Source: Pseudomonadota bacterium
Lineage (GTDB): Bacteria; CALINM01
NCBI GenBank assembly: GCA_026418415.1
Contig: JAOABK010000016.1
Location: 1-38,894, forward strand
Direction of reading: 5' to 3'
DNA length: 38,894 nucleotides
Program-made: the position numbers and the translations under genes
Notes under the pieces: model-generated
The model's input: only the letters and a program-made list of their open reading frames with translations
Told to the model about the DNA's origin: nothing
Database searches by the model: none
Part shown: in pieces, positions 1 to 38,894 of the stretch
Layout: each line of letters starts with the position of its first letter
How positions within the stretch are numbered: position 1 is the stretch's first letter

Positions 1-581
1 GCCATAGCCCTATGTACATTCAAATTAATTGCTCCATAGGACATGGCACCAAACATAATTGGATACTCTAACTTTAGCTGAGGTGTAATCTGAGTTTTAA
101 GTCTAAGCTTGCCATCCTTTTCTTCGAACTCTAACTTATCTGGCTTTGAACCTAAGTATGTTCTTAACTCCATAGGCTCTCTTAAAGGGTCTATGGATGG
201 ATTAGTAACCTGACAGGCATCTATCAAAAGGTGATCCCAAAAAATCTTGTAGGGCTTATCATTTCCCATACCGGTAAGAAGAATTCCGCCAGTTTCTCTT
301 TGCTTAATCAATGCCATTCTGTGAAAATTAGTCCAGGACTCATTTGGTCTGAAAGTAGACTCATTAAGTGTAATCTTTAGAGCGTCGGTAGGACACATAT
401 ACTCGCATCTTCGGCACCCTACACACTTAGGATGATCAGCATTCATGATATTTTCAGAAGGATCATAGGAATGAACCTCATAAGAACATTGCCTCTCACA
501 GACCCTGCACTGGATACATCTTTCCTTATCACGTTTTACATAGAACTCATAAAATGCCTGACTGACAGGTCGAAATAACAC
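1..581 (-). CDS. Glutamate synthase, FMN-domain protein with N-terminal 2[4Fe-4S] ferredoxin (5' part)
   Basis: The gene runs off the left edge; 193 codons are visible. Its GTG start (581-579) follows a strong AGGAGG at 588-593, six bases away. Residues 22-32 and 53-63 each carry CxxCxxCxxxC, a bacterial-type double [4Fe-4S] ferredoxin. The following segment (WTNFHRMALIKQ, NPSIDPLREPMELRTYLG, then IMFGAMSYGAIN) matches the start of the FMN-binding synthase domain of archaeal-type or split glutamate synthases, which make glutamate from 2-oxoglutarate and glutamine-derived ammonia. There is no class II glutaminase domain at the N-terminus, so that activity is presumably on a separate subunit outside the window. 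A full-length gltB also lies at 22.4-26.7 kb, so the genome has two systems. The family is fairly sure; the exact subunit name is not. Confidence 0.85.
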   Translation of the reverse strand, partial: MLFRPVSQAFYEFYVKRDKERCIQCRVCERQCSYEVHSYDPSENIMNADHPKCVGCRRCEYMCPTDALKITLNESTFRPNESWTNFHRMALIKQRETGGILLTGMGNDKPYKIFWDHLLIDACQVTNPSIDPLREPMELRTYLGSKPDKLEFEEKDGKLRLKTQITPQLKLEYPIMFGAMSYGAINLNVHRAM

Positions 582-684
582 AGAAGACCTCCTCTTTGTA
601 TATTAGTTAAAATTTATTTGCAAAAAGGAGGCCAATATAAATTATGTTAATTTATTAAGATTAGTATAAAAAAAATGCAAATTT

Positions 685-708
685 GAAAAAAATGCCTATT
701 TTTTAGGC
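685..708 (-). terminator. Rho-independent terminator after the small basic protein gene
   Basis: On the minus strand GCCTA pairs with TAGGC across an A5 loop, followed at once by ATTTTTTT. The stem begins inside the last codon and stop codon of the 703-822 gene. The stem is short (5 bp), but the U-tract is good and it lies before the next gene on the same strand. Confidence 0.6.
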
Positions 709-822
709 TTTATTCTCTGTTTTAATTTGACCAGAGGCTTTCACTTTCTCTCTCATTTTTAATCTTTTTTCTCTCCTATGTCTTCTCCTTCTTAATTCCT
801 GTTTTCTTGTTCCTTTACCCAT
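703..822 (-). CDS. Small Arg/Lys-rich conserved-type protein (39 aa)
   Basis: This 39-residue ORF starts at ATG 822 with AGGAGG at 829-834, overlapping the ppsR stop codon, so translation is probably coupled. The protein starts MGKGTRKQELRRRRHRREKR and is extremely basic, consistent with nucleic-acid or ribosome association. It resembles tiny conserved proteins of the MG-x-ER-RR-E-I-RRRRHR type (the DUF6800-like group, from memory and not verified). A terminator hairpin overlaps its stop codon, which marks it as the last gene of the GT9-ppsR unit. Function unknown. The good ribosome-binding site and the terminator placement are the main arguments that it is real. Confidence 0.7.
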   Translation of the reverse strand: MGKGTRKQELRRRRHRREKRLKMREKVKASGQIKTENKA

Positions 823-832
823 CGATTTCCTC

Positions 833-1651
833 CTAAAACTTTATTTTATCCATTTTTAATGTCTTCAATATTTCTGAAGCTGTTTCTTCAATGGATTTTT
901 TTGTTACATCAACAACTGGAATCTTGTGTTTCTTAAAAAATTCATTGGAAAACTGGACTTCCTCATAAACATTTTTTAAGTTTGCGTAATCACTATTTAA
1001 ATTACTACCGATTAATTTTAATCTTGCTTTTCTAATGTCAGCTAAATAAACAGGATCAATTGTAAGTCCGACAACCTTCCCTAAAAGTTTTTTAAAATCT
1101 AAATTATACTCAATGCCCTTTACAAGAGGTATATTTGCTACTTTCCATGTTTCATGGGAAAGGTAAATAGATAAAGGGGTCTTTGAAGTCCTTGAAACAC
1201 CAGTTAAAACAATATCAGCATCATAGATTGTTTCTGGGTTTTGACCATCATCATGTTTGACAGTATATTCTATAGCTTCAATTCTCTTAAAATATTCAGC
1301 ATTCATAACATGTTGTGCACCAGGAAGCTCCTTTGGTTTTTTAGATAAATATTGAGAAAATCTTTCGACTAATGGACCAATTATGTCAAAAGCATATACC
1401 CTCTGAACTTCAGCTTCTCGCATTATTAAATTCCTCAACCATTTCTGGGCAAATGTATAGACTACAAAGGCATTAGAATGGGTTGCTTTTTTTATTATTT
1501 CTTTTATTTCTTCAGGTGTTGAAATTTTAGTAAATTTTTGTATTTCTACCGAATTTCCTTTAAACTGGGCTAAAACTGATAAAATTACTTTCTCCGCAGT
1601 TTCTCCGGTAGCATCTGATACAATATAGACTTTCAAGTTATCTGCCTTCAA
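833..1651 (-). CDS. ppsR: Pyruvate, phosphate dikinase regulatory protein (bifunctional kinase/phosphorylase, DUF299)
   Basis: The 272-residue protein belongs to the family that inactivates PPDK or PEP synthase with ADP and reactivates it by phosphorolysis, at the pyruvate/PEP node. The N-terminal signature VYIVSDATGETAEKV and the P-loop-like GVSRTSKTPLS near residue 155 are diagnostic. I place the start at TTG 1651-1649, which has GGGAGG seven bases upstream; an extension to 1684 would add 11 residues the family lacks. This start lies 14 bases inside the upstream glycosyltransferase gene, indicating translational coupling. No PPDK or PEP synthase gene is visible in the window. Confidence 0.9.
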   Translation of the reverse strand: MKADNLKVYIVSDATGETAEKVILSVLAQFKGNSVEIQKFTKISTPEEIKEIIKKATHSNAFVVYTFAQKWLRNLIMREAEVQRVYAFDIIGPLVERFSQYLSKKPKELPGAQHVMNAEYFKRIEAIEYTVKHDDGQNPETIYDADIVLTGVSRTSKTPLSIYLSHETWKVANIPLVKGIEYNLDFKKLLGKVVGLTIDPVYLADIRKARLKLIGSNLNSDYANLKNVYEEVQFSNEFFKKHKIPVVDVTKKSIEETASEILKTLKMDKIKF

Positions 1652-2471
1652 AAAAATCCTCCCTTTTGAAGTAGTTAAAAACATCTTTAGGCTTTATATT
1701 TTCAAGGGATCCATTTTTGCCTTTTATAACCTTTATGTCACCCCAAGGTTTATAAACTTGATCATTAGAAGGCCCAAACAAAGCTAAACCTCTCATATTC
1801 AAAATACCTGCTAAATGAGTTATACCACTATCACATCCTAAATAAGCAAGTGCATATGTTAACAGAAAACAAACTTTTTTTAAAGGAAGATTGTATAAAA
1901 ATTTTCTTCCATTCATTTTATCTATCAATCTTTCTTCAGATTCTCCAAGAATATATATGCAATTAAAATTATATTTCTTAACTAACTCTTCAAATTCGAA
2001 AAAATTCTCAATTGGCCAAACTTTCTTTAAACCACCACTACCAGGATGTATGATTATGGTTTTTTTAAGAATATATCCTTCTAAATCTTCATAGTAGTTA
2101 ATTGGTAAAAAAATTGGAATTGGAACAAAGTTCATATTTAAACAGTCAAAGGGATATTTATAAAACCATGTATCTTCAGTTAAAGGTTTAAAATAAAAAA
2201 AATTCTTTTTATTACAATCAAGTAGATTACTAAATATATAGAACTTACTGATTCCTTCAAAATGTTTTGGTATACAACCCTTTAAACACTCAAATACACC
2301 CTTGGAATCTGCATCAACAAATTCAATGAAATCAATATCGTGAAACAGATCTCTAAAAAGATAGTTACCAGCGAAAAAAATCTTTTTATAAAAAGTTCTT
2401 AACCTGAAAAGAAAAGGTAGGAAAGCAACTGTATCTCCTAAAGCCCCTTTCCGATAAATAAATACATTCAT
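1638..2471 (-). CDS. Glycosyltransferase family 9 (heptosyltransferase-like)
   Basis: The 277-residue protein has the GT-B fold signatures of family 9: N-terminal RKGALGDTVAFLPFL, IIIHPGSGG in the middle, and a C-terminal sugar-nucleotide region with YLGCDSGITHLAGIL and ALFGPSNDQVYKPWG. Family members transfer ADP-heptose or related sugars to the lipopolysaccharide core on the cytoplasmic face of the inner membrane. It is shorter than typical heptosyltransferases (about 340-350 residues), so the acceptor is uncertain. No Shine-Dalgarno is visible before ATG 2471. A weak TTGAAG-17-TAAACT promoter (2508-2480) would start transcription close to the ATG. The gene overlaps ppsR by 14 bases. Confidence 0.82.
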   Translation of the reverse strand: MNVFIYRKGALGDTVAFLPFLFRLRTFYKKIFFAGNYLFRDLFHDIDFIEFVDADSKGVFECLKGCIPKHFEGISKFYIFSNLLDCNKKNFFYFKPLTEDTWFYKYPFDCLNMNFVPIPIFLPINYYEDLEGYILKKTIIIHPGSGGLKKVWPIENFFEFEELVKKYNFNCIYILGESEERLIDKMNGRKFLYNLPLKKVCFLLTYALAYLGCDSGITHLAGILNMRGLALFGPSNDQVYKPWGDIKVIKGKNGSLENIKPKDVFNYFKREDFFEGR

Positions 2472-2529
2472 TTTTAAAAAGTTTAACGTTATGAAAAAGT
2501 CACTTCAACTAAAAAATTTATTCTAACTA

Positions 2530-2558
2530 TTGACATGGGGTTTATAAACTATTATAAT
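2530..2558 (+). promoter_or_regulatory. Consensus sigma70 promoter of tRNA-Phe
   Basis: TTGACA (2530-2535) and TATAAT (2553-2558) are separated by exactly 17 bases. Both hexamers match the consensus perfectly. The predicted start is near 2565, about 34 bases before the mature tRNA. This is the strongest sigma70 promoter in the window. Confidence 0.9.
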
Positions 2559-2598
2559 TTTCTTTCACAAACCACAGGTACTCACGAAGTGGTTTTAT

Positions 2599-2671
<73 letters not shown>

Positions 2672-2712
2672 TTCTTTTTTTATCAAAAAAACACACATAT
2701 GGAGTAAAGACA

Positions 2713-3774
2713 ATGACAAAAAAAACTTACAAAATTGCAGTATTACCTGGCGATGGTACAGGTCCAGAAGTAATTAATGAGGGAGTAAAGGTTTTAAAAG
2801 CAGTGGGAGAAAAGGAAAATATTGATTTTTCTTTTACATATTTTAACTGGGGTGGAGACAATTATTTACAAACTGGAGAGATTTTACCAGATAATTTTAA
2901 AGAGCAATTACAGGGCTTTGATGCAATTTATTTAGGAGCAATAGGACATCCTGACGTAAAGCCAGGAATTTTAGAAAAAGGAATTCTTTTAAGACTTAGA
3001 TTTGAACTTGACCAGTACATTAATTTAAGACCTGTTAAACTATATCCCAATGTTGATTGTCCATTGAAAGATAAAAAACCAGAAGATATAGATTTCGTTG
3101 TAGTAAGAGAAAATACTGAAGGGTTATATGCAGGGGCTGGTGGAGTTTTGAAAAAGGGCACACCCGATGAAGTTGCGATACAGGAGTCCATAAACACACG
3201 TAAAGGTGTTGAAAGATGTATACGATATGCATTTGAATATACAAGAAAAAGGAACAAGAAAAAGAAGCTTACTCTTTGTGGTAAAACTAATGTTCTTACG
3301 TATGCATTTGACTTGTGGGAAAGAACCTATTATGAAGTTGCTAAGGAATATCCTGATATACAGACAGACTATGTTCATGTTGATGCCTGTTGTATGTGGA
3401 TGGTTAAAAATCCCGAATGGTTTGATGTTATTGTCACTGACAATATGTTTGGTGATATAATTACAGATTTAGGAGCAATGATTCAGGGAGGAATGGGTAT
3501 TGCAGCAGGTGGAAACATTAATCCACATGGTCTTTCAATGTTTGAACCTATTGGTGGTTCAGCACCAAAATATACTGGTTTAGGTGTAATAAATCCAATA
3601 GCTTGTATCCTTGCAGGAGAAATGCTTCTAAGATTTTTAAATGAAGATTCTGCAGCAAAAAGAATAGAAGATGCAGTTATTAAAGTTGTTTCTACAAAGC
3701 TTAAAAGCCTATCAGCTGGTAAAATGGGGTATTCCACTTCAGAGGTTGGAGATTTAATAGTTGAAAACTTGTGA
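2713..3774 (+). CDS. leuB: 3-isopropylmalate dehydrogenase
   Basis: The 353-residue protein belongs to the isocitrate/isopropylmalate dehydrogenase family (cytoplasmic, NAD-dependent oxidative decarboxylation; leucine synthesis). Visible signatures are the N-terminal [13 protein letters not shown], the substrate loop [31 protein letters not shown], the metal-binding aspartates in [15 protein letters not shown], and the adenine-binding [13 protein letters not shown]. The arginine pattern in the substrate loop favours isopropylmalate over isocitrate; homoisocitrate- or tartrate-type activity is a less likely alternative. GGAG lies 8 bases before ATG 2713. The gene sits 41 bases after tRNA-Phe and overlaps holA by 4 bases, so it may share the tRNA promoter. 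Confidence 0.85.
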
Positions 3775-5042
3775 ATAATATAAAAGACAAAAAACTTTTT
3801 TTAATATTAGGTGATAAAAGTTTTCAACAGGAAAAGATACGTTTTATATTGTCATCTTTTTTTGAAGGAAATATCCCTGAGCAAAATATTGAGTTTTATT
3901 CACAAAACAGACATGATTGGAATATAATTAAAGAACAAATACTAACATATTCGCTTTTTGGTACACCAAGATTCTTCATATTAGAAGAAACTGATATTTT
4001 TACTTCAGAAAAAAATATTAAGGAACTGCTTGATACTGCAAAAGAATTGTATATTTCAGGAGAATTTGAGAAAGCTTATAAATCTATATTATCTGCATTT
4101 CTTCAACTCGATATAAATGAATTAGATTACCAGAAAGTATCTGAAAATCCCTCTAATATTACAAAATTTTTCAATGATTATATAGATAACAGTGATTTTT
4201 GTATAGAGCTTTTAAAAAGGTTTAAATTACCAGAAAAACTTCCCCATAAATATGAAAGCACTGATTTGGAAAATATTATAACAAAAATTCCAGATGGACA
4301 TTATCTAATAATCACAACGAGTAATTTTGATAAAAGAAAAAAAATTTTTAAAGATTTACAGAAGAGAGCTGTCGTTTATGAGCAAATTAGTGTTAAAAAA
4401 GAGGGATATGAATTTAAGAAAAATATTGATAACTATATTAAAGACATTATTTCAAATTGGGGCAAAAAAATTTCTGCAGATAATTTAGTTTTGCTACAAG
4501 AGCTATGTTATGAGAGTAAGTATTTCGAAAAAAATTTAGAAAAACTATTAATTTTAACAAAAGATATTGATGAAATATCAAGAAATGAAATACTTTTAGC
4601 CTTTGATGATGATGCTATAGTAGACTCTAAGATGTTAAGCCAATTCATAAAAGAAAAAAATTTTTTTAAGATTATTACATTAATAACTAATCCAACATCA
4701 ACTAAACAGGATCACATAAAACTTTTAGGATACATAAGAAGCCTAATTAAAAATGGTATAGCACTTAAAGAAATATTTGAAGATAGAAGCATAAAAGACT
4801 ATTCAACATTTGTAAATTATTTAAATAGAGTTAAGGAAAATTATGCTAATAAATCATTATTACAGCAACATCCTTTTTATTTATTTCAGAGTTATCAAAC
4901 TTTCTTTGAATATGAAAAAGATTTTCTAATATCTTTGTATATCAAATTATTTGAAATAGACAAAGACATGAAATCAACTCAAAAAAATACTGTCGATCTA
5001 TTAATTGATTTTTTTAGCAGTATGTTTAACCCCAGAAAATAA
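3771..5042 (+). CDS. holA: DNA polymerase III delta subunit (clamp-loader wrench), HolA-like
   Basis: The 423-residue protein starts at GTG 3771, overlapping the leuB stop (GTGA). Family features are the N-terminal FLILGDKSFQQEKI, SLFGTPRFFILEETDIF, DGHYLIITTSNFDKRKKIF leading to a conserved aromatic, and C-terminal helical segments NLVLLQEL and LEKLLILT followed by the LLGYIRSLIK region. HolA opens the sliding clamp during loading. At 423 residues it is about 80 longer than usual; the extra part seems to lie around residues 85-165, between the two halves of the nucleotide-fold domain. The 3' end overlaps the convergent GGDEF gene by 17 bases. Sequence conservation of HolA is low, hence moderate confidence. 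Confidence 0.75.
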   Translation: MNNIKDKKLFLILGDKSFQQEKIRFILSSFFEGNIPEQNIEFYSQNRHDWNIIKEQILTYSLFGTPRFFILEETDIFTSEKNIKELLDTAKELYISGEFEKAYKSILSAFLQLDINELDYQKVSENPSNITKFFNDYIDNSDFCIELLKRFKLPEKLPHKYESTDLENIITKIPDGHYLIITTSNFDKRKKIFKDLQKRAVVYEQISVKKEGYEFKKNIDNYIKDIISNWGKKISADNLVLLQELCYESKYFEKNLEKLLILTKDIDEISRNEILLAFDDDAIVDSKMLSQFIKEKNFFKIITLITNPTSTKQDHIKLLGYIRSLIKNGIALKEIFEDRSIKDYSTFVNYLNRVKENYANKSLLQQHPFYLFQSYQTFFEYEKDFLISLYIKLFEIDKDMKSTQKNTVDLLIDFFSSMFNPRK

Positions 5043-6411
5043 TGCTTCCTTTTTGGGTTTTCTTAACCCTGTACATCGCCTTATCGGCCCTTTCTATGAG
5101 ACTTTTTGCAGTAAGACCTTTATAATATGTGGCTATTCCGATACTTGCACTAACCTTATGACCTGCAAGCGGTGTATTGATAATCTTGTCTTGTAACCTT
5201 TTTGCAGTTGCATAAGCACCTTCTTTCTCTGTATTTGGCAACATAATCACAAATTCTTCTCCACCGAACCGAGCAGCAATATCAATATCTCGCAAGCTAT
5301 TTTTAATAAGATTTGCAAATTCTTTCAAAATAATATCACCAACAGTATGTCCATAGGTATCATTTAATTTCTTAAAATCATCTAAATCAATAAACATTAT
5401 CGCTAAGCTTCCGCCATATCTATTTAGCCTCATTATTTCCTTTTCTAAGTTCTTTACAAAAAAGTTTCTATTATATAGTTGTGTTAATGGATCGATTATA
5501 GATAATCTCTCAAGAGCCATGAAACTCTGAACATTATTTAGAGCAATAGCGGTAGCATCAGCAAGATATGAAAAAAGATGCCTATCCTTTGCCGTAAAAC
5601 TACTTTGCTTGTTGAAAGATTCTATGACACCAAGTAATTTTCTCTTATAAATAACGGGCGCACATATAAGATTCTTGACCTCGTAATCTTTAACAATCTT
5701 ACTAATTTTCGTTTTTTCTGTAATTTTATCTATCACAACTATTTTACGATCTATAGCACATTGACCTGCAATACCATCTCCTAAGGGCAGAGTTATCTCT
5801 TTGTCAAGTCCTTGTGCAACTTTACTTACAAGCTTTTCCCCATCAAAAATAAATAATGTTGTTCTATCAGTCTTTAGAAGTTCAGTTGCTGCTGAAACTA
5901 TTTTTTCTAACAGAGTATCATAATCTTGTTGAGATATTAGGCTATTTAAAACCTTAATGATCTTTTCTCTCTCTAACCACCAATTTTCATAGGTTTTCAT
6001 AAAATTATTTATAAAATTTTCTATTAAATTAGCTATTGCAAAAACAATTTTTTCATCTACGTCAAAGGGAACACCACAGGTAACCCAAAAACCAATTTTT
6101 TTATCAAAGAATTTAATAGGTACAACAATTTTTCTATATTTAGCCCAACATTTTTTTACTAATTTATTTAAAACCATTCTTTTTTTTGTATCTTTAAGAC
6201 ACTTAATTACATTTTTTTGTTCACTAAGTATTTTCTTGCAATATTCTGGTACAAATGTTTTTTCTATAACAGTCTGCCCCTTTGAATCTAAAATAAAAGC
6301 ACAAAAACCAAATCTTTTAGAAAAATCTCGAGTCAAATCCTTAAGCTGTTCCAGTTCAAAGATGTCAGTTATTTGAATATTTTCAGTAGTTGGTTTTTTG
6401 GCATCGGTCAT
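5026..6411 (-). CDS. Diguanylate cyclase with PocR and GAF sensor domains
   Basis: The 461-residue soluble protein has three parts: a PocR-type ligand-binding domain (about residues 15-140, cysteines at 58, 71, 88 and 112), a GAF domain (about 155-295), and a GGDEF domain (about 300-461). The active site is intact, GGEEF at 383-387. A product-inhibition I-site, RDID at 374-377, lies the usual five residues upstream, so it should synthesise cyclic di-GMP under feedback control. No membrane segment is visible. Its start overlaps the copper ATPase gene by 4 bases (ATGA), so the two are co-transcribed. The PocR ligand is unknown; the neighbour hints at a metal- or redox-linked signal. Confidence 0.9.
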
Positions 6412-8819
6412 TTAAATTTGCCTTTTAATAAAAGTGAATTTGTTACTACAGATACAGAACTCATAGCCATTGCTATTCCAGCAAAGATTGGACTCAAAGT
6501 AATTCCAAAGAAGGGATATAAAATTCCTCCTGCTACTGGTATACCAATTGTGTTATATATAAAAGCCCAAAATAGATTTTCTTTTATCTTTTTCTTTGTC
6601 ATCCTGCTTAAGTTAATCGCCTTTACTATATTCATAAGATCTGGCCTTACAAGTACTACATCACTTGTTTCAATTGCAATATCTGTGCCAGAACCAAAAG
6701 CAATACCAACATCTGCAACCGCAAGAGCTGGAGCATCATTAATACCATCTCCTACCATTGCAACAATTTTAGATGATTCCTTTATTTTTTTAACAACAAA
6801 CTGTTTTTCATCTGGTAAAACTTTTCCTTTAAATTTACTTATATTTAATTTTTTTGCGACGCTTTCGGCTACTTTTTCATTATCACCTGATAACATGTAC
6901 AATTCAATATTTTGCTCTTTTATCGCCTTTACAAAATCTAAAGCATCTTCTTTTATCACGTCCGATATCACAACGAATCCCAAAAGATTCTTGTTATTCT
7001 CTACTTCTTCTCCAAGACAAACAACAGAATTGCCCTCGTCAAAATATTTAACAAAAACTTCTTTATTAAATTTAAACTGCTTTTCCTCTAAGAAATCTGG
7101 GGTACCAGCATACAGATATTTACCATTAATTTTACCTTTTATACCCTTGCCCAAAATATTTTCAAAATCTTTTACATCATAAAAATCAATATTGTTATAC
7201 TTTTTTAAAATAGCATCTGCAAGAGGATGAGATGATAATCTCTCAAGAGATGCAAGTTTCTTTAAAAATTCTACTTCATTGATGTCAAAGGTTTTTAATT
7301 CTACAACTTCAGGATGTCCGTATGTTAATGTGCCAGTCTTATCTAATACTATCACCTCAACATTTGCCAGTTTTTCAAGAATCTCTGCGTTTTTAAATAG
7401 AATGCCCCTTTCTGCGCCAAGACCGGTACCAACTATTATAGCAGTTGGAGTAGCAAGACCTAAAGAACAGGGACAGGCAATAATAAGAACAGATATAAAA
7501 GCTTTTGCAGATATATATGTATCAAAACCAGCAAACTTCCAGATTAAAAAACTAAGCACAGCAATTATAAAAACAACAGGAACAAAAACAGAGCTGATTT
7601 TATCAACCAATTTTTGTATGGGAGCCTTACTTCCCTGTGCCTCTTCGACTAACCTTATAATTTGGGCAAGCATTGTGTTACTACCCACAGATGTAGCTTT
7701 AAAAATAATGCTACCAGTGGTATTTAATGTTCCACCAATTACATTATCTCCTTTTTTCTTTTCCACAGGAATACTTTCTCCTGTTATCATTGACTCATCA
7801 ACAGAAGAATATCCATCAATTACAATTCCATCCACAGGGATTCTTTGACCAGACTTAACAACTATTAGATCACCTACGACCAATTCGTTTATTGAAACTT
7901 CTATTTCTCTGCCTTCTCTAATCACAATAGCCGATGATGGTAATAGTTTCAAAAGTTTTTTTATAGCAGAAGATGTCTTACCTTTTGCTATTGCTTCAAG
8001 GTATCTACCAAGTAAGATAAAGGTTATCAAAACTGCGGAAGTCTCATAATATAAATGTGAAGCATCTGTTAATCCACCATAGAAAATGACAACTGTCTCA
8101 TAGAGACTATAGATATAAGCAGTGCCAGTACCAAGAGCAACAAGGGTGTCCATTGTTGATGTTTTGGATTTTAAAAGAGTCTTTATGCCGTTTATGTAAA
8201 ATTCTTTTCCAAAAAACAAAACTGGGGTAGCAAGAATAAATTGTACAAAGGCATATATCGTATCATTTTGGAAAAAGTGGAAGATATTAAAGTGATCTGC
8301 CATAGTTATAACAAGTAAAGGTAGAGAAAAAACTGCTGAAAAAACAAAATTCCTCTTCTTATGTGCAAGTTCAATCTTTTCAGCATCTATATCAATATAA
8401 TCTAAAGGTTGATAGCCTGTTTCGGTTATTATTTTTCTTATTTTTTGTTCATCTAATATATTTTCATCAAAGGTGATAAAAGCCTTATTTGTAGCAAGAT
8501 TAACATTTGCCTCGAGTATCCCCAGTTGGGACTTTAGAGAATTCTCTAATTTAGAGACACACGATGCACAATGAAGACCACCAATTTTCACAACAACAGA
8601 TTTTGTTTTGATAATCTTAAAAATATAACCAATCGAATCTACAGCCTCTTTCATTTGAAGAGGAGTAATCAAATTTTCATCATACTCAATTAGAGCAGTT
8701 TTTGTAGCGAGATTAACATTTGCTGATTTGATACCCTTCAGAGAGTTTAATTTATCTTCTACACGAGCCACACAGGAAGCACAATGAAGCCCCTCAATTA
8801 TAAATGTTTCTTTTTTCAT
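6408..8819 (-). CDS. copA: Copper-translocating P1B-type ATPase with two HMA domains
   Basis: The 803-residue inner-membrane pump exports Cu(I). Two N-terminal heavy-metal-associated domains each carry a CASC metal site (residues 13-16 and 84-87). About eight membrane helices follow, with TGES at 346-349, the intramembrane CPC at 449-451, DKTGT with phosphorylated Asp493, and GDGINDAP near residue 695. Late-helix IYN and MAMSS motifs match the copper subgroup rather than zinc/cadmium pumps. No Shine-Dalgarno precedes ATG 8819. The gene is divergent from tal. No CueR/CsoR-type regulator or CopZ chaperone is visible nearby. It overlaps the downstream diguanylate cyclase gene. Confidence 0.93.
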
Positions 8820-8831
8820 ATCAGTTTTTAG

Positions 8832-8860
8832 TTAACTTTTTTTGTTTTTTTTATCATAAT
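8832..8860 (+). promoter_or_regulatory. Probable sigma70 promoter of the transaldolase gene
   Basis: TTAACT (8832-8837) is followed after 17 bases by CATAAT (8855-8860), giving matches of 4/6 and 5/6. The start would fall near 8867, ahead of the AGGAGG at 8884-8889. The match is moderate in an AT-rich gap. Confidence 0.45.
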
Positions 8861-8893
8861 ATATAAATAATCTTATCATAGACAGGAGGAAAA

Positions 8894-9556
8894 ATGAAAT
8901 TCTTTATTGATACTGCAAATCTTGAGGAAATTAAAAAAGGTTTAGAATTAGGTTTAGTAGATGGTGTTACAACAAACCCATCATTAATCGCAAAAGAAAA
9001 AAAACCCTTTTTAGAATTGATAAAAGAGATATTAAAATTAGTTCCCGGCCCAGTTAGCATAGAAGTTACTGCTGTAGATGCGGAAAATATGGTAAAGGAA
9101 GCTAAAAAATATGCAAAACTCGGAGATAATGCGGTTATAAAGATACCTACCACCAATGAAGGTCTAAAGGCGATTAAAAAGCTATCCTCAGAGGGTATAA
9201 AAACAAATGCTACCTTGATATTCTCGCCTTCTCAAGCATTGCTTGTTGCAAAAGCAGGTGCTACTTATGCAAGTCCTTTCATAGGAAGACTTGACGATAT
9301 ATCACAAAGAGGGATGGATCTGATAGAACAGGTATTAACTATTTATGATAACTACTCTTTTGATACAGAAGTAATTGTAGCAAGTGTCAGAAATCCAATG
9401 CACGTTGTAGAAGCTGCGCTTTTGGGTGCCCATATAGCCACTATCCCTTTTTCCACAATTAAACAACTAATAAACCATCCTCTAACTGATATTGGGCTTG
9501 AAAGATTTCTAAAAGATTGGGAGAACTATAATAAAGAAGTTGCTAAAAAGAAGTAG
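8894..9556 (+). CDS. tal: Transaldolase, small TalC/FSA-type
   Basis: The 220-residue protein matches the short decameric transaldolase/fructose-6-phosphate aldolase class of the non-oxidative pentose phosphate pathway. It starts [15 protein letters not shown], has DGVTTNPSL, the Schiff-base lysine in NAVIKIPTT, then [12 protein letters not shown] and [11 protein letters not shown]. The full active-site set is present. An excellent AGGAGG lies four bases before ATG 8894. It is a single-gene unit, divergent from copA and convergent with lexA, with one base between the two stop codons. Transaldolase is favoured over F6P aldolase in this size class, but the two cannot be told apart here with certainty. 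Confidence 0.9.
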
Positions 9557-9557
9557 T

Positions 9558-10148
9558 TTAATCAAGTTTCCTTATTAACATTTTCGCCTTACCCAAAACT
9601 CGAAAAAAACCTGATTTTACATAAATTGGACTATAATCAGGGTTTTCTGGAAAGAGTATAATTCCTTCTTTATCAAACTTAATCCTTTTTAAGGTTACCT
9701 CTCCATCTAATAAAGCCACAACAATATCGTTATTTTTTACATCTCGATCCACATCAACCGAAACTAAGTCACCATCGTGAATTCCAGCATTTATCATACT
9801 GTTTCCTCTCACTTTTAGAATAAAAGTCCCTTTTAATAAATTATTTATATCTTCAAGATAATCCCCTTCTTCAATAACAGGAAAAATTGGCTCACCAGCA
9901 GAAACAATCCCTAATAAAGGAATCCTTTTAAATATGTTTTTATCTTTATTAAGTTTGATTGCTCTTGATTTCTTCCTATCAAGTGATATATATCCATCTC
10001 TTTCTAAAGCCTTCAAATGCTCATAAACTCCATTTGTAGATTTTATACCAAAATGAGAGCATATTTCTCTAATAGTTGGGTATCTCAAATTTTCGTTAAA
10101 ATAGTTTTGCAAAAAATCAAGAATTTTCTTTCTTCTTTCCGTTAACAT
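9558..10148 (-). CDS. lexA: LexA repressor (SOS response)
   Basis: The 196-residue protein has an N-terminal winged helix (TIREICSHFGIKSTNGVYEHL, residues 25-45) and a C-terminal S24 self-cleavage domain. The cleavage site is Ala84-Gly85, with Ser117 in GNSM and Lys154 in VTLKRI as the catalytic dyad. I choose ATG 10148; a TTG at 10166 would add six residues, and those bases (TTGGAGG) look instead like the Shine-Dalgarno. ATG overlaps the dinB stop by 7 bases. It is the third gene of the operon led by the 11303-11542 gene, whose promoter holds a LexA palindrome, so it should be autoregulated. Confidence 0.95.
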   Translation of the reverse strand: MLTERRKKILDFLQNYFNENLRYPTIREICSHFGIKSTNGVYEHLKALERDGYISLDRKKSRAIKLNKDKNIFKRIPLLGIVSAGEPIFPVIEEGDYLEDINNLLKGTFILKVRGNSMINAGIHDGDLVSVDVDRDVKNNDIVVALLDGEVTLKRIKFDKEGIILFPENPDYSPIYVKSGFFRVLGKAKMLIRKLD

Positions 10149-11299
10149 ACCTTTTCTGGCCTCCAAGCGGGAGAAATGGGTTTATTATGCAAATACTTGT
10201 CCTTTACGATCCCCCACGTAATTATATCAAAACCCCATTTTTCTCTAATTTTGTCAATAGCCCTATAACATCCTTCTCGCCTATTACTAAAAAGCCTCTG
10301 TTGAATAGATGGAACAAGCCTACTAACAGAAATGCCAAGTAATCTTATTGGTTTTTCTATCTCTATAGAGTCGATAAGATCTTTCGCTATTGTAAAAATC
10401 TCTTGCTCTTCACAAAAAGCCATATTTTGTTTGTGTTCCAAAGAAAAGGTGTAAAAATCTTTATACCTGATAATTAAGCTTAGATGTCTTGCTTCAAAAG
10501 ATTCCCTTCTAAGCCTGTAACCTACTTTCTCAGCCAACTGAAAAAGCGCTTTGTAAATCTCTTGACTATGAAAAAGATCTCTATCAAAGGTCATGCTATT
10601 CCCAATGGACTTGGGTTTGTCTTCATAAGGCTTAACATAATCTTTTAAATCCCCCCTTAAAAAACACAAAGTCCTAATACCATTAATTCCCATAATACTT
10701 TTTATTTTGTAAAAAGGTGCACTAACAAAATCTTTTATGCTTGTTATACCCGATAGCGCCAATTTTCTCGCAGTTCTTTTCCCGATGCCACAAATTTCAC
10801 CAACAGGTAACTCATAAATATCTGAAATACTTTTTATCCAGAAAAAACCATCAGGCTTTCTTAAACCACTAGCTAACTTAGCAAGTAATTTATTTTCTCC
10901 AGCACCAACGGAACAGGTAATATTAAACCTCTTTCTAATGTCTTTTTTAAAGTACTCTGTAATCTTAAATGGATCTTGCGATCCTATATCAACAAAAGCT
11001 TCATCCACAGAATAAACCTCAACAACACCATAACACTTTAAAATTTCCATAATCTCTATTGATGTAGCTTCATATTTCTTAAAATTAGCAACAACTATCT
11101 TTAGATTGGGACATAATTTCAATCCCTGCTCTATCGCCATACCAGTTTTAACACCATACTTTCTTGCTTCATAAGATGCTGTTGTTATTACCGTCCTTTT
11201 TTGGGCTCCTGCTACTGCTATTGGCAGTCCTCTTAAAGATGGATTTGTGGCCTGCTCTACAGAAGCAAAAAAAGCATCCATATCTACATGAAGAATCAT
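10142..11299 (-). CDS. dinB: DNA polymerase IV (Y-family translesion polymerase)
   Basis: The 385-residue protein has the Y-family palm motifs: MILHVDMDAFFASVEQ at the N-terminus, TASYEARKYGVKTGM, and the catalytic YSVDEAFVDIG near residue 100. These are followed by the helix-hairpin-helix thumb (GIGKRTARKLALSGI) and a little-finger domain. It copies past DNA lesions in the SOS response. The start is three bases after the upstream small gene, with GAGGGG as ribosome site. The unusual C-terminal tail lacks an obvious beta-clamp peptide of the QLxLF kind; QQRLF near residue 340 is the nearest candidate. Confidence 0.95.
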   Translation of the reverse strand: MILHVDMDAFFASVEQATNPSLRGLPIAVAGAQKRTVITTASYEARKYGVKTGMAIEQGLKLCPNLKIVVANFKKYEATSIEIMEILKCYGVVEVYSVDEAFVDIGSQDPFKITEYFKKDIRKRFNITCSVGAGENKLLAKLASGLRKPDGFFWIKSISDIYELPVGEICGIGKRTARKLALSGITSIKDFVSAPFYKIKSIMGINGIRTLCFLRGDLKDYVKPYEDKPKSIGNSMTFDRDLFHSQEIYKALFQLAEKVGYRLRRESFEARHLSLIIRYKDFYTFSLEHKQNMAFCEEQEIFTIAKDLIDSIEIEKPIRLLGISVSRLVPSIQQRLFSNRREGCYRAIDKIREKWGFDIITWGIVKDKYLHNKPISPAWRPEKVC

Positions 11300-11302
11300 A
11301 AT

Positions 11303-11542
11303 CTACCCCTCTATTCCTTCAAGAAACCATTCCATATATTCTCTATGACAGACGAGATGATATAATACATTCCCTGACAAAACTGAATAATGTTGATAAA
11401 CCTGCTGTCCTCTTTTCTCAACCCATTTATAAAATACTCTTTCCACCTTTATTCTCTCACCCTTCCACTCAAACCAGACTGGAAACACACCCTTTTTATC
11501 ACAAATTAATGCTACTTTAATCCTTTCTCTAATCTCTTGCAT
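11303..11542 (-). CDS. Small protein heading the SOS operon (79 aa)
   Basis: The 79-residue protein is rich in aromatic residues (PVWFEWKGERIKVERVF, then a GNVLYHLVCHREYMEWFLE tail), suggesting a compact beta-rich fold. It resembles the short DUF6504-like proteins encoded next to translesion polymerases, but this is recalled, not checked. It has no signal peptide or membrane segment. It is the first gene after the LexA-operator promoter and lies 3 bases before dinB, so it is damage-inducible and may act with Pol IV. No Shine-Dalgarno precedes ATG 11542. The predicted transcription start coincides with that ATG, suggesting a leaderless message. Confidence 0.75.
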   Translation of the reverse strand: MQEIRERIKVALICDKKGVFPVWFEWKGERIKVERVFYKWVEKRGQQVYQHYSVLSGNVLYHLVCHREYMEWFLEGIEG

Positions 11543-11548
11543 AATTTA

Positions 11549-11577
11549 ATTATACTGAACAAATGTTCAGTTAGCAA
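11549..11577 (-). promoter_or_regulatory. SOS operon promoter
   Basis: On the minus strand TTGCTA (11577-11572, 4/6) and TATAAT (11554-11549, 6/6) are 17 bases apart. Seventeen of the 18 bases of the LexA palindrome fill the spacer. The predicted +1 lies at or next to the A of ATG 11542. Confidence 0.85.
11554..11571. promoter_or_regulatory. LexA operator (SOS box, GAAC-N4-GTTC type)
   Basis: This is a perfect 18-base palindrome, ACTGAACA-AA-TGTTCAGT, with core GAAC-AAAT-GTTC. It matches the Bacillus-type LexA box, not the E. coli CTGT-N8-ACAG box. It sits between -35 and -10, so LexA binding would block RNA polymerase directly. lexA is the last gene of the operon it controls. Confidence 0.88.
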
Positions 11578-11619
11578 CTATAAAAATAATCTTTCCTTTA
11601 CTTTGATAACAAGGGGTCT

Positions 11620-12291
11620 CTAATTAATATTTTTCAGTTTTATATCCGGTTGTCTTATAAATAATGGTTCTATACTTTCAGGAGGTACTCTATTAAATTT
11701 AACTCTATATTTTTTGCTTAACTGACCTACCCCATAAGATAAATTCTTAGCAATTGTAAGGTTAAATTTAGCTAATGGTGCAAATTTATCTAAAATATCA
11801 CCTTCAGTTATAATACAAAGTTCGTCTCTATTATGTTTTAGCATTTCTTTCACTACTGTATCACTATCAACTGAAGATATATTATAAATATTTAAAATAT
11901 CATCCTCTTTTCTCTCATAGATAGCAAAATAATAAAGATTTCTATGGGCATTTGTAATAGTTGCTATTTTAAAACCCTTTAAACCAAAATATGCTATTGT
12001 CTCACAAGAAGATACTGGAACAATAAAAATTCCTTTCGATAAAGCTATACCTTGAGCAAATGAAAGTCCTACTTTAATACCAGTAAAAGAACCTGGACCA
12101 ATATCAACAGCAATATAATTAAGAGATTCAAAGAAATCATTATAATTTTTTTCAAGAAACTCTAAAGACTGGTTTAACCATTTAGAGGGTGTTAATTGTC
12201 TTGAAATATCAAAATTAACTATATTTTCATCATTTCTAAAATAACTAAGTGAGGCACTAACCTGGGTTGTTGAAATACTTATAAAATTCAT
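11620..12291 (-). CDS. tsaB: tRNA threonylcarbamoyladenosine synthesis protein TsaB
   Basis: The 223-residue protein is the non-catalytic partner of TsaD in the complex that makes t6A at position 37 of ANN-decoding tRNAs. The family signature VDIGPGSFTGIKVGLSFAQG is clear, and the actin-like N-terminal fold begins with NFISISTTQVSASLS. The usual nucleotide-site residues are weaker than in TsaD, as expected for TsaB. It overlaps rseP by 4 bases (ATGA) and is the last gene of the purC-uppS-cdsA-dxr-rseP-tsaB series. tsaD, tsaE and tsaC are not in the window. Confidence 0.92.
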   Translation of the reverse strand: MNFISISTTQVSASLSYFRNDENIVNFDISRQLTPSKWLNQSLEFLEKNYNDFFESLNYIAVDIGPGSFTGIKVGLSFAQGIALSKGIFIVPVSSCETIAYFGLKGFKIATITNAHRNLYYFAIYERKEDDILNIYNISSVDSDTVVKEMLKHNRDELCIITEGDILDKFAPLAKFNLTIAKNLSYGVGQLSKKYRVKFNRVPPESIEPLFIRQPDIKLKNIN

Positions 12292-13349
12292 TTCTTTGCA
12301 AATATTCTCATAATATCATTATAAAAAACTGTAACAGTAAGAAGGATGATAATCATCATGCCAATATAGGTATATGCCTCTTTAAATCTATTTGAAACAG
12401 GCTTTCTTGTTATAGCTTCAATTATGAATAAGACTATATGTCCACCATCAAGAATGGGAATTGGTAAAAGATTTAATACCCCTAAATTCACACTCAATAG
12501 GGCCATAAAAGCTAAAAATGTATAAATGCCTGATTTAGCTGTCTCTCCAGCTAATTGGGATATCATAATCGGTCCACCAAGGGAGGATACGGGCACTGTT
12601 CTATTAATTAATTTTTGAACAGTTATTAATGTAAGCTTTGTAAGTTCATAGAACTGCTTGATCCCCCTAATAATAGCTTCATGTATCGGATAAGACACTT
12701 TAATCAGTTTATCTGAAGAGACTATCCCTAATACTGGCATCTCAACCTCTTCTCCAAAAATGTTCTTAATTTTTTCTATTTTAGGATTAATTTTTGTATA
12801 GTATATTTTCCCATCTCTTTCAAAAACTACTTCTAAAGTTTTGCCCCCACTTGCTTTTATTATGCTTGAAATCTCCTCCCAGGTTTTAACATTTTTTTCA
12901 TTAATCTTCACAATCCTATCATTCTTTTGTAAACCAGCAACGTAAGCAGGATAACCTTCTTTTACATCTCCAACAACATTGGATAAAGTCTGAAAACCAA
13001 AAATGTTAAAAAGAATAAATAGTATTATTGCAAAGAAAAAATTAAAGAGAGGTCCTGATATAACAATAGCAATTTTTTTTAGAGGTGTTTGATTGCTAAA
13101 CGCCCTTTCAGGCTCCTCTAAAACTTCATCCTCACTCTCTTCTCCATACAACTTTACATAACCACCTAAAGGAACAGCAGAAATCAAATACTCTGTTTCT
13201 TTTCCCTTTATACCGAATATCTTTGGCCCAAATCCTAATGAAAACTTTAACACCTTAACATTGATAAACCTTGCTACTACATAATGCCCGAATTCATGCA
13301 CTAATATTAAAACACCCAAGACAATTATTGCAGATATAACACTTACCAT
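12288..13349 (-). CDS. rseP: RIP metalloprotease (site-2 protease) RseP
   Basis: The 353-residue inner-membrane zinc protease of family M50B cleaves transmembrane anti-sigma factors and signal-peptide remnants. Zinc ligands lie in HEFGH (residues 18-22) and in the LPIPILDGGH motif near residue 305. A periplasmic PDZ domain lies between them (YPAYVAGLQKNDRIVKIN). It has about four membrane helices. It has one PDZ domain, unlike the two in E. coli RseP. ATG 13349 has an AGGGG site upstream. The position after dxr matches the conserved cdsA-dxr-rseP order of many bacteria. Confidence 0.95.
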   Translation of the reverse strand: MVSVISAIIVLGVLILVHEFGHYVVARFINVKVLKFSLGFGPKIFGIKGKETEYLISAVPLGGYVKLYGEESEDEVLEEPERAFSNQTPLKKIAIVISGPLFNFFFAIILFILFNIFGFQTLSNVVGDVKEGYPAYVAGLQKNDRIVKINEKNVKTWEEISSIIKASGGKTLEVVFERDGKIYYTKINPKIEKIKNIFGEEVEMPVLGIVSSDKLIKVSYPIHEAIIRGIKQFYELTKLTLITVQKLINRTVPVSSLGGPIMISQLAGETAKSGIYTFLAFMALLSVNLGVLNLLPIPILDGGHIVLFIIEAITRKPVSNRFKEAYTYIGMMIIILLTVTVFYNDIMRIFAKK

Positions 13350-13363
13350 ATTACCCCTTTAAT

Positions 13364-14521
13364 TTATAAATTTTTAATTTTGTTTTTAACAAATTCTTCC
13401 GTCCATCTTTCAATTTCAAAAATATCTTCTATATCCTTTATTTTAAATCCCCTATGAGCATCTATTGTATCTTTAACAACCCTATATATATCAATGAATT
13501 TGATTTTCCCTTCTAAAAAGGCATTTACCGCTAAATCATCAGCAGTGTTAAAAACAGCTGGATATGAATATCCTTTCTTGCCTACTTCATAGGCCAAACC
13601 TAAAAAGGGAAATTTATCAGGATCTACCTTTTCAAAAGTTAATTTACTAAGTTCTTTAAGTCCACATCTTTTTACAGCTCTCAATTTATCTGGATAAAAA
13701 AGAGCAAAAGATATTGGTAACTTCATGTCTGGATAACCTAAATGAGCTAATATTGACCCATCACTAATCTCAACCATCCCGTGTACTATGCATTGCCTGT
13801 GAATCAAGACTGAAATCTTATTATAACTTAATCCAAAAAGATGATGTGCTTCAATAACTTCAAGCCCCTTATTCGCCAAAGTTGCTGAATCTATGGTAAT
13901 TTTTTTACCCATTTTCCAAACTGGATGATTTAGTGCTTTTTTAACATCAATATCTTTAAGAGATTCTACACAAAAATCTATAAAAGGCCCACCAGATGCT
14001 GGTATAATTATTTTTTTAATCTCTTTTTCTTTTTTACCTTCCAAAAGTTGAAAAATAGCACTGTGTTCACTATCTACAGGAATTATTGTTGATTTTGCTT
14101 CCTTTGCTTTTTTAGTAATTATCTCTCCTGCGGAAACAAGCGACTCTTTATTCGCTAATGCTATATATTTACCTGCAGTTACAGCATGATAGGTTGGTCT
14201 TATTCCAGATATCCCAGATATTGCTGAAACTACTATGTCAACCTTTTCATGAGCCGTAGCAATTTCAATTCCTTCACTTCCCGAGAGTAATTTAGTCTTT
14301 GATTTTTCTCTATTTAAAAAATCTTTCAGTTTATTATAAAATTTCTGATTATTAATAACAGCGAATTCTGGATTAAATTCTAATATTTGACTTGAAAGTA
14401 ATTCCCAATTATTATCCGCAACTAATGCGAATACTTTTAATTTATCCCTATGTTGTCTCACTATTTCAAGGGTATTTATACCTATTGTACCTGTTGAACC
14501 AAGAATACTAATATTCTTCAT
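13364..14521 (-). CDS. dxr: 1-deoxy-D-xylulose-5-phosphate reductoisomerase
   Basis: The 385-residue NADPH enzyme makes 2-C-methyl-D-erythritol 4-phosphate in the non-mevalonate isoprenoid pathway, feeding the neighbouring uppS. Signatures include the nucleotide-binding GSTGTIGINTLEI at the N-terminus, ALANKESLVSAG, PVDSEHSAIFQLL, PASGGPF, and the active-site flap region HPVWKMGKKITIDSATL. I take ATG 14521 (TGATG overlap of one base with the cdsA stop, AGGA five bases upstream) rather than the TTG one codon earlier. Confidence 0.96.
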   Translation of the reverse strand: MKNISILGSTGTIGINTLEIVRQHRDKLKVFALVADNNWELLSSQILEFNPEFAVINNQKFYNKLKDFLNREKSKTKLLSGSEGIEIATAHEKVDIVVSAISGISGIRPTYHAVTAGKYIALANKESLVSAGEIITKKAKEAKSTIIPVDSEHSAIFQLLEGKKEKEIKKIIIPASGGPFIDFCVESLKDIDVKKALNHPVWKMGKKITIDSATLANKGLEVIEAHHLFGLSYNKISVLIHRQCIVHGMVEISDGSILAHLGYPDMKLPISFALFYPDKLRAVKRCGLKELSKLTFEKVDPDKFPFLGLAYEVGKKGYSYPAVFNTADDLAVNAFLEGKIKFIDIYRVVKDTIDAHRGFKIKDIEDIFEIERWTEEFVKNKIKNL

Positions 14522-15327
14522 CAATATCCTTTAATATAAAATTTTATAAAAAAGTAAAATAGTGGTCCTGTAAAAAATAGGCTATCAAACCTATCCATGA
14601 AACCTCCATGTCCTGGTATTATAGAACCAGAATCTTTTACCCCAAAAGACCTCTTAATTCCAGATTCAAAAAGATCACCAAGTTGTCCAAATACACTACC
14701 CAAAAAACCTAAAAGAATAATTCCAATCCATTTGTCTGATTTGATAAAAAAATAGTTTATCAAGAGGACACTTAATATGCCACCCAAAACCCCACCAAAA
14801 AGTCCTTCAACAGTCTTTTTCGGTGATATCTCTGTAAAATGATGTTTTCCAAAACTTATCCCCACAAAATAAGCAAAAGAATCTGTTAACCAATTGAGCA
14901 CTAAAAGCATGAATATCCAATAATTTCCCTTCTCAAAAAAGAATATTTTTAAAGTAAATCCGAGTAATACTGGAAAATAAATCATTCCAAGTATATTAGC
15001 CCCTGCTCTACAAACAAACTCATTCGTTCCATACTTAAACAAAACATAAGTTAAGAAAATACATAAGTAAGCACTTAAGATAATTGCTAAATAATTTTCA
15101 TAAAAGACAAATATAAACAAAATTAAAATAGCAAAGATTGAAGAGAGCAATTTATCTATTTTTGCCTTCATTTCAATTATATTTAGATACTCTAAAAGAG
15201 AGCCTATACAAATGATTGAAATTACAATAAAAAATATTTCTATGTTACCTTTGAAAATTATTAATAATGCAATTGGTATTAGAATAATCGCAGATAATAC
15301 TCTTAAAAAAAGATTAGACCTTGCCAA
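14521..15327 (-). CDS. cdsA: Phosphatidate cytidylyltransferase
   Basis: The 268-residue integral membrane enzyme makes CDP-diacylglycerol for phospholipid synthesis. The C-terminal family signature is present (LGDLFESGIKRSFGVKDSG followed by PGHGGFMDRFDSL), after about seven hydrophobic helices. The start is TTG 15327, with GGGAG seven bases upstream; it lies 14 bases inside uppS. The gene sits in the usual uppS-cdsA-dxr-rseP block. Confidence 0.95.
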   Translation of the reverse strand: MARSNLFLRVLSAIILIPIALLIIFKGNIEIFFIVISIICIGSLLEYLNIIEMKAKIDKLLSSIFAILILFIFVFYENYLAIILSAYLCIFLTYVLFKYGTNEFVCRAGANILGMIYFPVLLGFTLKIFFFEKGNYWIFMLLVLNWLTDSFAYFVGISFGKHHFTEISPKKTVEGLFGGVLGGILSVLLINYFFIKSDKWIGIILLGFLGSVFGQLGDLFESGIKRSFGVKDSGSIIPGHGGFMDRFDSLFFTGPLFYFFIKFYIKGY

Positions 15328-16018
15328 ATCTTCGCTCCCTCTTCATATAATCTCTGATTGCAAATTCAAGCTCTTCAACAGTAAAATCAGGCCAAAGAGT
15401 ATTTGTAAAATAAAGTTCTGTATATGCAATCTGCCATAAAAGAAAATTGCTAATTCTATATTCTCCACTTGTCCTAATTAATAGATCAGGATCAGGTTGC
15501 CCACTGGTATCAAGAAAGTTGGAAAAAAATTTTTCATCTATTTCTTCTATTTTTGTTGTTTTATTTTCAACTTCTTTACATACTCTTCTAACAGCCCTAA
15601 TAATTTCGTCTTTCCCGCCATAACTTAAAGCTAAATTTAAAACCATTCTGTCCATTGTAGCAGTTTTCTTCATTGCATCAATTGTTATTTCTTTAACGTC
15701 TGGTGGGAGTTTGTCAATATTACCTATTACATTAAACCTAATCCCCAACTCAATAAGCCAGTTTATCTCTGAAACAAGATATTTTTTTAAAAATCCCATC
15801 AAGGCTTTGACCTCACTTAGAGGTCTTTGCCAATTTTCAGAAGAGAAAGCAAAAAGTGTTAAATATTGGATACCCCTTTTGCTACAATATTCAACCACAT
15901 TTTTGACAACGGAAATCCCCTTCCTATGCCCAAAAACACGTGGTCTATTCCTTAATTTTGCCCATCTACCATTGCCATCCATTATTATTGCAATGTGTTT
16001 TGGCAATCTCTCTTTCAT
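15314..16018 (-). CDS. uppS: Undecaprenyl diphosphate synthase
   Basis: The 234-residue cytoplasmic cis-prenyltransferase makes the lipid carrier for peptidoglycan and LPS sugars. The active-site motif IAIIMDGNGRWAK is near the N-terminus, followed by FGHRKGISVVKN, LTLFAFSSENW and the C-terminal PDPDLLIRTSGEYRISNFLL with LYFTNTLWPDF. ATG 16018 follows the purC stop with no gap (TAAATG), and an AGG lies within the end of purC, so expression is coupled to purC. Confidence 0.96.
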   Translation of the reverse strand: MKERLPKHIAIIMDGNGRWAKLRNRPRVFGHRKGISVVKNVVEYCSKRGIQYLTLFAFSSENWQRPLSEVKALMGFLKKYLVSEINWLIELGIRFNVIGNIDKLPPDVKEITIDAMKKTATMDRMVLNLALSYGGKDEIIRAVRRVCKEVENKTTKIEEIDEKFFSNFLDTSGQPDPDLLIRTSGEYRISNFLLWQIAYTELYFTNTLWPDFTVEELEFAIRDYMKRERRFGKV

Positions 16019-16924
16019 TTACCTATTTATATCCTCAATCCTAAATTTATTACCAGTTAGAATTTCATAAGCATGTTTATATTTAAGAAATGTATTTCTT
16101 ACAACATCTGAAGGCAACTCGGGTATTTTCTCCATATTTTCCCAATCTAAATTAATCAAATAGTCACGAATATATTGTTTATCTAAACTAATTTGTGCCT
16201 CTCCTGGCTTATAGGTATCCAGAGGCCAAAATCTTGAAGAATCTGGTGTAAAAACCTCATCAATCAGAATAATCTTATCATTGTATAACCCAAACTCTAA
16301 TTTCGTATCTGCAATAATAATTCCCTTGGATAGAGCATAATTACTGGCTTTAATATATAATCTTATAGAAAACTCTTTTAAAAGATTTGCAATATCCTTT
16401 CCAACAATATCCACCATTTTTTCGAAACTTATATTAATATCATGCTCCCCCATATCCGCTTTTGTTGAGGGGGTAAAAATTGGTTCATCTAATTTATCTG
16501 ATTCCTTCAAACCTTCTTTTAACTTTATACCGCATACTGTCCCAGTTTTCCTATATTCTTTCCATCCGGAGCCAGAGATATATCCTCTTACAATACATTC
16601 TACACTGAAAGGCTTGGCTTTTTTAACATAAACAGATCTATACGCCAGAATATCTTTATATTTTCTCAAGCCTTCAGGATAACTATCGACATCTGAAGTT
16701 ATTACATGGTTATCAATCACATCTTTAAGATAATCAAACCAGAATAGTGAAAGCTGATTTAAAATTTCTCCTTTATAGGGAATTGGTGTTGGTAGCACCA
16801 CGTCAAAAGCTGAAATTCTATCAGTTGAAATAATAAGCAAACAATCATTATATTCATAAACATCTCTAACTTTGCCCTTTTTTAATAAATTTATACCAGT
16901 AAGATTAGTATCTTTAACAATCAT
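16019..16924 (-). CDS. purC: Phosphoribosylaminoimidazole-succinocarboxamide synthase
   Basis: The 301-residue SAICAR synthase (purine synthesis, ATP-dependent condensation of CAIR with aspartate) matches the longer form of the family. Motifs include KKGKVRDVYEY, STDRISAFDVVLP, ECIVRGYISGSGWKEY, IIADTKLEFGL and LIDEVFTPDSSRFW. GAGGT lies at 16929-16933 before ATG 16924. It is the first gene after a terminator hairpin and heads the envelope operon, an unusual place for a purine gene. No convincing own promoter was found between the hairpin and the gene. Confidence 0.96.
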   Translation of the reverse strand: MIVKDTNLTGINLLKKGKVRDVYEYNDCLLIISTDRISAFDVVLPTPIPYKGEILNQLSLFWFDYLKDVIDNHVITSDVDSYPEGLRKYKDILAYRSVYVKKAKPFSVECIVRGYISGSGWKEYRKTGTVCGIKLKEGLKESDKLDEPIFTPSTKADMGEHDINISFEKMVDIVGKDIANLLKEFSIRLYIKASNYALSKGIIIADTKLEFGLYNDKIILIDEVFTPDSSRFWPLDTYKPGEAQISLDKQYIRDYLINLDWENMEKIPELPSDVVRNTFLKYKHAYEILTGNKFRIEDINR

Positions 16925-16948
16925 AAATACCTCAAATATTTAAAATAA

Positions 16949-16974
16949 AATGGCATGGTGTTAACCATGCCATT
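16949..16974 (-). terminator. Strong hairpin between rpsU and purC
   Basis: A perfect 10-bp inverted repeat (AATGGCATGG, 6-base loop, CCATGCCATT) lies 30 bases beyond the rpsU stop. On the minus strand it is followed by TTATTTTA, a broken U-tract, so termination after rpsU is likely partial and some transcripts may read into purC. On the plus strand ACTTTTTT follows, but no plus-strand gene ends here. Confidence 0.75.
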
Positions 16975-17003
16975 TACTTTTTTGCAGGAAAAAAAGCATT
17001 TTT

Positions 17004-17210
17004 TTAGCCCTGCATCATTTTTTCTTTTCTTGCCTTTTTTAGTGCCCTTCTACGAGCTGCTTTGAGCCTTCTCTTTTTACGCTCACTTGGCTTCTCATAA
17101 AACTCTCTTTTCTTGAGTTCAGAGAGGATACCAGCTTTTTCAACTTCTTTCTTGAATCTTTTGAGAAGCCTTTCAAAATCTTCACCATCAAGGGCTTTTA
17201 CTTCTGCCAT
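17004..17210 (-). CDS. rpsU: Small ribosomal subunit protein bS21
   Basis: The 68-residue, highly basic protein matches bS21: the acidic start [20 protein letters not shown], then the [16 protein letters not shown] segment and an Arg/Lys-rich helix. bS21 helps the 30S subunit pair with the Shine-Dalgarno of messages. It follows frr by 25 bases and is last in the rpsB-tsf-pyrH-frr series, which is an uncommon location. Confidence 0.95.
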
Positions 17211-17235
17211 TCAAATCACCAACCTTTTTTTAGTT

Positions 17236-17793
17236 TTAGATTACCAAAATTTCTTTTTCTTTTAAAGCCATAATTTCATCAATTTTTTTAATGTAGTTAT
17301 CCGTTAATTCTTGTATTTCCTTTTGTAGTCTTTTAGAATCATCTTCTGATATAGATTTATTTTTCTCTTCGGTTTTTACCTTTTCTATTGCATCTCTTCT
17401 CTCATTGCGAATCGCAACTTTACTTTCTTCACATATCTTTTTAGCAATTTTAATTAACTCTTTTCTTCTTTCTTCAGTTAATTGTGGTACTGCAAGTCTA
17501 ATAACCTTTCCATCATTAGTCGGAGTAATACCAATTTCTGATTTCATTATTGCTTTCTCAATTGCAGAAATACTCGATGCATCCCATGGTTGAATTAGTA
17601 TTAAACGAGGTTCAGGAATGCTAATAGTCGCAAGCTGTGTTATGGGCATTTGAGAACCATAATAGTCAACCCTAATATCATCAAGCAAGGAAGCAGAGGC
17701 CCTGCCACTTCTGACTTTACCAAGCTCTTTTTTTAGATGTTCCACTGTTTTTTCCATTTTTTGCCTTGTTTCCTTTATTACAGTGGATTCCAT
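17236..17793 (-). CDS. frr: Ribosome recycling factor
   Basis: The 185-residue protein is standard length for RRF, which splits post-termination ribosomes together with EF-G. It shows ELGKVRSGRASASLLDDIRV in the N-terminal helix, PITQLATISIPEPR, and the C-terminal ERRKELIKIAKKICEESKVA. GGAGG lies seven bases before ATG 17793, within the last codons of pyrH. Confidence 0.97.
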   Translation of the reverse strand: MESTVIKETRQKMEKTVEHLKKELGKVRSGRASASLLDDIRVDYYGSQMPITQLATISIPEPRLILIQPWDASSISAIEKAIMKSEIGITPTNDGKVIRLAVPQLTEERRKELIKIAKKICEESKVAIRNERRDAIEKVKTEEKNKSISEDDSKRLQKEIQELTDNYIKKIDEIMALKEKEILVI

Positions 17794-17795
17794 TC

Positions 17796-18515
17796 CTAAT
17801 CCTCCTTCACAAGTGTGCCAATATTCTCACCATATATTACTTTTTTAATGTTACCCTTCTCAGTAACATCAAACACTATTATTGGTATTTTATTCTCCCT
17901 ACAAAGAGAAAATGCAGATGCATCTAATATTTTTAAATCCTTTTCAATAGCTTCAGTGTATGTAATTTGTCTATATTTAACAGCTGAAGGAAATAAATGG
18001 GGATCTTTGTCATAAACTCCATCTACCTTTGTCGCTTTTAGAAATACATCGGCTTTAATCTCAGCTGCTCTTAATGCTGCTGCTGTATCTGTGGTAAAAA
18101 ATGGGTTTCCTGTACCCGCTGCAAAAATAATAATTCTTCCTTTTTCCAAATGTCTTAATGCCCTTCTCCGAATATATGGCTCTGCTACTTCCCTCACATC
18201 AAGGGCAGAAAGTACTCTTGTTTGAGCACCTCTCTTTTCAAGGACTTCCTGAATTATTACCGCATTCATAAGTGTTGCAAGCATTCCAACATAATCAGCA
18301 GTTGCCCTTTCAACACCTAATGATGCGCTTGACATACCTCTAAATATATTACCACCACCTACAACTATTGCAACCTCTATACCTTCTTTTTGAAGCTCAA
18401 CTATCTCATCAGCAACTTCATTTATTTTTTCAGTTGATATACCAAAACCTTTATCACCACCTAAAATCTCTCCACTTAACTTTAATAAAACCCTTTTATA
18501 TTTAGGTAAACTCAT
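17796..18515 (-). CDS. pyrH: Uridylate kinase
   Basis: The 239-residue bacterial UMP kinase (amino acid kinase fold) converts UMP to UDP. Motifs include [20 protein letters not shown] at the N-terminus, [46 protein letters not shown] and the C-terminal [15 protein letters not shown] 18515 follows the tsf stop directly (TAAATG). Confidence 0.97.
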
Positions 18516-19106
18516 TTATTCTCCTATCTGAAATCTCACAAACCTTTTTACCTGTATATTCTCTCCAATTTTACCTACAGCTTGAGCAATTAAATCTTTT
18601 ATCTTCATCTTTGGATCTTTAATGAAGGGTTGTTCATAAAGACAAACTTCTTGATAAAAGCTTTCAAGCTTTCCTTCAACGATTTTATCCCATACTTTTT
18701 CGGGTTTACCCGAATTTTTTGCCTGTGTTAAATAAATTTCCTTTTCCTTTGCAAGTACATCTTCTGGGACATCTTCTCTTTTTACATACAATGGTTTGAC
18801 CGCTGCGATTTGCATTGCTATATCTTTAGCAAGCTCTTTAAAATCATCGTTTCTTGCTACAAAGTCAGTCTCACAATTAACTTCAACAAGTACTCCAATT
18901 TTACCACCTGCATGTATATAGGACGCTATCAACCCTTCATTCGCTGCTCTTGAAGCCTTCTTCTGGGCTGCTGCCATTCCCCTTTCTCTTAAAAAAACAA
19001 TCGCCTTTTCCATATCTCCATTAGATGCCTCAAGTGCTTTTTTACATTCCATCATTCCAGCACCAGTTTTTTCTCTTAATTCTTTAACCATCTCAGCGGT
19101 AATCAT
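18516..19106 (-). CDS. tsf: Elongation factor Ts (short form)
   Basis: The 196-residue nucleotide-exchange factor for EF-Tu has the N-terminal UBA-like part ([19 protein letters not shown]), the core ([32 protein letters not shown]), and a C-terminal [18 protein letters not shown]. It is the compact form of about 200 residues, known for example from Thermus, lacking the second core subdomain of the E. coli protein (283 residues). ATG overlaps the rpsB stop by one base (TAATG). Confidence 0.97.
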
Positions 19107-19894
19107 TATTCTATCTCCTCCTTTGTCTCAACAGAAATTTCTTCGTTTGTTTTATTTCCTTCTGATTTGATCATGGTTTCTTCATAAGTTTCTTCTTTCT
19201 GTTCCATTGTTTCTCTTTCTCTTTTGCCTTCTTCATAGGCATCCGCTATCCTGCTTGCAAGTAGTTTTACAGCCCTTATAGCATCATCATTTCCAGGAAT
19301 AATATAGTCAACATCATCGGGATCACAATTTGTATCTACGATTCCTATGACAGGAATGCCTAACCTTTTTGCTTCTGAAACCGCAATCTTTTCTTTCTTT
19401 GAGTCAACCACAAAAAGAGCATCTGGTAAATCTTCCATATTGCGTATTCCATCTAAATAACTTTTTAATTTTTCTTTCTTTTTCAAAAGCTTAATCTGCT
19501 CTTTCTTTGGAAGTTTAAAAAGTAGTCCTTCTTCCTCAAGTCTTTCAATCTCTTTCATCTTTTCAATACTATTCTTTACTGTTTTGAAGTTAGTTAACAT
19601 TCCACCAAGCCATCTCTCATTAACATAGGGAAGACCTACTCTTTTTGCCTCTTCAGCTATAACTTCCTGTGCCTGTTTTTTTGTCCCAACCATCAATACT
19701 ACACCACCCTGCTTACCAATTTCCTTCACAAAAGCAAAGGCAGTCTTAAAATACTCTACTGTTTTTTGCAAATCAATGATATGTATCCCATTCCTTGCTC
19801 CAAAAATGTACGGACGCATTTTGGGATTCCATCTTTTTGTCTGATGTCCAAAATGAACACCTGCTTCGAGTAGCTGTTTCATCGAAATACTCAT
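19106..19894 (-). CDS. rpsB: Small ribosomal subunit protein uS2
   Basis: The 262-residue uS2 protein starts [24 protein letters not shown] and contains [46 protein letters not shown] and a [13 protein letters not shown] region. Its last 40 residues are a Glu-rich tail. AGGAGG (19910-19905) precedes ATG 19894. A structured leader that can pair across the ribosome-site region, together with a sigma70 promoter, lies upstream and suggests autoregulation by S2. Confidence 0.97.
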
Positions 19895-19904
19895 AAATTT
19901 CTTT

Positions 19905-19977
19905 CCTCCTTTAGGTTTTATCCACCGTCACACTTCCATATCCTTTAGGATACAGACCTAAACATACTTGTGACGTG
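19905..19977 (-). promoter_or_regulatory. Structured rpsB leader with possible pseudoknot (S2 autoregulation candidate)
   Basis: On the minus strand CACGTCACA (19977-19969) pairs with TGTGAC-G-GTG (19932-19923, one bulged G). Inside this stem TATCC/GGATA (19952-19948 with 19943-19939) forms a hairpin. Between them TTTAGGT (19962-19956) is exactly complementary to ACCTAAA (19916-19910), which runs into the AGGAGG of rpsB. Such a pseudoknot next to the ribosome site resembles the S2-binding leader known before rpsB in gammaproteobacteria. The pairing is seen directly; S2 binding is inferred. Confidence 0.65.
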
Positions 19978-19994
19978 AGTCATTAAGATTTATA

Positions 19995-20023
19995 ATTCTA
20001 ATTTTTTTCAAAAGATTTGTAAA
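19995..20023 (-). promoter_or_regulatory. Probable sigma70 promoter of the rpsB operon
   Basis: On the minus strand TTTACA (20023-20018, 5/6) is followed after 17 bases by TAGAAT (20000-19995, 5/6). The predicted start near 19988 lies just before the structured leader. Confidence 0.65.
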
Positions 20024-20077
20024 TATTTTTTTATTTATATTTAATGATTTTTCACAAAACCGATTGAATAATTTATT

Positions 20078-20458
20078 TCAGTCTTTATATGCAATAATAT
20101 CAATCTCAACACCTGAACCTTTAGGCAAATCTTTGACTTCAACAGTTGACCTTGCTGGGTATGGTTTTTTAAAATACCTTTCGTATATCTCATTAATATC
20201 AGAAAAATTCGATAAATCTCTCAAATAGATAGTGACTTTAACCACATCATCAAAATTCATATCTGCTGACTCGAGAATCGCTGAAATATTTTTCATCACC
20301 CTTTCCATTTGAACCTTGATATCTCCAACTTCAATCTGTCCCGTTTCTGGAATAAGTGGAATCTGCCCTGATAAAAAGAGAAACTTTCCCGCCTTTATCG
20401 CTTGTGAATATGGGCCTATTGGATCAGGAGCATTTAATGTAAAAACCTCTTCTTTCAT
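20078..20458 (-). CDS. ridA: RidA family reactive enamine/imine deaminase
   Basis: The 126-residue protein matches the RidA (YjgF) family that hydrolyses reactive 2-aminoacrylate from PLP enzymes. Visible are the N-terminal DPIGPYSQAIKAGKFLFLSGQIPL and the C-terminal PARSTVEVKDLPKGSGVEIDI, holding the conserved substrate-binding arginine and terminal glutamate. AAGGAGA lies before ATG 20458. It is last in the rph-rdgB-RDD-ridA run. Confidence 0.95.
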   Translation of the reverse strand: MKEEVFTLNAPDPIGPYSQAIKAGKFLFLSGQIPLIPETGQIEVGDIKVQMERVMKNISAILESADMNFDDVVKVTIYLRDLSNFSDINEIYERYFKKPYPARSTVEVKDLPKGSGVEIDIIAYKD

Positions 20459-20472
20459 GATATTCTCCTTGT

Positions 20473-21042
20473 TTAGAGATTATATACTACATAAGTACCT
20501 GCAAGCTTATCATGTAAAGCCTGTTTATTTTTGTCAAATAATACCATGAAGAAACCAATCCCTAATATTAATCCAGATAATAACTTTCCTACAATTTCTC
20601 TTTTTATGCTAATTTTTAAATCTGGCTTTTCACCTAAATTATTCACAATCCTAATGCCTAAAAAAAGTTTACCAATAGATTTTCCATATTGCCATGTCGA
20701 GATAGTAAAATAAAAAAATGGTATAATGGTCCATACTGAATATATTACGCCACCTATTAAAGTATTGATTTTCTCTTTCTCCCAATAAACAAATTTATCC
20801 AATAAATATGTCAATGTATAATCCAAGAGAGCACCAATAATTATTGCAATTATTTTTAAGATAAGTAAGTCTATAATCAATGCTAATAATCTTACAAAAA
20901 ACCCAGCTTTTGTATAAAATTCAGCAGTAAAATTAAATTTTTTACCACAAATAGGGCATATAACACCTCTTATTCTCGCAGGTAGCTTTTCTACGCTAAC
21001 ATTTTTTGAATAACCACAAAAAGGACACGATATCTTTATCAT
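20473..21042 (-). CDS. RDD-family membrane protein with N-terminal zinc ribbon
   Basis: The 189-residue protein combines a cytoplasmic zinc-ribbon-like segment (CPFC at residues 6-9 and CPIC about 25 residues later) with an RDD domain of two to four hydrophobic helices (FFVRLLALIIDLLILK, then STWQYGKSIGKLFLGIRIV, and a C-terminal LLSGLILGIGFFMVLFD). RDD proteins are poorly understood; some affect ion or solute transport. It overlaps rdgB by 4 bases and precedes ridA by 14, so it belongs to the nucleotide/RNA quality operon, without an obvious link in function. Confidence 0.85.
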   Translation of the reverse strand: MIKISCPFCGYSKNVSVEKLPARIRGVICPICGKKFNFTAEFYTKAGFFVRLLALIIDLLILKIIAIIIGALLDYTLTYLLDKFVYWEKEKINTLIGGVIYSVWTIIPFFYFTISTWQYGKSIGKLFLGIRIVNNLGEKPDLKISIKREIVGKLLSGLILGIGFFMVLFDKNKQALHDKLAGTYVVYNL

Positions 21043-21635
21043 AGACTAAGAAAATCTTTGATCTGTCTTTTAATTTCCATTAATGCCCTGTATCTATGAC
21101 TTATTTTGTTTTTCACTTCGTCCCCTAATTCAGCAAGAGTTTTCTTATACTGGGGTATAAAAAATATTGGATCATACCCAAAACCACCTGTACCTCTCAT
21201 TTCATCAATTATATAGCCTTCTAATTTCCCTTCACCTTTAATATAACTACCATCTGGTTTCATAACAACAACTGATGAAATAAAGTAAGCCTCCCTTTGT
21301 TCTAAGGGAACCCCCTTTAATAATTCCAAAAGCTTTACGTTGTTTTCTAAATCAGTTGCGTTTAATCCTGCAAATCTTCTTGAGAAAATACCAGGTTTGC
21401 CATCAAGCACTTTAACCACAAGACCTGAATCTTCTCCCATAGAGATTACATTAAATGCTTCCACTGCTTTTTTTGCTTTTATGTAGGCATTTTCAAAAAA
21501 CGAGTTTCCTGATTCTTCTATTTCTATTGGTGGGAAATCTTTTAAGGTTTTAAGGTTAATATTTTTAAAACCAAATATATCTAAAATTTCTCTAAGCTTT
21601 CCCTTGTTTTTGGTGACAACGAGAATATCTATCAT
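21039..21635 (-). CDS. rdgB: XTP/dITP diphosphatase (non-canonical purine NTPase)
   Basis: The 198-residue HAM1/RdgB house-cleaning enzyme removes deaminated purine nucleotides. It has the N-terminal VVTKNKGKLREI substrate motif, SFFENAYIKAKKA, GEDSGLVVKVLDGKPGIFSRR and GGFGYDPIFFIP, then SHRYRAL near the end. It overlaps rph upstream and the RDD gene downstream by 4 bases each. The rph-rdgB pairing is common in bacteria. Confidence 0.96.
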   Translation of the reverse strand: MIDILVVTKNKGKLREILDIFGFKNINLKTLKDFPPIEIEESGNSFFENAYIKAKKAVEAFNVISMGEDSGLVVKVLDGKPGIFSRRFAGLNATDLENNVKLLELLKGVPLEQREAYFISSVVVMKPDGSYIKGEGKLEGYIIDEMRGTGGFGYDPIFFIPQYKKTLAELGDEVKNKISHRYRALMEIKRQIKDFLSL

Positions 21636-22348
21636 TTTTTTAGTGCTTTATTTTGTATTTTAAAAATCCTTTTTATTGCTTTCCACCCAATCATAATGAT
21701 TTTATCTAATTGTTTTTTTGTTAATAACCCCTTTTCCCCTGTACCTTGTATTTCTATTATTCTTCCATCTCTATCCATTATCAAGTTTATATCTACCTCA
21801 CAATTACTATCCTCTTCATAATTTAAGTCTAACAAAACCTCATCATTTATAACTCCCAATGACACTGCTGCAACCTGGGTCTTCATAGGATTTTCTGTAA
21901 ATAAGCCATTTGATATCCCCCTTTCTATTGCTAGAGCAAGTGCCACATAAGCTCCAGTAATAGAAGCGGTTCTTGTACCACCATCAGCTTGAATTACATC
22001 ACAATCAATCCAAATAGTTCTTTCACCTAATTTATCAAGATCAACAGCTGCACGAAGTGATCTTCCTATTATCCTCTGTATTTCCTGTGTCCTTCCAGAT
22101 AACTTACCAGTGCTTGCTTCTCTTATCATCCTTGTTTGTGTTGAACGTGGTAGCATAGAATATTCAGCAGTTATCCATCCTTTGTTTGTACCTTTTAAAA
22201 ATGGTGGGACCTTCTCTTCAATGGAAGCATTACAAATAACCTTAGTATTACCCCAACTTATTAAAACAGAGCCCTCGGGGTATATAATAAAATCACGTTG
22301 AATATTTATATTTCTTAATTGATTATTCCTTCTTCCATCTTTTCTCAA
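21632..22348 (-). CDS. rph: Ribonuclease PH
   Basis: The 238-residue phosphorolytic 3' exoribonuclease trims tRNA ends. It starts at TTG 22348 (MRKDGRRNNQLRNI) with a perfect AGGAGG (22355-22360) six bases away. Motifs include GWITAEYSMLPRSTQTRMIRE, GRTQEIQRIIGRSLRAAVDL, and WIDCDVIQADGGTRTASITGA. It is 57 bases downstream of gltB on the same strand, with no terminator hairpin between. Confidence 0.96.
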   Translation of the reverse strand: MRKDGRRNNQLRNINIQRDFIIYPEGSVLISWGNTKVICNASIEEKVPPFLKGTNKGWITAEYSMLPRSTQTRMIREASTGKLSGRTQEIQRIIGRSLRAAVDLDKLGERTIWIDCDVIQADGGTRTASITGAYVALALAIERGISNGLFTENPMKTQVAAVSLGVINDEVLLDLNYEEDSNCEVDINLIMDRDGRIIEIQGTGEKGLLTKKQLDKIIMIGWKAIKRIFKIQNKALKK

Positions 22349-22405
22349 AGGCTACCTCCTCAAACTTAGATAGAAATATAAGAAAAAATTATAAAATTCT
22401 TTTGA

Positions 22406-25400
22406 CTAAATTGGTATAACTTTTTTGAAACTACTGATAATATTTTTAAACTCATCAATCAAATACTTAGCCCTTTTACTTTCTGTATAAAAAAAATGTT
22501 TTTCTAAGAATTGATTTATAATTTTAATATCCTTTTCATTGATAGTTACAATCTTAACGTAACTCTTGTTAATTCTAAAATCTAAATTATCAAGCTCATC
22601 GAAAATATAAATAACTCCACCCGTCATACCCGCTCCAATGTTAAGCCCTACCCCACCTAATACAACTATAGTCCCACCAGTCATATACTCACATAAGTGA
22701 TGCCCTGCTCCTTCAATAACTGCATTTGCACCACTATTTCTTACAGCAAATCTTTCTCCTACTCTGCCAGCAATAAAAAGCTCTCCACCAGTCGCACCAT
22801 ATAATATGGTATTACCTGCAAGGTAATTTTTATGAGTAGGCACATCGTCATTCGGATATATCACTATTCTACCACCAAACATCCCCTTACCAACATAATC
22901 ATTAGCTTCTCCTCTTAAATATAATGATACTCCTTTATGATTAAAGGCTCCAAAGCTTTGACCTGCAATACCTTCAAATAATATTTTAATTTTATCCTCT
23001 TCTAATCCAGCATTCTTATACACTTTTGAAACCAAATAATTCAATCTTAATGGAACACTTCTGTCTGTATTTTTAATCTTGTAATATTTTACAACACTTT
23101 TATTCTCTAAAATTGAACTTTCAATATCTTTTAAAATTCTTAGATTAAGTTCATTGCCTTTAGTTTGATTTATCACTGCTTTGGATACAACAGAGTGTTT
23201 AACATCGTATCTTTCAAATATCTGTTCAACTTTTATATTGTAATAACTCTTCTCGTCACACTTTTTCAAAAGATAACCTTTTCCAATAATTTCATTTAGA
23301 CTCCTATAACCTAATTCCGCTAATATTTCTCTTACATGACTTGCTATTGCATAAAAAAATGCCTTGATATCGTCCTTTTTCCCTTTAAATCTCTTTCTTA
23401 ACTCTTCATCCTGAGTAGCAATACCCGTAGGACATGTGTTTAGATGGCATTGTCTTGCCATAATACAACCACCCGCTAACATTAGAAGTGTACCAAATCC
23501 ATATTCTTCTGCACCTAATAGAGCCGAGATAACAATATCTCTACCAGTTTTAAAACCTCCATCAACTCTTAAAGTTACCTTTTCTCTTAATCCATTTTCA
23601 CAAAGACTTAAATGAGCCTCAGACAACCCTATCTCCCAATAATTTCCTGCATTTTTAATCGAAAGATAAGGAGAAGCACCTGTACCACCATCTACAGAAC
23701 TTATATGTATAATGTCTGCATCAGCTTTAGCCACACCACAGGCTATCTGTCCAATTCCTTTTTCTGAAACAAGTTTTACACATACTCTCGCTTCAGGATT
23801 AACATTTTTAAGGTCATTTATTAGCTGGGCTAAATCTTCGATTGAGTATATATCATGATGGGGAGGTGGAGAGATTAATGTTATTCCAGGCTGAGAATGT
23901 CTTAAAAGAGCAATATAATTATTAACCTTATGCCCTGGTAACTGACCACCTTCACCAGGTTTTGCTCCCTGTGCAATTTTAATTTCAATTTCCTTAGCAG
24001 AAGCTAAATATGTTGGAGTCACACCAAACCTACCAGAAGCAACTTGTTTTATAAGTGCTCCTCTATTAGTAAAATAAAATTCAGGATTCTCTCCGCCTTC
24101 TCCAGTATTTGATTTAATACCCAATTCATTACAGGCGGATATTATAGTTTCATGAGCTTCGGGAGATAATGCCCCAAGTGACATGCCACCCATTACAAAT
24201 CTTTTAATTATCTCTTCTTCAGCTTCAACTTCTTGAATAGGTATAGGTTTTTTGTCAGGCAAATTAAATAAATGTCTTATAAAAGTCTTTCTCCCTTCAT
24301 CTGCTATCTGGGCATAAGATTTATAGGCTGAATAGGTCTTTTCTTTAATAAAAACCTGAATAGCCCTCACAAGATTTGGTGACCAGGCATGCCATTCGCC
24401 ATCTTTTTTAAATTTTAAATCTCCACCAATCGGTAGCTTTACTTCATCTTTTTCTGACAACTCAATATACTTTCTATAATTCATCTCGATGTCTTCTAAT
24501 CCATGGGCCTCTAATGAATAATCTACCCCTGCAAAATAGTTATCAATCAAATCCTTATTTAAACAAACAGCATCAAATAGTCTACTTCCCCTGTAAGAAC
24601 TTATACAGGATATGCCCATTTTAGAGATAATTTTTCTAAGTCCATGCTCTAGGGCAATCCTAAAAAGCTCTGCACTACCATCAGCACATAAAGAATAAGC
24701 AATGTAGGGATGTATTGCAGACGCACCAAAGGCTATTAAACACGCACATTGATGTGAGTCTCTTACTTCACCAGTCTCTACAATTATAGAAACCTCTGAT
24801 AATAATTTTTCGGAATCTAAAATAGTTATTAATGAAGAAACTGCAAGTAGTGACGGAATATAATTTGCACCTTTTTTTATGTTTTTATCTGTGAGAATAA
24901 TAATGTTTCTACCTTTTTTAACCTCATCAATCACAACTAACCTAAGTCTTTCTATAGCAGACCTCAAATCCAAATCCTTCCCATAAATTGTGGATATTTC
25001 TTTAACATTAAAACCTGAAAAATTTTTTATATTCTCCAATTCATCGGCTGATAAAATAGGAGAACTAAGCTTTATCTTTGTCCCATGTTTTTCATCTTTA
25101 TAATCAAGTAAATTACCACTACTTCCCAAGTATGTAGATAACGACATTACCAAATGCTCTCTCAAAGGATCAATAGGAGGATTAGTAACCTGAGCAAATT
25201 TTTGCTTAAAATATCTGAATATTAATGGTGGATTTTCCATTAAAGGTGGTATGGGTGTATCATCTCCCATAGAAAATATTAACTCTTTTCCTTCCTTTGC
25301 TGAATAGGGTATTATTTTTTGAACCTCTTCTTCGGTATATCCAAAGGCAACCAATTTCCAGATAAGATCTGTATTTACTTCACCACTTTCTGCATCTTTT

Positions 25401-26659
25401 CTATCAATAACGTATAATTTTTTTAAATACTTTTGATTATCGAGGGATGATATAATTTCATTTAAAACTTCCATCCTTGATTTTAAATATCCCTTATCTA
25501 ACTTTATAGATATAGTATCACCTGATCCTAATTTCCCTCTTTTAACTAATTTTGAATTTATATTTATCAAACCAGTTTCTGAACCTGCTATTAAAACACC
25601 ATCCTCATACACACTATATCTTATAGGTCTAAGTCCATTCCTGTCTAAATGTGCACCAAGTGTATCACCATCAGTATATACAATTGCAGCTGGTCCATCC
25701 CAAGGAGAGGCTATCAATTCATTGTATTGAAAAAAATTTTTTAGTTTGCTATCAACAAATGGAATTCCTTCCCAAGCAGGTGGTATTAATAGATTAATGG
25801 CTAAATCAGGTGAATATCCAAAATTTGTTAATAATCCAAAAATTGTGTCTAAGGATCTAGAATCACTTTCATAATCATTTAGTAAAGGAAATAGGTTTTT
25901 TTTATATTTATCAATTAGTGCATGTTCTAATTTTTCCTCAATGGCTGATATCTGAAACCTATTTCCCTTAATTGTATTAATCTCTCCATTGTGTGCCAAA
26001 TATTGAAAAGGTTGCACCATTTCCCATGATGGCTTTGTATTAGTAGAGTATCTTTGATGAAATATACAAAATCTCGTAACTAAGTCTCTATTTAATAAAT
26101 CTGGGTAAAATATGTCGAGATATGGTGCTATTACTAAGGCTTTGTATATTATTATTTTTGAGGAAAGCGAAGCTATATGAATACCAGGAAGTTTTTTCTC
26201 AGCTATTCTTTTTATTAAAAAAAGTTTCTTCTCAACATCTTCATCACTTTTATCATACTGAAATATAACTTGCTTGATCAAAGGCATAGTTTTAAGTGCT
26301 TCTGCACCCAGAGCATCTATATTAACAGGTACATCTCGAAAATAAATGTTTGAAAAGCCAAACTCTGAAAGTATATCTGAAATGTCATTCATATTAAATC
26401 TATCTTTGCAAAAAAGAACACCTAAAGCTATTTCTTTGTCTGATGAATAGTTTTTTTTCTCCATCAAAATTTTTTTAAAAAAGTTTTTAGGAATTTCAAA
26501 AAGTATTCCACATCCATCACCACTTTTTCCATCCGCACCAACAGCTCCACGGTGAGTTAGATTTTTTACAGCGGTAATACCATATCTAAGTATTTCATTA
26601 GAATAAATGTTTTTCAAATTACAAACAAATCCAACTCCACAGGAATCAAACTCTTTCAA
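22406..26659 (-). CDS. gltB: Glutamate synthase, large subunit (full-length GOGAT)
   Basis: The 1417-residue flavo-iron-sulfur enzyme converts 2-oxoglutarate and glutamine to two glutamates. The class II glutaminase nucleophile is Cys7 in DSCGVGFV, after a six-residue propeptide. Domains follow in the standard order: glutaminase (to about residue 400), central domain, FMN-binding synthase domain (GGMSLGALSPEAHE, AKPGEGGQLPGHKV, DGGTGASPY), a [3Fe-4S] site CIMARQCHLNTCPTGIATQ near residue 1065, and a C-terminal GXGXG beta-helix. TTG 26659 is the start, with GAGGAGG five bases upstream (AGGAGG at 26665-26670). No gltD follows, so the electron donor may be ferredoxin or a distant small subunit. 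A second GOGAT-type gene lies at 1-581. Confidence 0.95.
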   Translation of the reverse strand: MKEFDSCGVGFVCNLKNIYSNEILRYGITAVKNLTHRGAVGADGKSGDGCGILFEIPKNFFKKILMEKKNYSSDKEIALGVLFCKDRFNMNDISDILSEFGFSNIYFRDVPVNIDALGAEALKTMPLIKQVIFQYDKSDEDVEKKLFLIKRIAEKKLPGIHIASLSSKIIIYKALVIAPYLDIFYPDLLNRDLVTRFCIFHQRYSTNTKPSWEMVQPFQYLAHNGEINTIKGNRFQISAIEEKLEHALIDKYKKNLFPLLNDYESDSRSLDTIFGLLTNFGYSPDLAINLLIPPAWEGIPFVDSKLKNFFQYNELIASPWDGPAAIVYTDGDTLGAHLDRNGLRPIRYSVYEDGVLIAGSETGLININSKLVKRGKLGSGDTISIKLDKGYLKSRMEVLNEIISSLDNQKYLKKLYVIDRKDAESGEVNTDLIWKLVAFGYTEEEVQKIIPYSAKEGKELIFSMGDDTPIPPLMENPPLIFRYFKQKFAQVTNPPIDPLREHLVMSLSTYLGSSGNLLDYKDEKHGTKIKLSSPILSADELENIKNFSGFNVKEISTIYGKDLDLRSAIERLRLVVIDEVKKGRNIIILTDKNIKKGANYIPSLLAVSSLITILDSEKLLSEVSIIVETGEVRDSHQCACLIAFGASAIHPYIAYSLCADGSAELFRIALEHGLRKIISKMGISCISSYRGSRLFDAVCLNKDLIDNYFAGVDYSLEAHGLEDIEMNYRKYIELSEKDEVKLPIGGDLKFKKDGEWHAWSPNLVRAIQVFIKEKTYSAYKSYAQIADEGRKTFIRHLFNLPDKKPIPIQEVEAEEEIIKRFVMGGMSLGALSPEAHETIISACNELGIKSNTGEGGENPEFYFTNRGALIKQVASGRFGVTPTYLASAKEIEIKIAQGAKPGEGGQLPGHKVNNYIALLRHSQPGITLISPPPHHDIYSIEDLAQLINDLKNVNPEARVCVKLVSEKGIGQIACGVAKADADIIHISSVDGGTGASPYLSIKNAGNYWEIGLSEAHLSLCENGLREKVTLRVDGGFKTGRDIVISALLGAEEYGFGTLLMLAGGCIMARQCHLNTCPTGIATQDEELRKRFKGKKDDIKAFFYAIASHVREILAELGYRSLNEIIGKGYLLKKCDEKSYYNIKVEQIFERYDVKHSVVSKAVINQTKGNELNLRILKDIESSILENKSVVKYYKIKNTDRSVPLRLNYLVSKVYKNAGLEEDKIKILFEGIAGQSFGAFNHKGVSLYLRGEANDYVGKGMFGGRIVIYPNDDVPTHKNYLAGNTILYGATGGELFIAGRVGERFAVRNSGANAVIEGAGHHLCEYMTGGTIVVLGGVGLNIGAGMTGGVIYIFDELDNLDFRINKSYVKIVTINEKDIKIINQFLEKHFFYTESKRAKYLIDEFKNIISSFKKVIPI

Positions 26660-26686
26660 TTTTGCCTCCTCAATTTTTTTTATAAT

Positions 26687-26715
26687 ATTATTATCAGTAA
26701 TGCAAAGAAAGGCAA
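26687..26715 (-). promoter_or_regulatory. Possible sigma70 promoter of gltB
   Basis: On the minus strand TTGCCT (26715-26710, 4/6) and AATAAT (26692-26687, 5/6) are 17 bases apart, 28 bases before the gltB start. The match is weak in a very AT-rich gap. Confidence 0.35.
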
Positions 26716-26755
26716 TATATTGTAGACTTTTTCACAAAAGATTTTTAATTTATAT

Positions 26756-27115
26756 CTATAGACTTGGAGTTGTAGGTTTTTTATACTCTTCCATTAATCT
26801 TGAATTTATATAGTCAATTACTGTAGGATGCATCATTTCAATAAATATGCCCAATCCACCTTTACCATACTTGACTAAAGTTGGATGTTCAACGACTTTA
26901 GTCCTTGCAACGGTCCCGATAACTGTTACTGAAGAACCATTAACGTTAAATTCCACAGAAACTTTTTCTCCTGGCTTTAATAACATGTTTGTTACTATAA
27001 AAATTCCCTGATAAGATACATCAACGATATTGCCAAAATATACTCTATGTTCACCATGTTTACCGAAGCGAGCTGTTGCAAAAAGTGGTACCCTTTTATA
27101 TCTTCTTCTTTCCAT
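26756..27115 (-). CDS. PilZ-domain protein (cyclic di-GMP receptor)
   Basis: The 119-residue single-domain protein has both cyclic di-GMP contact motifs of PilZ: RRRYKR at residues 3-8 (RxxxR) and DVSYQG near residue 33 (DxSxxG). It has no signal peptide or partner domain, so it is probably a stand-alone effector. It could respond to the diguanylate cyclase at 5.0-6.4 kb, but no direct link is visible. It is divergent from the sigma54 regulator gene. No Shine-Dalgarno precedes ATG 27115; the promoter predicts a start at the ATG itself. Confidence 0.9.
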   Translation of the reverse strand: MERRRYKRVPLFATARFGKHGEHRVYFGNIVDVSYQGIFIVTNMLLKPGEKVSVEFNVNGSSVTVIGTVARTKVVEHPTLVKYGKGGLGIFIEMMHPTVIDYINSRLMEEYKKPTTPSL

Positions 27116-27121
27116 GAAAGA

Positions 27122-27151
27122 ATTTTAACAATTTTTAAAAAAACATTTCAA
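27122..27151 (-). promoter_or_regulatory. Sigma70 promoter of the PilZ gene (leaderless geometry)
   Basis: On the minus strand TTGAAA (27151-27146, 5/6) and TAAAAT (27127-27122, 5/6) are 18 bases apart. Only six bases separate the -10 from ATG 27115, so +1 should be at the ATG. Confidence 0.65.
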
Positions 27152-27159
27152 GCATAATT

Positions 27160-27188
27160 TTGCAAAAAATTATCAAAAAATGTAAAAT
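27160..27188 (+). promoter_or_regulatory. Sigma70 promoter of the sigma54-activator gene (leaderless geometry)
   Basis: TTGCAA (27160-27165, 4/6) and TAAAAT (27183-27188, 5/6) are 17 bases apart, back to back with the PilZ promoter. Six bases separate the -10 from ATG 27195, and no Shine-Dalgarno is present. Confidence 0.6.
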
Positions 27189-27194
27189 TAAGTC

Positions 27195-28574
27195 ATGTCA
27201 ATAGGTAAAGTATTAGTTGTTGAGGATGAGAAAGGAATGCGGGACCTACTCTCCAGAGTATTAAAAAAGGAGGGATATGAAGTTTTTCTTGCAGAGGATG
27301 GTGAACAGGGTTATGAAAGCGCAAAGGAATTAGCACCTGACATCATTATTGCTGATTTGGATATGCCTGTTATGAATGGTATTGAAATGATAAAAAGGAT
27401 AAGGGCATTCGACCCAAATGCAACAATTATAATAATAACTGCTTATGCTTCTTTAGAATCAGCCATTGAAGCATTAAAACTTGGTGCCTATGACTATATA
27501 ATTAAACCTTTTAACATAGAAGAAATTAGAATTGCAGTCTCAAAAGCTTTTGAAAGAATTACACTAATAAACCAAAATAGATATCTAAAAGAGGAGCTGG
27601 ACAATAAACTCTTTTTTCCTGGAGTAATCGGGAAATCAGAAAAAATGAAACAAGTTATGGAATTAATAGATGCTGTATCAAAAACAGACTCAATAGTACT
27701 TATAGAAGGAGAAAGTGGTACTGGCAAAGAATTAGTTGCTCGAGCAATACATGAAAACAGTAATAGGAGAGAGAATCCTTTTATTATTTTAAATTGTGGT
27801 GCCCTTGCTGAAGGTGTCCTTGAAAGCGAACTTTTTGGACACGAAAGAGGCTCCTTCTCTGGAGCTATTGTTCAAAGGAAAGGTAGATTTGAATTGGCTC
27901 ATAAGGGGAGTTTGTTCATTGATGAAATTGGAGAATTACCACTTTCTGCTCAAACCAGACTTTTAAGGGTACTGCAGGAAAAAGAATTTGAAAGGGTGGG
28001 AGGTAATTTTCCAATAAAAGTTGACGTAAGGATAATTGCAGCAACTAACAAAAATTTAGAAAAGGAAGTCAAGGAACACAGGTTTAGAGAAGATCTCTTT
28101 TATAGACTCAACGTATTTAAAATTAACTTGCCACCATTAAGAGAACGAATTGAGGACATACCAGAATTTTGTAACTATTTTATATATAAATTTAACCGAC
28201 AGATGAATAAAAATATAAAGGGTGTATCGGAAGAAACAATGAAAATTTTCAAAAGTTATTATTGGCCTGGAAATATAAGAGAATTACAAAATGTAATTGA
28301 AAGAGCAGTAGTACTATGTAAAGGAGATATAATAACTCCAAGAGAAATACCTGATAACTTATCAAATAGAGAACAAAATATTTCTTATGATTTAAAGGAA
28401 GGTGAAAATTTAGAGACCTTTATTGACAGGATAGAAAAAGAATTTATTCTTAAAGCTCTAAAAAAAGCTGGTTATTCACAGACTAAAACTGCTGAAATAC
28501 TTGGGATTAAGAGAACAACCTTAAGGTATAAATTAGAAAAACACGGATTGCTTCATAAAACAATAGATAATTAA
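27195..28574 (+). CDS. NtrC-family sigma54-dependent response regulator
   Basis: The 459-residue protein has a receiver domain (phosphoacceptor Asp54, Lys104), an AAA+ domain (Walker A GESGTGKE at 172-179, Walker B around 238-249) and a C-terminal Fis-type helix-turn-helix (SQTKTAEILGIKRTTLRYKL). The sigma54-contact loop reads GSFSGA (219-224) instead of GAFTGA, with conservative changes that keep the hydroxyl residue and Phe. It should oligomerise on phosphorylation and open sigma54 promoters. One such promoter lies 23 bases beyond its stop, and a near-identical one at 37770, so these are its likely targets. No histidine kinase is encoded next to it. Confidence 0.93.
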   Translation: MSIGKVLVVEDEKGMRDLLSRVLKKEGYEVFLAEDGEQGYESAKELAPDIIIADLDMPVMNGIEMIKRIRAFDPNATIIIITAYASLESAIEALKLGAYDYIIKPFNIEEIRIAVSKAFERITLINQNRYLKEELDNKLFFPGVIGKSEKMKQVMELIDAVSKTDSIVLIEGESGTGKELVARAIHENSNRRENPFIILNCGALAEGVLESELFGHERGSFSGAIVQRKGRFELAHKGSLFIDEIGELPLSAQTRLLRVLQEKEFERVGGNFPIKVDVRIIAATNKNLEKEVKEHRFREDLFYRLNVFKINLPPLRERIEDIPEFCNYFIYKFNRQMNKNIKGVSEETMKIFKSYYWPGNIRELQNVIERAVVLCKGDIITPREIPDNLSNREQNISYDLKEGENLETFIDRIEKEFILKALKKAGYSQTKTAEILGIKRTTLRYKLEKHGLLHKTIDN

Positions 28575-28596
28575 TCACATTCCATCTTAAATTAAC

Positions 28597-28612
28597 TGGC
28601 ATTAAAATTGCT
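28597..28612 (+). promoter_or_regulatory. Sigma54 (-24/-12) promoter of the envelope cluster
   Basis: TGGCATTAAAATTGCT matches TGGCACRNNNNTTGCW except at one or two less-conserved positions, with GG and GC ten bases apart as required. The expected start, about 12 bases beyond the GC, is near 28623, just before the GTG at 28626. The cognate-type activator ends 23 bases upstream. The spacer and -12 element are identical to the site at 37770. Confidence 0.88.
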
Positions 28613-28625
28613 AAAATCGATTGAT

Positions 28626-29531
28626 GTGACAAAATTCTTTACTTTGATTCTAACCCTTCTTTTTATATTTTCTTGTAAGGGTAATTTTACAATCAATAAA
28701 CAATACTTACCAATTCATAAGGGTGTTTCAAGTAATAACTTTTACCAATTTTACGCAAGGGGTGGCGAAAGACATCTTAGTTTAATCGATTGGGGAGAGG
28801 ACTCCCTTCCCACTTCTGCAGGTTCTTGTCATCATGGAGGAGAAATCCTTCCTCCTCAAAAAGGTAGTATAAGAGCATACTTAAACGAAAAAAATCTGTT
28901 CTTAGATATATATTGGGATGACAAAACAAAGGATGTAAAAAACATTTTTTGGGATAGGAAGGAAAAGAAATGGAAAGACGGCAAAGATGATGGCATAGCA
29001 ATAATATTTAGCAAAAATCCTCAATTTGATTGTACAACTACTTGTCATATGTTAGATTGGAAAGTTGGTGATAGTAAATTTTCTTCAGATTATAGAATGT
29101 TTACAAAAGACAATACAGAATATCCATTAATAATACTCCGTTACAAAAAAACTAACAATAAACCCCTCTTAGCAATACTTGGAAAGGATGGAAAACTGAC
29201 TCCAAATAATGAACAAATTTACCATTTAAATTCAATCAAATTAGAAAAAACACCTTTAACATTACAATTATATCAAGCTATAAAAGAAGATAATCAACCA
29301 AAGATACCTCAAAATCATGATTTTTTTGTTTTAAATCCTAAAAATTCCTTTCTTAATGGTTTTATGGAATACAAATGGGGTAGATGGCATGCTAAAGTAG
29401 AAATTCCTATAGAAAAATTAAATCTCCTTTCAATTGAAAAAGATGATAAAATATATATAGCAATAGCAATATTTGATAATACACATGCAAACCATAGCAT
29501 AACTAAAACTTTTTATGCAACTTTAGAATGA
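28626..29531 (+). CDS. Lipoprotein resembling ethylbenzene-dehydrogenase-type haem-binding proteins
   Basis: From GTG 28626 the protein has 301 residues and a lipoprotein signal (MTKFFTLILTLLFIFSC, Cys17). A TTG at 28608 lies inside the sigma54 promoter, so it cannot be the start. The body suggests the beta-rich haem-binding fold of the ethylbenzene/DMSO dehydrogenase gamma-subunit type (GSIRAYLNEKNLFLDIYWDD, WKDGKDDGIAIIFS, WHAKVEIPIEKL). SCHHGG (Cys68) and CTTTCH (136-141) are possible haem or metal ligands; the second is a c-haem-like motif with one extra residue. It is the first gene of the sigma54 unit and probably an outer envelope redox protein. Family assignment is moderate. Confidence 0.7.
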   Translation: MTKFFTLILTLLFIFSCKGNFTINKQYLPIHKGVSSNNFYQFYARGGERHLSLIDWGEDSLPTSAGSCHHGGEILPPQKGSIRAYLNEKNLFLDIYWDDKTKDVKNIFWDRKEKKWKDGKDDGIAIIFSKNPQFDCTTTCHMLDWKVGDSKFSSDYRMFTKDNTEYPLIILRYKKTNNKPLLAILGKDGKLTPNNEQIYHLNSIKLEKTPLTLQLYQAIKEDNQPKIPQNHDFFVLNPKNSFLNGFMEYKWGRWHAKVEIPIEKLNLLSIEKDDKIYIAIAIFDNTHANHSITKTFYATLE

Positions 29532-29540
29532 GGAGTGAAT

Positions 29541-30266
29541 ATGCGTAAATTACTTATTCTTCTGATTCCATTATTCATCATTACCTGTAACAAAAAAGAT
29601 CAAAAATCAACCATAACAGGTACAATTTATCAGGCCATGCCATCCTTTTATGTTTACATCTATAAAGAGAATATGGACTTAAAAGGTCCAGCTTTTGCTG
29701 AAACTATTTCAGATAAAGATGGGAATTTTTCAATCCAGTTACCACCAGGAAAATACTTTTTAGTAGCAAGAATGAGAAGCAGTGGTGACATAGCGGGACC
29801 TCTTGAGGTTGGTGACTTTAAAAGTGAAGTAATAGGACCTATTACAATTGACGAAGAGGGCAAGATAATAAAACAAGACATTAAAGTTTTTAAAAAGACC
29901 GGAGAAAACAAAGATATAGCAATATTAGAGAATAAGAACCAATCAAAAACTGGTATAAGCGGTACAATTTATGATGCTGAAGGAAAACCTGTATCTGGTG
30001 CAAGAGTTCACGTATATGATCATGTACAAATGTCTGAACGTCCTAAATTTGTATCAAGCCCTACTGGTCCAGATGGTAAATATATTATCTATCTTCCTAA
30101 AGGAGGCACATATTACTTAGCTGCAAGAGATAAATTTGGAGGCCCACCTAAAGTCGGCGATCTTTATGGTAGATATGATAAAGGCACCATTGAACCTTCA
30201 GGGGTTATTGTAAAGGATAATGAAATCTTGAAAAATATCGATATTACAATTCACAGGGTGTGGTAA
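29541..30266 (+). CDS. Lipoprotein with two carboxypeptidase-regulatory-like beta domains
   Basis: I choose ATG 29541 (AGGAG at 29531-29535) over a GTG six bases earlier, giving 241 residues with a signal ending IITC (Cys16), a somewhat imperfect lipobox. Two related repeats follow: TGTIYQAMPSFYVYIYKEN with DKDGNFSIQLPPGKYFLVAR, and SGTIYDAEGKPVSGARVHVYD with GPDGKYIIYLPKGGTYYLAAR. Both repeats also share a G-P-x-x-V-G-D tail. These are transthyretin-like carboxypeptidase regulatory folds, usually structural or ligand-binding modules on the cell surface. It lies 9 bases after the previous gene and directly before the next. Confidence 0.8.
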   Translation: MRKLLILLIPLFIITCNKKDQKSTITGTIYQAMPSFYVYIYKENMDLKGPAFAETISDKDGNFSIQLPPGKYFLVARMRSSGDIAGPLEVGDFKSEVIGPITIDEEGKIIKQDIKVFKKTGENKDIAILENKNQSKTGISGTIYDAEGKPVSGARVHVYDHVQMSERPKFVSSPTGPDGKYIIYLPKGGTYYLAARDKFGGPPKVGDLYGRYDKGTIEPSGVIVKDNEILKNIDITIHRVW

Positions 30267-31175
30267 ATGAAAAAACTATTGATCTTAATCTTTTTTTCGC
30301 TATTCTTTGCATGCGGTCCCAAAATTTCAGAAATTGAAAAATATTCCTCCGGCGCCAAAAAGGGAGATTTAAGAGATATCAAGAAATTAATTCAACTTTT
30401 AGAACACCCCGATGAGGATATAAAAGTGAAAGCCTATCAAGGGCTTATTAATATACCAGACAATGCTAAAGCAAAAACAATTGAATTAACCATAAATTTA
30501 TTAAAGAAAAATTTTGATAATGCGACAAGAGAGTTCGCTATAGGTTTATTAGGTAAATTCAAAGCAAAATCTTCAGTACCAGTCCTTATCCAAATTTCAA
30601 AAGATAAGAATTTTAAAAGAAGATATGTTGTTTTCTCAGCTTTAGGTGAAATTCAAGATGAAACAGCATTAGATGCTATAATTGATGGACTTAAAGATGA
30701 AAAAGAAGATGTTAGAAAATATGCATCAAGAGCCCTTATTAAAATAGGCCCCAAAGCTATTCCCAAAATGATGGAGAGATATGTGAAGGAAGACGAAAAC
30801 ACAAAGGGATATTTAATTAGAGCCTTCGGAGAATTAAGAAATAACGCCCCTGAAGATCTTTTAATAAATGATTTAAATGGTCCAAATAAATATGATGTTA
30901 TTTGGGCTCTTGGTAAAACGGGCTCAAAAAAATCCCTGCCCTATTTAATAAATCTTCTTAATTCAGATGATTACAAGGTAAGGGTTCAGGTTTGTCAGGC
31001 CTTAGGAGATTTAAACCAACCAGATGCAATACCTTACCTTAGAAAGGCATTAAAGGACAAAGAGGTACTCGTTAGAGAGTGGGCAGCAAGATCTTTAGAA
31101 GTACTTACTGGAGAGAGAACATACTATATTGACCAACAAGGAAAATATGCTCTACCGTATAACATCTATCATTAG
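30267..31175 (+). CDS. HEAT-repeat lipoprotein
   Basis: The 302-residue protein begins with a lipoprotein signal ending LFFAC (Cys16). It then holds about seven HEAT/PBS-lyase-type repeats of 30-35 residues, such as IIDGLKDEKEDVRKYASRAL, LPYLINLLNSDDYKVRVQVC and PYLRKALKDKEVLVREWAAR. Such repeats form a curved helical scaffold for protein binding, so it probably organises a complex on the periplasmic side. ATG follows the previous stop with no gap. Its end overlaps the next gene by 29 bases. Confidence 0.88.
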   Translation: MKKLLILIFFSLFFACGPKISEIEKYSSGAKKGDLRDIKKLIQLLEHPDEDIKVKAYQGLINIPDNAKAKTIELTINLLKKNFDNATREFAIGLLGKFKAKSSVPVLIQISKDKNFKRRYVVFSALGEIQDETALDAIIDGLKDEKEDVRKYASRALIKIGPKAIPKMMERYVKEDENTKGYLIRAFGELRNNAPEDLLINDLNGPNKYDVIWALGKTGSKKSLPYLINLLNSDDYKVRVQVCQALGDLNQPDAIPYLRKALKDKEVLVREWAARSLEVLTGERTYYIDQQGKYALPYNIYH

Positions 31176-32406
31176 GAAGTTTGTATTAATTTTTACAATT
31201 TTCCTGATCTATAACGGTCTAAATATTTATGCTAAAGATCAAAATGAAATTTTATATATGTATGCAAATATGACAAACTTCTCTTTCTGGCTTATATTTC
31301 TTATGGGAAGCATTCTTCTTTCACCAATTGGTAGGGTTTTCTGTGCAATTTGTCCAGTTGGTGAAGTAAATTTTTTAACTTCACGATGGGGCTTAAAAAA
31401 AAGAATTTATTTTAATTTAAGTTTTCTACAAGGTATAGCAATGTTACTTCTCTTTTTACTTGTAATTACATTACATATATCAAGACATCCTCATTATACT
31501 TCTTTGCTAATTTCTACAGTTTTAATGACCGCTCTTATTCTTGGGCTATTGTTCAGGGGTAATATATTTTGTCTCCATTTATGTCCAGCAAATGGTTTTT
31601 TAAAATTTTATTCAAAATTTTCTTTTCTTAAGATTATTTGTAATGGGGATGTAAAAGTTGGATCACCATGCATGGTCTTTTTAAATCCCTGTAACCACCA
31701 AAGAGAAAATTGTCATATCTGTTTGCGGTGTTTTGAAAATAGCGAAGGACTAAAAGTCTCTTTTAAAAAACCAGAAACAAATTTCACTCCCCTTTCCATT
31801 AATGATTTTTTTATTTTTTCAATACTCTTTGGTTTGACAATCATGGCGTTCATTAGAGTTGTTCGTAATATAAGAGAGATATTCGTTTATCCTCCCTATA
31901 TATTTAGTCAAATTTTAAACATAGATGAAAAATATATCATTTACTTAGTAGTTTTTTTTGGTGTAATAATTTATCCAATAATTTTTATTCTTTTAGTTAG
32001 TTTTTTGAAAAAAGTATTCATAAAAGATAGCTTGAAAAACATTATAAGTGAAACAATTACCTATTTAATTCTACCATTATTTTCAGTGCATTTAATACTT
32101 GCTCTAATTAAACTTAATGCAAGACTGGGTTTTCTGCCATATGTAATAAACGACCCATCTGGAAAAGATACTATTATGCTGTATCAAATGAAGAAAATTG
32201 GAATTCCCTACGACTTAATACCAATTGATATTATGAAATATATAATTTTATTTTTGCCATTAATAACACTCTTTTGTGCTTATTTTATATTCTTTAAAGG
32301 TAAGAATTATTCAATAAGAGACTTTATAAATATGATTTTAATCATTATTTTCTTTATTTTTATTGAAATTTGCATACTAATGTGGTTGTTTAAGGGAATA
32401 ACATGA
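31147..32406 (+). CDS. Membrane polyferredoxin of the NapH/NosR/CcoG type
   Basis: ATG 31147 with AAGGA four bases upstream gives 419 residues; a start at 31129 would have no such site. About ten hydrophobic helices are present. Cysteine motifs are FCAICP, FCLHLCP and CHICLRC, with further Cys in GSPCMVFLNPC. This pattern is that of membrane proteins which pass electrons across the inner membrane to periplasmic reductases or maturation factors. It lacks the periplasmic FMN domain of true NosR, and the last half (four to five helices) is unlike NapH. A direct partner could be the haem-like lipoprotein at 28626. Confidence 0.8.
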   Translation: MLYRITSIIRKFVLIFTIFLIYNGLNIYAKDQNEILYMYANMTNFSFWLIFLMGSILLSPIGRVFCAICPVGEVNFLTSRWGLKKRIYFNLSFLQGIAMLLLFLLVITLHISRHPHYTSLLISTVLMTALILGLLFRGNIFCLHLCPANGFLKFYSKFSFLKIICNGDVKVGSPCMVFLNPCNHQRENCHICLRCFENSEGLKVSFKKPETNFTPLSINDFFIFSILFGLTIMAFIRVVRNIREIFVYPPYIFSQILNIDEKYIIYLVVFFGVIIYPIIFILLVSFLKKVFIKDSLKNIISETITYLILPLFSVHLILALIKLNARLGFLPYVINDPSGKDTIMLYQMKKIGIPYDLIPIDIMKYIILFLPLITLFCAYFIFFKGKNYSIRDFINMILIIIFFIFIEICILMWLFKGIT

Positions 32407-32885
32407 AAAAATTTATTATAATAATTCTTATAAACTTGTTTTTTTCTGTACCATCTAAAGCCTGCTTTGGTCCAGAATTAATCATTGGATATCAACAGGA
32501 TAGTCAAGAACACTATATATCCGCTATCCTTCTTGAACTCTACATTAAAGAAAAGACTGGGGTTGGAGCAAAAATACAGCAAGTTTCAAACAATAATATT
32601 TTAATCCTTTTGAAAGAAGAAAAAGTTGATATCATACTTTATGAAGGTTCATTAAACTTTAACAATTTAACTAAAAAGGAAATGACAAATGATAAAAAGC
32701 TTTTCCTCTATTATAGAACAAAAATTAAAGAAGATCTTCGATTCACTACCGTTATGGAAGCGATAGATAGACTTTCAAAACACTTAAACTCCGATGATAT
32801 TTTCAGGTTAACTCAAAAGATCGGAAATCAAAAACAGGAAAGACGAATTATTAAAGAATTTCTAATGCAAAGAGGCCTTTGGTGA
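32403..32885 (+). CDS. Small periplasmic protein resembling one lobe of quaternary-amine binding proteins
   Basis: The 160-residue protein has a signal peptide (MKKFIIIILINLFFSVPSKA, then Cys21). The mature N-terminus (ELIIGYQQDSQEHYISAILLELYIKEKTG, read to VDIILYEG) looks like the first strands of OpuAC/OsmF-type solute-binding proteins. The C-terminus (MEAIDRLSKHLNSDDIFRLT with REFLMQRGLW-like end) resembles their final helices. The central lobe, about 120 residues in the family, is missing, so it is a one-lobe version that probably does not clamp a ligand in the usual way. It overlaps its neighbours by 4 bases on both sides. The relationship is by eye. Confidence 0.6.
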   Translation: MKKFIIIILINLFFSVPSKACFGPELIIGYQQDSQEHYISAILLELYIKEKTGVGAKIQQVSNNNILILLKEEKVDIILYEGSLNFNNLTKKEMTNDKKLFLYYRTKIKEDLRFTTVMEAIDRLSKHLNSDDIFRLTQKIGNQKQERRIIKEFLMQRGLW

Positions 32886-33652
32886 GAATTTTTTTATTTT
32901 TATTATTTTTCTTACCCGGCTGTATAGGTATTCTCAAAGATAATGAGAATAATATTTATGGTGGAATTCTCAATAAAAATACCATCTGGAAAGGCACAAT
33001 AACCATTGAAAAAGATTTACTTATACCCCAAAATGTAGAATTAAAAATTGAAAAGGGTACTAAGATTCTTTTAAAACGTTCTGAAAGCACAAGGACAGAA
33101 CCAATCTTTCTTCAACCTGAAACGGAAATACTTGTTCGTGGGAAATTATATGCAACGGGGAACAAGAATAAACCAATTCTCTTTATCTCCGGAGAAAAAG
33201 AGGTATCTCCAAAGGACTGGGGAGGATTGGTTTTAGATGGTGGCAGGATCGAACTTTCTAATGTTATAATAAAAGATGCATCAACTGCTATCTTAGCCAT
33301 AGATGGAAATATAAAAATTACAGATTGTATATTTGAGAACAACAATTATGGATTTGTTGCTTTAGAAAATTCACAGGGAAGTTTAGAAAACTGTATTATC
33401 AAAAAAAATAAATCTGGAATTATTATTAACAACGATAAAATCATACTTAAAAACATTAAAGTTACTGAAAATGAAGAAGGAATGATTATTAAAAAAATTA
33501 ATGGTAAATCATCTGGTTTTGAAATATTTAGAAACGATACAGGATTAGTTATCCCCTTAAATTATTTAAACTTCTTCATAGAGGACAATAAAATTTATGA
33601 AAATAAAAAAAATGTTTTTTTATTTGATACTGACATTAACTTTAACCAGTAA
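32882..33652 (+). CDS. NosD-like right-handed beta-helix lipoprotein
   Basis: GTG 32882 (GTGA overlap, AGAGG six bases upstream) gives 256 residues with a perfect lipobox LPGC (Cys14). It opens with a beta-helix cap region (IWKGTITIEKDLLIPQNVELKIEKGTKI is the pattern) and then repeats such as IELSNVIIKDASTAILAIDG, IKITDCIFENNNYGFVALEN and LENCIIKKNKSGIIIN. Each turn is about 22 residues. NosD-type proteins act periplasmically in copper-sulfur centre assembly of N2O reductase, but many relatives have other roles. It is the first of three beta-helix proteins in the cluster. Confidence 0.82.
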   Translation: MRIFLFLLFFLPGCIGILKDNENNIYGGILNKNTIWKGTITIEKDLLIPQNVELKIEKGTKILLKRSESTRTEPIFLQPETEILVRGKLYATGNKNKPILFISGEKEVSPKDWGGLVLDGGRIELSNVIIKDASTAILAIDGNIKITDCIFENNNYGFVALENSQGSLENCIIKKNKSGIIINNDKIILKNIKVTENEEGMIIKKINGKSSGFEIFRNDTGLVIPLNYLNFFIEDNKIYENKKNVFLFDTDINFNQ

Positions 33653-34625
33653 AGTATCGGCAAATTTGTACTCAAATGTAATAATAGAAAATACAACCTT
33701 AGAGGGGAATAATACCTTTTCAGAGAAGGTATATATTAAGGGTAGAGTTACTGTTTCAGAAGGCTCAAAACTTACAATAAGGGAAGGCACCAAAGTAATA
33801 TTTCTATTTATAGATGAAGAAAAAGATAACATAGGTGAAAGTGAGATCTTAAGTCAAGGCAAAATAGAAATAATGGGAACAAAAGAAAATCCAGTAATTT
33901 TTGAATCAGATAGAAAACATAAAGGTTCATGGCTGGGATTAAGTATTATGAATGTAGATGAACCGAATATAATTAAAAATGCAGTTTTTCAAGATAGCTA
34001 TATGGCTTTACATGCCCATTTTTCTAACTTAAATATTGAAAATTGTATTTTTAAAAATAATTACAGGGGATTCCAGAGTCAGGAAGGGAAAATACGAATA
34101 ACTAACACAAAATTTTTTAATAATGATACCGCCTTACAGTTTAGAAACTCCAGTGCTCTTTTAAAAGATATAGAAATCTGGGACAACAAAGGAGGATTAA
34201 ACTTTCTTTATAGTGAAGCAGATATAGAAAATATTAAAGTACATAAAAACATTCTTTTTAATGTAAAAATTCGTCACTCAAAGGCAAAATTTAAACATAT
34301 CCAAGTATATGAGAGTCTTCAAAACTTCTATTCTAAAAACTCACAAATAGAAATAGATGATATTTTATCAGCTAATTCAAATTTAAGAGGTTTATCTTTT
34401 GAAGAATCGGAAATAAAAATAACAAAAGCAAGAATAAAGGATAATTCCTTAGATGGCATATCCCTTGATAACTCTAATCTCTGGTGTAATGAAGTAATTT
34501 ATAATAATAATGCAAGGTATGATGTTTATATAAAAGGAAAATCTGCTATCTCTAATGCTTGTTTGAAGGATATTAAGAGGGAAAAAATATTTGGAGTTAA
34601 GGATGATTTTTCGTCAGAACATTAA
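33597..34625 (+). CDS. NosD-like right-handed beta-helix protein, secreted
   Basis: The 342-residue protein has a cleavable signal (KIKKMFFYLILTLTLTSKVSA) and a long beta-helix of about 12 turns, for example LNIENCIFKNNYRGFQSQEG, IRITNTKFFNNDTALQFRN and IEIDDILSANSNLRGLSFEE. It is longer than the other two relatives. The start ATG 33597 lies 56 bases inside the preceding gene, an unusually large overlap; ATG 33612 is an alternative but would lose the basic n-region. The first repeats resemble those of the gene at 32882 and point to a duplicated family. Confidence 0.8.
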   Translation: MKIKKMFFYLILTLTLTSKVSANLYSNVIIENTTLEGNNTFSEKVYIKGRVTVSEGSKLTIREGTKVIFLFIDEEKDNIGESEILSQGKIEIMGTKENPVIFESDRKHKGSWLGLSIMNVDEPNIIKNAVFQDSYMALHAHFSNLNIENCIFKNNYRGFQSQEGKIRITNTKFFNNDTALQFRNSSALLKDIEIWDNKGGLNFLYSEADIENIKVHKNILFNVKIRHSKAKFKHIQVYESLQNFYSKNSQIEIDDILSANSNLRGLSFEESEIKITKARIKDNSLDGISLDNSNLWCNEVIYNNNARYDVYIKGKSAISNACLKDIKREKIFGVKDDFSSEH

Positions 34626-35514
34626 AAATTTGACAATATTTCTTCTTTTTGCTTTTTTAACTACCCTTTCTTGTAGTAGTGAAAAAAATAAAACATTCAA
34701 AATTGGGTATATGATATGTAATAGCCCCAAAGAAACTGAAGAAAGATTCTTAGCGCTTAACGCCTATTTAGAAAGGGAAACTGGTTATAAATTCAAGTTC
34801 TATGCAGTTGATACTGTTGATTTTGAAGAGGCTTATAAAAGAGAAAATTTTGATTTTATTCATACAAACCCAGTGCTTTACATAATATTAAATGAATCCT
34901 ACGGATTAGTACCAATGGTTGCAGAAAAAAACGGCATTTATGGCGCAAGAACCTTTGGAACTATAATCGTAAAAAAGGATAGCAATATCAAAAACATTTC
35001 AGATTTAAAAAATAAAAAAATGATCTTTGGACCAACCTTCGCTCCTTTCGGCTATATAACGCAGTTATACATCCTTTTAAAAAATGGGATAGACCCATAT
35101 AAAGATTTAAAGACAATTTATCAACCCCACCATTCGTTTCAACATGAGAAAATCATTTACGGGGTCTGGTTTGGTGCTTATGATGCTGGCACAGCACCTT
35201 TTTTAGATTTAGAAGAGATGGACAAAGAGGGAAAAATCAAGTTAGATGAAGATTTTAGGATTATTGCAAAATCAGAACTTCTTCCCTATTGTACCTTTTC
35301 GGCTAATAAAAAACTACCCACTGAGGTAATAGAAAAGGTAAAAAAAGCCCTTTTAAAAATTAATAGGGATACAACAGTGGAGATAAACAATGAGAGAGTT
35401 AATATATTCAAAAAAGCAAAGATCGATGGGTATGAAGAGATTAATGACAAAGATTATGACAAAATGAGAGAGATTCTCAAGTTCATTAATTTTCCGCCCT
35501 ATCAAAAGTTTTAA
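34603..35514 (+). CDS. PhnD-like phosphate/phosphonate-type solute-binding lipoprotein
   Basis: ATG 34603, with GGAG six bases upstream, gives 303 residues; a TTG four codons earlier is less likely. The signal ends LTTLSC (Cys24), a probable lipobox. The mature part matches the PhnD-like binding fold: FKIGYMICNSPKETEERFLAL, ENFDFIHTNPVLYIIL, YGARTFGTIIVKKDSNI, ISDLKNKKMIFGPTFAPFGY and GVWFGAYDAGTAPF. Both lobes are present. No ABC permease or ATPase is encoded in the cluster, so it may be a sensor or a scavenging protein rather than a transporter part. The ligand is unknown, perhaps an oxyanion. Confidence 0.8.
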   Translation: MIFRQNIKNLTIFLLFAFLTTLSCSSEKNKTFKIGYMICNSPKETEERFLALNAYLERETGYKFKFYAVDTVDFEEAYKRENFDFIHTNPVLYIILNESYGLVPMVAEKNGIYGARTFGTIIVKKDSNIKNISDLKNKKMIFGPTFAPFGYITQLYILLKNGIDPYKDLKTIYQPHHSFQHEKIIYGVWFGAYDAGTAPFLDLEEMDKEGKIKLDEDFRIIAKSELLPYCTFSANKKLPTEVIEKVKKALLKINRDTTVEINNERVNIFKKAKIDGYEEINDKDYDKMREILKFINFPPYQKF

Positions 35515-35515
35515 T

Positions 35516-35977
35516 ATGAAAAAGATTGATTTTATAATCTATTCAATCATTATTATCTGTCTTTCTTTAGTAATATTTTATGCCTATCAAACAGATTATC
35601 GGGAAACTGCTAAGGAAGATGATAAAGAAATTGAGTATATATCCTCTGAGATAAAACGTTCCAAAATTGAGCCAGCAATTAAGTTAATAGAGGAAAATAA
35701 ATATGATGAAGCTCTAATAGTTTTAGAAAGATATAAGGACACAAACCCTTTCTTACTTTTTTATAAAGGGCTTGCGCTTTATGGTATAAACAAAAAAAAT
35801 GAGGGGCTAAACCTTATAAAATTAGCATTACAAAGCTCTCCAGTCCTTTATGACATAAAATATAAAAATAATGTAAGACACCATATGGAAAGCATATTGA
35901 AACAAATTAGTTCCGATAGAGATCTTAAAAATTATAGGCACTTCATAGAAAGCAAACTTAAAGGCGGTTGCGGATGA
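35516..35977 (+). CDS. Membrane-anchored TPR-like protein
   Basis: The 153-residue protein has one N-terminal membrane helix (IDFIIYSIIIICLSLVIFYAY). The rest is a helical domain resembling about two tetratricopeptide-type repeats (KYDEALIVLERYKDTNPFLLFYKGLALYGINKKNEGLNLIKLAL). It ends with Gly-Gly-Cys-Gly. It probably faces the periplasm as a protein-protein scaffold. ATG is one base after the previous stop and it overlaps the transporter gene by 4 bases. I do not recognise a named family. Confidence 0.7.
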   Translation: MKKIDFIIYSIIIICLSLVIFYAYQTDYRETAKEDDKEIEYISSEIKRSKIEPAIKLIEENKYDEALIVLERYKDTNPFLLFYKGLALYGINKKNEGLNLIKLALQSSPVLYDIKYKNNVRHHMESILKQISSDRDLKNYRHFIESKLKGGCG

Positions 35978-37032
35978 TTAAACAATCAGTAATATTCATA
36001 ATTTCCGCATCCATAATCGGTATTTTTTCATCAATACTGTCGTATAAAGGTAATCCAATCAATACTGGTATATGCATCTCTTGCTTTATGGAGAACTATG
36101 CAGGCGCTCTTAAGCTACATAATAATGTATATATGCAGTACCTAAGACCTGAAATTACATTTATAATTATTGGCAGTTTCATTTCAAGCCTTTTAAGAAA
36201 GGAGTTCCAGCCGAGAATATCTCAAAGTATAATCTACTCTTTTTTCGGTGGGTTCTTCATGATAGTTGGAAGCGCAATTTTTATTGGATGTCCAATTAAG
36301 ATGCTTTTAAAATTAGCAGGTGGCGATCTAAATGCCCTTTCTGGAATAGCAGGACTTATATCTGGTGTATATCTTGCAGCTCTATTATTAAGGGACGGTA
36401 TTGATACTACCCCCTTTACAATAAAAAAGATAAAAAATAGTATTACCTCCTATTTAGTTATTGTTCTTGTTATAGTGATCTTTTTAACATCTATGATATA
36501 CCCGAAAATATTTGCTGAAAGCAAAAGTGGTGCGGGAGCAGAAAAAGCTCCACTCATATTATCAATAATCTTCAGCCTTATCATTGGTTATATATCTCAA
36601 ATTTCAAGGTTTTGTGTTACAGGTGCTACAAGAAATAGTATAATTTTAAAGGAAAAAACTGGGATAATTGCCCTTTTCTCTCTTACATTCTTCGCTTTCA
36701 TAACAAATATTTTTCTTAACAGATTCAATTTTGGTATTTACGGACAAGCAGGTAGTCATACACAATGGCTCTGGTCCTATTTAGGTATGTTATTAACTGG
36801 TTATATTGCAGTTATAATAGATGGCTGTCCATTCAGGCAATTAGTTAAAACAGGTGAAGGTGACCTTAACGCTCAAATTGCCTTTTTTGGCATGTTAATA
36901 GCTGGTGCCTTTGTACAAAATTTTAACATTCTGTCAGACTCTGCTGGTCCTACAATCGCTGGTAAGATATGGCTTCTCATAGGATTTATAATCTTTTCTT
37001 TGATTACCCTTGAATTGAGAAGAAATAGATGA
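35974..37032 (+). CDS. YedE-family membrane protein, putative selenium/sulfur-compound transporter
   Basis: I choose ATG 35974 (ATGA overlap) over a TTG six bases earlier, giving 352 residues and about ten helices. It contains the two internal repeats of the YeeE/YedE family: GCPIKMLLKLAGGDLNAL and GCPFRQLVKTGEGDLNAQ, each a Gly-Cys-Pro motif at the entry of a helix. The N-terminal NTGICISCFMENYAGALKLH matches the selenium-metabolism subtype (YedE/FdhT type). In that subtype the gene is usually next to a TusA-like gene and selD, neither of which is seen here. A related branch imports thiosulfate. The selenium role is inferred, not demonstrated. Confidence 0.85.
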   Translation: MIKQSVIFIISASIIGIFSSILSYKGNPINTGICISCFMENYAGALKLHNNVYMQYLRPEITFIIIGSFISSLLRKEFQPRISQSIIYSFFGGFFMIVGSAIFIGCPIKMLLKLAGGDLNALSGIAGLISGVYLAALLLRDGIDTTPFTIKKIKNSITSYLVIVLVIVIFLTSMIYPKIFAESKSGAGAEKAPLILSIIFSLIIGYISQISRFCVTGATRNSIILKEKTGIIALFSLTFFAFITNIFLNRFNFGIYGQAGSHTQWLWSYLGMLLTGYIAVIIDGCPFRQLVKTGEGDLNAQIAFFGMLIAGAFVQNFNILSDSAGPTIAGKIWLLIGFIIFSLITLELRRNR

Positions 37033-37778
37033 AATATTTATCGATCCTTTTATTTTTGACTTTTATTTTTCCTTTTAACGTGAAAGGAGAAGATAAAATA
37101 GTACTTTCGGGAAAAATAAAATTAGAAAAAGCCCTATTTTTTGAAGGAAAAACATTAATTATAGAGAAAAATACATTAATTGAAATTGATACAGAAGAGG
37201 AACATGTAATACATATAAAGAATGGAGAGCTTTATATAAATGGTGCATATCAAAACCCAGTAATTATTAAAAGCAAAAGACCTCATAACGAACAAAACGC
37301 TTTCTTTATAGAAGACTCACAAGCAAACATAAAAAATGCTGTTTTTGAAAATAATGGCTGGTCAATACATGTTCATAACTCTGAAGTTTCTATTGAGAAT
37401 TCAATTTTCAAAAATAACTTTGGCGGTATTAGATTTTTTAATAGCAAAACTTATATAAAAAGAAACCTTTTTGAAAAAAATGAGATAGCCATTAGATTTA
37501 TAAACTCAAATAATAATGAAATTATAAAAAACATTTTCTATCAAAATCAGACTGCTATTTTTATAAGAGAGGGTATTCATAAAGTTGGTATCAAAGAAAA
37601 TGTTTTTATAAAGAACCTATATGATTTTTATACTGGTTTTTTTCAAACAGAAAGTCTAAACATCCCCTTCAATTATTATTATGAAACCCCATCAATTTTC
37701 GATAAAACAAAAGACGAAGATATATCAATTATTATAAATATTCATCCTGTTTTAAATGATTTTCCAGACTGGCACTAA
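37029..37778 (+). CDS. NosD-like right-handed beta-helix protein, secreted (third copy)
   Basis: The 249-residue protein has a cleavable signal (MKYLSILLFLTFIFPFNVKG) and a beta-helix of about eight turns, including ANIKNAVFENNGWSIHVHNS, VSIENSIFKNNFGGIRFFNS and KTYIKRNLFEKNEIAIRFIN. It overlaps the transporter gene by 4 bases. It is the last gene of the first sigma54 unit, and the second sigma54 promoter overlaps its final codons. Confidence 0.8.
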   Translation: MKYLSILLFLTFIFPFNVKGEDKIVLSGKIKLEKALFFEGKTLIIEKNTLIEIDTEEEHVIHIKNGELYINGAYQNPVIIKSKRPHNEQNAFFIEDSQANIKNAVFENNGWSIHVHNSEVSIENSIFKNNFGGIRFFNSKTYIKRNLFEKNEIAIRFINSNNNEIIKNIFYQNQTAIFIREGIHKVGIKENVFIKNLYDFYTGFFQTESLNIPFNYYYETPSIFDKTKDEDISIIINIHPVLNDFPDWH

Positions 37779-37785
37779 AATTGCT
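37770..37785 (+). promoter_or_regulatory. Second sigma54 (-24/-12) promoter
   Basis: TGGCACTAAAATTGCT fits TGGCACRNNNNTTGCW at every strongly conserved base. It differs from the 28597 site at a single base. It overlaps the last three codons of the preceding gene, and the expected start near 37796 lies just before ATG 37798. Confidence 0.9.
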
Positions 37786-37797
37786 TTTTTGCTAAAC

Positions 37798-38118
37798 ATG
37801 AATAAAATAAAAATACCAGAAGACATTTTTGAGAGAATAGAAGAAGAAAACCTTAAGAAAGCAGAAGAGCTTATTAGTAAAGGTTTATACGAAGAAGCAG
37901 AAGACATTGGAGTTATGACCCTTATAAGAAGCGGTATAATGACACAGCTTAATCCCATGGGCAAAATAATCTGGGATAATTTACGAACTATTAACACTTT
38001 GAATGACTTGGTTGAAAAAATTAGCAAAGAGTTTAATATTGACTATGAATCCTGCTTTAGAGATATTAAAATTTTCATTGATGATTTGATTGATAAAGGC
38101 TTTATCGTTTATGAATAA
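37798..38118 (+). CDS. PqqD-like peptide-binding protein (RRE) for a radical SAM enzyme
   Basis: The 106-residue protein starts at ATG 37798; an upstream reading frame through the promoter should not be counted. Residues 45-105 (IMTQLNPMGKIIWDNL then LVEKISKEFNIDYES and IKIFIDDLIDKGFI) match the winged-helix PqqD/RRE fold that hands precursor peptides to radical SAM enzymes. The first 40 residues form an extra acidic helical region. It overlaps the radical SAM gene by 8 bases and is the first gene of the second sigma54 unit. Confidence 0.85.
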   Translation: MNKIKIPEDIFERIEEENLKKAEELISKGLYEEAEDIGVMTLIRSGIMTQLNPMGKIIWDNLRTINTLNDLVEKISKEFNIDYESCFRDIKIFIDDLIDKGFIVYE

Positions 38119-38894
38119 AACATTCATTTTAAATGCACCTCTTACAATTAATTTAACACTCTCTTATAGGTGTAATTTCAATTGTGCTCACTGTTACAGT
38201 AGAGAGGAAGATTTAAAAGGTGAACTAAGTTTTGATCAGTTCAAAAAAATTGTAGATATACTTGCCTCATGGAAAGTGCCTTTTCTTAATTTAGGTGGTG
38301 GAGAACCTCTAATATATCCCCATTTATTTGATTTTGTTGAATATGCAACATCCAAGGGACTACAATGTTCAATGAATACAAATGGTTATATACTTGATAA
38401 AGAGATGGCAAAAAAAATCAAACAAGTGGGCTTTAAATCTGTGGGAATAAGTATAGATAGCCCCGACGAAGAAAAACATGACTTTTTTAGAAATAGACAG
38501 GGAAGTTTTAAAAAAGCTCTTAATGCTCTTGAAAATTTAGCACAAGAGAATGTTAAAACCACTGTATCCATGGTAATCTCAAAGTTAAATTTTCACAACT
38601 TTGAAGAAATGATTCCCCTTTTAAAACAATATAATGTGGCACAACTATTTTTACATAATTATAAATGTTCTGGATTAGGTTATAAGAACATGGAAAAATA
38701 CGACCTAACTCCAGAGGAATGGAAAGATTTTTATATAAGGGCACTACAATTAAAAAATAACACAAAAGATATAATAATTTCCTTCGATGATCCAATTCTT
38801 CATTTATTACCAGAATATGATGAAACCCCTCTTGTAAAAGGTAGCACCTGTGGGAAACTTTCACTTAATATTAGATCTAACGGTGACATAACCC
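38111..38894 (+). CDS. Radical SAM protein, PqqE/SPASM-like (5' part)
   Basis: The gene runs off the right edge; 261 codons are visible. ATG 38111 lies 8 bases inside the PqqD-like gene. The [4Fe-4S] site is CxxxCxxC at Cys21, Cys25 and Cys28 (LSYRCNFNCAHCYS). The SAM-site motif LNLGGGEPLIYPH and the conserved SMNTNGYIL and VGISIDSPDEEKHD follow. A cysteine in GSTCGKLSLNIRSNGDIT marks the start of a SPASM/twitch region. Together with PqqD it indicates peptide or cofactor maturation, as in PQQ, mycofactocin or sactipeptide systems; haem-type (NirJ/AhbD) maturation is also possible. The precursor is not visible. Confidence 0.9.
   Translation, partial: MNKTFILNAPLTINLTLSYRCNFNCAHCYSREEDLKGELSFDQFKKIVDILASWKVPFLNLGGGEPLIYPHLFDFVEYATSKGLQCSMNTNGYILDKEMAKKIKQVGFKSVGISIDSPDEEKHDFFRNRQGSFKKALNALENLAQENVKTTVSMVISKLNFHNFEEMIPLLKQYNVAQLFLHNYKCSGLGYKNMEKYDLTPEEWKDFYIRALQLKNNTKDIIISFDDPILHLLPEYDETPLVKGSTCGKLSLNIRSNGDIT

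Follow-up and report, generated by a model that had tools for sequence, protein, structure and literature searches.

What does a bacterium make with a PqqD-type protein and a radical SAM enzyme that stand directly behind a tightly packed set of envelope genes? The question is raised by a 38,894-nucleotide contig of a Pseudomonadota bacterium (JAOABK010000016.1, assembly GCA_026418415.1), the whole of which we call the window. An earlier reading of the letters (the original prediction) had found no described system with the parts list seen at positions 27195 to 38894. The list is not wholly undescribed, because the PqqD and radical SAM genes both match the models of GeoRSP, a radical SAM system that has had a name in NCBIfam but no known substrate. 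Judged by their sequences, the two genes probably belong to GeoRSP, and the cluster makes up most of this uncharacterized system, which is widely conserved among bacteria. We consider it reasonably probable that the region comprises the sigma54-controlled envelope half of a GeoRSP locus and the beginning of its cytoplasmic half, and that GeoRSP is RiPP-like, with a predicted modification of a peptide, a product that acts in the envelope, and a relay formed by a PhnD-like protein, a TPR protein, and a YedE transporter.

Gene order and sigma54 control

The genes of the cluster all lie on the forward strand, where they overlap or stand a few bases apart:

27195-28574, +, NtrC-family sigma54-dependent response regulator (Pfam Response_reg, Sigma54_activat, and HTH_8, a Fis HTH)
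28597-28611, +, sigma54 (-24/-12) promoter-like box TGGCATTAAAATTGC, ahead of the envelope operon (pattern match, conserved position)
28626-29531, +, EB_dh-type protein, start uncertain, likely lipoprotein (Pfam EB_dh, fold model)
29541-30266, +, CarboxypepD_reg-type protein, lipobox-like N-terminus (Pfam)
30267-31175, +, HEAT-repeat protein, lipobox-like N-terminus (Pfam)
31147-32406, +, NapH/NosR-like membrane polyferredoxin carrying 4Fe-4S motifs (Pfam Fer4_5, conserved Cys motifs)
32403-32885, +, EgtUC/ProX-type substrate-binding protein reduced to a single lobe (profile match to EgtUC, E 3e-12)
32882-33652, +, beta-helix protein 1, NosD-like, lipobox-like N-terminus (Pfam, homology)
33597-34625, +, beta-helix protein 2 (homologous to beta-helix proteins 1 and 3)
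34603-35514, +, binding lipoprotein of the PhnD/PtxB/ArrX/AioX fold (Pfam, fold comparison)
35516-35977, +, membrane-anchored TPR protein ending in ...KLKGGCG (TPR by profile)
35974-37032, +, YedE-family transporter of the GeoRSP-linked type, Sulf_transp (TIGR04112, branch support)
37029-37778, +, beta-helix protein 3, NosD-like (Pfam)
37770-37784, +, second sigma54 box TGGCACTAAAATTGC, ahead of PqqD
37798-38118, +, GeoRSP-type member of the PqqD family, RRE domain (Pfam PqqD, TIGR04302)
38111-38894, +, GeoRSP radical SAM/SPASM enzyme, gene cut by the contig end (Pfam Radical_SAM, TIGR04303)

Pfam, homology, and a scan for promoter boxes bore out the predicted order of an NtrC-type regulator, a consensus -24/-12 promoter, and eleven packed genes, followed by PqqD and radical SAM. 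Some of the assignments needed revision. Three lipoproteins had been counted; by eye we recognized a signal or lipobox-like N-terminus in five proteins, including the first beta-helix protein and the PhnD-like protein. The second of the binding-protein relatives (32403-32885) is only a single lobe, and in its match to EgtUC 162 profile positions extend over a 277-residue chain from end to end. The three predicted beta-helix proteins were recovered, two as NosD-type by Pfam and one more by homology.

The view that the cluster is one conserved unit under sigma54 gained support from both gene order and promoter sequence. With two mismatches allowed, the sigma54 box was matched three times in the window where 0.4 matches were expected, and none of 100 shuffles reached three. 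Before the first envelope gene, at least 9 of the 10 consensus positions were present in 12 of 16 relatives compared with 1.6% of control stretches, and in sister locus L022 this box is retained at 2118-2132. Furthermore, the comparison across phyla that had been suggested with the original prediction revealed conserved co-occurrence of the neighborhood in 92 loci from Desulfuromonadales, Geobacterales, Nitrospirota, and others. The host itself is probably not a member of Deferribacterota, since its own phylum is represented by only 3 genomes in the collection.

The second sigma54 box did not appear in the earlier account. It is near-identical to the first and also precedes PqqD in the two sister genomes (L020 and L022).

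Envelope proteins

The EB_dh-type protein matched Pfam EB_dh just below the gathering score (2e-07) and NxrC by profile (2.8e-12), and its CHHG and CxxxCH motifs are invariant. Its model, of moderate confidence (mean pLDDT 70.9), has a fold that resembles EBDH gamma (Z 13.6) and NxrC (Z 13.2). The CarboxypepD_reg-type protein is kept in 50 of the 92 loci. In its fold, the PhnD-like protein resembles PtxB, ArrX, and AioX (Z 25-28), and its Cys39 and Cys230 are invariant. We rejected oxyanion binding for this protein: where PtxB has its S/T-rich anion motif (ASTSSHL), an aPtGYL-like stretch stands here, and because of this replacement and the two invariant cysteines, a soft ligand is more likely.

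GeoRSP enzymes

The GeoRSP models of NCBIfam are TIGR04302 (PqqD), TIGR04303 (radical SAM/SPASM), and TIGR04304 (SPASM-only protein). TIGR04302 was the best NCBIfam match of the window's PqqD (5e-15, 55.8 bits, cutoff 100), which also matched lasso PqqD models (lasso_PqqD, 4e-9). The window's radical SAM gene, incomplete at the contig end, scored 270.7 bits against TIGR04303 with 254 of its 325 positions covered (cutoff 400), while the complete copy in sister genome G002 scored 409.8 bits, above the cutoff. A search of this assembly for the rest of the locus beyond radical SAM recovered nothing. In the sister genomes, the radical SAM gene is followed by a peptide gene, a SPASM-only protein (41.9 bits to TIGR04304 in G002, cutoff 300), and a gene of the cysteine desulfurase family. 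The envelope genes of sister genome G001 are fragmented, while those for PqqD, radical SAM, the peptide, the SPASM protein, and the desulfurase keep open reading frames. The open-access literature that we searched gave no description of the substrate, neighborhood, or function of GeoRSP; its sole mention was unrelated, and an earlier mention elsewhere is possible.

HPC peptide

The original prediction had suggested reading past position 38,894 for a substrate protein or precursor, and the sister genomes do have a peptide gene there. It belongs to a family found in GeoRSP genomes, with 17-21 residues that read Y-x-x-P-x-[VI]...[VI]-H-P-C-stop. The gene sits between the radical SAM and SPASM genes, directly behind radical SAM in G001, G002, and most Desulfuromonadales loci, and further genes often occur elsewhere in the genome in several copies. 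No peptide gene was found when the window itself was scanned, because the contig ends first, so for this genome the peptide is claimed on the strength of the sister genomes.

These short frames have a coding signature and, within the sample, are restricted to GeoRSP genomes. The DNA pattern of the peptide matched 57 of 62 GeoRSP genomes and none of 18 controls, and read backwards it matched nothing; as an estimate of chance, the pattern with its spacing one base off matched 2 of 386 genomes. The five GeoRSP genomes lacking a match include the single-contig genome G246. When 107 distinct sites were compared, the difference at third codon positions was 0.62, against 0.27 and 0.24 at the other two. 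A Shine-Dalgarno-like sequence precedes 104 of the 107, and in the two sister genomes AAGGAGGTGA stands immediately ahead of the start codon ATG. Since the sites were collected with a YxxP pattern that fixes Y, P, and the terminal H, P, and C, conservation is to be read from other positions: V or I completes YxxPx[VI] at 104 of 107 sites, V occupies -4 at 103, and G occupies -8 at 99. Three 20-residue peptides matched nothing in Pfam or NCBIfam, whose filters may lose queries this short.

The leader motif of lasso peptides, [Y/W]xxPx[L/V/I/F/A], is bound by PqqD-type RREs (PMC13381572, PMC10368454). Because YxxPx[VI] is a motif bound by such recognition domains, the HPC peptide is very probably the substrate of the GeoRSP radical SAM maturase. 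Two hallmarks of RiPPs are present, namely, a precursor linked genetically to the enzymes (in sister genomes) and a PqqD-type RRE with a matching leader motif. Among 67 dispersed copies, 24 lie directly behind a gene with at least five CxxCH motifs and 33 behind a gene of at least 900 codons. Many others adjoin housekeeping genes or other proteins (FG-GAP, fn3, carboxypeptidase-regulatory-like), so the link to cytochromes is only partial.

Cysteine-tailed carrier and YedE

In 60 of 60 members, the TPR protein family ends in a Cys plus one residue, and none of these tails has a UGA-encoded Sec. The adjoining transporter scored 341.1 bits against TIGR04112 (cutoff 200), yet canonical YedE is split from the GeoRSP-linked type by a branch with 100/100 support. 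The PhnD-TPR-YedE trio stays together even where it lies apart from radical SAM. In a sample of 386 genomes, YedE occurred in 11 of 12 with GeoRSP compared with 30 of 386 overall, and the trio was present only alongside GeoRSP. A Cys-armed carrier feeding a YeeE-type channel has been proposed for SoxYZ and SoxT (PMC11582611). The TPR protein is probably a sulfur (or selenium) carrier, and we infer with moderate confidence that the trio works as a relay.

This genome carries SelD. However, SelD is missing from 10 of 45 GeoRSP genomes with YedE, one of them a single-chromosome record (G422); incomplete genomes account for part of this shortfall, and set against canonical YedE genomes (17 of 19) the contrast is small. 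We rejected a purpose limited to selenium, since the trio occurs without SelD, including in G422, even if the numerical contrast is weak. According to one paper, a dedicated selenium transporter has yet to be described for any organism (PMC11097638).

Discussion

In the scheme that we propose, the PqqD protein would bind the YxxPx[VI] part of the 17-21-residue precursor, and the radical SAM/SPASM enzyme, with its SPASM-only partner, would modify the short core ...G-S-x-x-[VI]-H-P-C. The modified product may act in the cell envelope, where the beta-helix and carboxypeptidase-regulatory-like proteins are its probable partners. Elsewhere in the genome it may act with giant surface proteins, often multiheme cytochromes, with peptide copies behind their genes; for this role with cytochromes our confidence is weak to moderate. 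Sulfane sulfur (or selenium) would most likely be passed between periplasm and cytoplasm by a module of the PhnD-like protein, the TPR protein, and YedE, with the TPR tail as carrier arm, and the EB_dh and Fe-S proteins would pass electrons. More speculatively, the HPC peptide could give rise to a new peptide-derived prosthetic group, cross-link, or redox ligand for giant surface proteins, chiefly the multiheme cytochromes of bacteria that respire metals and sulfur. The sigma54-controlled envelope operon, with its Cys-tailed carrier, YedE, heme and Fe-S proteins, and beta-helices, would then be the apparatus for its supply and attachment, an idea that is possible but doubtful.

An alternative is that the locus serves mainly in sulfur or selenium uptake through the PhnD-like protein, the Cys-tailed carrier, YedE, and the desulfurase, with GeoRSP and the peptide as a merely coregulated neighbor. 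The trio is indeed a coherent module that can lie apart from radical SAM, and YedE has been linked to selenium use in general (PMC5322559). Yet the concentration of YedE in GeoRSP genomes and the confinement of the trio to them within the sample make this explanation unlikely, and the GeoRSP genomes without SelD point the same way, if only slightly. The original prediction had leaned toward a metal-sulfur or selenium-linked cofactor assembly or redox system. Its sulfur/selenium link is upheld by the TIGR04112 YedE, the adjoining carrier, and the desulfurase family gene of sister genomes, though selenium through SelD is not obligatory, and its redox part by the EB_dh heme-protein fold and the Fe-S membrane protein. 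Nothing shows assembly of a metal-sulfur cofactor. An assembly line like the nos system, in which beta-helix proteins and an Fe-S membrane protein build a metal-sulfur center, would account for the NosD-type proteins, the NapH/NosR-like protein, and YedE, and the Geobacter/Nitrospirota form swaps some genes for metal-exporter-like permeases (SO_0444/SaoE-like; His-rich RcnA-like). By Pfam, however, the Nos core (NosZ, NosL, NosFY) is absent from the cluster, and a candidate target metalloenzyme is not constant, so that we regard this possibility as very unlikely.

The leader motif and the several copies per genome would also suit a secreted signal or an antimicrobial RiPP. Unlike diversifying antimicrobials, the peptide has a core that is nearly invariant across phyla, and dedicated exporter, immunity, and protease genes are not constant among the neighbors of the 92 loci; such a role seems quite unlikely. 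Detoxification of organometals or metalloids, finally, could draw on an ArsP/SaoE-like permease, on the AioX/ArrX-like binding protein with its two invariant cysteines, and on the Cys-tailed protein. The permease is absent from the window's cluster type, and sigma54 control, giant cytochromes, and the peptide would be left unexplained, which makes this the kind of role that we would be surprised to see confirmed.

Under the GeoRSP interpretation that we prefer, the short, near-invariant, multicopy candidate precursor makes the system testable at once. The repeated placement of peptide genes behind giant multiheme cytochrome genes suggests a link to the building of the electron-conducting surface in Geobacter-type and Nitrospirota bacteria. 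Furthermore, the pairing of a protein whose Cys tail is invariant with a YedE of its own type offers a concrete test of how YedE-family channels are fed.

Among known systems, the nos operon (NosR, NosD) shares beta-helix and Fe-S membrane protein types with the cluster, which differs in having no NosZ, NosF, NosY, or NosL. The likeness to SoxYZ with SoxT is by analogy only and lies in a YeeE/YedE-family channel that adjoins a periplasmic carrier whose C-terminal arm bears a Cys; the TPR protein is unrelated in sequence, no Sox enzymes accompany it, and no cluster gene matched SoxY or SoxZ in Pfam. The YedE of selenium operons is of the same TIGR04112 family, whereas here it forms a separate branch, neighbors PhnD-like and Cys-tailed TPR proteins instead of TusA/YedF, and occurs without SelD. 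Lasso and other RRE-dependent RiPP systems share a discrete PqqD-type RRE and the YxxPx[V/I] precursor motif. In contrast to lasso peptides, the whole precursor has only 17-21 residues with an HPC end, and radical SAM chemistry is expected; the lasso B2 protease and cyclase C are absent from the window's cluster and from the conserved neighbor families of the 92 loci. The PQQ (PqqA/PqqD/PqqE) and mycofactocin pathways combine a short peptide, a PqqD-type protein, and a radical SAM/SPASM enzyme. This layout is shared here, along with NCBIfam model matches, but the peptide is different, several dispersed precursor genes occur per genome, and further genes of those pathways were not seen. With the GeoRSP models, the locus shares a run of genes for a PqqD-type protein and a radical SAM/SPASM enzyme, joined in sister genomes by one for a SPASM-only protein. 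To this system, previously only a name, our analysis adds a family of precursor peptides, an envelope operon under sigma54 control, and a module of carrier and YedE.

Locus identity and conservation

The window almost certainly carries a locus of the GeoRSP kind, a radical SAM system named in NCBIfam. GeoRSP models were the top NCBIfam matches for both its PqqD and its radical SAM protein, each below the curated cutoff. The low score of the radical SAM protein is due at least in part to truncation of its gene, since the window ends where the contig does (JAOABK010000016.1, 38,894 bases), and the complete copy in sister genome G002 exceeds the cutoff. The genes of the original prediction (regulator, envelope operon, PqqD, and radical SAM) are all present, among the following features:

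27195 to contig end, + strand: sigma54-dependent response regulator, eleven packed envelope genes, PqqD, truncated radical SAM gene
28597-28611: sigma54 box 1, ahead of the EB_dh-type gene
32403-32885: short binding-protein relative, one lobe of an EgtUC/ProX-type protein
37770-37784: sigma54 box 2, ahead of PqqD, nearly identical to box 1

The phylum of the window is represented by just three genomes in the collection, making Deferribacterota an unlikely host. Sampling of 386 genomes turned up 12 with a GeoRSP radical SAM gene, and the 80 named GeoRSP loci come from Desulfuromonadales, Geobacterales, Nitrospirota, and other groups. Across 92 loci, the recurring families were YedE (65), PhnD-like proteins (63), the single-lobe binding protein (58), and carboxypeptidase-regulatory-like proteins (50). 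Gene order in Desulfuromonadales is almost identical to that of the window, and there the radical SAM gene is followed by genes for a SPASM-only protein, a member of the cysteine desulfurase family, and a small lipoprotein. The original prediction had named absence of a conserved neighborhood as grounds for abandoning it; given the recurring families and the Desulfuromonadales gene order, conservation is instead strong. In place of the EB_dh, HEAT, and Fe-S genes, a second type of locus (Geobacter, Nitrospirota) has those for a ResB-like protein, a permease resembling SO_0444/SaoE, and a cupin, or has other genes. NikR and CbiM genes adjoin one Geobacter-type locus (L025, 4085-5829), and other clusters include an RcnA-like exporter rich in His or a permease resembling SaoE/SO_0444.

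Because two near-identical sigma54 boxes are present, PqqD and the radical SAM gene probably have a promoter of their own, besides any read-through. Twelve of 16 relatives keep box 1 in front of their EB_dh-type gene, compared to 1.6% of random stretches, and box 2 is present in the window and both sister genomes. Both boxes lie very near likely start codons (28597-28626 and 37770-37798), predicting almost leaderless transcripts. In sister genome G001, of the same genus, the whole envelope operon survives only as fragments (contig C214; L022, 1950-3345), beside both boxes and intact genes for PqqD, radical SAM, peptide, SPASM, and desulfurase. The peptide-modifying part can therefore exist independently of the envelope part, or has so far outlasted it.

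A candidate peptide substrate

A search for small conserved open reading frames yielded one family, located between the radical SAM and SPASM genes. These HPC peptides (17 to 21 residues, Y-x-x-P-x-[VI]...H-P-C-stop) lie a few bases 3' of the radical SAM gene in G002 (MKYVRPKAKGISSVHPC) and G001 (MKYIKPKTLGISTVHPC), preceded in both by AAGGAGGTGA; at other GeoRSP loci they are farther away or multicopy. A degenerate, fixed-spacing pattern matched 57 of 62 GeoRSP genomes versus none of 18 controls chosen for having canonical YedE and no GeoRSP. Read backward, it matched none of the 80 genomes (of which G228 and G397 are probably one genome counted twice), and a mis-spaced version, which gives the chance level, matched 2 of 386. 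Among 107 distinct sites, 104 had a Shine-Dalgarno-like sequence, and third codon positions varied much more (0.62) than first (0.27) or second (0.24) ones. While the collecting pattern itself set H, P, C, Y, and P, positions left free were also conserved: V/I at -10 in 104 sites, V at -9 in 90, and G at -8 in 99. One Nitrospirota genome, G393, has twelve matches (L137, L267-L270), mostly with an extra cysteine (GSVCVHPC), several of them beside carboxypeptidase-regulatory-like or similar proteins.

Linkage, co-occurrence, and the YxxPx[VI] motif argue that the peptide is very probably the GeoRSP substrate. The motif is the same as the [Y/W]xxPx[L/V/I/F/A] of lasso peptides, which is bound by discrete PqqD-type RREs (PMC13381572), also described as YxxPxL (PMC10368454).

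Among 67 dispersed peptide sites, 24 immediately follow a gene with at least 5 CxxCH motifs (10 to 43) and 33 immediately follow one of at least 900 codons, some flanking genes being cut by the fetched stretch. Other copies follow giant fn3/DUF2341, FG-GAP, or carboxypeptidase-regulatory-like proteins, and a few neighbor apparent housekeeping genes. Of 552 open reading frames of at least 150 codons in these stretches, 38 had at least 5 CxxCH, and 24 of these immediately precede a peptide, a count that is descriptive and no independent test because the stretches were selected around peptides. That the modified product functions with surface cytochromes is a tentative and rather unlikely reading. 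A giant cytochrome (L274, 3-6473; at least 2157 residues, 43 CxxCH) lies immediately 5' of one peptide gene, and an FG-GAP/UnbV_ASPIC family (~487 residues; L236, L237, L239, L223) repeatedly holds that position.

Envelope proteins and a possible relay

The EB_dh-type protein is similar to NxrC and to the gamma subunit of EBDH, keeps the CHHG, CxxxCH, and late His, and likely binds heme. The PhnD-like protein has a PtxB/ArrX/AioX fold with two invariant cysteines. For the one-lobe binding protein of those 58 loci, the nearest PDB entry is the ergothioneine binder EgtUC.

In all 60 members of the TPR protein family, Cys is the penultimate residue, and the TPR gene sits between PhnD-like and YedE genes even where this trio is apart from the radical SAM gene. 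YedE occurs in 30 of 386 genomes, including 11 of the 12 with GeoRSP. Canonical YedE has TusA/YedF and a desulfurase alongside, whereas GeoRSP-linked YedE has the PhnD-like and Cys-tailed TPR proteins, the latter not found in canonical neighborhoods. A fully supported branch separates the two kinds, although GeoRSP-linked YedE may be more than one clade. Of 50 GeoRSP genomes, 38 had SelD; among the 45 with YedE, 10 lacked it. We give about even chances that the trio is a relay for sulfur, selenium, or both. Its pairing of a Cys-tailed protein with YedE parallels SoxYZ and SoxT, in which a Cys-armed carrier is proposed to pass sulfur to a YeeE-type channel (PMC11582611).

Follow-up and report, generated by a model that had tools for sequence, protein, structure and literature searches.

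The DNA analysed here, hereafter the window, is one whole contig of 38,894 nucleotides from a 2.03-Mb draft genome that is 92% complete. Toward its end, a regulator gene is followed by two putative operons, each preceded by a sigma-54-type element; the second begins with a PqqD-like gene and a radical SAM gene and is cut by the end of the contig. The features concerned are as follows.

27195..28574, + strand: sigma-54-dependent response regulator of the NtrC family
28597..28612, + strand: sigma-54 element TGGCATTAAAATTGCT, TGGCAT-N5-TTGCT, before operon 1
28626..29531, + strand: EB_dh-like lipoprotein, first gene of operon 1
29535..30266, + strand: carboxypeptidase-regulatory-like lipoprotein; such genes adjoin precursor copies in other lineages
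30267..31175, + strand: HEAT-repeat lipoprotein, assigned from its sequence and conserved in six loci
31129..32406, + strand: NapH-like membrane ferredoxin protein (Fer4_5)
32403..32885, + strand: half-length substrate-binding-like exported protein (cluster c6)
32879..33652, + strand: NosD-like parallel beta-helix lipoprotein 1
33597..34625, + strand: NosD-like parallel beta-helix protein 2
34609..35514, + strand: PhnD-like (phosphonate-type) binding lipoprotein, found in nearly all GeoRSP loci
35516..35977, + strand: membrane-anchored TPR protein (c7) with a near-invariant C-terminal Gly-x-Cys-x tail
35968..37032, + strand: YedE-family sulfur/selenium transporter-like permease (TIGR04112, 341 bits; cut-off 200)
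37029..37778, + strand: NosD-like beta-helix protein 3
37770..37785, + strand: sigma-54 (-24/-12) element TGGCACTAAAATTGCT, TGGCAC-N5-TTGCT, of the second operon
37798..38118, + strand: PqqD-like RiPP recognition element of GeoRSP type, 106 aa
38111..38894, + strand, open at the contig end (ORF 38111-38893): radical SAM/SPASM maturase of GeoRSP type

The preliminary description of this DNA had paired a PqqD-like gene with a radical SAM gene. The pair stands, Pfam and NCBIfam agreeing on both genes, which overlap by 8 bases. The PqqD-like ORF matched Pfam PqqD with an E value of 5e-12, and its best NCBIfam model was TIGR04302 (geo_PqqD), with 56 bits over positions 1-102 of 102 (cut-off 100). 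The radical SAM ORF matched Radical_SAM of Pfam with an E value of 1e-32; as far as the contig end, its best model was TIGR04303 (GeoRSP_rSAM), with 271 bits over 254 of 325 positions. The contig ends before the SPASM domain of this gene. The domain and its cysteines are complete in both full-length homologues, found at loci L022 (same genus, 3680-4696) and L023 (same family, 5742-6758), and the identity to these over the shared part is 83% and 71%, respectively. All 26 radical SAM enzymes aligned contain the CxxxCxxC motif. Together with the SPASM domain, which was read past the window's end in the two relatives, this motif marks the enzyme as one of the radical SAM/SPASM class.

The AlphaFold2 model of the PqqD-like protein (pLDDT 95.5) has a strand at residues 11-14 and helices at 16-27 and 31-35, followed by the usual winged-helix part. 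The nearest solved structures were TbiB1 bound to a leader peptide, and PqqD (Foldseek E 0.004-0.014, probability 1.0). The protein had been credited with an unusual helical N-terminal extension of 40 residues. The extension is real but not unusual, as it lies within the TIGR04302 model and is common to 22 relatives; nor is it a 40-residue helix, AlphaFold2 giving instead the strand and the two short helices.

The second operon appears to have a promoter of its own. L022 (3340) and L023 (7105) both have the element before pqqD in the corresponding position, and in the window and these two relatives operon 1 is preceded by a near-identical one. A single sigma-54 match within 39 kb could occur by chance; the evidence is the conserved position. 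The regulator gene lies just upstream of the element of operon 1, and in Desulfuromonadales, Nitrospirae and further lineages, too, this operon has a relative of the regulator beside it; the regulator is probably the activator of both operons. With -24/-12 elements and a sigma-54 activator gene at hand, sigma-54-dependent transcription is predicted. The earlier suggestion of a second operon inducible by the same signal as the envelope genes is a well-supported prediction, given that L022 and L023 have both elements in matching positions. In all three genomes, the element before pqqD either coincides with the end of the upstream gene or lies just ahead of it. In the window (37760-37785), TGGCAC of the -24 element forms the last codons (Trp-His) of the beta-helix gene, whose stop the element spans; the Pro-Asp-Trp-His end of the upstream beta-helix protein is common to the window and L023. 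No strict sigma-54 pattern was found upstream of pqqD in other lineages. Therefore, the internal promoter looks specific to the window lineage.

The models TIGR04302, TIGR04303 and TIGR04304 describe the PqqD, radical SAM/SPASM and SPASM proteins of GeoRSP, respectively. In the window lineage the same three genes occur in the same order with these as best-scoring models, and they are adjacent in L022 and L023. The neighbourhood is shared with Geobacter loci that score above the cut-off (622 bits for the radical SAM enzyme, against 400). The window lineage itself stays below the curated cut-offs, with 56 of 100 bits for PqqD, 385.9 of 400 for the full-length radical SAM enzyme of L022 and 36 of 300 for the SPASM protein. 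For the L022 maturase, the next best model after GeoRSP_rSAM was the mycofactocin radical SAM enzyme (179.8 bits). Because of gene order, the shared peptide described below and the best-model scores, we regard the cassette of the window lineage as a divergent GeoRSP variant, not a formal member by the cut-offs.

A scan of a genome collection gave 27 close GeoRSP loci, from Geobacter, Desulfuromonas/Geopsychrobacter-type bacteria and Nitrospirae, L022 and L023 included; in the Geobacter phylum, 17 of 247 genomes carry the maturase. The neighbourhood is constant: genes for NosD-like, carboxypeptidase-regulatory-like, half binding, PhnD-like, TPR and YedE proteins, and then those for PqqD, the radical SAM enzyme and the SPASM protein. 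The place of YedE is sometimes taken by ArsP or NicO permeases. At L093 and L094, for instance, the gene after that for the TPR protein encodes an ArsP-type permease.

In L022 and L023, the radical SAM gene is followed by genes for a peptide, a SPASM-only protein, an EGID-type cysteine desulfurase and a small lipoprotein, and by tsaD. The SPASM-only partner lacked CxxxCxxC in all 21 sequences aligned. These downstream genes, including the window's own precursor peptide, are absent from the window's assembly: the SPASM gene was not found elsewhere in this 92% complete draft, and the cysteine desulfurase search returned distant paralogues only. Judging from the 83%-identical neighbours, the peptide gene of the window lineage would begin about 0.23 kb past the contig end. 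It had been supposed that the precursor might lie downstream or be one of the exported proteins. The first supposition agrees with a 17-aa ORF directly after the radical SAM gene in both relatives that reach further, while the exported proteins gave no supporting signal. The expectation of a Gly/Cys-rich precursor fails, as the C-terminal cysteine is the sole invariant one. A haem or other known maturase operon downstream had been named as the finding that would speak against a peptide; the relatives have no haem operon there.

The peptides of L022 and L023 are MKYIKPKTLGISTVHPC and MKYVRPKAKGISSVHPC, respectively, both of 17 aa; an example from Desulfuromonadales is MKKYMKPRVVGSSNVHPC. In L022 and L023 the ORFs start where the radical SAM gene ends and have a strong ribosome-binding site, AAGGAGGTGA. 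When short ORFs lying mostly outside annotated genes were compared, one family stood out, present in 13 loci of four clades, and it was then extended by pattern and by profile. Its members are 17-21 residues long and follow roughly the pattern MK..Y-x-[KR]-P-[RK]-[VI]-x-G-xxx-V-H-P-C. The profile gave 39 matches with E values up to 2.1e-9, the next being at least 0.6, among 30,713 six-frame ORF ends from 853 kb of loci; in shuffled DNA, its best score had an E value of 0.0023. These figures are to be read knowing that the profile was built partly from copies that it then recovers and that neighbouring copies are not independent. Searching another 371 kb of flanking DNA with the profile added six copies (E up to 6.2e-11); one, from a genome that does not belong to the window's family, lies about 20 kb away from the cassette. 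Altogether, GeoRSP loci of several lineages hold 45 copies.

Six residues never change among the 37 distinct DNA copies: Tyr(-15), Pro(-12), Val(-4), His(-3), Pro(-2) and the Cys at the end. Gly(-8) is present in 35. The codons at the invariant residues vary (four for Val, up to four for Pro, and two each for Tyr, His and Cys), and a ribosome-binding-like motif precedes 34 of the 37. Since the residues are invariant while their codons vary, and in view of the ribosome-binding-like sites, the ORF is, as far as sequence can tell, under protein-level selection and a real gene. In 22 loci, one copy each, it stands just after the maturase gene. Most other copies lie near exported carboxypeptidase-regulatory-like or NosD genes, with up to five in one 18-kb stretch. 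L076 and L077 from Nitrospirae have five copies each, with an extra cysteine (CVHPC), mostly near differing carboxypeptidase-regulatory-like genes. No peptide was found in the parts read of the genomes of L040, L053, L093, L094, L100, L102, L105, L142 and L143. The peptide matches no NCBIfam or Pfam family in a scan of the 20-21-aa members. Gene finders usually miss such short ORFs, which would explain why the peptide was overlooked. The identity of the cassette, the existence, conservation and position of the peptide and the promoter are established at the sequence level.

We infer the binding, modification, product and function of the peptide system as follows. Very probably, the VHPC micropeptide is the substrate of the GeoRSP-type maturase. 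The PqqD-like protein and the radical SAM enzyme would be the recognition protein and the maturase of a RiPP-type pathway with its own sigma-54 promoter, and the substrate would be the micropeptide of 17-21 residues whose gene comes directly after that of the maturase. As in RiPPs, a gene-encoded precursor with a leader and a conserved core adjoins a maturase. The leader-bearing VHPC ORF beside the maturase and its many copies in GeoRSP loci support the modified peptide or cofactor proposed previously. Its leader half, Y-x-[KR]-P-x-[VI], resembles motifs bound by PqqD/lasso-type recognition proteins, such as the YxxPxL (PMC10368454) and W/Y/LxxP (PMC12710340) families. The predicted PqqD fold is of the kind that binds such leaders, and the PqqD-like protein would bind this half. 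The C-terminal half is plausibly the core: its final residues, around the invariant VHPC terminus, would be modified by the radical SAM/SPASM enzyme, in most cases together with the SPASM-only protein. As cysteine is the very last residue in every copy, a free carboxylate or thiol at the peptide end is suggested to matter. The product might then serve the co-regulated envelope system of beta-helix, carboxypeptidase-regulatory-like and PhnD-like proteins with a YedE or ArsP permease.

The TPR protein c7 offers another cysteine near a C-terminus, and the maturase could modify its Gly-Gly/Ser-Cys-x tail, instead of or besides the micropeptide. The cysteine is penultimate in all 41 loci, across several lineages and with both Cys codons in use; D113, G150 and C152 alone are invariant in a very divergent family (about 15% identity elsewhere), and the tail is predicted to be disordered. 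Furthermore, c7 occurs in 17 of 17 GeoRSP genomes against 1 of 230 others, and the sole exception lies on a 3-kb contig that breaks off at the point where the cassette would be expected. However, co-occurrence of the whole operon accounts equally well for this distribution. The micropeptide shows the leader motif, the size and the position expected of a substrate, and the tail was demoted as the lead substrate when the scan of short ORFs outside annotated genes gave the VHPC peptide. The genome G001, of the same genus, keeps the PqqD, radical SAM and SPASM genes and the peptide; its upstream operon survives in remnants only, and its assembly has neither PhnD nor the TPR protein. This loss is either real decay or faulty assembly. 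A cytosolic enzyme could hardly reach the TPR domain of c7 if this is periplasmic, a point that charge counts leave undecided. The tail may do no more than provide a thiol for use with the permease; it is probably a functional thiol of the PhnD-YedE system. Modification of c7 by the maturase is thus improbable in our view. A ribosome-binding-site constraint was rejected as the cause of the conserved tail: the window has GGCGGT, not GGAGG, and in Nitrospirae the gap ahead of yedE is 22-36 nt.

Many copies of the micro-ORF lie upstream of long genes, as would befit a regulatory (attenuator) peptide for the genes after it, the true substrate being unlinked. Against this, in 22 loci the ORF sits where the maturase gene ends, in some of them with nothing related after it; it contains the leader motif of recognition elements; and V-H-P-C does not change between lineages with different genes downstream. 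We consider such a role very unlikely. It is most unlikely of all that the radical SAM enzyme has a tetrapyrrole substrate, as AhbC/AhbD/NirJ do, and makes a haem variant for the EB_dh-like protein that opens operon 1: AhbD and NirJ are among the next-best model matches, but neither is the best, the GeoRSP model leading by about 200 bits; a PqqD-type recognition element and the conserved micropeptide adjoin the maturase, and no haem genes were seen nearby in the operon of any locus read.

With the micropeptide as the presumed substrate, the closest parallel is mycofactocin (MftA/MftB/MftC), which likewise combines a short peptide with a strongly conserved C-terminus, a recognition element and a SPASM radical SAM enzyme (PMC3023750). 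In contrast to mycofactocin, the peptide here has 17-21 aa ending in VHPC, a SPASM-only partner is added, and envelope and permease genes take the place of nicotinoproteins and a glycosyltransferase. The lasso B1 elements with YxxPxL leaders (TbiB1, FusE) are similar in predicted PqqD fold and leader motif (PMC10368454), whereas no lasso cyclase or protease was seen here and a radical SAM enzyme is present instead. The 3-thiaglutamate scaffold TglA is likewise centred on the C-terminal cysteine of a peptide scaffold, but that cysteine is added enzymatically from cysteinyl-tRNA, whereas the cysteine of VHPC is gene-encoded (PMC9016710).

What reaction the maturase would perform can be considered by analogy. 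We tentatively favour chemistry at the C-terminal cysteine, e.g., oxidative decarboxylation or a thioether cross-link, since MftC, the mycofactocin maturase and, by full-length score, the closest characterised relative, acts at the C-terminus of its peptide, on Val-Tyr. The constant company of a binding lipoprotein, a YedE/ArsP permease and beta-helix and carboxypeptidase-regulatory-like lipoproteins suggests, with low confidence, a role of the product in handling metals or sulfur compounds in the envelope. In a wider and rather speculative reading, the VHPC peptides could form an unrecognised RiPP class across several lineages, some of them rich in metal reducers, in which a radical-altered C-terminal cysteine yields a small thiol or a metal-binding cofactor; this would act in the envelope alongside beta-helix and carboxypeptidase-regulatory-like proteins and YedE/ArsP-linked uptake.

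GeoRSP is a named but orphan maturation cassette, with no precursor model or paper in the sources searched. Open-access papers yielded no mention of GeoRSP or of VHPC together with radical SAM, nor anything relevant on NosD/YedE with radical SAM. GeoRSP becomes directly testable with a substrate of 17 residues whose C-terminal VHPC is invariant. Besides, for Geobacter, Desulfuromonas, Nitrospirae and the window lineage alike, the peptide points to an envelope function of a small molecule or cofactor.

Some observations concern the surrounding genes and genomes. selD is present in all 26 GeoRSP genomes, with one TGA read through in nearly all, a bare count that is given no weight. In the window (34609-37032), the PhnD-like, TPR and YedE genes form a mobile three-gene unit, whose layout is like that of a binding-protein-dependent secondary transporter, not an ABC transporter. 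In the same-genus genome of L022 (1300-3370), the upstream operon, including gltB and the regulator, consists of collinear fragments, and the peptide cassette is intact.
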